The position numbers and the translations under genes were made by a program. From IMG/VR virus record IMGVR_UViG_3300037502_004180, positions 1 through 44,156 of that record: DNA of 44,156 nucleotides. One strand, written 5' to 3'. This document shows positions 1 through 44,156 of the stretch, piece by piece. This stretch comes from a virus. The notes under the pieces were generated by a model. That model ran no database searches and had not been told where the DNA came from. It saw nothing but the letters and a program-made list of their open reading frames with translations. Position 1 is the stretch's first letter. Each line of letters opens with the position of its first letter.

Positions 1-447
1 ATGAAAGATTTAGTGATTTATGTAAAACAATTAGAGTCTGCCAAGGGGTTACCACTCCCTTCTTATCAAAGTGATTTAGCCGCAGGAGCTGATCTTTATG
101 CAGCGCAGACACATACTATAGAGCCAGGAGCCTATGTGCTTGTGGAAACAGGGATAGCAGTAGAAATACCAAAAGGGTATGAAGCGCAAGTTCGTGCGAG
201 AAGTGGCTTGGCTGCAAAACATGGTATTGGTCTGGTAAATGGAGTGGGTACTATTGATGCAGACTACAGAGGAGAAATTAAGGTAATTATGATTAATTGG
301 GGAACAAAGGCGTACACGATTAACCGAGGTGAAAGAATTGCGCAGATGGTAATACAGCCCATTTTAAAAGCAAATTTTAAATTAACAAACCTTCTTTCTG
401 ATACCGAAAGAGGTGAAGGTGGCTTTGGACATACAGGGAATAAATAG
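1..447 (+). CDS. dut: dUTP diphosphatase (dUTPase)
   Basis: Hydrolyses dUTP to dUMP and pyrophosphate in the cytoplasm, keeping uracil out of DNA and supplying dUMP for dTMP synthesis. The 148 residues carry all five trimeric-dUTPase motifs: AGADLYAA near residue 28, RARSGL at 65-70, GVGTIDADYRGEIKV at 81-95 with the catalytic Asp, RGERIAQMV at 109-117, and the glycine-rich GEGGFGHTG near the C-terminus. Length is normal for the family. The ATG is the first base of the window, so its ribosome site is out of view and a slightly longer protein cannot be excluded. It sits just upstream of dpaA, which fits a chromosomal clostridial neighbourhood, so I read it as a host gene and not phage cargo. 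Confidence 0.95.
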   Translation: MKDLVIYVKQLESAKGLPLPSYQSDLAAGADLYAAQTHTIEPGAYVLVETGIAVEIPKGYEAQVRARSGLAAKHGIGLVNGVGTIDADYRGEIKVIMINWGTKAYTINRGERIAQMVIQPILKANFKLTNLLSDTERGEGGFGHTGNK

Positions 448-460
448 ATAGAGTACAAGC

Positions 461-488
461 ACCAACCATTTCTTGCTTTCATAATTTA
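461..488 (+). promoter_or_regulatory. possible mother-cell (sigma-K/sigma-E type) promoter of dpaA
   Basis: CATAATTTA at 480-488 fits the CATA-NNN-TA -10 of sigma-K promoters, and ACC at 461-463 lies 16 bp upstream, the usual place of the short sigma-K -35. The predicted start falls shortly before the GGAGG at 511-515 that serves dpaA. These elements are short, so the match is suggestive only. It agrees with the known mother-cell control of dipicolinate synthase genes. Confidence 0.35.
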
Positions 489-522
489 TAGTAGCGACTA
501 GCAACGAAATGGAGGCGCTGAT

Positions 523-927
523 ATGAATACTTTATCGATCGCTGTTGTAGGTGGAGATTTAAGATTTATACGCTTAGCAGAAAAACTTTCAGTCCATTTT
601 ACTGTATACACTTATGGAATTGGGACAAAAGATGCTTCTTTAGGAATTAAACAATGTACAAAACTAGAAGAAATCAAAGTATGTGATTATATTATAGGGC
701 CTATCCCATTATCTAAAGACCATGAGCATATTTATATGCCTTTAAGTCAAAAAAAAGTAACCATTAAAGAGTTATGTGAAGTTTGTGGGCATAAAAAACT
801 TTTTGCAGGAGTAATCAAAGAAAGTGTAAAATCTTTATTTGGGCAATATAAGATAGAAGCAACGGATTTAATGGAGATAGAAAGCATTGCGATTGCTAAT
901 GCTATCCCTACAAAAGTGCGTATCTAA
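523..927 (+). pseudogene. dpaA: dipicolinate synthase subunit A, 5' part, cut by prophage
   Basis: The DpaA/SpoVFA subunit with DpaB makes dipicolinic acid for the spore core in the mother cell. The 134 codons match the N-terminal domain: a nucleotide-binding start (IAVVGGDLR), IIGPIPLSKD in the middle, and an end (IAIANAIPT) that in family members runs on as AEG and a further half of the protein. Full DpaA is about 290-300 residues. Here IPT is followed by KVRI and a stop, then a terminator and a serine recombinase on the other strand, so the 3' half was displaced by the prophage. GGAGG lies 7-8 bases before the ATG. The fragment could be rejoined by excision; as it stands it should not be functional. 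Confidence 0.87.
904..915. other. probable attL crossover region
   Basis: The dpaA reading frame matches the family up to the codons for Ile-Pro-Thr (904-912) and diverges straight afterwards, so the host-prophage boundary lies here or a few bases to either side. Serine recombinases need only a 2-bp crossover core. The exact core cannot be fixed without the right junction, which lies outside the window. Confidence 0.6.
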
Positions 928-957
928 AGAGGAGATTAACTCCTCTCTTTTTTTTTA
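928..957 (+). terminator. intrinsic terminator at prophage left edge
   Basis: AGAGGAG (928-934) pairs with CTCCTCT (940-946) around ATTAA, followed by a long T-run. It begins one base after the stop of the dpaA fragment. The stop codon of the opposing recombinase gene lies in the loop, so the phage end supplies both a stop codon and a terminator against host transcription. Confidence 0.85.
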
Positions 958-2579
958 CCAAAAAGCGTGATTTTAAGGCTTTCTCCATCCCATGTAATCT
1001 GATCAATGATGGTGCGGATGCGCGCTCTTTGCGTTTGGATATCTTCTGTATGCGCAAGGCTGCCTAGGTCGTTTAAAGCTTGCTTCACCATATCTAGATT
1101 TAATAATGTGATTTGATCCGTAGCAGCAGAGGTATTGATTGCTTTGATTTCTTTTTTGAGAGAGAGGTTTTCTTTATCCAGCGTTTCTAGTTGCTTCATA
1201 AAATGAGCGCAAAGAGGACTGGATTCATCCAGGGTGCTTAATTGTTTCATCAAGTTTGTGATAGCTTGTTCGTTGGCCACTAATTCAGTCTCTAGCTCTT
1301 TTAACTTTGCCTGCGTATCTTTTAATGCGCCATGAATGCTAAGCTCGTCTGAAGAGATCCCTTCCATCATAAAAGAATCTTTTTTAGAAAGAGAAACTAA
1401 TTGCTCAAGTACATCCTGATCAGCGTCTTGGCCAATAACATTTTTAACATTACACTTTATACGTTTAGACATTTCTTTCGTGCTGCATACATAAGTATAG
1501 GCTAAGTTTCCGTCTGCATTGACTTTCCCTTTTTTTATTTTCATGGTAGCGCCGCAGTGTTTGCATTTGATTAGATTGGTTAAAAGACCATAATCCATCG
1601 TTTTCTTTGTATAGAAGTTCTTGTGAGTATTATCTTTTAATAGGGTTTGAATGTACACCCATTTGCTTCCCTGTATTGTTGGAGCATGTTTTCCGATGGC
1701 TATAATCCAATTGGAAGGAGAAGCGCTTATGCGTTTGTTTGATTGCTCTGTGCGGTTATAAGCAATGAGTCCATACTTGCCGTTAAACTCCTCTTTGACA
1801 TTGCAAATATCACACCCAAGTTCAGACAGATAAGTATAAGCCGCTTCATCGGCAGCAACATATACAGGGTTGACTAAGATATCTTTAATGGTACTTGCCG
1901 TATATTTACACTCGTTTTTAGAATAGATATCATTCATAAACAAGTGGGATTCTACGCCCCGAAGACTCTTAAGCTCTAAAAAAGTATCAAAGATTGTATG
2001 CACCTTTTCAATTTCTACAGGCTCTGGTGACAATTTAAACATTTTTTTCTGATTCATACTGTTGTCTAGGTACAGGGTAGGTTCAGATGTAAATCCAGTA
2101 GGCGTTTTGCCTCCTAACCATCTACCAGTCCTAGCGAGTGCCCTCATATTGTCCTTAATGCGTTCTGCAATGGTCTCCCGTTCTAGCTGGGCAAATACCA
2201 TAGCAATGTTTAACATGGCACGTCCAATAGGCGTAGAGGTGTCAAATTGCTCTTTCACAGAGACAAACTCAATGTTGTTTTCTTGCAGCAATTCATAGGT
2301 ATTCGAAAAGTCAGCAATATTTCTGCTCACACGATCCAGGCGGTAGCAGATGAGCATATTAAACAAACCCTTTTTAGCATCTTTAAGAAGGGTCTTAAAC
2401 TGAGGGCGATCGATGTTACTACCAGAGAAGCCTTCATCCTTATAAATAATAAATTCTACTTCTTTGGAATCAAGAGAAGACCATCTTGTAATATAGTCTT
2501 TGCAAGAGTCAATTTGATTGTCTATAGATTCTCCTTTATCCGATGTTTTTGATTTACGCGCGTAGATTGCAATTTTCAT
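936..2579 (-). CDS. large serine recombinase (phage integrase)
   Basis: Catalyses integration, and with a directionality factor excision, of the prophage. The N-terminal resolvase domain begins MKIAIYARKS with catalytic Ser10 next to Arg8, followed by YRLDRVSRN and the LERETIAERIKDN helix. A recombinase domain with KTPTGF follows, then a zinc ribbon (CKHCGATM, a second pair of Cys about 30 residues on) and a long coiled coil typical of large serine integrases. I chose the ATG at 2579 because the GAGGTGA lies 5 bases before it; the ATG three codons upstream abuts that site. The gene is last in the leftward module and converges on the cut dpaA, the standard place for an integrase beside its att site. 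Confidence 0.93.
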   Translation of the reverse strand: MKIAIYARKSKTSDKGESIDNQIDSCKDYITRWSSLDSKEVEFIIYKDEGFSGSNIDRPQFKTLLKDAKKGLFNMLICYRLDRVSRNIADFSNTYELLQENNIEFVSVKEQFDTSTPIGRAMLNIAMVFAQLERETIAERIKDNMRALARTGRWLGGKTPTGFTSEPTLYLDNSMNQKKMFKLSPEPVEIEKVHTIFDTFLELKSLRGVESHLFMNDIYSKNECKYTASTIKDILVNPVYVAADEAAYTYLSELGCDICNVKEEFNGKYGLIAYNRTEQSNKRISASPSNWIIAIGKHAPTIQGSKWVYIQTLLKDNTHKNFYTKKTMDYGLLTNLIKCKHCGATMKIKKGKVNADGNLAYTYVCSTKEMSKRIKCNVKNVIGQDADQDVLEQLVSLSKKDSFMMEGISSDELSIHGALKDTQAKLKELETELVANEQAITNLMKQLSTLDESSPLCAHFMKQLETLDKENLSLKKEIKAINTSAATDQITLLNLDMVKQALNDLGSLAHTEDIQTQRARIRTIIDQITWDGESLKITLFGKKKERS

Positions 2580-2604
2580 TTCATTCACCTCACGATAAAA
2601 AGAT

Positions 2605-2621
2605 AAGCCCCATAGGGGCTT
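2605..2621 (-). terminator. intrinsic terminator between coiled-coil gene and recombinase
   Basis: AAGCCCC and GGGGCTT form a 7-bp stem with a 3-base loop; on the minus strand it is followed by ATCTTTTTAT. It lies downstream of the leftward coiled-coil gene at 2669 and just before the recombinase, so read-through into the recombinase should be limited and the recombinase may need its own promoter, which I could not identify. Confidence 0.6.
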
Positions 2622-2668
2622 TATTAAAGTTCAACCTGTTCATAGGCCTTCTTTCGATAGAGTAGGGA

Positions 2669-2935
2669 CTACTTTACTCTTCTTATAATTACTTCTTCAT
2701 GTTTGGCAACTTCTTCAGTAATTCGGTTAAGCTGTTCAGTGTTTTGTGTGTAGCCATCAAATAGAGCAGAGAGCTTTGTGTCTATTTTATTTTCCATGCG
2801 AACTATATTTTGTTCAACAGTATTTATTTTGCTTTCCATGCGGCCCATATTTTGCTCAATGCTTTCTATTTTTGAATTCATACCTTGCATTTCGTTGTAC
2901 ATTTTAGTCATCAAATCAAACATTTTGTCTTCCAT
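2669..2935 (-). CDS. small coiled-coil protein, paralogue 1
   Basis: An 88-residue hydrophilic protein beginning MEDKMFDLMTKMYNEMQGM, then heptad-like repeats (KIESIEQNM, KINTVEQNI, KIDTKLSAL) and a basic end (VIIRRVK). It is almost entirely predicted coiled coil. Two relatives with nearly the same first 19 residues lie in the same leftward module. Function unknown. Its place beside a large serine recombinase, itself with a coiled-coil domain, makes a role in recombination directionality conceivable, but nothing in the sequence proves this. AAGGA lies 11 bases before the ATG. Confidence 0.75.
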   Translation of the reverse strand: MEDKMFDLMTKMYNEMQGMNSKIESIEQNMGRMESKINTVEQNIVRMENKIDTKLSALFDGYTQNTEQLNRITEEVAKHEEVIIRRVK

Positions 2936-3129
2936 TCAATCACAATCCTTTCATATGTAGACTTATCATAACATAAATTACTAGGGTTTTTAAAGGACAA
3001 ATATATTTTTTGTAATTTGGAGTATATTACAGTATTAGCATTAAAATAAAAACTCGTAAAATTAATAAATAATAGTAATTACTCCTAATGAAAATCTATA
3101 TAAGTGATATTACAAAAATTTATGATTAC

Positions 3130-3158
3130 TTGTAAAAAATAAAGTAATATGATAAAAT
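3130..3158 (+). promoter_or_regulatory. predicted sigma-A promoter for DUF4236 gene
   Basis: TTGTAA (3130-3135), 17-bp spacer, TAAAAT (3153-3158), 40 bp upstream of the ATG. The surrounding 2936-3198 gap is very AT-rich and holds no other feature I can support. Confidence 0.5.
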
Positions 3159-3198
3159 TTAACAAAGTTTTAATGAATTTTAGAAAAGGAGAAAGAAT

Positions 3199-4200
3199 AT
3201 GGGGTTTCGTTACAGAAAAAGTATTAATCTTGGTGGTGGATTTAGGATTAATCTAAGTAAAACTGGGGTTGGATATAGTTGGGGAGTAAAGGGCTACCGC
3301 GTAACAAAGACAGCAAAGGGAAATACACGACGAACACTGTCTATTCCAGGAACAGGGATATCACATATTGAGGAGACGAGTAAGAAAAAGGATCAAGGTA
3401 AGAATCGTCAACCATTGAATTTACCTATTGATAATAACCATTACGATACTGAAGAAATTACTAATAACAGTGCACCTACAATAGTATCAGAAGGTTTAGA
3501 GGAGCTTCTTGCAGTAGCCACAAGGACCCTGCGTGTAAATAGAATAGTTAATATGGGGTTATGTGTTTTACTAGGATTAAGTTTTATAAACCCTCTTTTT
3601 ATACTGCTATTTTGTGTTTTTTTAGGATCCAAAATGTATGTTAGAAAATTCGGCTTAGTAGACTTAGAATATACAATTGATGACGATCAACAGGAAGTTG
3701 TTCTGAAACGTATACAACCAATGATTAAAATTACGAAAAGCAATAAGTTGTGGCGTATCGTGCAAACTAGTAAGGTAATTGATAAAAAATACTCAGGGGG
3801 AGCAGAGAGTAGTGTTAAAAGAATTCCCTCTCAAGGTATACCAAAAGCAATTTTCCCATTTAAGTCCAATATACCGGCAGCCTCTTTCAAGACAGGGAAG
3901 GAAATATTGATTTTTTTGCCAGACAAATTATTTATCATCCAAGGAAGTAAAATTGGAGCTTTACATTATACTGATATCAGTACAAAAGCATATACTACAA
4001 GGTTTATTGAAAGCGAAGGAGTTCCTAAGGATACGCAGGTTGTTGATAAGACGTGGAGATATGTAAATAAATCAGGGGGACCAGATAAACGATTTAAGGA
4101 TAACAAACAACTTCCAATTTGCTTGTATGGGGAGATTGAATTGAAATCTGTTTATGGATTAAATACAATTATTATGTTTTCAAATCCTAATTATGTTTAA
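3199..4200 (+). CDS. DUF4236-domain membrane-associated protein
   Basis: Residues 1-55 match the DUF4236 domain pattern (MGFRYRKSINLGGGFRINLSKTG, then the GYSWG, GTGIS landmarks), a short glycine-rich domain of unknown role found in bacteria and phages. A polar linker follows, then a hydrophobic stretch (about residues 115-140, two short segments) and a hydrophilic C-terminal part of about 190 residues that I do not recognise. Strong AAAAGGAG ribosome site. It is the only rightward gene in the leftward lysogeny module and has its own promoter-like element and a terminator, so it is likely lysogenic cargo. Function unknown. Confidence 0.8.
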   Translation: MGFRYRKSINLGGGFRINLSKTGVGYSWGVKGYRVTKTAKGNTRRTLSIPGTGISHIEETSKKKDQGKNRQPLNLPIDNNHYDTEEITNNSAPTIVSEGLEELLAVATRTLRVNRIVNMGLCVLLGLSFINPLFILLFCVFLGSKMYVRKFGLVDLEYTIDDDQQEVVLKRIQPMIKITKSNKLWRIVQTSKVIDKKYSGGAESSVKRIPSQGIPKAIFPFKSNIPAASFKTGKEILIFLPDKLFIIQGSKIGALHYTDISTKAYTTRFIESEGVPKDTQVVDKTWRYVNKSGGPDKRFKDNKQLPICLYGEIELKSVYGLNTIIMFSNPNYV

Positions 4201-4236
4201 AATTACAATGTTTTTAGATTTTAAAAGAACAGAGAG

Positions 4237-4278
4237 TATCCTCCAGTAACTAATTTCTAGTTGCTGGAGGATATTTCT
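4237..4278. terminator. bidirectional terminator between convergent genes
   Basis: TATCCTCCAG (4237-4246) pairs perfectly with CTGGAGGATA (4264-4273), with extra AAC/GTT pairing inside and TTTCTATT after it. On the other strand it is followed by a weaker T-rich tail. It separates the rightward DUF4236 gene from the leftward peptidase gene. Confidence 0.8.
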
Positions 4279-4298
4279 ATTAAAATCCATAGCAATAT

Positions 4299-4634
4299 TT
4301 AAACAAATAGCAAGTCTACTATTTCAGTATCATCTTCAATATCCTCATGCTGCATATCAATTCCTATGTAGTAAGACAAATGAGGAAGATCCTGAATAAT
4401 GTGCTTCAGCTCATGAACGAATGTATGGCATTGTTCGGCAAAAGTAAGCTTTCCATTCAGAAAAATATGATAGTATCCCCTTTTGCTTACATAAACAAAT
4501 CCTTTAATATTCCCCCTAAGGTTGCAGCTAATACGTGTCTTTACATTATGTGTGGCCATTACCTCATGAAAAGGGATAGTTTCATCTAGCAAACCCCTTA
4601 CTAAGGGTTCATCAAGTAGATTAATCTGTGTCAT
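4299..4634 (-). CDS. ImmA/IrrE-type metallopeptidase, short
   Basis: A 111-residue protein with the zinc-protease signature HELKH at residues 74-78 (HExxH) in the setting HTFVHELKHIIQD, as in ImmA/IrrE peptidases. An acidic stretch near the C-terminus (EDIEDDTEIVD) is where the third zinc ligand should be. In ICEBs1 and related phages ImmA cleaves the adjacent ImmR-type repressor when host damage signalling is on. Here an HTH repressor lies upstream on the same strand, so a derepression role is a reasonable inference. It is shorter than usual for the family, mostly at the C-terminus. GGGGGC lies 8-9 bases before the ATG. Confidence 0.75.
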   Translation of the reverse strand: MTQINLLDEPLVRGLLDETIPFHEVMATHNVKTRISCNLRGNIKGFVYVSKRGYYHIFLNGKLTFAEQCHTFVHELKHIIQDLPHLSYYIGIDMQHEDIEDDTEIVDLLFV

Positions 4635-4689
4635 CTTCTTGCCCCCTAAATCTTATCTTTTGTAGTCATTTATTTATTTTTTGAAATAG

Positions 4690-5061
4690 CTATTTCACTT
4701 TTTTTAAGTACTTAATATCCATTTCATGTTCTCCAACGGAAGATTTAATAATCCCAACTTCTGTTTGGAGAGAGGATAGCTTACTTGAGATAACTTCACT
4801 CATATCATTTGAGAGAAGTTGTGCAACATCCTTTGAAAGAGAATCAAAGCGATTATCTATTTTTGCATCGAGGGACTTAATATCCTCTTTTAAGTCTCGC
4901 TCAACACGCCCCAAATCCTCTTTAGTAACCATGCTGCTTTTAATAATTGCTATTTCACCCTTGATATTTTGTGTTTCGGATTCAAGAGCGCCTACCTTTG
5001 AATTTATTTCTTGCATTTCAGTGTACATCTTGGTCATTAAATCAAACATCTTATCTTCCAA
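4690..5061 (-). CDS. small coiled-coil protein, paralogue 2
   Basis: A 123-residue coiled-coil protein starting at TTG with a strong GGAGGG seven bases upstream. The first residues (MEDKMFDLMTKMYTEMQEI) are nearly those of the proteins at 2669 and 5146. Heptads with charged residues run the whole length (IKSSMVTKEDLGRVERDLKEDIKSL and so on). It is the longest of the three. Function unknown. The gene directly follows paralogue 3, so the pair probably shares a transcript. Confidence 0.75.
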   Translation of the reverse strand: MEDKMFDLMTKMYTEMQEINSKVGALESETQNIKGEIAIIKSSMVTKEDLGRVERDLKEDIKSLDAKIDNRFDSLSKDVAQLLSNDMSEVISSKLSSLQTEVGIIKSSVGEHEMDIKYLKKVK

Positions 5062-5074
5062 TTTTAAACCCTCC

Positions 5075-5391
5075 TTATTCAGATTGTCTAAAAGTATTTT
5101 TAATTACCTTAAATTCTAAGCGATCCACCTTGTTTTCAACTCTTTTCAAGTTGGTAGAACTTCTATGTCTTTATCTAGTTGAACCTCTCTAGCATCAAAT
5201 AAGGCATCTATCCTATCACCTAATTTATTTTCTAAATGAACAATATCTCTTTTAACAGAGAGGATATCCTCTTTAGTAGCCATAGTGGATTTCATATCTT
5301 GCATTTCAGATTTTACACCTTGGATATCAGCTTTCATACCTTGCATTTCATTGTACATCTTGGTCATTAAATCAAACATTTTTTCTTCCAT
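5075..5391 (-). CDS. small coiled-coil protein, paralogue 3, probably frameshifted at 3' end
   Basis: The open frame (5146-5391, 81 residues) starts MEEKMFDLMTKMYNEMQGM and ends EVLPT. In the next frame the coiled-coil pattern carries on as NLKRVENKVDRLEFKVIKN to a stop at 5075-5077, right at the ribosome site of paralogue 2. I read this as an original longer protein with a frameshift near 5150; the shorter 81-residue product may still be made. AAAGGA precedes the ATG. Function unknown. Confidence 0.65.
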
Positions 5392-5463
5392 AGAGTCATT
5401 CCTTTCACTAGATAGTTTATCAAACTTTAATTTAGCGTAATAGGCGCTTGATGATGGCCGTTG

Positions 5464-5856
5464 TTAATTATCTTCAGCATCTTCTTCATCTTCGATTGCT
5501 TTTATTATTTTGAGTATCTGACGTATGTCTCTATCATCCATATCTTTTGTTTGTTTAAAGAGAAGTTGTAAGCTCTCACGCTCTAGCATTTGTTTTGTAA
5601 ATTCTTTTAGCTCTGGATCATCGTTTACAGCATCTATGATTTTTGTATTAGGGTTATCTATTCGGCCTAAAAGATAATCTACAGATACGTCAAGAGTATT
5701 GGCTATTGTATTGGCGTTTTCAGCAGATGGCTTTCTTTGATCTGTAATGTATCTAGATATTGTAGCTGGAGTAATTTGGGTTTTCATGGCCAATTCTTTT
5801 TGAGTTATATTTTTTTCATCTAATAGACTATGAAGTCTTTTACTAAATATAGACAT
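5464..5856 (-). CDS. HTH transcriptional repressor (cI-like)
   Basis: Residues 1-62 form an HTH_3/XRE domain (FSKRLHSLLDEKNITQKELAMKTQITPATISRYITDQRKPSAENANTIANTLDVSVDYLLG); the remaining part is acidic and helical and ends in EDEEDAEDN. It is divergent from the cro-like gene at 6006, with repeated operator-like sites between the two, the classic lysogeny switch arrangement. It should repress the early promoter at 5940-5968 and its own transcription. There is no LexA-type autocleavage domain; with an ImmA-like peptidase nearby, proteolytic inactivation is the likely induction route. CCTCC complement (AGGAGG) lies just before the ATG. Confidence 0.87.
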   Translation of the reverse strand: MSIFSKRLHSLLDEKNITQKELAMKTQITPATISRYITDQRKPSAENANTIANTLDVSVDYLLGRIDNPNTKIIDAVNDDPELKEFTKQMLERESLQLLFKQTKDMDDRDIRQILKIIKAIEDEEDAEDN

Positions 5857-5872
5857 GTAGATAACCTCCTTT

Positions 5873-5933
5873 AATTACCTAAATTATAATTCAATATGTA
5901 AAAAAAGTAATAAAAATTACCTAAATTATAATT
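5873..5933. promoter_or_regulatory. two 19-bp direct repeats, repressor-side operators/promoter
   Basis: AATTACCTAAATTATAATT occurs identically at 5873-5891 and 5915-5933, start-to-start 42 bp, about four helical turns. Each copy carries an ATTACC half-site like the operators at 5946 and 5972, and each contains ATTATA, which reads TATAAT toward the repressor gene. They are probably autoregulatory operators overlapping the repressor promoter; I see no good -35. Confidence 0.65.
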
Positions 5934-5939
5934 AAAGTA

Positions 5940-5968
5940 TTGACTATTACCTTTTGGTAATCTATAAT
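5940..5968 (+). promoter_or_regulatory. early rightward promoter
   Basis: TTGACT (5940-5945), 17-bp spacer, TATAAT (5963-5968): a near-perfect sigma-A promoter. The palindromic operator at 5946-5961 fills almost the whole spacer, and a second copy covers the likely start site, so a bound repressor would block polymerase directly. Confidence 0.88.
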
Positions 5969-5987
5969 CTAATTACCAAAAGGTAAT
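5946..5987. promoter_or_regulatory. palindromic operators O1 and O2
   Basis: ATTACC-TTTT-GGTAAT at 5946-5961 and ATTACC-AAAA-GGTAAT at 5972-5987 are perfect 6-bp inverted repeats, start-to-start 26 bp. O1 lies in the promoter spacer, O2 over the start site. Both are candidates for the XRE repressor and the cro-like protein. Confidence 0.85.
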
Positions 5988-6005
5988 AGAAAGTGTGGTG
6001 ATAAG

Positions 6006-6227
6006 ATGAATTCTATAAAATTAAGTAGTGCAAGAAAAAATTTAGGATATACCCAAGAGGCTTTAGCTAAAGGGGTAGGGTTGTCAACAAAGTCGTATAA
6101 TAGAAAAGAGTTAGGTCTAATTGAGTTTAGTAGAAAAGAAATTATGAATATCTCAGAAAAACTTAATTTTGGCATTGAAGAAGTAAATGACATTTTTTTT
6201 GATAACAAAATTACCAAAAGGCAATAA
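6006..6227 (+). CDS. cro-like HTH protein
   Basis: A 73-residue XRE-family protein that is little more than the helix-turn-helix domain (LSSARKNLGYTQEALAKGVGLSTKSYNRKELG, then a recognition-helix region rich in Lys). It is the first gene behind the early promoter and diverges from the repressor, so a Cro role, repressing the repressor promoter, is the natural inference. The ribosome site is weak (GTGGTGA). The last five codons before the stop carry a third operator-like palindrome. Confidence 0.82.
   Translation: MNSIKLSSARKNLGYTQEALAKGVGLSTKSYNRKELGLIEFSRKEIMNISEKLNFGIEEVNDIFFDNKITKRQ
6210..6225. promoter_or_regulatory. operator-like palindrome O3 within the cro-like gene
   Basis: ATTACC-AAAA-GGCAAT differs from O2 by one base. 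It lies in the last codons of the cro-like gene, about 240 bp from O2, where it could support DNA looping or roadblock repression. Confidence 0.6.
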
Positions 6228-6387
6228 AAGTAAACGGGATAGAAGTATCAAGTATCAGTAGGAAGAGCTGAGAGGATGGATTCACGTAAAGAGCAAATTC
6301 ACTTGGTATTAAACCGTTAATAGAGCTGGGATGTAAAAGCATAGGACAATTTTAGTCACTCATAGCATATAGAAAGGGGGGATTGAT

Positions 6388-6567
6388 GTGGGGAGATATG
6401 CAGACAAGATAACCATTGAGTTTTCAGAAGATCCAAACAGACCAACTTTTGAAGAAACATTAAAGGAAGTAAGAATAATGAATGCAAAAGCTTTTCTAAA
6501 ACAACTAACTCCCCAACAGAGAATGGAGTTTATTCGTATAGGTAAGGAGGCGGGGCTGATTACATAA
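6388..6567 (+). CDS. small early protein, GTG start
   Basis: A 59-residue frame beginning GTG with AAAGGGGGGAT seven bases upstream, reading VGRYADKITIEFSEDPNRP and ending RIGKEAGLIT. The composition is that of a soluble helical protein. I do not recognise a family. The good ribosome site, position after the cro-like gene, and coherent amino-acid composition support it as a real gene. Confidence 0.65.
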   Translation: MGRYADKITIEFSEDPNRPTFEETLKEVRIMNAKAFLKQLTPQQRMEFIRIGKEAGLIT

Positions 6568-6663
6568 GAAGCGATTTTGACTTACTAGAGAGGACAAGTC
6601 TTATATTTATACTTTAATCTATAAAACTAATAAAAAGAATAGCTTGAGAAAACAATCTTTTAG

Positions 6664-6720
6664 TAAAAAGTTGTTCTATGAAACCAAGTTTTCGGCTAAA
6701 AGTTGTTTTTGGAAACCAAG
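6664..6720. repeat. two 25-bp imperfect direct repeats upstream of an HTH gene
   Basis: Two 25-bp units at 6664-6688 and 6696-6720 share AAAAGTTGTT and GAAACCAAG with only a few differences between; start-to-start 32 bp, about three helical turns. They end just before the ribosome site of the HTH gene at 6734 and are good candidates for its operator. Confidence 0.6.
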
Positions 6721-6733
6721 GAGGGGTTAAAAG

Positions 6734-7228
6734 ATGAACGCAAGGGGATTTGCGACAATGTTAATAGCTGCAAGAAAGGCAAAAGGACTTACCCAGGAAG
6801 CAGCTTGTGAGCTGATAGGAATAGGCGATATATCCACCTTATCTAAATGGGAAAATGGAAGCATCGTTCCAAGCGAACAAATGATTTTAAAGATTGTACA
6901 AGCTTATGAGGAAAATCTGATTGGTTATTTGTACCTGCAGGAATGTACGAAGATAGGGAACATGTTACTGCCAGAGCTGCCGATTCAACATGATCTAGGA
7001 GGGATGGTCTTACGTTTTCAAAAAGAGTACAACGATATCATCAAAATTCGTAATGAAATGGTAGAAGTGGCATGCGATGGAATCGTCCATGACTATGAAG
7101 AAGACATATGGCAGCAAGCAGTCAAAGAAATCAGAGAGTTAATGGCAGCATGTATGCCCTTAGTTGTGAAGAATTTTAAGCAAAATAAAATGCCCTTACA
7201 AGACGGCCATCTTGAAAGAGCGATTTAA
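6734..7228 (+). CDS. HTH regulator with C-terminal helical domain
   Basis: A 164-residue protein with an XRE-type helix-turn-helix at about residues 5-55 (FATMLIAARKAKGLTQEAACELIGIGDISTLSKWENGSIVPS) and a C-terminal helical part with no motif I know. AGGAGGGG ribosome site. Early-region regulators of this type are common in clostridial phages; the target is unknown, though the direct repeats immediately upstream suggest autoregulation. Confidence 0.82.
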   Translation: MNARGFATMLIAARKAKGLTQEAACELIGIGDISTLSKWENGSIVPSEQMILKIVQAYEENLIGYLYLQECTKIGNMLLPELPIQHDLGGMVLRFQKEYNDIIKIRNEMVEVACDGIVHDYEEDIWQQAVKEIRELMAACMPLVVKNFKQNKMPLQDGHLERAI

Positions 7229-7238
7229 ATAAATGTTT

Positions 7239-7264
7239 ATAGCCTTATTATAGCATAAGGCTAT
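7239..7264 (+). terminator. hairpin after the HTH gene
   Basis: ATAGCCTTA (7239-7247) pairs with TAAGGCTAT (7256-7264) around an 8-base loop, 10 bp after the HTH stop codon. No T-run follows, so it may be an RNA-stability element or weak attenuator and not a true terminator. Confidence 0.4.
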
Positions 7265-7315
7265 ATGGATAGAAAGAGTTTGAATGAAAATATTATCTAG
7301 AAAGGTTTTGATTGT

Positions 7316-7495
7316 ATGAGTGAAGAAAAGAAGCAGCATCGGTTCACTTTTAGAATGGATGCTGACATAAATAGTTATTTAGATGATAAGAAAGCAAAAT
7401 GGAGGGGGTCTAAATCAAATGTTTTAAAAAGAATTATTTTAGAGTATGCAGAGATGAAAGGTGAAAGAGTAGGCTCTTTCATAGCTAAAAAATAG
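7316..7495 (+). CDS. ribbon-helix-helix-like small protein
   Basis: A 59-residue frame: MSEEKKQHRFTFRMDADIN, then YLDDKKAKWRGSKSNVLKRIILEYAEMK. A beta-strand (HRFTFRM), then a helix, a turn with GSKSN and a second helix match the ribbon-helix-helix layout of Arc/CopG-type DNA-binding proteins. AAAGG lies nine bases before the ATG. Probably a small early regulator. Confidence 0.7.
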   Translation: MSEEKKQHRFTFRMDADINSYLDDKKAKWRGSKSNVLKRIILEYAEMKGERVGSFIAKK

Positions 7496-7505
7496 GAGGA
7501 GCAGT

Positions 7506-7721
7506 ATGCAAAACATTGAGAAGGTAAAGGGGTTTAATAAGTTAAATGCAAAGCAGCAAGAAGCGTTTAAAGAGGTACACGGTAAGCATTTAAAAGTAGT
7601 AGGGAATAGAGAATCATGGGCACCAACGTCTGTTAGATGGGACAATAAAGATAGATGCTTCATTGTGAGATTTGTAAATGGAGATTGGCTCCACTACACA
7701 GTCGGAGGAGATTGGTATTAA
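7506..7721 (+). CDS. hypothetical small early protein
   Basis: 71 residues, basic in its N-terminal half and aromatic-rich at the end (RFVNGDWLHYTVGGDWY). AGGAGGAG ribosome site. Not recognised. Closely packed with the RHH gene upstream, so probably on the same early transcript. Confidence 0.7.
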   Translation: MQNIEKVKGFNKLNAKQQEAFKEVHGKHLKVVGNRESWAPTSVRWDNKDRCFIVRFVNGDWLHYTVGGDWY

Positions 7722-7739
7722 TCAGGGAGGAGGGAAAAG

Positions 7740-8087
7740 ATGCAAGAGAGAGTACGTGTTCAAACGCTGGGCAAGGTGCTACAAGAATTCATTTCATGTT
7801 TTGAAAGACGCACAAAAGCAGTAATCATTTTATTTCAGCGTTTAAAAGAAAGGAAGGTTATTGATGAGAAAAGAGGGACAAGCAGTGAGGTGCAAATAAA
7901 GGAGTTATCGCCTAGCCTCTTTGTTAGGAAAGTTTATGGTTCACAAAATAGAGGGTACCCGCCCTGGAGTAAAGAAGTGTCACGACTTGAAGCTATTAAG
8001 AGAAGGACAAGAAAGGTAAGAACCAAAAAGAAGCTTCAAAAGAGAATTATGAAAATAAGAGGGAGTGAGAAAGGTGACAGAGGATAA
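7740..8087 (+). CDS. hypothetical strongly basic protein
   Basis: 115 residues with very high Lys/Arg content, concentrated in the last 40 (RRTRKVRTKKKLQKR). GGGAGGAGGG precedes the ATG at good spacing and the gene fits the tight early operon. The charge suggests nucleic-acid binding, but no domain is visible. The composition bias also means a spurious frame cannot be excluded. Confidence 0.55.
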   Translation: MQERVRVQTLGKVLQEFISCFERRTKAVIILFQRLKERKVIDEKRGTSSEVQIKELSPSLFVRKVYGSQNRGYPPWSKEVSRLEAIKRRTRKVRTKKKLQKRIMKIRGSEKGDRG

Positions 8088-8111
8088 AAAAGAGTGAAAG
8101 GAGGTGAGGGG

Positions 8112-8318
8112 ATGGAAGAGAATAAAAAAGAAGCTATACCAAAGGGAATTGCTATACAGCAAAAAATAGAAGAATTACTAATTGAGAACAATTTGAGTTA
8201 CAGGAACGCCATTGCTGTATTAGGTAGTCTGTTAGACGATTATCGTCATAAAGGAAGCAACCTTCTTGATGCTGAGAACATCAAAAAGGTTGCTGAAACA
8301 CCAAGATTTGTTAAGTGA
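8112..8318 (+). CDS. hypothetical small early protein
   Basis: 68 residues, MEENKKEAIPKGIAIQQ at the start, then LSYRNAIAVLGSLLDDYRHKG and an end that is partly repeated as a fragment at 8893. I chose ATG 8112 because AAAGGAGGTGAGGGG lies just before it; a GTG six codons earlier has no good site. Function unknown. Confidence 0.65.
   Translation: MEENKKEAIPKGIAIQQKIEELLIENNLSYRNAIAVLGSLLDDYRHKGSNLLDAENIKKVAETPRFVK
8259..8290 (+). repeat. gene-tail repeat A, copy 1
   Basis: The 3' end of the 8112 gene contains AACCTTCTTGATGC followed by GAGAACATCAAAAAG, which recurs with one mismatch at 8892-8922 after the next gene. See the copy there. Confidence 0.6.
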
Positions 8319-8382
8319 AGTTATTAAATCTTCGCTGATAAGCAGTATGCAAGTTATTAATAATGCAAAAAATCAAGGATTT

Positions 8383-8405
8383 TGAGAAAAACAATGGACA
8401 TTGTA
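8383..8405 (+). repeat. gene-tail repeat B, fragment
   Basis: TTTGAGAAAAACAATGGACATTGTAA resembles the 3' part of the gene at 8682 (about 8819-8845), with shared CAATGGACATTGTAA. It looks like a leftover of a duplicated gene end. Confidence 0.5.
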
Positions 8406-8437
8406 ACGGAGGCAACTTAAATAATGCTCAAAAGGCC

Positions 8438-8611
8438 TTAAGTGGTATGGACAGTCTTTGAACCACAATCACAAGGTTCTATGGTGCCAGTATACGGATA
8501 AAAAATTATTTTTCGGAGCTTGTTGCAGTCATAGCAAAAGTAGGTACCATGTGGCAATTTAACAAGATTTCCGGAGGAATCAATTACTGGAAAAGTTTTT
8601 TCTATACCCAA
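8438..8611 (-). CDS. small zinc-ribbon-like protein on the opposite strand
   Basis: 57 residues with CYDC near the middle and CDC toward the end, spaced like a small zinc ribbon, and a hydrophobic/aromatic strand between (KIIFYPYTGTIEP). I chose TTG at 8611 because AAAGGAGG lies eight bases upstream; a GTG three codons earlier overlaps that site. It is the only leftward gene in this part of the early region. Function unknown; it could be a chance frame, but site plus Cys pattern favours a gene. Confidence 0.5.
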   Translation of the reverse strand: MGIEKTFPVIDSSGNLVKLPHGTYFCYDCNKLRKIIFYPYTGTIEPCDCGSKTVHTT

Positions 8612-8681
8612 TAAACACACCTCCTTTCAATGATATTGTAACATTTAAAATTCAAAGGAGTACAAAAGGAGAACATAAAAG

Positions 8682-8885
8682 TTGAAAACACACGACATAA
8701 AAAAAATTATGAGAGGGCTATCAGCTGATGCAAGTCAATCACCAGGGATTAGATTTGAAGTTGTAATGGACGGGATACCGGAAGAACTACAACAGAAGAT
8801 GGAAGCAGAAATCAAGGAATTTGAAAAAAAGTCAATGGACATTGTAATGCAGTCATATAGGTTGGAGTCAAAGGAAAGGGTATAA
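8682..8885 (+). CDS. hypothetical small early protein, TTG start
   Basis: 67 residues, MKTHDIKKIMRGLSADASQS then an acidic helical end. TTG 8682 is preceded by AAAGGAG ten bases upstream; the in-frame ATG at 8709 has no ribosome site. Not recognised. Its 3' end is partly duplicated near 8390. Confidence 0.6.
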   Translation: MKTHDIKKIMRGLSADASQSPGIRFEVVMDGIPEELQQKMEAEIKEFEKKSMDIVMQSYRLESKERV

Positions 8886-8891
8886 ATAAAA

Positions 8892-8922
8892 TAACCTTCT
8901 TGATGCGGAGAACATCAAAAAG
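8892..8922 (+). repeat. gene-tail repeat A, copy 2 (remnant)
   Basis: AACCTTCTTGATGCGGAGAA and what follows match 8259-8290 with one mismatch but here lie outside any gene, just after the 8682 stop codon. This suggests an old segmental duplication or recombination of small early genes. Confidence 0.6.
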
Positions 8923-9008
8923 ACGTATATAAACTGAGGAAAGATTTATATACATTGGAGATGAAGCTTCTGGGCTTCAAACAAGAAAATGAAGAGAGGT
9001 GAGGGCAC

Positions 9009-9281
9009 ATGAAAGAAGCGGAGCTTAAAGAGCTTATGAGCCAATGCGAGGAGAGGATGACACAGTACGAAAAAGACATGCTGTCAGATAATGAAGACGC
9101 TATAATGGATTATCTTACGCAGGAAGTATTTAATCTTAAAAAACAAGAAGTGGTAGAAAACATGATTGAGTATTTCAGAGCTGAAGAGTTGACGATGACT
9201 GAGGCAATAGAGGTAATCCAAGAATTAACGACTACCTATGGTAACTTAAAAGAGCAGTTACTAAACTACACAAAGATTTAA
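9009..9281 (+). CDS. hypothetical acidic helical protein
   Basis: 90 residues, rich in Glu, Met and Leu, predicted almost fully helical. GAGAGGTGAGG ribosome site before the ATG. Followed at once by a hairpin. Function unknown. Confidence 0.7.
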   Translation: MKEAELKELMSQCEERMTQYEKDMLSDNEDAIMDYLTQEVFNLKKQEVVENMIEYFRAEELTMTEAIEVIQELTTTYGNLKEQLLNYTKI

Positions 9282-9293
9282 TTACAAAATAAA

Positions 9294-9324
9294 AAGCCCT
9301 GAAAGGCGACAACCTTAAGGGCTT
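9294..9324. terminator. hairpin after the 9009 gene
   Basis: AAGCCCT (9294-9300) pairs with AGGGCTT (9318-9324), with AAGG/CCTT pairing inside. On the plus strand no T-run follows; on the minus strand TTTTTATTTT does. It may act on the minus strand or stabilise the plus-strand transcript end. Confidence 0.45.
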
Positions 9325-9390
9325 CATAAAAAATACTTATGGATAGACTAATTATTACATATTTGTAGTATTTAGTCAATAGGAGGACGA

Positions 9391-9495
9391 ATGAATACTT
9401 ATTGGATAAAAGATCTAGTTAAAAATGCGGCATTTGGAGTAGTTTTCACCTTTATGCTTTACATTCCATTTTTAGTATGGTGTGTTTGGGGGTGA
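9391..9495 (+). CDS. tiny single-span membrane protein
   Basis: 34 residues: MNTYWIKDLVKNAAFGVVF, then a hydrophobic segment to LVWCVWG. AGGAGG lies four bases before the ATG. Likely a membrane-inserted microprotein; role unknown. Confidence 0.55.
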   Translation: MNTYWIKDLVKNAAFGVVFTFMLYIPFLVWCVWG

Positions 9496-9520
9496 TAAGA
9501 AAAGAGGAAGGGGTAGGCGA

Positions 9521-9622
9521 ATGGGTATAATGACTTTTATTCTTTATATCATTCTTATAGCATTTATTTATGACTTGCAAAAACAGGTTAATTCCCTAAA
9601 AGAAGAAATGACAAAGAAGTAA
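9521..9622 (+). CDS. tiny membrane protein with charged tail
   Basis: 33 residues: one hydrophobic span (IMTFILYIILIAFIYDL) and a charged helical tail (QKQVNSLKEEMTKK), like small phage membrane proteins. GGAAGGGG precedes the ATG. Immediately follows the other microprotein. Role unknown. Confidence 0.5.
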   Translation: MGIMTFILYIILIAFIYDLQKQVNSLKEEMTKK

Positions 9623-9658
9623 GTTACACTTAAAGATAAAAAGGGGGATGGATGTTGG

Positions 9659-10606
9659 ATGGCCAGAAATAGAAGAAGTGGGCTTGATTATTTTCCGCTA
9701 AATGTAACCTTAGACGAGAAGTTCAGATTCATAGAAATCAAATTTGGATTAGAAGGCTTTGCTGTAATCATTAAATTACTGCAAAAAATCTATTTTAACT
9801 GTTATTATATGAAGCTTGGAGAAGACGAGGCTGTACTGATTGCAGATGAGTTAAGAATGGATTATACGAGATTTGTAGAGATATTGGATGAGGCACTTAA
9901 AAGAGGGATGTTCAATAAAGAACTGTATGAAAGCTATCAAATCCTCACCTCTAGAGGAATTCAAAGAGTATTTTTAACAGCCACAAAGAAGAGAGTGAGC
10001 AAAGACATAGAACCTAAATTTTTACTAGTGGAAGAGGTTTCCGAAGAAGAAACGGCTATTTCCGCGGAAGAAATACCGATTTCCGACGCAGAAAGTACAC
10101 AAAGTAAAGTAAAGGAAAGTAAAGAAAAACAAAGTAAAGTAAACCAAAAGAATAAAAATAATCTTGAGCACGAGGAGGACCTCGCAGGCGTAGAGGATTC
10201 CAAGAAGGAATTGGCTGCCACTCAAGATAAAAAGCTTACAAAAGCCCAAGTCGAAGATGTCTTTAAGTTGTTTTGGGAGCTGTATCCACGTAAACGTGCG
10301 AAAGGTGATGCATTAAAGGCTTGGCAAGCAATAAAACTCACACAGGAACTTTTAGACAAAATCTTGGCAAGTGTGAAAAAAGCTTTGGAAGTAGAGTGGG
10401 CTAAGACTGATCCAAAGTTTATCCCTTATCCTGCAACATGGCTTAGAGCTCAAGGATGGGAGGATGAGTATGGTTCACCAAAGGCTAATGTTACGCAGTT
10501 CCCAAAAAGCGCATCAAGGTTTAACAATATAGGGAGTCATAATTGGGACTTTAATGAGCTAGAGCGGTTAGAACAAGAGCATATTCAAAAAAAGCTTATG
10601 AAATAG
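9659..10606 (+). CDS. phage replication protein (DUF4373 N-terminal domain)
   Basis: 315 residues. The N-terminus (about 1-110; GLDYFPLNVTLDEKFRFIEIKFGLEGFAVIIKLLQKIY) matches the Lin1244/Lin1753-like DUF4373 domain found in phage replication-initiation proteins. A polar linker with Ser-Lys-Val repeats separates it from a C-terminal region (FWELYPRKRAKGDALKAWQAIK to WLRAQGWEDEYG) typical of these proteins, thought to interact with DNA or the helicase loader. No helicase is seen nearby, so the phage probably recruits host DnaC/DnaI-type helicase machinery. GGGGG lies about 10 bases before the ATG. Confidence 0.85.
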   Translation: MARNRRSGLDYFPLNVTLDEKFRFIEIKFGLEGFAVIIKLLQKIYFNCYYMKLGEDEAVLIADELRMDYTRFVEILDEALKRGMFNKELYESYQILTSRGIQRVFLTATKKRVSKDIEPKFLLVEEVSEEETAISAEEIPISDAESTQSKVKESKEKQSKVNQKNKNNLEHEEDLAGVEDSKKELAATQDKKLTKAQVEDVFKLFWELYPRKRAKGDALKAWQAIKLTQELLDKILASVKKALEVEWAKTDPKFIPYPATWLRAQGWEDEYGSPKANVTQFPKSASRFNNIGSHNWDFNELERLEQEHIQKKLMK

Positions 10607-10648
10607 CAGGCGCAGTAAAAAAATCCTATGTGAAGGGGTGTTTGCTTT

Positions 10649-10855
10649 ATGGCAGTGAAATGTATTATCTGTATGGACTCAGGGTATTTAGCAATACATA
10701 AAGATAAACCTTTCAAAATCGTCCCAATGTTAGATTTACTTGGGAGTGATCTATCGGACTACAATTTAAAACGGTGTAGCTGCATGGAAAAGAGCACTGC
10801 AGCTAAGTGGAAAGCCCAAGCAGATGCAATAAAAAATGAGCAGTTGAGATTGTAG
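10649..10855 (+). CDS. small Cys-rich protein
   Basis: 68 residues with CIIC near the start and CSC in the middle, a possible zinc site, and a charged helical end. Follows the replication protein, as similar small proteins do in clostridial phages. AAGGGG ribosome site. Function unknown. Confidence 0.7.
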   Translation: MAVKCIICMDSGYLAIHKDKPFKIVPMLDLLGSDLSDYNLKRCSCMEKSTAAKWKAQADAIKNEQLRL

Positions 10856-10863
10856 GTGAGAAA

Positions 10864-11181
10864 ATGAAAATTGTATGTAAAGAGCAGGTAGACGACGATT
10901 GGGAATATACTCTTTCAGATGGATTTAAGCTCTCGAGAGACCAGTGGAACGCTAGGGTATTAGAATATATTCAAAAGAATAGTGCTCATGAAAGGTTTGA
11001 AGAAATAAGAGTAGTTGCTGAAAGGACAAAATGGTGCAAAGTAGATACGGTAATGGATTTTGCCCTTCAGCTCTACGGTGAGCAAATAGATATTGAATTT
11101 ACAATTACTACAAGACCCGTATTTAACTTAGCATTTGAGGAAGATAAAGAACTAGGTTGTAAGCAACTTAAGTTTATTTAG
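10864..11181 (+). CDS. hypothetical early protein
   Basis: 105 residues, mixed alpha/beta, acidic; no motif I recognise. TAGGTGAG precedes the ATG and the gap to its upstream neighbour is 8 bp, so it is in the replication operon. Confidence 0.7.
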   Translation: MKIVCKEQVDDDWEYTLSDGFKLSRDQWNARVLEYIQKNSAHERFEEIRVVAERTKWCKVDTVMDFALQLYGEQIDIEFTITTRPVFNLAFEEDKELGCKQLKFI

Positions 11182-11196
11182 GAGAGGAGGCCTAAA

Positions 11197-11406
11197 ATGA
11201 AATATTATTTTACAATGGCAAAGGCGAAGTATCCAATACAAAATACGAGGATCATAGCGCAATTAAAACAAAAATCCTTTAAGCCTGGAGAAATTTTGGT
11301 AGTAGTGGATGCAGTAAAGACATCTCTAAAAGTTTTGGAGATCAACCAGGGGGAGATTGTTTTTGAGTGTATGGACTCAAGTTTTATTGATAGGAGAGGA
11401 GCTTAA
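11197..11406 (+). CDS. hypothetical early protein
   Basis: 69 residues, beta-rich and basic, no known motif. GGAGAGGAGG ribosome site. In the same operon as its neighbours. Confidence 0.7.
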   Translation: MKYYFTMAKAKYPIQNTRIIAQLKQKSFKPGEILVVVDAVKTSLKVLEINQGEIVFECMDSSFIDRRGA

Positions 11407-11520
11407 GGATGGAAGATAGAAAGTCATGCTGAGCTATCAAGTGTTTTTACAAAAAATATGAATTTTATCAAGTCAGAGGATGATATTTATGTCGATAGCA
11501 AAATACGATGGGAGGGTATT

Positions 11521-11811
11521 ATGAGAATTGGAAGCATTGTAGTTTTTCTTTATTGGGCGATATTTACGATAAGAATGGGGTTTACACCTAAGTTAGCCTC
11601 AAGTCTTGAAGCTAACGCATACGATAGGAACGGAAGGAATGAGGAAGCTAAGAAAACAGCACAAAGGTGGTATTATCCGCTAAAAGCAGCAAAGTGGATT
11701 TTAAAAATAGTTAAATGGATTGAAACCGTTTTATTAGTTTTACTTATTGCAGTAGTATTTTACGTACTAGGTGCAATTATGATAGGTGTAGTTGTTGTTC
11801 CAGGCTATTAA
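11521..11811 (+). CDS. small two-span membrane protein
   Basis: 96 residues with hydrophobic segments at both ends (about 3-18 and 69-94) and a basic middle (DRNGRNEEAKKTAQRWYYPLK). I chose ATG 11521 because GGGAGG lies 5-6 bases upstream; the frame is open further back to 11458 but that start has no site. Possibly a superinfection or membrane-associated phage protein; unknown. Confidence 0.65.
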   Translation: MRIGSIVVFLYWAIFTIRMGFTPKLASSLEANAYDRNGRNEEAKKTAQRWYYPLKAAKWILKIVKWIETVLLVLLIAVVFYVLGAIMIGVVVVPGY

Positions 11812-11840
11812 TTAAAAGAATTTATTTGGAGGATGATTGG

Positions 11841-12152
11841 ATGAACACCGATAAAGAAGAAATAAAAGAAGCATTTAAAGTCATACAAACCCAAATACTG
11901 GAGGTGCAAGGAGGGATGAATACTTTAGCAGACGCAATGATTGAGCTAACAAAGAGAATCAATAACCTAGGAAAGACTAGAGAAAGAAGATTTAAAGTGG
12001 TATGTGGGAATTGTGATGGGGCAGGGTATGACGGGAATTGCGATTACTGTGAGGGAAGCGGATATGTTGTAATCGTAACAAAGAATAATGAAATTCCACG
12101 GGGTGCTTTTGAAGAAACAAATTACTTAGTTGAAAGTGTAGAGAAGAAATGA
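11841..12152 (+). CDS. small protein with DnaJ-type zinc-finger repeats
   Basis: 103 residues. The C-terminal half has two CxxCxGxG units (CGNCDGAG and CDYCEGSG), the signature of the DnaJ central zinc domain, here with no J domain. The N-terminal 55 residues form an amphipathic helix. ATG 11841 has GGAGG eight bases upstream; a TTG five codons earlier overlaps that site. Probably binds unfolded protein or nucleic acid; role unknown. Confidence 0.75.
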   Translation: MNTDKEEIKEAFKVIQTQILEVQGGMNTLADAMIELTKRINNLGKTRERRFKVVCGNCDGAGYDGNCDYCEGSGYVVIVTKNNEIPRGAFEETNYLVESVEKK

Positions 12153-12340
12153 AAGAGAAAAATGTTTGTATCGGATGTATTTACAGAGAAACAGAGGGAG
12201 CAAACGGAGAGTTAATAGACGGATGTATTCATGACTGGTTGTATAATCAAAATGATGACTTAATAGATAAAAACAATGATGTTATTGTTGAATATATGTT
12301 GAAAAATTCATGTCCATTAAAAGAGGAGGAAAGAATATGA
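12149..12340 (+). CDS. small Cys-containing protein
   Basis: 63 residues with CIGC near the start and two more Cys (DGCIHDW, NSCPLK), acidic. Starts in an ATGA overlap with the preceding gene, so translation is coupled. Function unknown. Confidence 0.65.
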   Translation: MKEKNVCIGCIYRETEGANGELIDGCIHDWLYNQNDDLIDKNNDVIVEYMLKNSCPLKEEERI

Positions 12341-12510
12341 GTGAAGAGTTAAAAAGACTTGTAGAGGTTCTTGAATATATGGAGATTGAAAGTGCTTTAG
12401 ATGCCAATATAGCAGCTTTTACAAGTGGAGAGTACAAGGATGTAAACAACATACATGATTTATTAAGGGCTTTAGAAGATGAAGTTTCTTATATGCTAGA
12501 AGATAAGTGA
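12337..12510 (+). CDS. hypothetical small acidic protein
   Basis: 57 residues, helical and acidic (MSEELKRLVEVLEYMEIESA to DEVSYMLEDK). ATG 12337 overlaps the stop of the previous gene and has AGGAGGA at good spacing; an upstream in-frame ATG at 12310 lacks a site. Function unknown. Confidence 0.65.
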   Translation: MSEELKRLVEVLEYMEIESALDANIAAFTSGEYKDVNNIHDLLRALEDEVSYMLEDK

Positions 12511-12648
12511 AATTTAAGGTTTAAGGGGATTGATAAAAAGGAAATTAGAATAGTTTATATTTCTGAAATCAAATGTAGTAGGTGCGGTATAAGAGGGGTG
12601 TAATTAATAAATTAGTTTTCTCCTAATACTAAAAAAGAGGTGATATAA

Positions 12649-12873
12649 ATGTTAAGAATAGAATCATATAGCAAGGAAATATTGGTGATTGAACATAACT
12701 CAATACATGAATATGAAATTATCAAAGAATGGATTAAAGAAGAACTTATAGGAATAAAAGATATTGATGAAATAAGTAATACTGTAGAAGAACTGTTAAA
12801 ACTGAAAAAAGGAGAAAAACACATCGTGTGGCACAATGATAAGCAGTTACTGAAAATAGAAAAGGCTATCTAA
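12649..12873 (+). CDS. hypothetical small protein
   Basis: 74 residues, mixed charge, predicted mostly helical with a short beta end (KHIVWHNDKQLL). AGAGGTGAT ribosome site. Last rightward gene before the leftward cargo gene. Function unknown. Confidence 0.65.
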   Translation: MLRIESYSKEILVIEHNSIHEYEIIKEWIKEELIGIKDIDEISNTVEELLKLKKGEKHIVWHNDKQLLKIEKAI

Positions 12874-12885
12874 CTAGATAGCCTT
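12862..12885. terminator. terminator between convergent genes
   Basis: AAGGCTATCTA (12862-12872) pairs perfectly over 11 bp with TAGATAGCCTT (12875-12885). On the minus strand it is followed by TTCTATTTTC, so it chiefly ends the leftward cargo gene; it also overlaps the stop codon of the rightward gene. Confidence 0.75.
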
Positions 12886-12890
12886 ACAGA

Positions 12891-14081
12891 CTATTTAGTA
12901 GAAATTTCTTTAATTAAATCATAATAAATTCTTTCCAATGCAACTTTTTCATCAATATTAGTAGTCAAATCTGTAACAATATTTAATCCCTCTATTAATG
13001 AATAAGTATTTTTTATAAGCTTTGTATCATATAACAGTTCAAAGGATTTTTTTACAGATTTGCTGATATCAGCCTTTTTACTTTGAGAAATTTTCTTAAA
13101 CAATGAATAGGCAATATCATTGGTTAGTACTTTAACTTTACTTAAGGTAGTAATATAGTCAAGCATTATATTATTTTGTTGCCCAATTTGTTGAATTAGG
13201 GAGAATTTAGAAATTGCATTTTCAACGCTAGAGGCGTGTTGAATTTGAATAAATGCATCTTCTAAGTCAGGGATGCATGCAAAAGATAAATCTTTGGTAG
13301 GATCGTAAAAATTATATCGTAATTCGACATTGATTTTGCCTTCAGTAATTTCGTTATTAGAGATCATTGCACCAAAAGATAACTGGCCTACATCAGGAAT
13401 AGAGGTGGATTTTGATTGAGTAATAAAGATTTTTAATTCTGAATCAGTTAAATATACTCTTGTAATAGAAAAAGAAACATCACCTGTAGAGTTTAGCTTA
13501 TCTAAAAGATATAGGATTACATAGATAACAATATTATTATCGTAATTTTTATATCGGGGACTAGTTAATCCTCTTAAGTAATAATTATTATCAACTAACA
13601 GGAGTCTAAATTGTTTTTCTAAGTCAGGGAATTTTGAGAGTAGATAATCTATATTTGGTTTTATATTTTCTTCCAAATTATTATCAATAAGAAAGCCAGC
13701 AAAAGTAGACATTTTAAAGATGTCATAAAATTGATCAGAGGATTTATATATTCCAGCAGCTATAGTAGGCTCACCACCATCTTCATGTTCTATAGATAAC
13801 AATACTTCTTTATTATCAGAGAGACCTAAAAAAGATGTACTACTAAGTGTGGATTTAATATCTAATTTACCCGCGTTAGAATCAATACGCTTATAAGCTT
13901 CGAGTAATACATAAGAACCTTTTACATTTATAATTTTTTTATCAATGTCTAGAGGAAAAGTCTTACTTATAAGAGTATCTAGTTCTTTTGATGGATCAAG
14001 TAAATGCTTAAGTTCACTATAAGTTGCAAAGGAGTCGTTGGTAATGTTATGAAAATATTCATGATAACTATGTTTTGACAA
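12891..14081 (-). CDS. unknown ~396-residue cargo protein
   Basis: Not recognised with certainty. A soluble protein of about 396 residues, starting at TTG 14081 (AGGTGG eight bases upstream; GTG codons at 14090 and 14093 overlap that site). One stretch (YLRGLTSPRYKNYDNNIVIYVIL) weakly recalls the RxxxSxRYxxxDN pattern of DUF932 phage/plasmid proteins; I give this as a hint only. No membrane span or catalytic motif is evident. The gene runs against all its neighbours and has its own consensus promoter and terminator, the make-up of a moron expressed in the lysogen, so a defence or fitness role is plausible but unproven. Confidence 0.75.
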   Translation of the reverse strand: MSKHSYHEYFHNITNDSFATYSELKHLLDPSKELDTLISKTFPLDIDKKIINVKGSYVLLEAYKRIDSNAGKLDIKSTLSSTSFLGLSDNKEVLLSIEHEDGGEPTIAAGIYKSSDQFYDIFKMSTFAGFLIDNNLEENIKPNIDYLLSKFPDLEKQFRLLLVDNNYYLRGLTSPRYKNYDNNIVIYVILYLLDKLNSTGDVSFSITRVYLTDSELKIFITQSKSTSIPDVGQLSFGAMISNNEITEGKINVELRYNFYDPTKDLSFACIPDLEDAFIQIQHASSVENAISKFSLIQQIGQQNNIMLDYITTLSKVKVLTNDIAYSLFKKISQSKKADISKSVKKSFELLYDTKLIKNTYSLIEGLNIVTDLTTNIDEKVALERIYYDLIKEISTK

Positions 14082-14112
14082 AATATTCACCACCTAATAT
14101 TGTTTTTTTAAT

Positions 14113-14141
14113 ATTATAGTTTATTTTTATGAAGTAGTCAA
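14113..14141 (-). promoter_or_regulatory. consensus promoter of the leftward cargo gene
   Basis: On the minus strand TTGACT (14136-14141), 17-bp spacer, TATAAT (14113-14118), about 30 bp upstream of the TTG start. No operator-like palindrome overlaps it, so it should be active in the lysogen. Confidence 0.82.
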
Positions 14142-14194
14142 ATGGTTGGAAAATAGAATAAAATTATTTTTTTATCAGAAGAGGAGATTAATCG

Positions 14195-14719
14195 ATGCGA
14201 ATATACGTTTTAGTTGGTCCATCAGGCGCAGGGAAAAGTACGTTAGCTAAAGTTTTAGAAGATGAAGGATTTAGTAAACTTATAACCTCTACGACAAGGG
14301 AACCAAGGCAAGGTGAGATAGATGGAAGAGATTATTACTTCTTAAGCAAGGAAGAATTTTTAAGTCAAGAAAAGATAGAGTATACCTTATACGCAGGCTA
14401 TTACTATGGCTTAACTGCTAGAGAAGTGCAACAAAAGTTTGCCAGGGGGCAAAAGTATTACATCGTTATGGACCGAAAAGGGTTTTATAACTTTAAAAAA
14501 ATGTATGGGAATAGGGTCAAATCTATCTTCATTACAGCCGATCCAGAGGAGCTAGAAAAAAGGCTATTAAAAAGAGGCGGGAGTAAAGAAGACATAGAAA
14601 TGCGCATTAGTCAAATTAAAAATCACAAAGAGTATTTGATGGAGGATACGGATTATGTAATCAAAGCAAGTGATGTAGAGACTGCAAAAAGGGAGTTACT
14701 ATCTATCATAAAACAATAG
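14195..14719 (+). CDS. guanylate kinase-like nucleotide kinase
   Basis: 174 residues. P-loop GPSGAGKST at residues 8-16, followed by the guanylate kinase landmarks TSTTREPRQGEIDGRDYYFLSKEEF and ALY-like AGYYYGL, and a lid/C-terminal region RLLKRGGSKEDIEMRISQ. It would phosphorylate GMP or dGMP with ATP in the cytoplasm, perhaps raising dGTP for phage replication. A little shorter than cellular Gmk (about 200). Phage-encoded, since it lies within the early region. GAGGAG ribosome site. Confidence 0.87.
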   Translation: MRIYVLVGPSGAGKSTLAKVLEDEGFSKLITSTTREPRQGEIDGRDYYFLSKEEFLSQEKIEYTLYAGYYYGLTAREVQQKFARGQKYYIVMDRKGFYNFKKMYGNRVKSIFITADPEELEKRLLKRGGSKEDIEMRISQIKNHKEYLMEDTDYVIKASDVETAKRELLSIIKQ

Positions 14720-14747
14720 GTAAGTCTTTATAGGGAGGATGGGTGGC

Positions 14748-14930
14748 ATGATAAGCAAAGAAAGAGTGGAAGAAATCGAATATTATTTTTGGGAAGAAAC
14801 AAGTGAAGAAGAAACGCAGGAATGGCGTGAGGATTTAAATCAGGAAGAAAGCGCGTATGTAGACGAGTTAGATAAAGCAGTCTGTAAGGGAGTAGGAACC
14901 CTGTGCCAAGAATTATTAAAAAGTTTGTAA
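14748..14930 (+). CDS. hypothetical acidic protein
   Basis: 60 residues, strongly acidic (YYFWEETSEEETQEWREDL), helical. ATG 14748 has GGGAGG nine bases upstream; an ATG three codons earlier overlaps that site. Its stop is followed at once by the TTGTAATACAA sites. Function unknown. Confidence 0.6.
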   Translation: MISKERVEEIEYYFWEETSEEETQEWREDLNQEESAYVDELDKAVCKGVGTLCQELLKSL

Positions 14931-14977
14931 TACAAAAACATACAACAAAAAACAATTTGTATTACATTGTAATACAA
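14925..14977. promoter_or_regulatory. TTGTAwTACAA sites, possible parC/operator
   Basis: TTGTAATACAA at 14925-14935 and 14967-14977, and TTGTATTACAT at 14957-14967; the last two form a longer palindrome with 9-bp arms. They lie just upstream of the parM remnant and ParR-like gene, the usual place for ParR-binding centromere repeats that also control the par promoter. Confidence 0.6.
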
Positions 14978-14990
14978 GGGAGGAATATAG

Positions 14991-15139
14991 ATGAGATTAA
15001 TCAGTGTAGACGCGGGGAAATTTGCAACAAAGGCAGTAACAATAGAAGGGGATGCACTTTGTTTTAGGACAAAGAGTACCAGGGTAAAACTAATGTAAAA
15101 GGATTTTTAAATATTGCGAAGGTGAGATTTAATGCCTAG
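14991..15139 (+). pseudogene. gutted parM-like (actin-type) gene
   Basis: GGGAGGAATATAG then ATG and MRLISVDAGKFATKAVTIEG: the DxGK/TK start of ParM/Alp-type plasmid actins. The frame stops at 15096-15098 after 35 codons. In another frame, 15092-15139 encodes NVKGFLNIAKVRFNA and a stop, much like the C-terminal end of ParM-like proteins, and its stop overlaps the ATG of the ParR-like gene. I read this as a parM gene that lost its middle, roughly 300 codons, by deletion. It should have no ATPase or filament function. Confidence 0.6.
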
Positions 15140-15395
15140 GAAAACAATAACTGTAAATTTTGATAATGACTTAGAACTTTATAAGTATGTAAACAAGAAA
15201 GAAAATAAATCGGACTTCATAAGAGAGTGCATCAAAGAAAAAGTGCAAAAAGAAAAGGATCATTTAAAAACGCTAGAGGGCTTGTTAGAGAAGGTGGTTA
15301 TAAGATGTTTAAAGGAATATGGAGTAAAAGAAGTCAGCGGAGAAAATGAAGAAGAGGATATCTTAAAAGCTGCAGCACAATTTTTTGAGGATTAA
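15132..15395 (+). CDS. ParR-like ribbon-helix-helix protein
   Basis: 87 residues. The N-terminus (KTITVNFDNDLELYKYVNKKENKSDFIRECIKEKVQ) has the beta-strand, helix, turn, helix layout of a ribbon-helix-helix protein; the C-terminal tail is acidic, as in ParR adaptors that link centromere DNA to ParM. Its ATG overlaps the end of the parM remnant, as in par operons. With ParM gone it might now act only as a repressor at the TTGTAwTACAA sites. A generic RHH regulator is the alternative. Confidence 0.7.
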   Translation: MPRKTITVNFDNDLELYKYVNKKENKSDFIRECIKEKVQKEKDHLKTLEGLLEKVVIRCLKEYGVKEVSGENEEEDILKAAAQFFED

Positions 15396-15411
15396 TTGAA
15401 TACGGATCTAA

Positions 15412-15454
15412 GCACTAAAGTGAAATCATAAAGAGATTTTGCTTTAGTGTTTTG
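15412..15454 (+). terminator. probable terminator of the early operon
   Basis: CACTAAAG (from 15413) pairs with CTTTAGTG (15442-15449), followed by TTTTGG; an outer AAGCAC/GTGCTT pairing is also possible. It separates the par remnant from the late-activator gene. The T-run is short. Confidence 0.5.
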
Positions 15455-15504
15455 GTGCTTATTAAATTGAAAAGCAAAATTATATTAGACTTGGGAGGCG
15501 TGAT

Positions 15505-15927
15505 ATGATTTTAGATAAAGCGTTATGTAAAAAGATAGAGTATTACCTATGCAACTATGAGATTGAGCATGAGCAACTGGAGATCATCGAGGAAGATGTA
15601 ATATGGGGATGTAAAACAGGGGTTGTACAGGGAGGAAGCAACAACGATATTTCAAGTAAAACTGAGAAAAGTGCAATGAAGCTACTGGAATTAGAGAAGA
15701 GACAAGCCAAGGATAAGCAGTGGTTAGAGGTAATAGAGAGCGTACTACATAGGTTCAAAGGAACTGAGTATGAAAATCTTATTGAATTTACGTACAAGCA
15801 GCAATACAGGTTGCCGAAGATCTTGCGGTTGATGAACATGGAGAAAACAGCTTACTATGACAAGAGGAATGATATTATTATGTATGCAGCGCTTAAGGCC
15901 ACAGAAAAAGGATTGATAAAGCATTGA
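15505..15927 (+). CDS. ArpU/RinA-type late transcription activator
   Basis: 140 residues resembling the ArpU/RinA family of phage late-gene regulators (sigma-70 region-4-like): a Lys/Leu-rich helical N-terminus, then LLELEKRQAKDKQWLEVIESVLHRFKGTEYENLIEFTY and a C-terminal HTH-like part (LPKILRLMNMEKTAYYDKRNDIIMYAAL). It should switch on packaging, structural and lysis genes. It is the last early gene before cargo and the terminase, its usual place. GGGAGGCG ribosome site. Confidence 0.8.
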   Translation: MILDKALCKKIEYYLCNYEIEHEQLEIIEEDVIWGCKTGVVQGGSNNDISSKTEKSAMKLLELEKRQAKDKQWLEVIESVLHRFKGTEYENLIEFTYKQQYRLPKILRLMNMEKTAYYDKRNDIIMYAALKATEKGLIKH

Positions 15928-16041
15928 TATATTTTTATAATATTTATAGAAAATTATTCTTGAGTTATTTTTTTATAGTATAATATACTTAGGTTAAATA
16001 CATAAAAAAATTATACTATTGGCTATGCCGTGGAGGGGAAA

Positions 16042-16842
16042 ATGCGTAAAGCTGAAAATCTAAAACAGTTTATAGACGAAATAAGGAAAGTAGTAGACGG
16101 GGGAGCCACATTTCCTATATATAGAGGACAGGCAAGTATTAAATGGGAATTGAAGCCTTCTGTTTTTCGAAAGGAACATAGAGGCACAGAGTATGCACTT
16201 ATATGCGAATCTGAGGTAAGCAATTATGAATATTTAAGTAGTAGTAGAAGTATTTTTGAAGAGTTAGCTATACTACAACACCATGGACTACCTACAAGAT
16301 TATTAGACTGGAGTAGTTCTCCATTAGTGGGCTTATATTTTGCCACAGATAATTCTACAGATGAAGATGGAATTGTATATTGTATGAGGCTAGAAAGAAA
16401 GTTTGAGCCGACTCATTATGCAGTTGAAGTAGTATGCAACTTAATAAAATTTTGGGGGATGCATGGGGATGTAATAAGTAAGATCTGTTGCATAGACAAA
16501 TATAGGGAATATTTACGTAATAAACATATTATTTTACCAGATACTAATTTGGAAGACATGATACAGACGGTATTGGTTGTGGTTCCGCCAATAATAAACA
16601 AAAGACTGTTAGTTCAGCAAAGCATTTTTACCGTACATGGAAATGAGATAGAAGGAAAAGAAATAGCCATAGATAGAAATGCTAAAATAGATGAAAACAA
16701 ATTGATTAAAATTATAATTCCAAAAGAATGTAAAGAAAGTATTCGGTATGAATTACAGTTGGTTGGTAGTCATAAAGATTTTTTGCTTCCGGGATTGGAA
16801 AGTTCTTTGAAAAGTATAAAAGGTATGTATATGAATAGATAG
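16042..16842 (+). CDS. FRG-domain protein
   Basis: 266 residues. The FRG domain is clear: YRGQASIKWELKPSVFR at residues 27-43, then LQHHGLPTRLLDWSSSPLVGLYFA at 79-102. The domain has unknown biochemistry and occurs in mobile elements and near defence genes. ATG 16042 has GGAGGGG five bases upstream. A TATAAT lies at 15979, and a terminator at 16966 follows, so the gene is its own cassette between the late activator and the terminase. Likely lysogenic cargo, possibly antiphage. Confidence 0.85.
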   Translation: MRKAENLKQFIDEIRKVVDGGATFPIYRGQASIKWELKPSVFRKEHRGTEYALICESEVSNYEYLSSSRSIFEELAILQHHGLPTRLLDWSSSPLVGLYFATDNSTDEDGIVYCMRLERKFEPTHYAVEVVCNLIKFWGMHGDVISKICCIDKYREYLRNKHIILPDTNLEDMIQTVLVVVPPIINKRLLVQQSIFTVHGNEIEGKEIAIDRNAKIDENKLIKIIIPKECKESIRYELQLVGSHKDFLLPGLESSLKSIKGMYMNR

Positions 16843-16965
16843 GCATATTAAAATAGTAGTGGGATTTTTATAGCGGAAAGTAAATAGGGACTTTTTTGCC
16901 TATATTTTCATGTTAATATGTTAGTGGGTAGTAAATACAAAAGCCCATTACGCAAATCCCCTTGT

Positions 16966-16999
16966 AAAGGCTCTTAGCTAAATTGCTAGGAGCTTTTAT
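16966..16999 (+). terminator. intrinsic terminator after the FRG gene
   Basis: AAAGGCTCTTAGC pairs with GCTAGGAGCTTT (12 bp with one bulge), followed by TTATAATT. About 125 bp after the FRG stop codon. Confidence 0.65.
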
Positions 17000-17283
17000 A
17001 ATTAAAAAAGATATATTTTTGGATGAAAACAAAATCAACTTCACAAGATATGTAAAGGCTACAAGAAATATATGGAACAAATGTTTTTTATCTGTTATAA
17101 TATAATGCATATTTAAAAGTATATTTTTTTGAGTGGATAGTTTTGACAACAGTTTTTTAATACTTATACTGAAGAAGATTATGAGGCTTTTTGAGATTTT
17201 TTTAGAAAAAGAAAAAGGGTCTTTATATATTAAAAGATTTGATACTGTTCATGTTTGGGTATACATTATACTGATAACAATAA

Positions 17284-17312
17284 TTGATTGTTCCAAATTA
17301 AGAGAGTATAAT
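17284..17312 (+). promoter_or_regulatory. promoter of the Panacea/membrane-protein operon
   Basis: TTGATT (17284-17289), 17-bp spacer, TATAAT (17307-17312), about 70 bp before the ATG at 17383. Confidence 0.72.
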
Positions 17313-17382
17313 AAATGTACTACTTAATATTTCTTTTTGAATGAGGATATTATTATATTTAGTGGGGAAGGAGTTGTTTTGA

Positions 17383-17904
17383 ATGGCATATAAAGCATTA
17401 GATGTAGCGAATTATATTGTTAATTATTGTATAGCAAAAGGGATGCCCATTAGTAATCTTAAATTACAAAAAATAATGTACTATGTTCAAGCTGCATTTT
17501 TAGTAGAAAAAAACGGTCGGTGTGCATTTAACGAACCAATAGTTGCATGGAGATATGGTCCAGTAGTTGAAGGGGTATATAATAAGTTTAAAAAACATTT
17601 AGATAGGCCAATAGAAGCAAGTAGTACGGGATTAGACATCCCTAATATTCATATGACAAAAGAAGGAAGAATTATTGTAGGCAGGAAAAATGATAATTCT
17701 CAAATAGAAATCAATGATGAAGATAAGGTACAGATAAATAATGTAGTAGATAAACTTATTAAAAAAAATGCATTTGAGTTAGTGAAGACTACACATGAAG
17801 AGGATCCTTGGAGGTATGCAAACCTAAATAATCAGATAAGTGTTGACAGTATTAAAAATTATTTTACTACACATAGGGGAAGAATTTATGGAAAATGGGA
17901 TTAG
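17383..17904 (+). CDS. Panacea (DUF4065) domain antitoxin
   Basis: 173 residues matching the Panacea/SocA-like fold: ALDVANYIVNYCIAKGMPISNLKLQKIMYYVQAAFLV at the start, then EPIVAWRYGPVVEGVYNKFK, the domain's hallmark. Panacea proteins are antitoxins paired with many unrelated toxins. The gene overlaps the next by 17 bp, so the two are co-expressed. The partner here is a coiled-coil membrane protein, matching the kind of toxins known for this domain. AAGGAG ribosome site. Confidence 0.88.
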   Translation: MAYKALDVANYIVNYCIAKGMPISNLKLQKIMYYVQAAFLVEKNGRCAFNEPIVAWRYGPVVEGVYNKFKKHLDRPIEASSTGLDIPNIHMTKEGRIIVGRKNDNSQIEINDEDKVQINNVVDKLIKKNAFELVKTTHEEDPWRYANLNNQISVDSIKNYFTTHRGRIYGKWD

Positions 17905-18967
17905 ATCTCTTTTAGAGAAAATGTTAGATGTTGGAAAGGGCGATGACTACATTCTTGATGAATGCATCGCCTTTTATTCAACTTATAAAAGACATTATTA
18001 TTATGAAATTACTCTTTTTTTAATCGAGAAGATGGAAGAAGCAGATAAGGGAAATAGTATCGCAGAAGAGAGTATCGAGTTTTTAACAGCAAGAATAAAG
18101 AAGTTGATAGATATGGCGGATGATAAATGTAGTGTTGCAAACCAGTATTCTAATTGCAAAGAGAAAGAATTACCTCGCCTACAAAGATGCAGTAAAGCAC
18201 ATGGAAGATGTAGAGAGTATAAAAGCGTATGCTCTTCGTTAAATAAATTGTATGATCATATACAATTGGATCATACAAGGCTACAACAAATAAGAGAGCA
18301 ACAGGGGAATATAGGAGATATTGCTAATGTTGTAGTAGTTACAACTCAAGAATTTTCTAAACAACAACAACGTTTAGATAATGAGTTTGAAAAATTAGGT
18401 AAGTCAATAGATAAAGAAGGTAAAAGAATAAATACTTTATCTAATCAAATTGAAGAAAAGATTGATTTTTTTAAAAAGCAAGCAGAAGATCTTACTGAAG
18501 CTACTAAAAAAATTGAAAAAGAAAAAAAAGATATGGAACAAAAAGCTTCTAATTTAGAAACACAGCTAAACAATGTATATACTCAAGTAGTATCTATATT
18601 AGGTATATTCACAGCTATTGTATTTGCTATGTTTGGAGGAGTAACCATGCTTAATACCATAGTTCAAACTCTAGCCAATAATAAGATGGGTTTTGTAAAA
18701 GGGATGAGTATTTGTATACTTATTGGGTTAGCTATATTCAACATACTGTATCTATTACTCTACGCTGTTTCAAAATTAATTAACAAATCAATAGCATACA
18801 ATGTTAGCATAAAGGATGATATAAGTGTAATTAAGAGGATTTATTTGACACATCCTATCTTCTTTTATTTTAATTTCTTATGTTTTTTAGGTCTACTTAT
18901 TTTAGCGGTATATTACAATAGAAGTTATATTATCAAGGTATTTAATTTATTTAAATATAAATACTAG
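17888..18967 (+). CDS. coiled-coil membrane protein, likely toxin partner of the Panacea gene
   Basis: 359 residues. N-terminal half soluble, with a cluster of Cys/His between residues 81 and 130, a coiled coil at about 155-231, then three transmembrane segments at about 234-256, 270-294 and 325-343. ATG 17888 overlaps the Panacea gene by 17 bp and has AGGGGAAG upstream; an earlier in-frame start at 17840 lies inside the antitoxin gene. No enzyme motif is visible, so killing by membrane damage is the most economical guess. Own terminator after it. Confidence 0.78.
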   Translation: MENGIRSLLEKMLDVGKGDDYILDECIAFYSTYKRHYYYEITLFLIEKMEEADKGNSIAEESIEFLTARIKKLIDMADDKCSVANQYSNCKEKELPRLQRCSKAHGRCREYKSVCSSLNKLYDHIQLDHTRLQQIREQQGNIGDIANVVVVTTQEFSKQQQRLDNEFEKLGKSIDKEGKRINTLSNQIEEKIDFFKKQAEDLTEATKKIEKEKKDMEQKASNLETQLNNVYTQVVSILGIFTAIVFAMFGGVTMLNTIVQTLANNKMGFVKGMSICILIGLAIFNILYLLLYAVSKLINKSIAYNVSIKDDISVIKRIYLTHPIFFYFNFLCFLGLLILAVYYNRSYIIKVFNLFKYKY

Positions 18968-19001
18968 AATCTATTTAATCTTACATAAATAATGCATATG
19001 C

Positions 19002-19037
19002 AATAAAAGCTCTTGCCAATTGGTAAGGGCTTTTATT
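19002..19037 (+). terminator. strong terminator after the Panacea operon
   Basis: A 16-bp stem including AATAAAAGC and GCTTTTATT, with a few G-U pairs, around loop AATT. It closes the Panacea cassette. Confidence 0.75.
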
Positions 19038-19069
19038 ATGCTCAAAAATAATTAAAAGGGGGTGAGACA

Positions 19070-19696
19070 TTGGGGAAGAGAACACACCCAATTAAAGATG
19101 TTAAGACAGAGTTGGCACTCTATCAGCTTCTGGCTGAAACAGATACGATGCTTTTTATTTTAATAATCATAATTAGGTTTACAGGATTTAGGGTAGGCGA
19201 TTTAATGACACTTAAGAAGAGGGATATTCTTGGAGATTATCTTGAAATTGTGGAAAATAAGCCCTTATATCTAGAAGAAAAGTATAGTACCTGCCAAGAG
19301 AAGCTTCACCGAAAAAGAATCAAGCCGCCCAGAAAGGTTTTGATCCATCCTGCATTGAGAAAAGAGTTGGATGAATATACAAAGCATATGAAAAACTGTC
19401 AACCACTATTTCCAAGTAAGTTAGAAAGGAATCAGCCCATGTCTTACTCTCAACTCAATAGACGGCTAATGAAAGCAGGGAAGTTTTTAGGCATTAAGGA
19501 TTTTGGATTTCATGCCTTGAGAAAAACCTGCTTTTATAATTTCTATATAGAGAATGGCAGAAACGTACAAAAGGTGCATCACTTTGAAGGGAACAACTTG
19601 AGTGAGATAACAATAAGACATATTGGATTAAAGCAAGCGGTGAATGATGAAATGGTAAGAAAAATGAACAACCCTTTAGAGAAATTATCTGAATGA
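19070..19696 (+). CDS. short tyrosine recombinase, catalytically dead copy
   Basis: 208 residues, TTG start, with GGGGGTGAG upstream. A tyrosine-recombinase catalytic domain without an arm-binding domain: FTGFRVGDL with catalytic Arg41 and HALRKT (His-x-x-Arg). The nucleophile region reads IRHIGL where the downstream copy has SQYIGL, and the second catalytic His is also lost (HFEGN against HFAGH). It should not cleave DNA. About 50-60% identical to its neighbour by eye. It may be a decaying duplicate, or a non-catalytic partner of the other copy. Confidence 0.82.
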   Translation: MGKRTHPIKDVKTELALYQLLAETDTMLFILIIIIRFTGFRVGDLMTLKKRDILGDYLEIVENKPLYLEEKYSTCQEKLHRKRIKPPRKVLIHPALRKELDEYTKHMKNCQPLFPSKLERNQPMSYSQLNRRLMKAGKFLGIKDFGFHALRKTCFYNFYIENGRNVQKVHHFEGNNLSEITIRHIGLKQAVNDEMVRKMNNPLEKLSE

Positions 19697-19730
19697 AGTA
19701 TAAACAATTATTAAGGAAGGGGGTGAGACG

Positions 19731-20366
19731 TTGGGAAAGACAACGCAGCCGATTAAGGATGAACACCTAGAAGCTACCCTTTATGAGTACCTAGCAGAGC
19801 ATGATAGGATGTTGTTCATATTAGTAATCCTTATACGCTTTACAGGCTTCAGGATAGGAGATTTAATAAATCTTCGTAAAAGAGATGTCTTAGGGAAATA
19901 TCTTGAGATTGATGAAAGCAAAACTAAATATTTGCAAGAAAAGTATAAGAAGCAAGGGGAACTTAAGCAAGCAAAAGCAAAAAAGCCTAAACCAGCTAGA
20001 AAAGTCTTAATGCACCCTACTCTTAAAAAAGAGTTAGAGGATTACACGAGCAACTTAGAAAATTGGCAAGTACTCTTTCCTAGCTCCAGAGGAAGAAATA
20101 AACCAATGTCTTACCCACAACTCAACAGAAGGCTAATGAAAGTAGGATCGCTTTTAGGGATTAAAGACTTTGGTTTTCATGCATTAAGGAAAACTTGTTT
20201 TTATTCGTTTTATATAGAAAATGGCAAAAGCATAGAGAAGGTGCAGCACTTTGCAGGGCACAAATCTAGCCAGACAACCAGTCAGTATATTGGCTTAACG
20301 CAAGAAGTAAATGACGAAATGGTAAAGGATATGTATGATCCATTAAGGCGAATAAAAAGGAAGTGA
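19731..20366 (+). CDS. short tyrosine recombinase, active-looking copy
   Basis: 211 residues, TTG start, same ribosome site and opening (MGKTTQPIKD) as the upstream copy. Keeps FTGFRIGDL with Arg41, HALRKT, HFAGH and the nucleophile SQYIGL, so the catalytic set R-H-R-H-Y is complete. Small tyrosine recombinases at this place before the terminase are common in clostridial and bacilli phages; a role in resolving genome multimers or preparing DNA for packaging is possible. Integration is presumably done by the serine recombinase. Confidence 0.88.
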   Translation: MGKTTQPIKDEHLEATLYEYLAEHDRMLFILVILIRFTGFRIGDLINLRKRDVLGKYLEIDESKTKYLQEKYKKQGELKQAKAKKPKPARKVLMHPTLKKELEDYTSNLENWQVLFPSSRGRNKPMSYPQLNRRLMKVGSLLGIKDFGFHALRKTCFYSFYIENGKSIEKVQHFAGHKSSQTTSQYIGLTQEVNDEMVKDMYDPLRRIKRK

Positions 20367-20732
20367 TAAAAGTTCAAAAATAGCAAGATACATTATGGGC
20401 GTTATGTATCATTGATAGATTTTATAGTAGTAGAAAACTTAAGAAATACAAAGGGTTGAATAGGTTTTTAAAGATGAGAGAGATACAAAAGTTATCTATC
20501 ATTTTTGAGTAAGAAAAATAAAGCTTTATAAAACGTCTACAAATCTAATAATATCAAGCTATTGAGAGGTTCAAAAGCTTATAAAATGGTCTTTTAGAGC
20601 AACTGTAAGATAATTACAAAAAAGGTACTTTGAAGATTCTGAAAACGAGGTGCGGTTCTGCGAGCCCGAAACTTGTCTAGTTTCAAATTTTTGAAAACAT
20701 GGAGTGCCGTTTCCGTTAAGGGGGTAAAATTG
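20367..20732. other. 366-bp gap before terminase, possible cos region
   Basis: Mostly AT-rich, with a GC-richer block at 20647-20672 (CGAGGTGCGGTTCTGCGAGC and onward) and again at 20700-20725. The terminase is of lambda gpNu1/gpA type, which cuts at cos, and cos lies just upstream of Nu1 in lambda-like phages. No coding frame is supported here. The candidate cos is positional only. Confidence 0.4.
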
Positions 20733-21314
20733 ATGGCTGAAACTAAAAAAATAGAAAGCATTGAATCGCTCACAGTATCAGCATCTGTTTTAGCTGATTT
20801 GTTAAATGTGACTGAGAGAAGAGTAAGACAATTAGCAGAAGAGGGTATTTTTACAAGAGTGGCAAAAGGGAGATACAACCTTCCTGAAAGCATTAAAACC
20901 TATCTCAATATGTTAAAGATGGAAAAGGACATTATAGGGAGTAATGCTCCAGGAGAAATAGAACTTGAAACAGAAAGAGCAATTAAGACAAGAGTAGAGC
21001 GAAAGCAGGCAGAAATAAAACTTGCGCTTATGAAGGGGCAAGTACATAAAGCTTCTGATGTAGAGCAGGTCATGGTGGATATGCTCACTTCATTTAGAAC
21101 AAGACTGCTTAATATTCCTGCTAAACTTGCGCCTATTTTAGTGGATAGAAAAGAGACAGGTTATATTAAGGAAATGATTACAGCAGAAATGATTGAAGTA
21201 TTAAATGAATTAAAAGATTATAACCCAGCTGACTTCTATGCAAAAGAACACATTGAATATGATGAAGAAGAAATTGAAACCTATGAAGTAGGAGGTGAGG
21301 AGGATGAATCATAG
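20733..21314 (+). CDS. terminase small subunit (Nu1-like)
   Basis: 193 residues. The N-terminal winged-helix-like region (SLTVSASVLADLLNVTERRVRQLAEEGIFTRVAKGRYNLPESIKTY) is that of the Nu1 family, which binds the packaging site; the C-terminal helical part contacts the large subunit and ends very acidic. ATG 20733 has AAGGGGG eight bases upstream; the frame is open upstream to 20673 without a site. It overlaps the terL gene by 11 bp. Confidence 0.85.
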   Translation: MAETKKIESIESLTVSASVLADLLNVTERRVRQLAEEGIFTRVAKGRYNLPESIKTYLNMLKMEKDIIGSNAPGEIELETERAIKTRVERKQAEIKLALMKGQVHKASDVEQVMVDMLTSFRTRLLNIPAKLAPILVDRKETGYIKEMITAEMIEVLNELKDYNPADFYAKEHIEYDEEEIETYEVGGEEDES

Positions 21315-23139
21315 GACATTAGAACTCTTTAATAAGATTGTGAAAGTAATGTCCCCTCCACCTATATTAAAAATAAGTGAATGGGCAGATGAGTATAGAC
21401 GCTTATCAGCAGAAGCTTCAGCAGAGCCAGGGAGATGGAATACAGATAGAGCGCCGTATCAAAGAGAGATTATGAACGCGCTTAATGATGCAGCCGTTGA
21501 AGATGTTGTGGTAATGAGTTCTTCGCAGGTAGGCAAGACAGAAATCGTTTTAAACATATTGGGCTATTATATTGACTATGATCCCTCGCCAATTATGATT
21601 ATGCAGCCTACAGATGCAATGGCACAAGCTTTTTCAAAAGACAGACTAGCACCTATGATTCGGGATACACCTAGTTTAACAAAAAAGGTAAAGGACCCTA
21701 AGAGTAGAGACAGTGAAAATACGATTCTGCATAAGAAGTTTCCAGGCGGACACGTAACGATTGTAGGAGCTAATGCCCCAAGTGGATTAGCATCAAGACC
21801 TATTAAAATACTCTTGTGCGATGAGGTAGACCGCTATCCTCCATCTGCCGGGAAAGAGGGAGACCCTGTAAATCTTGCAAGAAAGAGGACAACAACCTTC
21901 TGGAACCGTAAAAAAATCCTTGTATCTACACCAACCATCAAAGGGATATCTCGTATTGAACAAGAATATGAATCAAGTAGTAAAGAGCAGTGGCAAGTAG
22001 AATGTCCTTGTTGTGGCACTTACCAGCCTTATGACTTTAATCGCATGAACTTTAAAGAGGTGACAATGGAGTGCATTTCATGCAAAGAAAGATTCAATGA
22101 AGTGAAGTGGAAGAGTCAACCCAGTAAGTGGGTGGCTTTAGCAGATAATCCTCAAAAAAGAGGGTTCCACTTAAATGAAATGGCTTCTCCTTGGAAACGA
22201 TGGGAAGCCATTATTGAAGATTTTAAAGAAGCGCATAAACATTTTAAGGAAACAAGAAGCACAGAGCAACTAAAAGTTTTCAACAATACTTCTTTGGGTG
22301 TCACATGGGAGATTAAAGGGGAAGGAGTGGAAGAGGATTCCCTACTAGGAAGAAGAGAGAAATATAAGGCGCAGCTGCCTAAAGAGGTTGTTGTTCTAAC
22401 AGCAGGTGTAGATGTGCAAGATAACCGTTTAGAAATTGAAGTTGTTGGATGGGCTAAGGGGTTTGAAAGTTGGGGTATTCAATACCACACGCTCTTTGGA
22501 GACCCAAGTAAAGATGAGATATGGGAACGATTAGAAGAATACCTAGATAATGAATTTACTTTTGAAGATGGAACAAGCTTACTGATCGCAGCAACTTGCA
22601 TTGATACAGGAGGTCATTTCACAGATAAGACCTATAGCTTTTTAAAGCAAATAGAGAAAAAACAAAAGCGTATTTATGGCGTGAAGGGTCAAGGGGGCGC
22701 AAGCTTGCCCCTTATTTATAAAAAGACACGCAATACCAAGAATGGGGTGGCAATTTATATTCTTGGGGTAGACCAAGGAAAAGAAATCATTATGTCAAGA
22801 TTAAATACGAAAGAAGCAGGCCCTGGTTATTGTCATTTCCCTCTCAATATAGACAGAGGATACGATGAAATGTATATGCGGGGACTAACAAGTGAGCAAA
22901 GAATCGCAAATGTAGATAAGAAAGGGAATACAAAGCTTGAGTGGATTAAAAAGAGTGGTACACGAAATGAACCTCTTGATTTAAGGAATTACGCAACGGC
23001 AGCCGTTCAGTTACTAAATCCTAATTGGGATAAGTTAAAAGAAAAGCTAGATCAAGGAATCAACTATATGGAAAAACAAGATAAAAAGAAGCAACCTTCT
23101 AGAAAAAGAGGGGCTATCGGACAAGGAGTGAGTATTTAA
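21304..23139 (+). CDS. terminase large subunit (lambda gpA family)
   Basis: 611 residues. Packaging motor and cos endonuclease. Walker A-like SSSQVGKT at residues 72-79, Walker B LLCDEVDRYP near 171, two CxxC pairs (CPCCG and CISCK, a zinc site of this family), and the nuclease start GVDVQDNRLEIEVVGW. Length is normal for gpA. ATG 21304 has GGAGGT seven bases upstream; the preceding gene overlaps by 11 bp, so the two subunits are co-translated. Confidence 0.95.
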   Translation: MNHRTLELFNKIVKVMSPPPILKISEWADEYRRLSAEASAEPGRWNTDRAPYQREIMNALNDAAVEDVVVMSSSQVGKTEIVLNILGYYIDYDPSPIMIMQPTDAMAQAFSKDRLAPMIRDTPSLTKKVKDPKSRDSENTILHKKFPGGHVTIVGANAPSGLASRPIKILLCDEVDRYPPSAGKEGDPVNLARKRTTTFWNRKKILVSTPTIKGISRIEQEYESSSKEQWQVECPCCGTYQPYDFNRMNFKEVTMECISCKERFNEVKWKSQPSKWVALADNPQKRGFHLNEMASPWKRWEAIIEDFKEAHKHFKETRSTEQLKVFNNTSLGVTWEIKGEGVEEDSLLGRREKYKAQLPKEVVVLTAGVDVQDNRLEIEVVGWAKGFESWGIQYHTLFGDPSKDEIWERLEEYLDNEFTFEDGTSLLIAATCIDTGGHFTDKTYSFLKQIEKKQKRIYGVKGQGGASLPLIYKKTRNTKNGVAIYILGVDQGKEIIMSRLNTKEAGPGYCHFPLNIDRGYDEMYMRGLTSEQRIANVDKKGNTKLEWIKKSGTRNEPLDLRNYATAAVQLLNPNWDKLKEKLDQGINYMEKQDKKKQPSRKRGAIGQGVSI

Positions 23140-23354
23140 TGGGTGCAAGACTAGAAATGGCAAAACAAAGATTAGCGATGTATTATGAAGCGGAGCAGGC
23201 CATCTTAACAGGACAATCGTATACAATTGGGGGACAAACTCTCAATCGTGCGAATTTATCTCATGTAATGAAGCAAATAGACGCTCTAAAAAAAGAGATA
23301 CAAAAGCTAGAACATAAAGGCTCAAGGGTGAGAAGAGTCATTCCTGTTGATTAG
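23139..23354 (+). CDS. gpW-like head-tail joining protein
   Basis: 71 residues, near the size of lambda gpW, with the pattern of that family: a helical N-terminus (EMAKQRLAMYYEAEQAILTGQSYTIGGQTLNRANL) and a C-terminal helix (IDALKKEIQKLEHKG). It closes the portal pore in head assembly. Starts in a TAATG overlap with terL and precedes the portal, the lambda order. Confidence 0.82.
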   Translation: MGARLEMAKQRLAMYYEAEQAILTGQSYTIGGQTLNRANLSHVMKQIDALKKEIQKLEHKGSRVRRVIPVD

Positions 23355-23365
23355 GAGGAGGGAAA

Positions 23366-24931
23366 GTGAATCTTGTAGATAAATATTATGAAGTGATGAA
23401 TCCAGAAAAGGCATTAAGAAGAGAAGCTGCACGATTAAGATTAGACATGACTAAGCAGATGAAAGTAATGAATAGTGGTTATGACGAATCAGGTGCTTCA
23501 CGCAAGAAGAAATCTATGAGAGGGTGGAATGCAGAAAGTAAAAATGCCTTTGAAGATATCGACATGAATTTAGACTTGCTAAGACAACGCTCAAGAAGTC
23601 TTTTTATGAATGCACCGATTGCCACTTCGGCCATTAAAACAACGCGTACAAATGTTGTGGGTGCAGGGCTTAGATTAAAAAGCCGAATAGATTTTTCTGT
23701 GCTTGGGATGACCCAAGAGGTTGCAGATACATGGGAGAAAAAGGTCGAGCAAGAGTTCAATCTATGGGCAGAATCAAAGTTTTGCGATACAACAGGACTA
23801 AATAACTTTTATGAGTTGCAACAAGTGGCCATGATGGCATGGCTATTAAATGGGGATAGTTTTGCAGCGATAAGGCATACAGACCCTAAATGGTATATGC
23901 CGTATGGCTTAAAACTACAACTAATAGAAAGTGATCGTGTTTGCAATCCTCAATCAGGGGTAGGGTATGTAGATGCAAATGCAAAAGCCCAAAATGGGAA
24001 CATGCTTTTAAATGGGGTAGAAGTAAATGGATTTGGGCAGGTTATGGCTTATCATATTTGCAATAGCAATCCCAGAAGCAGGCAGCTAAAAAAAGAATGG
24101 AACCGAGTTGTTGCAATAGGAGAAAAAACAGGGCTACCTAATATCTTGCATGTCATGGAGGCGGAAAGACCTGAGCAGTATCGAGGAGTACCTTATCTTG
24201 CCCCTGTTATTGAGAGTCTAAAACAATTGACTAGATACACTGAAGCAGAGCTAATGGCAGCAGTTATTAATGGATTTTTTACTGTTTTTATCAAGACAGA
24301 CTCACCAGAGGATACAGATGAGGACTTTGCAGGGGTCAATCAAGAGAGTCAAGTAGGGGGAGAGACACCCGATTACAGATTGGGGCCTGGGCAAATTAAT
24401 CTTTTGGCCCCGGGAGAAAGTATTGAAATTGCAGATGCAAAAAGACCCAATGTCAATTTTGATGGGTTTGTCTCTTCCATGTGTAAGTATATAGGTGCAG
24501 CATTAGAAATTCCATATGAGGTTTTAATCAAGTCTTTCACAGCTAGTTACTCGGCATCACGTGCCGCTTTACTAGAATCGTGGAAGGCTTTTAAAATGCG
24601 TAGAAATTGGTTTGCCAGTGATTTTTGCCAACCAGTATATGAAATATGGCTATCAGAAGCAGTTGCCATAGGAAGAGTAAAAGCTCCTGGCTTTTTCATA
24701 GACCCAATGATTAGAAAAGCTTATTGCAGAGCTGAGTGGAATGGGCCAGCACCAGGGCAATTAGATCCTGTGAAGGAGGTGAATGCTGCAGCTAAAAGAA
24801 TTGAGTTAGGTGTTTCTACAAGAGAGCGAGAAGCGATTGAGATTAATGGTAGTGACTTTGATAGAAACGTAGAGCAGCTTGTTTTAGAAACTAAAAAAAT
24901 GAATGAATTAAAACAGAAGGAAGGTGAGTAA
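23366..24931 (+). CDS. portal protein (lambda family)
   Basis: 521 residues, GTG start with AGGAGGAGGG upstream. Matches lambda gpB-type portals: a basic N-terminus, then ARSRSLFMNAPIATSAIKTTRTNVVGAGLRLKSR-like sequence near residues 70-115, a WLLNGDSFAA core, and LEIPYEVLIKSFTASYSASRAAL in the C-terminal third. It forms the dodecameric ring through which DNA is packaged and to which the tail binds. Confidence 0.93.
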   Translation: MNLVDKYYEVMNPEKALRREAARLRLDMTKQMKVMNSGYDESGASRKKKSMRGWNAESKNAFEDIDMNLDLLRQRSRSLFMNAPIATSAIKTTRTNVVGAGLRLKSRIDFSVLGMTQEVADTWEKKVEQEFNLWAESKFCDTTGLNNFYELQQVAMMAWLLNGDSFAAIRHTDPKWYMPYGLKLQLIESDRVCNPQSGVGYVDANAKAQNGNMLLNGVEVNGFGQVMAYHICNSNPRSRQLKKEWNRVVAIGEKTGLPNILHVMEAERPEQYRGVPYLAPVIESLKQLTRYTEAELMAAVINGFFTVFIKTDSPEDTDEDFAGVNQESQVGGETPDYRLGPGQINLLAPGESIEIADAKRPNVNFDGFVSSMCKYIGAALEIPYEVLIKSFTASYSASRAALLESWKAFKMRRNWFASDFCQPVYEIWLSEAVAIGRVKAPGFFIDPMIRKAYCRAEWNGPAPGQLDPVKEVNAAAKRIELGVSTREREAIEINGSDFDRNVEQLVLETKKMNELKQKEGE

Positions 24932-24932
24932 C

Positions 24933-26000
24933 TTGAAATTTTGGGAAGTAAAAAACATTTCAAGTAATGAGGGAGAGTTACTCCTTTATGGAGAAATTCG
25001 TAGTAGTAAGCCTTGGTGGCAAGAAGGGAAAATGATTACACCCGATGATTTTTTAAATGATATCGCGCCACTTAAGAACAAAAGTAAAATTACGATTCGC
25101 TTAAACAGTCGAGGTGGTGATGTATTTGCAGCGCAAGCCATTTATACCCAGCTTAAAACCATGCAAGGAACAAAGGAAATTATTATTGATGGGATTGCAG
25201 CGAGTGCAGCAACGATTATTGCAATGGCTGGGGATACCGTAAAGATTCCTAAAGGCGCAGCTTTTATGATCCATAATCCTTCTATTACCGTATGGGATAG
25301 TTTTATGGCCAAAGATTTAGAGCAGCTTAAAAACATGTTAGAGAGTGTGAAAAGTTGTATTATTGAAACCTATTGTACAAAGACCACACTTTCAAAAGAA
25401 GAACTATCACAAATGATGGATGATGAGGTATGGCTAACAGGAGCCCAAGCAGTAGAAAAGGGATTTTGTGATGCGCTTTTAGAAACAGAAAATCCAGTCA
25501 ATCAAATTTTAAATGGGCGTATGTTGATGGTGAATAACGTAGTACATGATTTGAGTGGGTTCAAGAATATGCCAACCTTTGAATCCGAACCTCAGAATAC
25601 CCCAAGAAATGAAGGTGAACAAATGGACTTAGAAAAACTACAAAAAACATATCCTGATTTAATAAATCAGCTTAAACAGGGGGCAAAGGAGGAAGGAGCA
25701 AAAGAAGAAAGAACGCGCATCCAAAACATTGAAAAGATTGCAAGTAATATCTCAGATGAATTGGTTGTAAAAGCAAAGTTTGAAGAGCCTATGAATGCAG
25801 AGAGATTAGCTTTTATGGCGCTTCAAGAGGATAAGAATAGATCGAATACTTTTATTCAAGCTTTAACCCAAGATGCAAAAGACTCAGGTGCAGACAATAT
25901 CCCTGTAGCAGGGGAACCCTTAAGCAAAGAACAAGAGAAAAAGCAAAAAGTATCCGCTTTAGCAAGTTTATTAAATGCAGATAAAAGGAGAGTGAAGTAA
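24933..26000 (+). CDS. head maturation protease with fused scaffold region
   Basis: 355 residues. The N-terminal 200 residues are a ClpP/S49-like prohead protease: NSRGGDV at 59-65, catalytic Ser91 in GIAASAATI, His114 in FMIHNPS and an Asp soon after. The last 125 residues are charged, helical and scaffold-like, as in lambda gpC, whose C-terminal part is also made alone as scaffold Nu3. I chose TTG 24933 (GGTGAG just upstream); a GTG three codons earlier overlaps the portal stop. Confidence 0.9.
   Translation: MKFWEVKNISSNEGELLLYGEIRSSKPWWQEGKMITPDDFLNDIAPLKNKSKITIRLNSRGGDVFAAQAIYTQLKTMQGTKEIIIDGIAASAATIIAMAGDTVKIPKGAAFMIHNPSITVWDSFMAKDLEQLKNMLESVKSCIIETYCTKTTLSKEELSQMMDDEVWLTGAQAVEKGFCDALLETENPVNQILNGRMLMVNNVVHDLSGFKNMPTFESEPQNTPRNEGEQMDLEKLQKTYPDLINQLKQGAKEEGAKEERTRIQNIEKIASNISDELVVKAKFEEPMNAERLAFMALQEDKNRSNTFIQALTQDAKDSGADNIPVAGEPLSKEQEKKQKVSALASLLNADKRRVK
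25623..26000 (+). CDS. nested scaffold protein (Nu3-like), internal start
   Basis: In frame within the protease gene, ATG 25623 is preceded by GAAGGTGA at about five bases. It would give a 125-residue helical, charged protein starting MDLEKLQKTYPDLINQLKQG, like lambda Nu3 inside gene C. Predicted from the ribosome site and the lambda precedent. Confidence 0.6.
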   Translation: MDLEKLQKTYPDLINQLKQGAKEEGAKEERTRIQNIEKIASNISDELVVKAKFEEPMNAERLAFMALQEDKNRSNTFIQALTQDAKDSGADNIPVAGEPLSKEQEKKQKVSALASLLNADKRRVK

Positions 26001-26372
26001 ATGTCAAACTTAGTTACAAATGGACCTACTTATGAACCAGATCACTTATTTGTGAGCAGCAAAGTAGCTGTTCTTACAAAGGGAATTACAATCAAAGAAG
26101 GTGTTGTTGCAAAAAGAGGTTCGGTCATTGCATTAGAAGCAGATACCCAAAAAGGAATTGTAGCAGACAAAACAAGTACTGGAGCAGTTTTACAAGGGAT
26201 TTTAACAGACGATGTGAATGCAAGCGAAGGTGACTGCATTGCAACGATTTATTTATCAGGAGAGTTCAATGCAGATGCGCTTATGTTTGCTGAAGGAACG
26301 GTGCTAGCAGATTATGAACAGGAGCTTAGAAAATTAGGAATGTATACTCAAAACGTTAAGGAGGCCAATTAA
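26001..26372 (+). CDS. head decoration protein (gpD-like)
   Basis: 123 residues, beta-rich, with ITIKEGVVAKRGSVIALEADTQKG and LQGILTDDVNASEGDCIATIYLSGEFNADAL, the pattern of lambda gpD-type trimer proteins that clamp the expanded capsid. Between protease/scaffold and major capsid genes, as in lambda. AAAGGAGAG ribosome site. Confidence 0.9.
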   Translation: MSNLVTNGPTYEPDHLFVSSKVAVLTKGITIKEGVVAKRGSVIALEADTQKGIVADKTSTGAVLQGILTDDVNASEGDCIATIYLSGEFNADALMFAEGTVLADYEQELRKLGMYTQNVKEAN

Positions 26373-26373
26373 T

Positions 26374-27393
26374 ATGTCAGATTTTACAACAAGAGAATTA
26401 TTAGAAGCTTTAGAGTTAAGAAAACCGATTAGAACCTTTTTCACCTCTTTTTTCCCAAAATCCAATTCTCATGTAGCAGAGATTTTGAGTCTTGAAATTA
26501 AAAAAGGGAAGAGAGTAATGGCTCCTTTTGTAGCCCCAAGAGTAGGGGGTAAGGTAATTAAAAGAAATGGCTATAAAACACAACTTCTTCAAACTCCTAA
26601 AATTGCACCTGAAAGACCAATGACGATTGACGATATCAATAAAAAAGGGTTTGGAGAAAGTCTTTATAGTGCAAAGACCCCAGAGCAACGTGCCAATGAG
26701 CTATTGGCTAAAGACATGACAGAGCTTGAAGAAGCAATCCAAAGAAGAAAAGAATGGATGGCAAGAGAAATTATCCTAACAGGAGAAATCACAGTAATTG
26801 ATGAAGAAGATGGTGTAGATGTTCAAGTTGACTTTGGGTTTTCTAATAAAGAAACATTATTTGGAGAAGCCCTTTGGTCAGTAGCTACTTCTGATCCTTT
26901 AGAGGACTTAGCGAAATGGAGAAGAGCTGTTATCAAGGCAACAGGGTATGCCCCGACTGTTTGTATTATGGCATCAAATGTGTATCAGGCATTTAAGCCT
27001 CATCCTAAAGTAAAAGCAGAACTCAATATTCTTAATATGTCTACAGGTAAAATTGAACCAAGAGTCGTAGATCCTTCTTTAACTTTCTTAGGGAGGCTTA
27101 CAGAGCTAAACCTAGATATTTATTCGTATGATGAGTGGTTTGTAGATGATGAAGGGGAAGAACAAGCAATGCTACCTGAAGGGAAGCTTCTACTCTTACC
27201 AGAAGAAGTAGGTAGCTTTGAATATGGGTCTGTTACACAAATGGAAAATGGAAACTTTGTTACCTATGAAGCAGAGATTGTGCCTAAGATTATGTCAGAT
27301 GACAAAAACGATATGAAGACGGTAAGGTTAACTTCGAGACCATTACCAAAGCCAAATGATGTAGATGGTTGGTATGTAGCAACCGTTCTTTAA
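26374..27393 (+). CDS. major capsid protein (lambda gpE family)
   Basis: 339 residues of the phage capsid E family (HK97 fold): TRELLEALELRKPIRTFFTSFFPKS at the start, MAPFVAPRVGGKVIKRNGYKTQ, and a C-terminal half with NVYQAFKPHPKVK. It forms the shell. GGAGG ribosome site, one base after the decoration gene. Confidence 0.95.
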   Translation: MSDFTTRELLEALELRKPIRTFFTSFFPKSNSHVAEILSLEIKKGKRVMAPFVAPRVGGKVIKRNGYKTQLLQTPKIAPERPMTIDDINKKGFGESLYSAKTPEQRANELLAKDMTELEEAIQRRKEWMAREIILTGEITVIDEEDGVDVQVDFGFSNKETLFGEALWSVATSDPLEDLAKWRRAVIKATGYAPTVCIMASNVYQAFKPHPKVKAELNILNMSTGKIEPRVVDPSLTFLGRLTELNLDIYSYDEWFVDDEGEEQAMLPEGKLLLLPEEVGSFEYGSVTQMENGNFVTYEAEIVPKIMSDDKNDMKTVRLTSRPLPKPNDVDGWYVATVL

Positions 27394-27429
27394 AATCCAA
27401 TAAGGCAAATAAAAGAGGAGGGAATATAA

Positions 27430-27753
27430 ATGGTAAGATGCATTGCACGTGCGCCCATTACTACACGTATAAAGGGAGAACGAATCACTTTTAAAAAGGG
27501 AGATTCCTTTGAATGTTGGGAGGAGGAGGCTAAGCGCTTAGTTAAACTGAAAGTTGCGGAGGTAGAAGGACAGATAGAGGAAAAAGAGACGATTTATTTA
27601 ACAGAACAGGAACTTTCCAAATTAACAAAAGAAGAATTAAAAGAGTATGGCCAAAGCCTAGAGATTGAAGTAGACACGACTTTGAAAAAAGATGATATGA
27701 TTGCCACTATTTTAGATACCCTTCAGGAGAGAAAAGCCAATGGGGAAGCTTAA
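27430..27753 (+). CDS. small head-region protein with a HeH/LEM-like tail
   Basis: 107 residues: a beta-rich N-terminus (KGERITFKKGDSFECWEEEAKRLVKLKVAEV) and a C-terminal helix-extension-helix pattern (LTKEELKEYGQSLEIEVDTTLKKDDMIATIL) like Rho N-terminal/LEM motifs. Its position after the capsid gene suggests a head-completion role (compare lambda FI). Overlaps the next gene by 14 bp. Confidence 0.75.
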   Translation: MVRCIARAPITTRIKGERITFKKGDSFECWEEEAKRLVKLKVAEVEGQIEEKETIYLTEQELSKLTKEELKEYGQSLEIEVDTTLKKDDMIATILDTLQERKANGEA

Positions 27754-28060
27754 CTTAAAAGAGCAACTTGCAAAAGATGTTGCAGTCTTTTTTAACCCTA
27801 TGGAGTTTGGCGAAGAGCATACTTTAGATGGCAGGGTAATCACTTGTGTTATAGACAACGATCGTCTTAAAGAACGCTCTAAAAAAGAGTACGAAGGCAT
27901 TAGTGTAGGTGAAATTTTACTTTTTGTAAAAATAGAAGATGTAAATAAAAAGCTTGAGCAAGGGATGCCAATTGTATTTGATAAAAGGCAGATGTATGTG
28001 TTTGATATTCGAAAAAATCTACAGATGTATGAGATTATTTTAAGTCAAAATGTAGGGTGA
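27740..28060 (+). CDS. head-tail joining protein (gpFII-like)
   Basis: 106 residues, beta-rich, with DGRVITCVIDNDRLKERSKKEYEGISVGEILLFVKIED and KRQMYVFDIRKNLQMYEIIL, matching the small connector proteins that follow the capsid gene. It would join the filled head to the tail. GGAG before the ATG. Confidence 0.75.
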   Translation: MGKLNLKEQLAKDVAVFFNPMEFGEEHTLDGRVITCVIDNDRLKERSKKEYEGISVGEILLFVKIEDVNKKLEQGMPIVFDKRQMYVFDIRKNLQMYEIILSQNVG

Positions 28061-28064
28061 TGAT

Positions 28065-28670
28065 GTGAGCAAAGAAATTTTTATTGATACATCAAAAATT
28101 GATAAGCTTACAAAAGAGCTACAGGGATTTAAACCACAAATCGCAGAGGCAGCTTATTTTGCAGTAAACAGGGTATTGGATCAAATGGTTACTCAGGCTG
28201 GAAGAATTGTTCCAAAGAATTATGCCATTAAGGGAACAGAGGTAAAAAAATCTTTCAATGGAGGCATCAAGAGACCAACAAAACAGGACCTTAGTGGTTC
28301 GATTACAACTAAGGGGCATACATTAAGTTTGGCACACTTCCCCCATAGTCCTACTGCACCAAGTGGTAAGAAATATAAAGTAAGAGTAAGCATTAGAAAA
28401 GGAGGAAGGAAGGTTCTAAAAACCCATCCTTCTCCATTTATTATGACAACGGGAGCAAAATCTTCCGATAGGACACAATTTAATGTTTTTAAAAGAGAGG
28501 GGAAAGCAAGATTCCCCGTTAAAGTAATAAGGACGCTCTCCATCCCACAGATGATTCAAAATACAAAAGTTACAGAGGAATTACAAGAATTTGCAATCCA
28601 GAAGCTAGATGAAAGGCTGCAACATGAAATAGAGCGTTCAATGCTTAAGTTAAGTGGGAGGATTAAATGA
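28065..28670 (+). CDS. minor tail protein Z-like
   Basis: 201 residues, basic. Resembles the phage minor tail protein Z family: a helical N-terminus (AYFAVNRVLDQMVTQAGRIVPKNYAIKGTEVKKSF), then IRKGGRKVLK and a C-terminal helix. It probably helps finish the tail tip that meets the head. GTG start; ends in an ATGA overlap with the next gene. Confidence 0.8.
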   Translation: MSKEIFIDTSKIDKLTKELQGFKPQIAEAAYFAVNRVLDQMVTQAGRIVPKNYAIKGTEVKKSFNGGIKRPTKQDLSGSITTKGHTLSLAHFPHSPTAPSGKKYKVRVSIRKGGRKVLKTHPSPFIMTTGAKSSDRTQFNVFKREGKARFPVKVIRTLSIPQMIQNTKVTEELQEFAIQKLDERLQHEIERSMLKLSGRIK

Positions 28671-29197
28671 CTACGGTTACACTATTAAACTTACTAAAAG
28701 AGTATTTGGAGGAAATGGTAGCGCCCCAGATTCAATTGCAAAAAGATAGCTCAAACGATGTTGGGAATTACGAATTAGTGAATCCTGCAATCTTTACAGG
28801 GTGGGTGCCACCTAAAGGGTACTTGGCAGAAGAAATAGAACATCATATTCCCTGTATTGTTGTGGGGATGGATGATGCATTAGATGACAGTACAAATGGA
28901 GATTTTAACATCAGACTTTCTTTTGCTACTTTTTCGCCAGGAGAACACATCCCATCTGAAGAAGGTGCTTTAAACTATACGCCTAGCTTTAATGGCTATA
29001 CGGATTTATTGAATCTAATGGATTTAACAAAGGCGATGCTTGTGAAGGAAACGATCATCAAACAAAAGATGACACTTGAAGGAAATATTAAGTGGGGAAT
29101 GTACCAAGAGCAGCCCTATCCTTATTGGTATGGGCATATGACTTTTACAGTAAGTACAAAAGCTTACCCCAGAGCGGATGCTTACAATTTTTTATAG
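28667..29197 (+). CDS. tail terminator-like protein
   Basis: 176 residues: a helical start, a beta-rich middle (IPCIVVGMDDALDDSTNGDFNIRLSFATFSP) and LLNLMDLTKAMLVKE. The position just before the sheath and the fold pattern suit a tail terminator (compare Mu gp37/lambda U). I am unsure of the exact family. ATGA overlap with gene Z. Confidence 0.65.
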   Translation: MTTVTLLNLLKEYLEEMVAPQIQLQKDSSNDVGNYELVNPAIFTGWVPPKGYLAEEIEHHIPCIVVGMDDALDDSTNGDFNIRLSFATFSPGEHIPSEEGALNYTPSFNGYTDLLNLMDLTKAMLVKETIIKQKMTLEGNIKWGMYQEQPYPYWYGHMTFTVSTKAYPRADAYNFL

Positions 29198-29209
29198 AGA
29201 GGTGAGAAA

Positions 29210-30664
29210 ATGTATAAACATGGTGTATTTGCTGAAATTATGGCAACAAAAGAGTTTGTTCCTCCGAAAGCACTAGGAACCCTTCCTGTATATTTCGGGA
29301 CATTACCAGTGCATCAATTGGAGGGATATAGAGATAAAGTGAATCGGCCTATTTTAGTAAGTAGTTTTAAAGAGGCACAGACACTTGTAGGGTACTCAAA
29401 TGAGTGGAGAGATTATACGTTATGTGAAGCAATTGAGGCACACTTTAGAAACAACGTTCAAACCATAGGGCCGATTGTCCTTATCAATGTACTTGACCCG
29501 GATGTGCATGTAGAAGAAAGTGTATCAACAGCTCAAGTATCCCTTTTAAAAGGAGTAGGATATATTTACGACAGAAATCTAGTGCTTGCTAGTGTTGAAA
29601 TTGAAGGGAAGACAAAAGGATTAGACTATACAGCCCAGTATATTTCTGAAGGAGAACGCGTAGAAATTAGGGATTTGAATGGAAGCTTGTTAAGTGAGGT
29701 AGCAGTAAGTTTTATGCGAGTAGATCCTGCAGCAGTGCAAGAGAGTGATGTAATTGGAGGAACCTCTTCTTTAGGTGAGCGAAGTGGTATTGCAGTGGTT
29801 GATTTGGTCTATCAAACCCTTAATAGAGTCCCTACGTTACTAGCCAGTCCTTATTGGAGTACAAAACCTAGCGTAGATGCAGCGCTTAAAGCAGCAAGCC
29901 AAAAAATCAATGGACATTGGTACGCTTTTATAAATAGTGACATTAGTTCAACCCAAAACGGGTCAGATACGCTGGCAAAAGCTAAAGTCGCTAAAGTGGA
30001 AGAGGGTTATGCAAGTGCGCTAGAAAGTCCTTGTTGGCCAATGGGGAAAAATGGACAAGGGAAATTGTTTCACCTCTCTACATTGACAACCGTTACAATG
30101 CAATGGGTAGATTTTAATAATGATGGAGTACCTGTTGAAACACCTTCTAACAAGCCGATTGATATTAAAGAGTTGTGCCTTGCAGATGAGACCACTATTG
30201 ATTTTGACCAAATACAAGCAAATGAATTAAATAGTAAAGGGATTCGTACAGCTATTTACTGGGGTGGTAGATGGGTGCTTTGGGGTTCGCATACTGGAGA
30301 GTATGAGTTTGGGAAAGACATGGATCAAAAAAATATTTTTGATTGTTCTGTTCGTATGTTGTACTATGTAGCAAATACTTTTCAAAGTAGGTATGGCACG
30401 TTGGTAGACAAGCCTTTTACAAGGGCCCTTAAGGATACTATCTTAAATGACATGCAAGAATGGCTAGACAATCTTATGGCGCAAGGAAGGCTTCTTTTAG
30501 CCAATATTTCTTTTGAAGAAAGCAGTAATCCTACATCAGATATTGTTGAGGGGGATTTTGTTTTTGACATTGCAACCACCACCACACCACCAGGGAAATC
30601 ACTTACAGCTAAAATTGCTTACACAGCTGAGGGTCTAGATATACTATTTGGAGGTGACCAATGA
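29210..30664 (+). CDS. tail sheath protein
   Basis: 484 residues of the contractile sheath family: N-terminal KALGTLPVYFGTLPV and LVSSFKEAQTLVGYSNEWRDYTLCEAI, a large variable middle, and the conserved C-terminal region (TFQSRYGTLVDKPFTRALKDTILNDMQEWLDNL). It contracts to drive the tube into the cell, which shows this is a myovirus-type tail. GAGAGGTGAG ribosome site. Ends in an ATGA overlap with the tube gene. Confidence 0.95.
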   Translation: MYKHGVFAEIMATKEFVPPKALGTLPVYFGTLPVHQLEGYRDKVNRPILVSSFKEAQTLVGYSNEWRDYTLCEAIEAHFRNNVQTIGPIVLINVLDPDVHVEESVSTAQVSLLKGVGYIYDRNLVLASVEIEGKTKGLDYTAQYISEGERVEIRDLNGSLLSEVAVSFMRVDPAAVQESDVIGGTSSLGERSGIAVVDLVYQTLNRVPTLLASPYWSTKPSVDAALKAASQKINGHWYAFINSDISSTQNGSDTLAKAKVAKVEEGYASALESPCWPMGKNGQGKLFHLSTLTTVTMQWVDFNNDGVPVETPSNKPIDIKELCLADETTIDFDQIQANELNSKGIRTAIYWGGRWVLWGSHTGEYEFGKDMDQKNIFDCSVRMLYYVANTFQSRYGTLVDKPFTRALKDTILNDMQEWLDNLMAQGRLLLANISFEESSNPTSDIVEGDFVFDIATTTTPPGKSLTAKIAYTAEGLDILFGGDQ

Positions 30665-31167
30665 TTATTTCAGGAAGTATTATCGCGCATAAATTGTTTG
30701 CAGATGGAGAAGAAATCTTTGACCAGGTATCTTGTCAGCTTCCATCTATCGAAAAAGCAACGGTTGAGTTAAAAGGAGCAGGAATTCTAGGGGCTATTGA
30801 TATGCCACAAACAGGACAAATTAACTCAATGACTTTCAGCATTAGTTCAAGAGGAGTGAATGCTAAAGCAACTAAGCTAGCGCGAGAAGGCAAACAATCC
30901 CTTGAAATACGTTTTGTAAGAGATGTAACTCAAGGAGATGGGAGTATCATCAAAGAAGGCAGTAAAATTTTCATTACAGGTTTTAATAAGAAATATGAGC
31001 CTGGTAAAATTGAGCAAGGTTCCCTTATGGAAGGGACTATTGAATTTGAAGTAGTACGCTATCGCCAAGTGATTGATGGTGTAGAAACTCTGTTAATTGA
31101 TAAGTTAAACTACATTTATAAAATCAATGGAGTAGATTATATGGAAAAGGTAAGAGCTTCCCTTTAA
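30661..31167 (+). CDS. major tail tube protein (P2 FII-like)
   Basis: 168 residues with the tube-protein pattern: ISGSIIAHKLFADGEEIFDQVSCQLPSIEKATVELKGAGILGAIDMP near the start and a C-terminal beta region ending YKINGVDYMEKVRASL. It stacks into the inner tube inside the sheath. Follows the sheath gene as in P2. Confidence 0.93.
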   Translation: MIISGSIIAHKLFADGEEIFDQVSCQLPSIEKATVELKGAGILGAIDMPQTGQINSMTFSISSRGVNAKATKLAREGKQSLEIRFVRDVTQGDGSIIKEGSKIFITGFNKKYEPGKIEQGSLMEGTIEFEVVRYRQVIDGVETLLIDKLNYIYKINGVDYMEKVRASL

Positions 31168-31188
31168 AGGGGGCTCTTTATTTATGCC

Positions 31189-31569
31189 ATGAAAACAGTA
31201 AAAAAGATTTCAAGAGTAGCAAAAAATAAAAATAAAGAAATGAAGGTGTATTGGTATATGGAAAATCAAGTATTGCAACTAACAAGACCTATTATGATCA
31301 ATGGGGAAGAGGTAAAAGAACTAAAGTATGATTTTGATGGGATGACAGGAAGAGACAAAGTGAATGTAGGCAAGCGAATCAAGCAAGATGGAATTCCTGT
31401 TTCTGTAGAAGAGTTAGACACAGACTACCATATGTATCTATTTGCAGGAGCAGTTACAAAAGCAAATGCTGATATTGATATCTCAGATGTCATGCGCTTA
31501 AGTGCTAAAGACATCCAAAAAGGAGCAGCTTTAGCAAGAAATTTTTTCTATCTCGATTCGGAGGAGTAA
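31189..31569 (+). CDS. tail assembly chaperone, zero-frame product
   Basis: 126 residues: a basic N-terminus, then ITRP-like TRPIMINGEEVKELKYDFDGMTGRDKVNVGKRI, and an end at FFYLDSEE. Homologous in position and pattern to P2 gpE and Mu gp41. The ATG has no close ribosome site; an AGGGGG lies about 15 bases upstream. A slippery run near its end gives the longer product described separately. Confidence 0.85.
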   Translation: MKTVKKISRVAKNKNKEMKVYWYMENQVLQLTRPIMINGEEVKELKYDFDGMTGRDKVNVGKRIKQDGIPVSVEELDTDYHMYLFAGAVTKANADIDISDVMRLSAKDIQKGAALARNFFYLDSEE

Positions 31570-31736
31570 TCTCAGATCAAGAGATTATAAAATGTGCAGC
31601 AAGGATTACTTATTGCACCTCTACAGATTATATAAGTGCTTTAGAACTGCCTTTACAAGACTTGATAAGTTTTATAGATGCTCTAAATGAAGTATCCAAA
31701 GAAATGAGAGAGGAGGGAGCTAAAAATGGCAAGTAA
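31189..31736 (+). CDS. tail assembly chaperone, -1 frameshift product
   Basis: T-TTT-TTC at 31542-31548, in the chaperone frame, is a classic slippery heptamer. A -1 shift there opens 62 codons (31548-31736) reading through VISDQEIIKCAARITY to EMREEGAKNGK and a stop, giving about 181 residues, the two-product pattern of P2 E/E' and lambda G/GT. The extra segment should bind the tape measure protein. Its end overlaps the tape-measure ATG by 11 bp. Confidence 0.82.
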
Positions 31737-33624
31737 AAGGGAGCTAAAAGCTTTAATTACGTTGGCAGGTAAGATAGACCCCTCACTTTCAAATGCTCTT
31801 TTAAAAACCAGTGCTGACAATAATAAGTTAAGCCAAACCCTCCAAAAAACAACTACCCAATTCAAAAAAAGCACCACAGAAGGGGCTAAGTTTGGGGACA
31901 TGCTAAAAGCTAGTTTTTTAGGAAGCTTAGCAGCAAAGGGAGTCAGTACACTTATTAATAGCATGAAGCAAGTAGGAAGCGAAGCACTGAGTATGGCAAG
32001 TAGTCTAACCGAAGTGCAGAACGTGGTAGATGTTGCTTTTGGGTCGAGCGCAGCAGAGATTGATGCATGGTCCAAAACAGTTCTTAAGAATTATGGACTT
32101 ACAGAGCTGCAAGCAAAACAATGGACAGGAAGCATGGGGGCCATGCTTAAAAGTAGTGGAGTGGCTCAAGAAGATACCGTGCAGCTTTCTACAGACTTGG
32201 CAGAGCTTGCAGGAGATTATGCTTCCTTCTATAACTTGGATCATGATACAGCATGGCAAAAAATACGAAGTGGAATCGCAGGAGAAACAGAGCCTCTTAA
32301 AGAACTTGGTATTAATATGTCCGTAGCGAACCTAGAACAATATGCAATGAGTAGAGGAATAGAAAAATCTTTTAAAAATATGACTCAGGCAGAGCAAACC
32401 TTGTTAAGGTACAATTACTTAATGGAAAACTCAGCAGATGCACAAGGCGACTTTTCAAGAACTTTAGAAACTTCATGGGAGAATCAAAAAAGGTTACTAA
32501 AAAACAGTATTATGGAAAAGGCTGCAAGTGGATTGTCAAAATTTATCCCACTTCTTACAGAGTTTACCTCAAAGGCAAATCAATTTGTTAGTAACATTGA
32601 TATGGATGCCGTATTGGTTAGAGTAGAACAGGGCTTTCAATTACTAGGGGCTAGTGTTGGATGGGTAAAAGATAATTTGAATTGGCTTATCCCCATTGCA
32701 CTCACAGTAGCCTCTATTGTAGCAGGATTCAAAATAATGGAGAGTGTTAGACAGATTAGTGAACTTGTGACATGGATAAAGAATACTACGCTAGCAACGA
32801 AATTATTTAATTTTGAAAAAATAAAAGAAGTAGCCCTTTTAGCAAAAGATGCCTTTGTAAAAGGGATAAGCACAGCAGGGACTTGGGCGATGGTGGTTGC
32901 TCAAGGGGCTCTAAATGGAATTATCGCCATAGGCACAGGCATTATGTCAGCCTTTGGAGCAGTAATGGCATTTATCACATCCCCTATTGGATTGGTGATA
33001 TTAGCAGTAGGGGCGCTTATTGCTATTGGGGTATTGTTGTATAAAAATTGGGATACCATTTCTCAGTTTATGGTAGGGACATGGCAAAATTATATTATGC
33101 CTTTCTTTAGTGGAGTAGGCGAATGGTTTGGTGGCATATGGACGGGTATGGTGGATGGTTTTAAATTGGCATGGAATGGAATCACTTCTTGGTTTGGAAG
33201 CCTATGGGATGGCATTGTAGGCCTCTTTAAGGGCTATGTAAATATCTATATTAATATTTTTAACTTGATTATTGGCGCCCTTAATAAGATTAATTTTGAC
33301 ATTCCTGATTGGGTGCCAGGCATAGGAGGCAAATCCGTAGGAGTTAATATTCCAACCCTTCCTACCTTTGCACTAGGAGGGATTGCAACGCAAGCTTCTA
33401 TTTTTGGAGAGGCAGGGCCTGAAATGGCAATTCCTCTTAAAAGAACGTCTAGAAATGTTGGTTTATTAAATCAAACAGCCCAGATACTAGGAGTTGGTGG
33501 AGGTAGCAATGGTAAAACCATTCATATCCATATTAACGGTGGCAATCTTGAGGAAGTGAAAAGAGTTGTTTTAGAAGTGATTTCAGATAAAGAAGAAGAT
33601 GAGGAGTTGATAAGCTTTGCATAA
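31726..33624 (+). CDS. tail tape measure protein
   Basis: 632 residues. N-terminal amphipathic helices (GKIDPSLSNALLKTSADNNKLSQ), a TMP core motif (WTGSMGAMLKSSGV, WQKIRSGIAGETEPLKELGINMS), hydrophobic segments (IPIALTVASIVAG, PIGLVILAVGALIAIGVLLY) and a C-terminal GEAGPEMAIPL motif usual in these proteins. It sets tail length. A smaller tape than in many myoviruses, so a short tail. GGAGGGAGC before the ATG. Confidence 0.95.
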   Translation: MASKRELKALITLAGKIDPSLSNALLKTSADNNKLSQTLQKTTTQFKKSTTEGAKFGDMLKASFLGSLAAKGVSTLINSMKQVGSEALSMASSLTEVQNVVDVAFGSSAAEIDAWSKTVLKNYGLTELQAKQWTGSMGAMLKSSGVAQEDTVQLSTDLAELAGDYASFYNLDHDTAWQKIRSGIAGETEPLKELGINMSVANLEQYAMSRGIEKSFKNMTQAEQTLLRYNYLMENSADAQGDFSRTLETSWENQKRLLKNSIMEKAASGLSKFIPLLTEFTSKANQFVSNIDMDAVLVRVEQGFQLLGASVGWVKDNLNWLIPIALTVASIVAGFKIMESVRQISELVTWIKNTTLATKLFNFEKIKEVALLAKDAFVKGISTAGTWAMVVAQGALNGIIAIGTGIMSAFGAVMAFITSPIGLVILAVGALIAIGVLLYKNWDTISQFMVGTWQNYIMPFFSGVGEWFGGIWTGMVDGFKLAWNGITSWFGSLWDGIVGLFKGYVNIYINIFNLIIGALNKINFDIPDWVPGIGGKSVGVNIPTLPTFALGGIATQASIFGEAGPEMAIPLKRTSRNVGLLNQTAQILGVGGGSNGKTIHIHINGGNLEEVKRVVLEVISDKEEDEELISFA

Positions 33625-33817
33625 ATATAGTACGGTAAGAGGCGATACTTTTGATAGTATCGCTTTATTATTTTATGATGATGAGTTTAAGGCGAACCTT
33701 ATAATGGAGGCAAATCCTCTCTATATTAAAACCATTGTTTTTGAATCAGGCATTACTCTCCACATTCCTATTCTTCAAGAAGAAGTAGCAGATACATTGC
33801 CACCATGGAAGAGGTGA
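33617..33817 (+). CDS. tail protein X (LysM-like)
   Basis: 66 residues: YSTVRGDTFDSIALLFYDDEFKANLIMEANP, the LysM-like pattern of P2 gpX that caps tube and hub. Starts at TTG, overlapping the tape-measure gene by 8 bp. Confidence 0.85.
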   Translation: MHKYSTVRGDTFDSIALLFYDDEFKANLIMEANPLYIKTIVFESGITLHIPILQEEVADTLPPWKR

Positions 33818-33821
33818 TTAG

Positions 33822-34718
33822 ATGAAACTTATTTATGAAGGAAAAGACATTACAAATGAAGTTGAAATAAATGAAGCGCAGTTCCTGGATTGCGCGGGAG
33901 GAAAGTTTGATCGCATAAAAATAGTATTTAATAATCCCTCAAATGATTGGAGCTTATGGAAACCTCAAAAATATCATGCCATAGAGCTTATCAATGAAAG
34001 TGTTTCAAGTGGCAAAATGTTTGTAGCTGTAGTAAAACAACAAGGGAATGCTATTATTTTAAAAGCAGTACCTATTAAAAAAATGACAAAAGAGAAACGT
34101 ACAAAATCATGGGAGAATGTTACACTGCAAGAGATTTTAAACGAGTTTGCAATGAGGCATGGCTTGAACCTGAAAACATATGGAACTGAAAACTTCTTAT
34201 ATAATCGGATAAATCAAGTAAATGAGGCTGACTTTGAATTTTTAAAAAAACGCTGCATGATAGAAGGGTATAGTCTTAAAATATCCAATGGGAATCTGAT
34301 TGTTTTTAATGAGGAGGAAATGGAGCGGCAACAAAGTATTACAGTTACAGAGCAAGACATTATAGGAAATTTTTCCTATAAGACAAAAGAAATATATGGT
34401 GCAGTAAAATTGGTTCATGGGAATATAGAAAACTTTTACCCGAAGCAGGTCCAAGAGGGAGCAGTGTTGATGGTTGACGACTTAGAAGTAAATAGTATTG
34501 GTGAAGCTCAACGTTTTGGCAAAAACATTTTAAATCAGCATAATAAATTTGAGCATACCATTGGCTTTGATACGAGGTTGAATACAAATGTAGCAGCAGG
34601 AAGCATGATAGTTCTCAAAGGGCTAGGGCTTAGTGATGGGAAGTATTTTATTTATGAAAAAATAGATTCTTATACGGAAGATAAGAGTTCTTTTTGTTTA
34701 AGACGGATAAGAGGGTGA
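33822..34718 (+). CDS. baseplate hub protein (P2 gpD-like)
   Basis: 298 residues. Late control gene D family: YEGKDITNEV, a lipase/protein-fold core, LLYNRINQVNEADFEFLKKRC, and a C-terminal KGLGLSDGKYFIYEKIDS. It forms the tail hub on which the spike sits. AGAGGTGAT ribosome site. Confidence 0.9.
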   Translation: MKLIYEGKDITNEVEINEAQFLDCAGGKFDRIKIVFNNPSNDWSLWKPQKYHAIELINESVSSGKMFVAVVKQQGNAIILKAVPIKKMTKEKRTKSWENVTLQEILNEFAMRHGLNLKTYGTENFLYNRINQVNEADFEFLKKRCMIEGYSLKISNGNLIVFNEEEMERQQSITVTEQDIIGNFSYKTKEIYGAVKLVHGNIENFYPKQVQEGAVLMVDDLEVNSIGEAQRFGKNILNQHNKFEHTIGFDTRLNTNVAAGSMIVLKGLGLSDGKYFIYEKIDSYTEDKSSFCLRRIRG

Positions 34719-34723
34719 TCCAA

Positions 34724-34924
34724 GTGAATTACAAAGGTATTGTCTCTAGTAAAGAAGGTCAGATGTTCAAAGTTTTCATCAAAGAAAAAGCATATTTAAC
34801 AGGGCTTATCCCAAGGTGCGTAGACGTATCAGACTTACAAGTGGGTGATGAAGTAGTGGTTAGCTTTTTTGGAAACAACTTAATAGATGGGGCAATTGTT
34901 GGCCTTATAAAGAGGGGTGGATAA
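34724..34924 (+). CDS. small baseplate protein (gpV-like OB fold)
   Basis: 66 residues, GTG start with AGGGTGAT upstream, reading MNYKGIVSSKEGQMFKVFI and LQVGDEVVVSFFGNNLIDGAIVGLIKRGG. The beta-barrel pattern matches the OB-fold part of gpV-type spike/baseplate proteins, far shorter than P2 gpV. The beta-helix spike tip is not evident. Confidence 0.7.
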   Translation: MNYKGIVSSKEGQMFKVFIKEKAYLTGLIPRCVDVSDLQVGDEVVVSFFGNNLIDGAIVGLIKRGG

Positions 34925-34927
34925 AAT

Positions 34928-35494
34928 ATGTTGTTTTGCATATTTGGACCAAAAGGATTTACAGTAAGCTCAGACAAAATCATGACTTTTGAAGATTTTA
35001 AATTCGCTACAAGCTTAGAAACCCAAAAGCAAGAAAATCTAGGGAGAAAGCCTAGTACACAGATTAAAAATGTAAATCTAAGTACATTTAGTATTAAAGT
35101 CAAAGTGGATGCAACATTAGGTGTTCACCCATCAGCACAGATTGATGAATGGATCAATGTACTTTCACAAGCAAAGCCTTACCCCTTTTTATTGAATGGG
35201 AGCCCTTTTTTAAATACAAAATGGCTTTTGGTAAATGTAACTGTGGACAAGACGAGTGTAGATAAGTATGGTAATATTTTATCTGCTGAATTAAATTTAA
35301 GTTTTGATGAATTTGCAAGTAAGGCTGCAGCTACAGTTTCTAGTACTAGCTCAAGTGCAGCAAGTGGTACAAAAATAGGTTCTAGTAAAGCTGAGAATAC
35401 AGACTCAGTATATGAGGCATTAAGGCCAAAGCAAAAATCAGAATTAAAAGTAAGTAGCCTATCTAAGCTTAGGTCAAATGAGCAAACCGTTTAG
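34928..35494 (+). CDS. tail protein U (P2 gpU-like)
   Basis: 188 residues. MLFCIFGPKGFTVSS and the region around WINVLSQAKPYPFLLNGSPF match the P2 gpU tail-completion family. The last 60 residues are low complexity Ser/Ala, then basic. In P2 gpU follows the tape measure; here it lies after the spike gene. Confidence 0.8.
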   Translation: MLFCIFGPKGFTVSSDKIMTFEDFKFATSLETQKQENLGRKPSTQIKNVNLSTFSIKVKVDATLGVHPSAQIDEWINVLSQAKPYPFLLNGSPFLNTKWLLVNVTVDKTSVDKYGNILSAELNLSFDEFASKAAATVSSTSSSAASGTKIGSSKAENTDSVYEALRPKQKSELKVSSLSKLRSNEQTV

Positions 35495-35505
35495 AGGAGG
35501 GAAAT

Positions 35506-35811
35506 ATGTTATATGAAATAGATACCTCACAAGAATATACCCTCGATTGGAGGGCAAAAGGAGAACAAAGAATCCTACAAAATATAAGGAATCTATTAAG
35601 TACTTTTAGGTATGAAGTGGCTTTTGATAGAACAAAAGGGCTAGATCCTACATTGTTGGATAAACCTGCTGAAACGGCTCTTGCTATGTATATATCAGAA
35701 GTGTATAGACTTGTAGAAACCTATGAGCCAAATGCAAAGGTTAAAAACGTATCTGCAACAGGAATAGATTCTAAAGGGAATATAGCATTAAAGGTGGTGA
35801 TTGAAATTTGA
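35506..35811 (+). CDS. baseplate wedge protein W (gp25-like)
   Basis: 101 residues: a helical start with LDWRAKGEQRILQNIRNLLSTFRYEVAFDRTKGLDPTLLDKP, as in gpW/T4 gp25 wedge proteins, and a beta end. GAGGAGGG ribosome site. Its stop overlaps the start of the next gene. Confidence 0.85.
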   Translation: MLYEIDTSQEYTLDWRAKGEQRILQNIRNLLSTFRYEVAFDRTKGLDPTLLDKPAETALAMYISEVYRLVETYEPNAKVKNVSATGIDSKGNIALKVVIEI

Positions 35812-36923
35812 GCATACAGTTTGTAGAAGTAGATGCTAAGAAGATTTATAATGAAATGTTAATTGCCTTTCAAACGGCTTTGGGAGAAGTTTTATATCCA
35901 GGCGATGAAAGACGTATTTTTTTAGAGCAAGAAGCCCAGCTTATTGTGGCGCTTTACAATGCTATTAATGACAGTGCAAAGCAAAACCTACTACGGTATG
36001 CAAGAGGCGAGGTTTTGGATGCGATTGGAGAAAGTAAAGATGTTATGCGCTTAGTCCCACAAAAAGCTACTTGCTTGATGCGCTTCACCTTATCAGCCCC
36101 TCAACAAACAAATATCATTATTCCCAAAGGGACAAGAATAACTCCAGATGGGGTTTATTTTTTTGAAACGATTGAAGAAAAAACAATATATTCGGGAGTT
36201 ATAGAAATTGATATTCAATCGGTAGCAACGGTTGCAGGAGCAAGTCACAACGGATTTAGCCAAGGACAAATCAATGCGCTAGTGGATATCATTCCATTTG
36301 TAGGGCAAGTTACCAATATGGATGCCACAAGTGGAGGGGCAGATATTGAGGCAGATGATGATGGGGTAAATGTATGGAGTGGGTACAGAGAAAGGATTAG
36401 GCTTGCAAGTGCTAAGATTAGTACAGCAGGGCATGAGTTAGGTTATATTTATTATGCCAAAAGTGCAGATGCAAATATACAAGATGTTGTAGCCACTTCT
36501 CCCAATCCAGGAGAGGTACTCATTACAGTACTTATGAAGGATGGGGAGCTACCTACTGAGGTAATTTTGCAAAAAGTATATCAAAGCTGCAGTCCCAAAC
36601 ATGTAAGGCCACAAACAGATCATGTCCTAGTTGCCCCTCCAGAAGTTGTTTCTTACAACATCAATCTCACTTATTACATTAGTTATGAGGAAGAGACAAA
36701 GGCGCTCTCTATTAAGGAAGCAGTAGAAGCAGCAGTCGCAGAGTACAAACAGTGGCAAGACACAAAAATAGGGAGGGCCATTAATCCTGATAGATTAAGA
36801 CAGCTTATTTTAAATGCTGGAGCAAGTAGAATCATATTATCAAGCCCTACCTTTACAGAACTTACAGAGACACAAATTGCCAAAGTAGATGCTATAGATG
36901 TTGTATATGGAGGGTTAGAATAG
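35808..36923 (+). CDS. baseplate protein J-like
   Basis: 371 residues of the baseplate J (Mu gp47, P2 gpJ) family: YARGEVLDAIGESKDVMRLVPQKATCLMRF, IPKGTRITPDGVYFFETIEEKTI, and NINLTYYISYEEETKALSIKEAVEAAVAEY. It builds the wedge that joins hub and fibres. TTG start overlapping the W gene by 4 bp. Confidence 0.92.
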   Translation: MSIQFVEVDAKKIYNEMLIAFQTALGEVLYPGDERRIFLEQEAQLIVALYNAINDSAKQNLLRYARGEVLDAIGESKDVMRLVPQKATCLMRFTLSAPQQTNIIIPKGTRITPDGVYFFETIEEKTIYSGVIEIDIQSVATVAGASHNGFSQGQINALVDIIPFVGQVTNMDATSGGADIEADDDGVNVWSGYRERIRLASAKISTAGHELGYIYYAKSADANIQDVVATSPNPGEVLITVLMKDGELPTEVILQKVYQSCSPKHVRPQTDHVLVAPPEVVSYNINLTYYISYEEETKALSIKEAVEAAVAEYKQWQDTKIGRAINPDRLRQLILNAGASRIILSSPTFTELTETQIAKVDAIDVVYGGLE

Positions 36924-36931
36924 GAGGTATT

Positions 36932-37486
36932 ATGGAACTTAAGCAAATAGATTTGCTTGCTTTACAAACATCCACTATGAAGAAAGATAGCACAACAATT
37001 GCGCTAACCCAAGCACTTACGCCACACCTAAATCAAGTTAACCCCGATAAGTGTATTCTTGCTCTCAACTTAGATAGTATGAATAGTAGAATGCTAGATG
37101 AGCTTGCCGTAGAGAAAAATATTTTTTGGTACGATCCTAATGCCTCTCTTATTGTAAAAAGGAACCTTATCAAAAACGCGGATAAGGTTTTTCGCTATTT
37201 AGGAACAAACTATGCTATTGAGCAGGTCATAAAGGATTACTTTGGAGATGGAGAGATAGAAGAGTGGTATGAATACGGAGGAGAACCTTATCATTTTAAA
37301 GTTCTAACCTCAAATCTTTCCGTAACAAGAGAAAGTGCAGAGCAATTTAGAGAGGCTGTAAATAAAGTAAAGCGATTAAGTACAAGGTTAGAAGAGGTAC
37401 TTGTCAATATGGTATCTACCTTGGATGTATGCTATGGATTCGTATTACATACAGGAGATACAGTAATTTTAAAACAAGGAGCGTGA
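36932..37486 (+). CDS. tail protein I (P2 gpI-like)
   Basis: 184 residues. Near the middle: LDELAVEKNIFWYDPNASLIVKRNLIKNADKVFRYLGTNYAIEQVIKDYFG, the phage tail protein I signature. Connects baseplate to fibre. AGGAGG ribosome site. P2 order J-I-fibre is kept. Confidence 0.9.
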   Translation: MELKQIDLLALQTSTMKKDSTTIALTQALTPHLNQVNPDKCILALNLDSMNSRMLDELAVEKNIFWYDPNASLIVKRNLIKNADKVFRYLGTNYAIEQVIKDYFGDGEIEEWYEYGGEPYHFKVLTSNLSVTRESAEQFREAVNKVKRLSTRLEEVLVNMVSTLDVCYGFVLHTGDTVILKQGA

Positions 37487-37491
37487 TAAAC

Positions 37492-38868
37492 GTGAGCTTC
37501 GGAAGCATTATTTTTACAGACAGAGGGAGGCTACTACAAGCTAAAGCCCAAACAGGAAAGCAATTAAATTTTACAAAAATACAATTAGGAGATGGAGCAC
37601 TAGGAGGGCAAGCAATACAACCTCTTAGTGCTCTTATTAGTCCAAAGAAAAATGTTGCAATTACTACCATTAAAATCGGTGAAGGCACAGCTACGGTAGG
37701 AGGCATACTTAATAACAGCGATATAACAACAGGCTTCTACTGGAGGGAAGTAGGGCTTTTTGCTAGAGATCCAGACACCAATGCAGAGATTTTATATTGC
37801 TATGGAAATGCTGGAGCTTTGGCAGAGTATATTCCTGCAGGTGGAGGAAGTGAAATTCTAGAAAAAAGGCTTGATATCATTGCCATCATTGGAAACGCAG
37901 CAAATGTAAGTGCCACAATAGATAGTAGTTTAGTTTTCCTTACTCCAAGTGAGCTAGATGGACATAATACAAGTCCACAAGCACATGAAGATATCCGATT
38001 ATTAATAAACAACTTGTCTAACCCTGCTACAAAAGAGGCATTAGGGCTTGTAAAGATAGGGGATAATCTCACAGTAGATGCAGAAGGGAGGGTCAGTGGT
38101 CCTGCAGCATACACGCATCCTGCAGCTAAACAATGTAACTACGTAGCACCAGTATCATCCGTGGCAGGGAGAACAGGGGCTGTTACATTATCAAAAGGTG
38201 ATGTTGGTTTAGGTTCAGTTGAAAATTATGGGATAGCTACTACTGCAGAAGCCCAAGTAGGGACTGTTAATAATAAGTATATGACACCATTGAGAGTGAA
38301 AGAATTAGTAGATAGTAGTCAAAGAATTAGTAATATAGATACGGAAATTAACAATTTAAAGTCATCTGTCAGTAGTGGTAAGACAAGTATCGCTTCCGCT
38401 ATTACTGGCAAAGGTGTAAGTGCATCTGGAAGTGATACTTTTGCAACACTAGCAAACAAGATAACGAGCATACAAACTGGTCAAAGCGAAGCTAATATTA
38501 TAAAGTTTATGGCGAGTTTATTAAGAGCGACTATAACTAATGGTACAGGTAATTACACTATAAGTAATAGCAGGTTTGACCAGCTTAAAAGATATTTTTC
38601 TATATTGTATCTTAACCCACCAGTAGATTCCAATAGGCGATTTTATCATGGCAAAGGTGTCTATATGGTAATGCAATATTCAAATCCAAATAGTACTAGA
38701 GCATTTCACAATGTCAACTGGAGTGGTCACATAATACCATCATCATATGATTCGCAAAATACGGATTATGCCGTTGTTATTGGAGAACATGATTCGTACC
38801 CATATATACAAATGGATGATTACAGATATTTGTATAGGCTTGATGTAAGTAAGATAGGTAATTGGTGA
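37492..38868 (+). CDS. tail fibre protein
   Basis: 458 residues from GTG 37492 (GGAG ten bases upstream; an earlier in-frame ATG lies inside gene I). N-terminal phage tail-collar region (FGSIIFTDRGRLLQAKAQTGKQLNFTKIQLGDG, then DITTGFYWREVGLFARDPD). THPAAKQ and SVAGRTGAVTLSKGDVGLGSVEN follow, then a C-terminal receptor-binding part unlike the rest. It should bind the host surface and set host range. Confidence 0.9.
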   Translation: MSFGSIIFTDRGRLLQAKAQTGKQLNFTKIQLGDGALGGQAIQPLSALISPKKNVAITTIKIGEGTATVGGILNNSDITTGFYWREVGLFARDPDTNAEILYCYGNAGALAEYIPAGGGSEILEKRLDIIAIIGNAANVSATIDSSLVFLTPSELDGHNTSPQAHEDIRLLINNLSNPATKEALGLVKIGDNLTVDAEGRVSGPAAYTHPAAKQCNYVAPVSSVAGRTGAVTLSKGDVGLGSVENYGIATTAEAQVGTVNNKYMTPLRVKELVDSSQRISNIDTEINNLKSSVSSGKTSIASAITGKGVSASGSDTFATLANKITSIQTGQSEANIIKFMASLLRATITNGTGNYTISNSRFDQLKRYFSILYLNPPVDSNRRFYHGKGVYMVMQYSNPNSTRAFHNVNWSGHIIPSSYDSQNTDYAVVIGEHDSYPYIQMDDYRYLYRLDVSKIGNW

Positions 38869-38892
38869 TAAATTGATTAAAGGAGGATTATT

Positions 38893-39186
38893 ATGGTTAC
38901 TCAAAGAATATTAATACGCAGAGATAAAGAAACAGGCGAAGTATTATCTCATCAGTTGTTATTTGATGATCAAACAACAGAACACATCATTATCGATAAT
39001 TTACCAGTAACAGAGCATCGTAATGGCTACACATCACTGTATAAAGTGTACAACGATGGCAATGTCACGGTAGTATATCAACCGATTCCAAAGACCGAAA
39101 TTGAAATACTGAAAGAACAACTTGAAGAAGCTATTGGATTAATAACCGAACAAGTAGCAAAAAATACATTATTAGGAGGACAGTAA
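38893..39186 (+). CDS. hypothetical protein after the fibre gene
   Basis: 97 residues: a beta-rich N-terminus (TQRILIRRDKETGEVLSHQLLFDDQTTEHIIID) and a helical end (EIEILKEQLEEAIGLITEQV). AGGAGG ribosome site. The place after the fibre suggests an assembly chaperone or minor tail part; unproven. Confidence 0.75.
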   Translation: MVTQRILIRRDKETGEVLSHQLLFDDQTTEHIIIDNLPVTEHRNGYTSLYKVYNDGNVTVVYQPIPKTEIEILKEQLEEAIGLITEQVAKNTLLGGQ

Positions 39187-39187
39187 T

Positions 39188-39376
39188 ATGAATGAGACTT
39201 TAAGAGAAATGGTAGAACAGAATATCTTTACAAGAATTGCAGTAGCAGCAGTGAATCAGAGGAAGCAAGACTTAAATGGTATGCAAGAGCTCACAGCTTT
39301 GTATGTAGCAATGGGGTGGGTAAGTGCTCATGAAGTTGCAGAGATTTTAGGGTATGCACAAGAAAAATTAGCTTAG
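39188..39376 (+). CDS. hypothetical small helical protein
   Basis: 62 residues, helical: VEQNIFTRIAVAAVNQRKQDLNGMQELTALYVAMGWVSAHEVAEILGYAQEKLA. GGAGG ribosome site. Function unknown. Its last 45 codons recur as a decayed copy at 40055-40194, on the far side of the GNAT gene. Confidence 0.75.
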   Translation: MNETLREMVEQNIFTRIAVAAVNQRKQDLNGMQELTALYVAMGWVSAHEVAEILGYAQEKLA

Positions 39377-39413
39377 GATAAACAAACAATTATTTATACT
39401 TATCTAAGTGTAT

Positions 39414-39441
39414 TTGACTTCTTATTTTTTTAAAATATACT
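39414..39441 (+). promoter_or_regulatory. promoter of the GNAT gene
   Basis: TTGACT (39414-39419), 16-bp spacer, TATACT (39436-39441), 33 bp before the ATG. A promoter inside a late operon supports the idea that the GNAT gene is separately expressed. Confidence 0.7.
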
Positions 39442-39474
39442 ATGTGTATAGTAACAAAATGGAGGGAAGATACA

Positions 39475-40047
39475 ATGGAAGAGAAAGAAGAAATGAGTTT
39501 AAATGAAAAAATAATAAAGAAATTTGCACCAAAATTTTATTTGAGCTACCAAACTTATAAGAATCAATGTTTAGAATATAGACAAAAAATCCAAGAAATG
39601 AAGATACAAAACAGTAGATTAAATTCAATTATTAAAACTGTTAATAAAGTTGCCGAACGGCAGGATACAGTTTTAGAAATTAAAGAGGATGGATTTGTAA
39701 TATTTAAAGAGTTTGATGGTTCAATTGTTATGTCAAGAAATATAAATCCATATAGTAATTGGCAAGCTAAAATTTCATGTTGTTGGAATTTAGAAGCTAA
39801 AAAAGTCTATATCTGTGATAATCATGCAAATCCTCCTTGTCAAGGATATGGATCTAAAGCAATGCAAGCATTATTTAAAGAAGCTAACAATGTAGGTATA
39901 AAGACTATTACTGGGTGGTTAAGCCCTCATGATACTGGAGACGAAGAACATGGGGCCATGCTAAGACATTTCTATAAAAAACATGGGTTTCATATTACAA
40001 TTCGTGATGGAAAAGAAATAGTAGTAAAAGAGCTAACAGGTAAATAG
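39475..40047 (+). CDS. GNAT-like acetyltransferase, inserted cargo
   Basis: 190 residues. The C-terminal half has the GNAT acetyl-CoA site: QGYGSKAMQALFKEANNVGIKTITGWLSP near residues 123-151, then FYKKHGFHITI. The N-terminal 60 residues are helical and charged. ATG 39475 has GGAGGG upstream. Target unknown. Own promoter, and flanked by two copies of its neighbour's sequence, so it is a late insert between fibre and lysis genes. Confidence 0.8.
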   Translation: MEEKEEMSLNEKIIKKFAPKFYLSYQTYKNQCLEYRQKIQEMKIQNSRLNSIIKTVNKVAERQDTVLEIKEDGFVIFKEFDGSIVMSRNINPYSNWQAKISCCWNLEAKKVYICDNHANPPCQGYGSKAMQALFKEANNVGIKTITGWLSPHDTGDEEHGAMLRHFYKKHGFHITIRDGKEIVVKELTGK

Positions 40048-40054
40048 AAAAAAA

Positions 40055-40194
40055 TTGCAGTAGAAGAGGTCGATTAAAAGAAGCAAGGCTTAGAGGGGAT
40101 GCAGGAGTTAATAGCATTATATGTTGCAATGGACTTGGTAAGCGCCCATGAGGTTGCAGAGATTTTAGGGTATGCCCAAGAAAAATTAGCCTAG
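40055..40194 (+). pseudogene. decayed copy of the 39188 gene
   Basis: About 140 bp, roughly 80% like 39242-39376 by eye, ending in the same EVAEILGYAQEKLA and stop. An in-frame TAA early on and no start make it non-coding. It marks the right side of the GNAT insert. Confidence 0.8.
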
Positions 40195-40215
40195 AAAGCT
40201 TAAGGGAGGTAAGGG

Positions 40216-40527
40216 ATGAATGAATTTGCTTTAGCAGTATTTAGCTTTGTGGGAGGAGCAGGTGTTGTTGGTGGGCTTATTTTAAGACGGTTTGACAAAA
40301 TTGATAGAAAGTTAGATAAGCAAGAAGAAGCGAGAGTAGATGAAAGTATTGTGATTATATCAGGGTTAAGAGCTATTGGACATTTATCAGAGGCTACTGC
40401 GATGGCACAGAAAAGAGGACATACTAATGGTGAGACAGAGACAGCTTTAGCGTATTATCAAAAGTCAAAGGATGAATTGAATAATTATTTGCTACGTAGA
40501 AGTGCAGAACGTACACACGGACGTTAA
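40216..40527 (+). CDS. membrane protein of the lysis module
   Basis: 103 residues: one N-terminal transmembrane span (ALAVFSFVGGAGVVGGLIL), then a charged cytoplasmic or exported helix. It lies just before the holin-like genes; such proteins are common in clostridial lysis cassettes. GGGAGG ribosome site. Role unknown. Confidence 0.75.
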   Translation: MNEFALAVFSFVGGAGVVGGLILRRFDKIDRKLDKQEEARVDESIVIISGLRAIGHLSEATAMAQKRGHTNGETETALAYYQKSKDELNNYLLRRSAERTHGR

Positions 40528-40543
40528 GATTGGAGGTTGATCT

Positions 40544-40819
40544 GTGGGATTTAAAATTAGATTTGAAAAAGGGAAAAAGAAAAAATTAGACTTTTCAAAA
40601 AGGATATTTAACACAATATCCTTTTTTTGTGCGCTTATTACCTTTTTTACGATGGCAGTAATCTGGAAAACATCAGATACATCACCTTTGGCTTACCTAA
40701 TTCCTTGTTGGTTTGCAGAGCTAGCCACAGCCACAGGGTTTTATTACAACAAGGCTAAGGCAGAAAATCTGAATAAAAAATATAAGGAGGAGTCAGATAA
40801 TGGAATTTATAACGAATAA
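40544..40819 (+). CDS. holin-like membrane protein 1
   Basis: 91 residues, GTG start with GGAGG upstream: a basic N-terminus (RFEKGKKKKLDF), two hydrophobic spans (NTISFFCALITFFTMAVIW and LAYLIPCWFAELATATGFYY) and a charged end. Holin-like in size and layout. Overlaps the next gene by 20 bp. Confidence 0.7.
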   Translation: MGFKIRFEKGKKKKLDFSKRIFNTISFFCALITFFTMAVIWKTSDTSPLAYLIPCWFAELATATGFYYNKAKAENLNKKYKEESDNGIYNE

Positions 40820-41114
40820 TTTAGTTGTAATACTTGGCATGGTGGGGGCCTTGGCATTTATGCTCAACATTATTGTGGAGATCACTAAGGATATTGGATT
40901 TTTAAAAAGAATACCAACAACAGCTTATGTTTTATTGTTATCTCCTATTTTATGTGTATTGGCCTATTTTTCATACGTTTCTTATATGGAACTAAAAGTT
41001 TACTGGTATATGCTCTTCTTTGTAATTATGGGAAGCTTTGTTGTAGCCTATGTTGCTACATATGGATGGGACAAGCTCTTTGAACTTTGGAAGCGCTTTA
41101 ATAAGGAGGTCTAA
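40800..41114 (+). CDS. holin-like membrane protein 2
   Basis: 104 residues with three hydrophobic spans (NLVVILGMVGALAFMLNIIVEI, AYVLLLSPILCVLAYFSYV, YWYMLFFVIMGSFVVAYVATYG) and a basic end. A holin or holin partner, releasing the endolysin at lysis. Immediately before the endolysin. Confidence 0.78.
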   Translation: MEFITNNLVVILGMVGALAFMLNIIVEITKDIGFLKRIPTTAYVLLLSPILCVLAYFSYVSYMELKVYWYMLFFVIMGSFVVAYVATYGWDKLFELWKRFNKEV

Positions 41115-41117
41115 AAT

Positions 41118-41936
41118 ATGACAAATCATGAATTCGTAGCAAAGCTTCAGGAGATTGCAGATAATTATAAGACTGTTTATATGTGGGGAGTCTTTGGCTC
41201 CCCTGTAATGGGTCCAATTATTGCTTCGAAATCAAACCAATACCCAGAATGGTACACTTCAACCAAACAAGCACAATTACGGCAACTAGTAGGCAAAGGG
41301 TATTTTGCTTTTGACTGCGTAAATCTTATCAAAGGAGTACTGTGGGGATGGAATGGAGATTCTACAAAATCAAATGGTGGAGCAGCGTATGCTTCTGCGG
41401 GTGTGCCTGACATAAACGCAGACACTATGATTATTAGATGCAAAGATGTGTCCACAGACTTCTCTAAGATTGAGGTAGGCGAAGCAGTTTGGATGCCAGG
41501 GCATATTGGTGTGTACATTGGTAATGGTAAAGTCATTGAGGCTACTCCTAGTTGGGAGAATAAAGTTCAAGTAAGTGCTTGTGCAAATATTGGGATAATC
41601 CAAGGATTAAACAGTAGAAGATGGACAAGTCATGGAAAGCTACCTTATATCAAATATGTAACAAGTACTATATCTACAATAGTAAAAGATGAGGAGTTAG
41701 AAAAAGCAGTAGGAATACTATTTCAAAAAGGAATCATCGGATCTCCAGCAGTCTGGATTTCTTTAAATAAAATAAACCTCAAGAATGTGCCATCTTTATT
41801 ATTCAAAATGGGTGGAATAGAGGTATTGGTGGCAGACGGAGTAATTAGCAACAGACAGGTTTGGGCGAGTGGAACTTATACGAAAGACAATGTGCGATCG
41901 TTAATTATTAAGTATGTAAGAATGAATAAAGGGTAA
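41118..41936 (+). CDS. NlpC/P60-like endolysin
   Basis: 272 residues. Cys67 in FAFDCVNLIKG and His129 in PGHIGVYIGNGKVIEA suit an NlpC/P60-type cysteine peptidase that cuts peptidoglycan stem peptides. The C-terminal 90 residues (from about LEKAVGILFQKGIIGSP) are a likely wall-binding region I do not recognise. No signal peptide, so it depends on the holins. AAGGAGG ribosome site. Confidence 0.88.
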   Translation: MTNHEFVAKLQEIADNYKTVYMWGVFGSPVMGPIIASKSNQYPEWYTSTKQAQLRQLVGKGYFAFDCVNLIKGVLWGWNGDSTKSNGGAAYASAGVPDINADTMIIRCKDVSTDFSKIEVGEAVWMPGHIGVYIGNGKVIEATPSWENKVQVSACANIGIIQGLNSRRWTSHGKLPYIKYVTSTISTIVKDEELEKAVGILFQKGIIGSPAVWISLNKINLKNVPSLLFKMGGIEVLVADGVISNRQVWASGTYTKDNVRSLIIKYVRMNKG

Positions 41937-41960
41937 AGCTTCGGCTTTACTTTTATTTTT
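41933..41960 (+). terminator. UUCG-loop terminator of the late operon
   Basis: GTAAAGC and GCTTTAC form a 7-bp stem with loop TTCG (a very stable tetraloop), followed by TTTTATTTTTTTC. It overlaps the endolysin stop codon and ends the late transcript. Confidence 0.9.
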
Positions 41961-42497
41961 TTCTTGCTATTTCACAGTGGTTTTCTTAAGCCTTTTCTTT
42001 CTTCTACATACACACGTTCCGCACTTGATTTCAATATAACCCATTGTTTCCCAAACTTCTTACAGTCTATACCTTTTTGAAGGAGCCTATTGCTTATAGG
42101 TCCTCATCCTTATTGTATATTTGGGATGTCTCTTTTGAACTAATAAGGTATTCGTATTTCAAGTTTACCCCCTTTTTGCTTCACGACCACTCGTTAGGAT
42201 TTTAAATTAAACTTGTTATTAAAATAATAATAAATTATAATGTAGATAATAAATAAAAATGTAACAAATTAAAATAAATAAACTAATATTTAAAATAACA
42301 TTTAGAAAACTAGTATAAATATGGGAAAAAGGTATAAAAATACTTGAGAATTCATAGATATATGTGTTTGATTGGTACCAATATATTCTTTGCACTCTTA
42401 TAATGGTGAGATAGTGCCCTATAGAGAAAATCGAGATAGTAAATTAACCAACGATATTACAATTTTGCTTGACTACAGAGAGGAGTAGATTGTAAAA
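41951..42497. other. AT-rich gap with a decayed HTH gene
   Basis: After the terminator tail, holds the minus-strand pseudogene (41967-42162), then about 330 bp of very AT-rich sequence up to the ATPase gene with no other feature I can support. TATAAT at 42399-42404 lacks a good -35. Confidence 0.6.
41967..42162 (-). pseudogene. remnant of a small HTH/excisionase-like gene
   Basis: On the minus strand, GGGGGT and TTG 42162 open LKYEYLISSKETSQIYNKDEDL, which stops at 42094. In another frame the sequence continues as SNRLLQKGIDCKKFGKQWVILKSSAERV to a stop at 41967, a pattern like the C-terminal half of small HTH_17/excisionase-type proteins. The two halves fit one gene broken by a frameshift and probably a small deletion. 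Confidence 0.55.
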
Positions 42498-44156
42498 ATG
42501 AAATTCAGGCGAATAGACGCTTATTATAATATATATGATGTAAAAGAATCAGGAGTTGTTTACCTAATTTTTGATTATTGGGATGATTACTCCTATTGTA
42601 CTACGTTTAATGCTTATTATAGAGAGGATGACTCAAAAGAGGCTGTGGAGCTGGGCACAGTAAAAATCGGCTGTCTTTCATTAGCGAGTAAAGGTGAGCG
42701 ACGTTTGTCAGTTAATGGTTTTGAATCATTTTCAATTAAAAAATTAATTCCTAGTGAACTATTTAATAAGTTACCAAATGATTTTTTTTCTTTAGGTCAA
42801 GATATGGAGTATTATAAAAAAATTAATAATATTTTTGAAGATGAAAATACGGAATATTATGATTCGCTAAAAGATATAGCTTATGATTATAAACGATTTA
42901 AGATATTATATGAGGAATCAGAACCATGTTTGAAAAGTTCATTGATGAGAAATTTATATATTCCCAGTGTAGAACAATTTAATAGAATTTCTAAAGGGCA
43001 AGCGGAATTAACAGAGTACTCATTTATATTTAAATGTAATGAGGAGCAAATTGGTCTTAATGTTATTCCAAGCTCGTTACCTCCAACGAATATTCATATA
43101 TTGATTGGGAGAAATGGAGTAGGAAAAACCTGGCTATTGCATAATATTGTTTGTAAATTGCTTGATAATTGTGGTGTAGATATTAATGGATTAGAAAAGT
43201 CGAATAAATATACCATAAGTGATGCTTTCTCTATTGAATGCCCTCAAAATAGTTTTGCAGGTATTATTGGACTATCATTTAGCGTTTTTGATGATGCCCT
43301 AGCAATTGATATTAAAAATAAAAATCAAAGACTAATAGATGAATTTAAAAAAAAATATAAATATATTGGCTCAATTAGTAAAAGTCAAAAAGACGGTAAA
43401 ACAAAAGTTAAATCTGTTGAGGATTTATCAACTGAATTTATGGAAGCTTTAAGTGAAATAAGTAAAAGTAGAAATAAAACAGAAACATATTTGGAAACTT
43501 GTAAAAATTTAGATAGCGATTCAATGTTTAATGAAAATGGGTTTATTATCCTTTTGGAATCTTATTTTAAAAATAATAAAAGACAAGATGTTTACTTAAA
43601 TGAAAATAATGGACAAGAAACAGCTTTAGAAAAATTTCATGAAAAAGTAAAAAAATATTTTCAAAGATTAAGCTCAGGGCACATGATAATAATACTTTCT
43701 TTAACATTATTATCACAATCAATTTCTGAAAAAACAATTGTACTAATTGATGAACCAGAAACGCATTTACATCCTCCTTTGCTTTCTACATATATAAGAA
43801 CATTATCCTTTCTATTATTAAAGAAAAATGCTGTTGCAATTATTGCTACACACTCTCCTATTGTTTTACAGGAAGTTCCTAAAGATTGTGTTAATAGGAT
43901 TGAGCGAATTGGTCCCTATATGCAGTTCCATAAAATAACTCTTGAGTCATTTGCAACAAACACAGACTCCTTAACGAGAGAAGTATTTGGGCTAGAAGTT
44001 ATAAAAACTGGGTTTTATCAATTAATAGAAAAGGAAATAGAAAATACTTTTGAGGAGAGTTTTAATAAATTTGACCAAAAAGTTGGATTTTTAGGTCAAG
44101 TGTTAATGCAAAGCTTAATTAATAAAAAGGGAGATACTGATGAGAAAAATAAATAA
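42498..44156 (+). CDS. AAA/ABC-type ATPase, probable defence gene
   Basis: 552 residues. Walker A GRNGVGKT at 204-211, signature-like LSSGH near 394-398, Walker B TIVLIDEPETHLHP near 415, H-loop ATHSPIV near 451: an AAA_21/OLD-type ATPase. The first 200 residues are a family-specific extension. Such ATPases pair with nucleases in antiphage systems such as Septu and Gabija. The stop codon is the last three bases of the window, and another gene starts inside its 3' end. It lies between the lysis module and the expected attR, a usual cargo site. Weak AGAGAGGAG ribosome site. Confidence 0.85.
   Translation: MKFRRIDAYYNIYDVKESGVVYLIFDYWDDYSYCTTFNAYYREDDSKEAVELGTVKIGCLSLASKGERRLSVNGFESFSIKKLIPSELFNKLPNDFFSLGQDMEYYKKINNIFEDENTEYYDSLKDIAYDYKRFKILYEESEPCLKSSLMRNLYIPSVEQFNRISKGQAELTEYSFIFKCNEEQIGLNVIPSSLPPTNIHILIGRNGVGKTWLLHNIVCKLLDNCGVDINGLEKSNKYTISDAFSIECPQNSFAGIIGLSFSVFDDALAIDIKNKNQRLIDEFKKKYKYIGSISKSQKDGKTKVKSVEDLSTEFMEALSEISKSRNKTETYLETCKNLDSDSMFNENGFIILLESYFKNNKRQDVYLNENNGQETALEKFHEKVKKYFQRLSSGHMIIILSLTLLSQSISEKTIVLIDEPETHLHPPLLSTYIRTLSFLLLKKNAVAIIATHSPIVLQEVPKDCVNRIERIGPYMQFHKITLESFATNTDSLTREVFGLEVIKTGFYQLIEKEIENTFEESFNKFDQKVGFLGQVLMQSLINKKGDTDEKNK
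44140..44156 (+). CDS. start of the next gene, partial
   Basis: ATG 44140 (MRKIN, then the window ends) overlaps the ATPase 3' end by 17 bp and has AAAAGGGAG seven bases upstream, so it is probably translated with the ATPase. The product cannot be told here; an HNH or other nuclease is the family-based guess. Confidence 0.55.

Follow-up and report, generated by a model that had tools for sequence, protein, structure and literature searches.

A temperate prophage in the dipicolinate synthase gene dpaA, at a codon recurrently split by serine recombinase elements in Clostridia

Intervening elements have been described in the sporulation genes sigK, spsM, spoVFB, spoVR, gerE and yabG (PMC4191935, PMC5595907, PMC5025042, PMC6957869, PMC10747680). 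The element vfbin, reported among the intervening elements of mother-cell genes, was found in spoVFB (dpaB) of Bacillus weihenstephanensis KBAB4 (PMC4191935, PMC10747680) and, as at the locus described here, a dipicolinate synthase gene is interrupted by a mobile element; however, vfbin concerns dpaB and Bacilli, whereas the present elements were found in dpaA and in Clostridia, where the recombinases fall into several unrelated families and three positions of a single gene are used. SP-beta, which occupies spsM of B. subtilis (PMC4191935), is, like the element analysed here, a full temperate phage with a large serine recombinase (LSR) in a spore gene, and its precise excision restores spsM. 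The gene, the host class and the phage are different, and sporulation-specific excision is proven for SP-beta but not here. The skin element in sigK (B. subtilis and C. difficile; PMC5025042) is likewise an LSR element, the excision of which rebuilds an essential sporulation gene in the mother cell, but in that case a defective prophage occupies a regulator gene, whereas the present element is a near-complete phage in a biosynthetic gene. The gin element in gerE of B. cereus ATCC10987 (PMC5595907) is a non-phage LSR element in a mother-cell gene, similar to the 3-20 kb elements of five Clostridia genomes described below (G233, G654, G643, G580 and G493). It contains three LSRs and the accessory factor GirX, whereas the non-phage elements of Clostridia contain one LSR with a ~40-aa ORF of common sequence directly upstream. 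The element yin (PMC10747680) is prophage-like, contains an LSR and is located in yabG, a late sporulation gene, of Clostridium botulinum, differing from the present one in the gene and the recombinase. Insertion into a sporulation gene is a known kind of event, and by analogy the present element would resemble SP-beta in spsM in its working. The gene dpaA was not named as a target in the open-access literature searched (subscription papers and preprints were outside the scope), and its use as a recurrent target with three sites, doubly split in whole species, is apparently new.

The window, by which we mean the whole stretch of DNA that was analysed, is a 44,156-base IMG/VR provirus record that is cut within the phage, and the right junction and the host genome lie outside the data. 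The left flank of the prophage was found to contain the host gene dut (dUTP diphosphatase; 1..447, + strand; NCBIfam dut above cut-off), directly followed by the 5′ part of dpaA (dipicolinate synthase subunit A; 523..927, + strand), which was identified by Pfam DpaA_N and by the junction against intact relatives. This ORF contained 134 aa, with ~130 host codons up to NAIPT followed by four phage-derived codons (KVRI) and a stop. Its end was ESIAIANAIPT followed by KVRI, where the intact DpaA of Cellulosilyticum contains DEIAILNAIPTAEGAIQ (NAIPTAEGAIQ). The Pfam DpaA_N match covered positions 6-117 (E 7e-25), the NCBIfam dipicolinate synthase A model was matched at positions 3-136 of 297 only, and the ORF scored 79 bits against the DpsA cut-off of 261, so that it contained the N domain only and the criterion of a full-length DpaA was not met. 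With dpaA interrupted at NAIPT and an LSR gene adjoining it, as found from the sequence and the domain matches, the criterion of an interrupted sporulation gene was met.

The LSR (936..2588, − strand; Pfam Resolvase, Recombinase and Zn-ribbon; PHROG integrase) met the criterion of a site-specific recombinase carried by the element. It was found to be convergent with dpaA, with its 3′ end 9 bp past the dpaA stop, which means that the dpaA promoter cannot drive it and that it would need a promoter of its own. The initial annotation had claimed that dpaA runs normally for about 130 codons to Ile-Pro-Thr and then stops, which was borne out by the domain matches and the intact relatives, and that an LSR gene begins 9 bp after it, which was borne out only in part, because the LSR abuts dpaA but it is the 3′ end of a convergent gene that lies there.

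The attL core AATGCTATCCCTACA was placed at 898..912 (+ strand), position for position with the attL/attR core AATGCAA(C/T)CCCTAC of a Cellulosilyticaceae genome (G018), the exact crossover being unresolved. It was followed by the attL phage arm CCCTACAAAAGTGCGTATCT (906..925, + strand), of which a near-equal arm was found in G018 (19/20 positions equal, 1/20 different). No second copy of the inverted attP arm was found in the window besides attL, which is expected because the right end of the element is missing. The record ends at 44156 inside the prophage, after a Septu ptuA-like gene, and therefore the right end of the element lies outside it. The 3′ half of dpaA was absent from the record; by analogy with the relatives it is likely to start near ATCCCTACNGCNGARGG in the host, which is predicted and was not seen.

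The window was found to meet the criteria of a temperate contractile-tail prophage, i.e. the presence of integrase, repressor/cro, terminase, sheath, tape measure, baseplate and lysis genes. The small and large terminase subunits (20673..23139, + strand; PHROGs) were followed by the tail sheath, tape measure and baseplate genes (29210..36923, + strand; PHROGs), for most of which the identity to the G018 prophage was 54-79% (74% for the sheath and 60-79% for several tail proteins), and by an endolysin (41118..41936, + strand; PHROG). The last gene was a Septu PtuA-like ATPase (42498..44156, + strand; PADLOC PtuA E 5e-158), the ptuB partner of which is probably located just beyond the record end. 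A 59-aa ORF just past the cro-like gene (6388..6567, + strand) was found to have homologues in G018, G007, G023 and L182, such ORFs of 59-62 aa after cro being common to the dpaA prophages. It had no Pfam family above cut-off and no PHROG match, and it is a possible recombination directionality factor by inference only.

The closeness of the phage to the G018 prophage makes a Cellulosilyticaceae-like host likely but not proven. The nearest relatives were reached by a DpaA scan of species genomes, which led to Cellulosilyticum. The window host itself was absent from 24 family and 392 order genomes, the best DpaA identity being 42%. Scanning viral contigs with either protein of the window singly, the DpaA half or the LSR, gave nothing usable, and dpaA was not found in phage records, the only occurrences being in two large Bacillus-type plasmid records. 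Most of the relatives were fragmented metagenome assemblies without reads or expression data.

Four more Cellulosilyticaceae genomes (G018, G023, G007 and G017) were found to contain dpaA split at the window codon, with homologous LSRs or attL arms. The window LSR was 63%, 58% and 46% identical to the dpaA-site LSRs of G018, G007 and G023, respectively, all of one clade. The 5′ and 3′ halves of G018 dpaA were located on the same strand of one 1.4-Mb contig, 46.8 kb apart, with an integrase homologous to that of the window adjoining the 3′ half. The attL of G018 was AATGCAACCCCTACACAAGTGCGTATCT and its attR ACGCACTTGTGTAGGGATAGTAAATGCAATCCCTACTGCTGAGGG, the latter containing a perfect 16-bp inverted copy of G018's own attL phage arm, from which an attP with perfect 16-bp inverted arms is implied. 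The joined flanks were found to read AAT GCA ATC CCT ACT GCT GAG (NAIPTAE), giving a 290-codon gene in frame. The halves of G023 were located 23.6 kb apart on the same strand of one contig and the join NAIPTAEG was in frame, again with 290 codons. The joined DpaA scored 302 and 278 bits (G018 and G023, respectively) against the NCBIfam DpsA (NF006162) cut-off of 261, the G018 5′ half alone scoring 83. Each half was present in a single copy, without a second dpaA in either genome. A missing 3′ half at the far end, an out-of-frame join or a second intact dpaA had been named beforehand as refuting a rebuildable gene, and none of these was met in G018 and G023, where the 3′ half was found at the far end on the same strand. 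The elements of the window and G007 were oriented opposite to those of G018 and G023; a palindromic crossover dinucleotide was weighed for this difference and the centre of the G018 attP points to AA, which leaves the question undecided.

An assembly artefact, in which a phage contig was fused to a dpaA fragment, can almost be excluded. IMG/VR records are trimmed and can be metagenome-derived, which speaks for it, but a like junction with homologous phage DNA was found in G018 on its 1.4-Mb contig, in G007 and in the IMG/VR record UViG_2832721004_000002, which the G018 element matches (probably the same element).

Among 391 Clostridia genomes sampled across the class, 221 of which contained DpaA, further two-piece dpaA genes were found. 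The split was again at NA(I/V)PT in G654, G643, G580, G493 and G439 and in G233, that of G439 being of the same kind as in the other five. The complete elements at NA(I/V)PT in these genomes were 2.9-20 kb long and mostly non-phage, with mainly metabolic or transport genes as cargo, and the LSRs of the non-phage elements (G233, G654, G643, G580 and G493) came from an unrelated family whose identity to the phage type was about 19-31%. The joins of these six genomes were in frame with 284-306 codons, and the joined dpaA of all eight relatives (these six, G018 and G023) contained no frameshift or stop. The break of dpaA in the window is not due to chance, because a same-codon break was found in at least 10 other genomes, and the relatives show that the phenomenon is much wider than one prophage.

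Other breaks of dpaA were also observed. The dpaA of G468 (L179 and L180) was found to break off at residue ~188 next to a Tn916-like tyrosine integrase, its parts being located on two contigs, which is another way of interrupting the gene. Contigs were broken exactly at the NAIPT codon in G090 (end of L138 and start of L151) and G165 (end of L153 and start of L152); these could possibly reflect the inserted and the excised forms both being in the sample, and they were left out of the split counts.

In the family of G580, 70 genomes were sampled and 58 contained DpaA, which was split in 15/58, whereas the control gene dapA (a vegetative enzyme of the same length) was in pieces in 0/63 genomes and partial in 1/63 (Fisher p 6e-6 against 0/63 and p 6e-5 against 1/63). 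One genome (G782) was counted from the search only and another (G770) is probably a chimeric bin and was set aside, the count being 13 without both. The splits were located at three conserved motifs, NAVPT (site 1; n=10), ASKPGGVDF (site 2; n=8) and LPGKIAP (site 3; n=1). The dpaA of G784, G787, G788 and G789 was found in three pieces, with an LSR element after NAVPT followed by another in ASKPGGVDF (L195-L204); pieces 2 and 3 were on different contigs, the junctions themselves being inside contigs. The LSR grouping was found to follow the attachment site and not only the host, with a phage-type and a non-phage type lineage at site 1, a separate clade at site 2 and a fourth lineage at site 3. 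The gene dpaA is a recurrent home for LSR elements in Clostridia, with unrelated LSRs at one codon and two further conserved motifs in use.

An orthologous site-1 element was present in G784, G785, G787, G788 and G789 (LSRs 84-92% identical), which points to one old insertion inherited since. Its four complete copies contained a ~5-kb core at ~90% DNA identity, the remainder being variable (8 to 14 kb). Across this same divergence, the joined dpaA of the four triple-split species was found to have dS of 0.23-0.46, dN of 0.014-0.031 and dN/dS of 0.04-0.07. Had the gene been inactive since the insertion, its dN/dS would be expected to approach 1, and the values are most simply explained by joining and use of the pieces. 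In G785 and G789, a small ORF and the LSR were found to follow the dpaA 5′ half at a distance of ~220 bp and in its orientation, so that the dpaA promoter itself could possibly drive both. A block CATATACATA was conserved upstream of the small ORF-LSR pair in G784-G789, for which no function is claimed.

The 4.2-kb dpaA element of G466 was found to contain the only full-length glmS found in that genome (L209 4550-6376; G466:C183:8052-9872). By inference, this element could not be lost from growing cells and could be dropped in the dying mother cell.

Permanent loss of the gene, with the 5′ half as a remnant in a host on its way to losing DPA synthesis or sporulation, had been named as the other option and is very unlikely. 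It is supported by the duplicated and frameshifted 5′ half of G017, by the 3′ half not being found in G007 and G017, and by several relatives that carry no dpaA at all. However, the assemblies of G007 and G017 are small and fragmented, the window half has an undamaged reading frame and is located at precisely the position used in complete, restorable relatives, and the option is disfavoured by the dN/dS of the three-piece genes. Some split dpaA genes are possibly dead, given the two genomes without a 3′ half and the frameshift. The G017 5′ half (L124) was observed to end in a window-type phage arm with a frame-shifting tandem duplication upstream, and this copy may be decaying or misassembled.

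An ordinary temperate phage with dpaA as its attB would excise only on induction, leaving dpaA off in the lysogens, which would form DPA-poor or no spores. The full structural and lysis modules of the window phage speak for this, together with the convergent LSR without a visible sporulation promoter and the frequent targeting of conserved genes by LSR phages (PMC10083194). Against it are the strong purifying selection on long-split and even triple-split dpaA, the conservation of the split sites through speciation and the intact reading frames of the eight joined genes. We regard this explanation as unlikely, but the counter-evidence concerns relatives with mostly non-phage elements, and for the window prophage it is still possible.

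The best explanation overall, and a likely one, is a dpaA-specific prophage that is developmentally excised to rebuild dpaA, the excision and its timing being inferred without data on expression or on an excised product. Excision by serine integrases generally requires a directionality factor, and expression of the spoVF (dpaAB) operon takes place in the mother cell. In the proposed mechanism, a temperate contractile-tail phage with a dpaA-specific LSR would have entered the chromosome of a Cellulosilyticaceae-like Clostridium at one fixed attachment site within dpaA, namely the DNA coding for the conserved loop NAIPTAEG. At sporulation, the LSR and a directionality factor would excise the element in the mother cell, so that dpaA would be rebuilt and DPA made, and the spore chromosome would retain the prophage. 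The interruption, the recombinase and attL were found in the window, and the relatives supplied attR, the adjoining 3′ half and an exact join in frame. The claim that excision could rebuild dpaA is supported through relatives with homologous recombinases, and the in-frame joins, the hot-spot counts and the dN/dS argue strongly for such rebuilding. The mother-cell timing remains an inference by analogy with skin, SP-beta and vfbin, for which the selection on split genes is only indirect support. A simple pattern search for sigma-E/sigma-K promoters upstream of the LSRs gave one weak match and none clear for most. In a bolder reading, towards which the balance of evidence leans slightly, several Clostridia lineages would normally carry a split dpaA assembled by mother-cell DNA excision, with three motifs as attachment sites and at least four recombinase lineages, two excisions being needed in some species and at least one element having captured an essential glmS (G466).

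DPA is a main determinant of spore heat resistance. If dpaA needs assembly by recombinases, the quality of the spores of many gut Clostridia is contingent on mobile elements, and such bacteria would wrongly be scored as DPA-negative or non-sporulating by automated annotation. Insertions in mother-cell genes are harmless in growing cells and are discarded only in the cell that dies, and independent insertions at one codon offer a natural setting in which to test why such genes are occupied by mobile elements.

A few other features were observed in the window and in related records. A cluster that is possibly a phage-borne defence island was found at 16030-18967. It contained a candidate-defence protein of PDC-S15 type (PADLOC), a membrane/coiled-coil protein of 375 aa and a protein of 173 aa with a weak match of DarG-like type. 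The region 19070-20366 contained two tandem similar proteins of ~210 aa, tyrosine recombinase-like, besides the serine integrase. Three paralogous coiled-coil proteins with the common start MEDKMFDLMTKMY were located near the integrase (2669-2935, 4690-5061 and 5146-5391), and proteins resembling this trio were also found near the integrase in G007 and G018. Two other viral records (L183 and L184) were found to contain LSRs 40% identical to the window LSR, directly followed by the remainder of an apparent FAD-dependent oxidoreductase gene, which is possibly another split gene.
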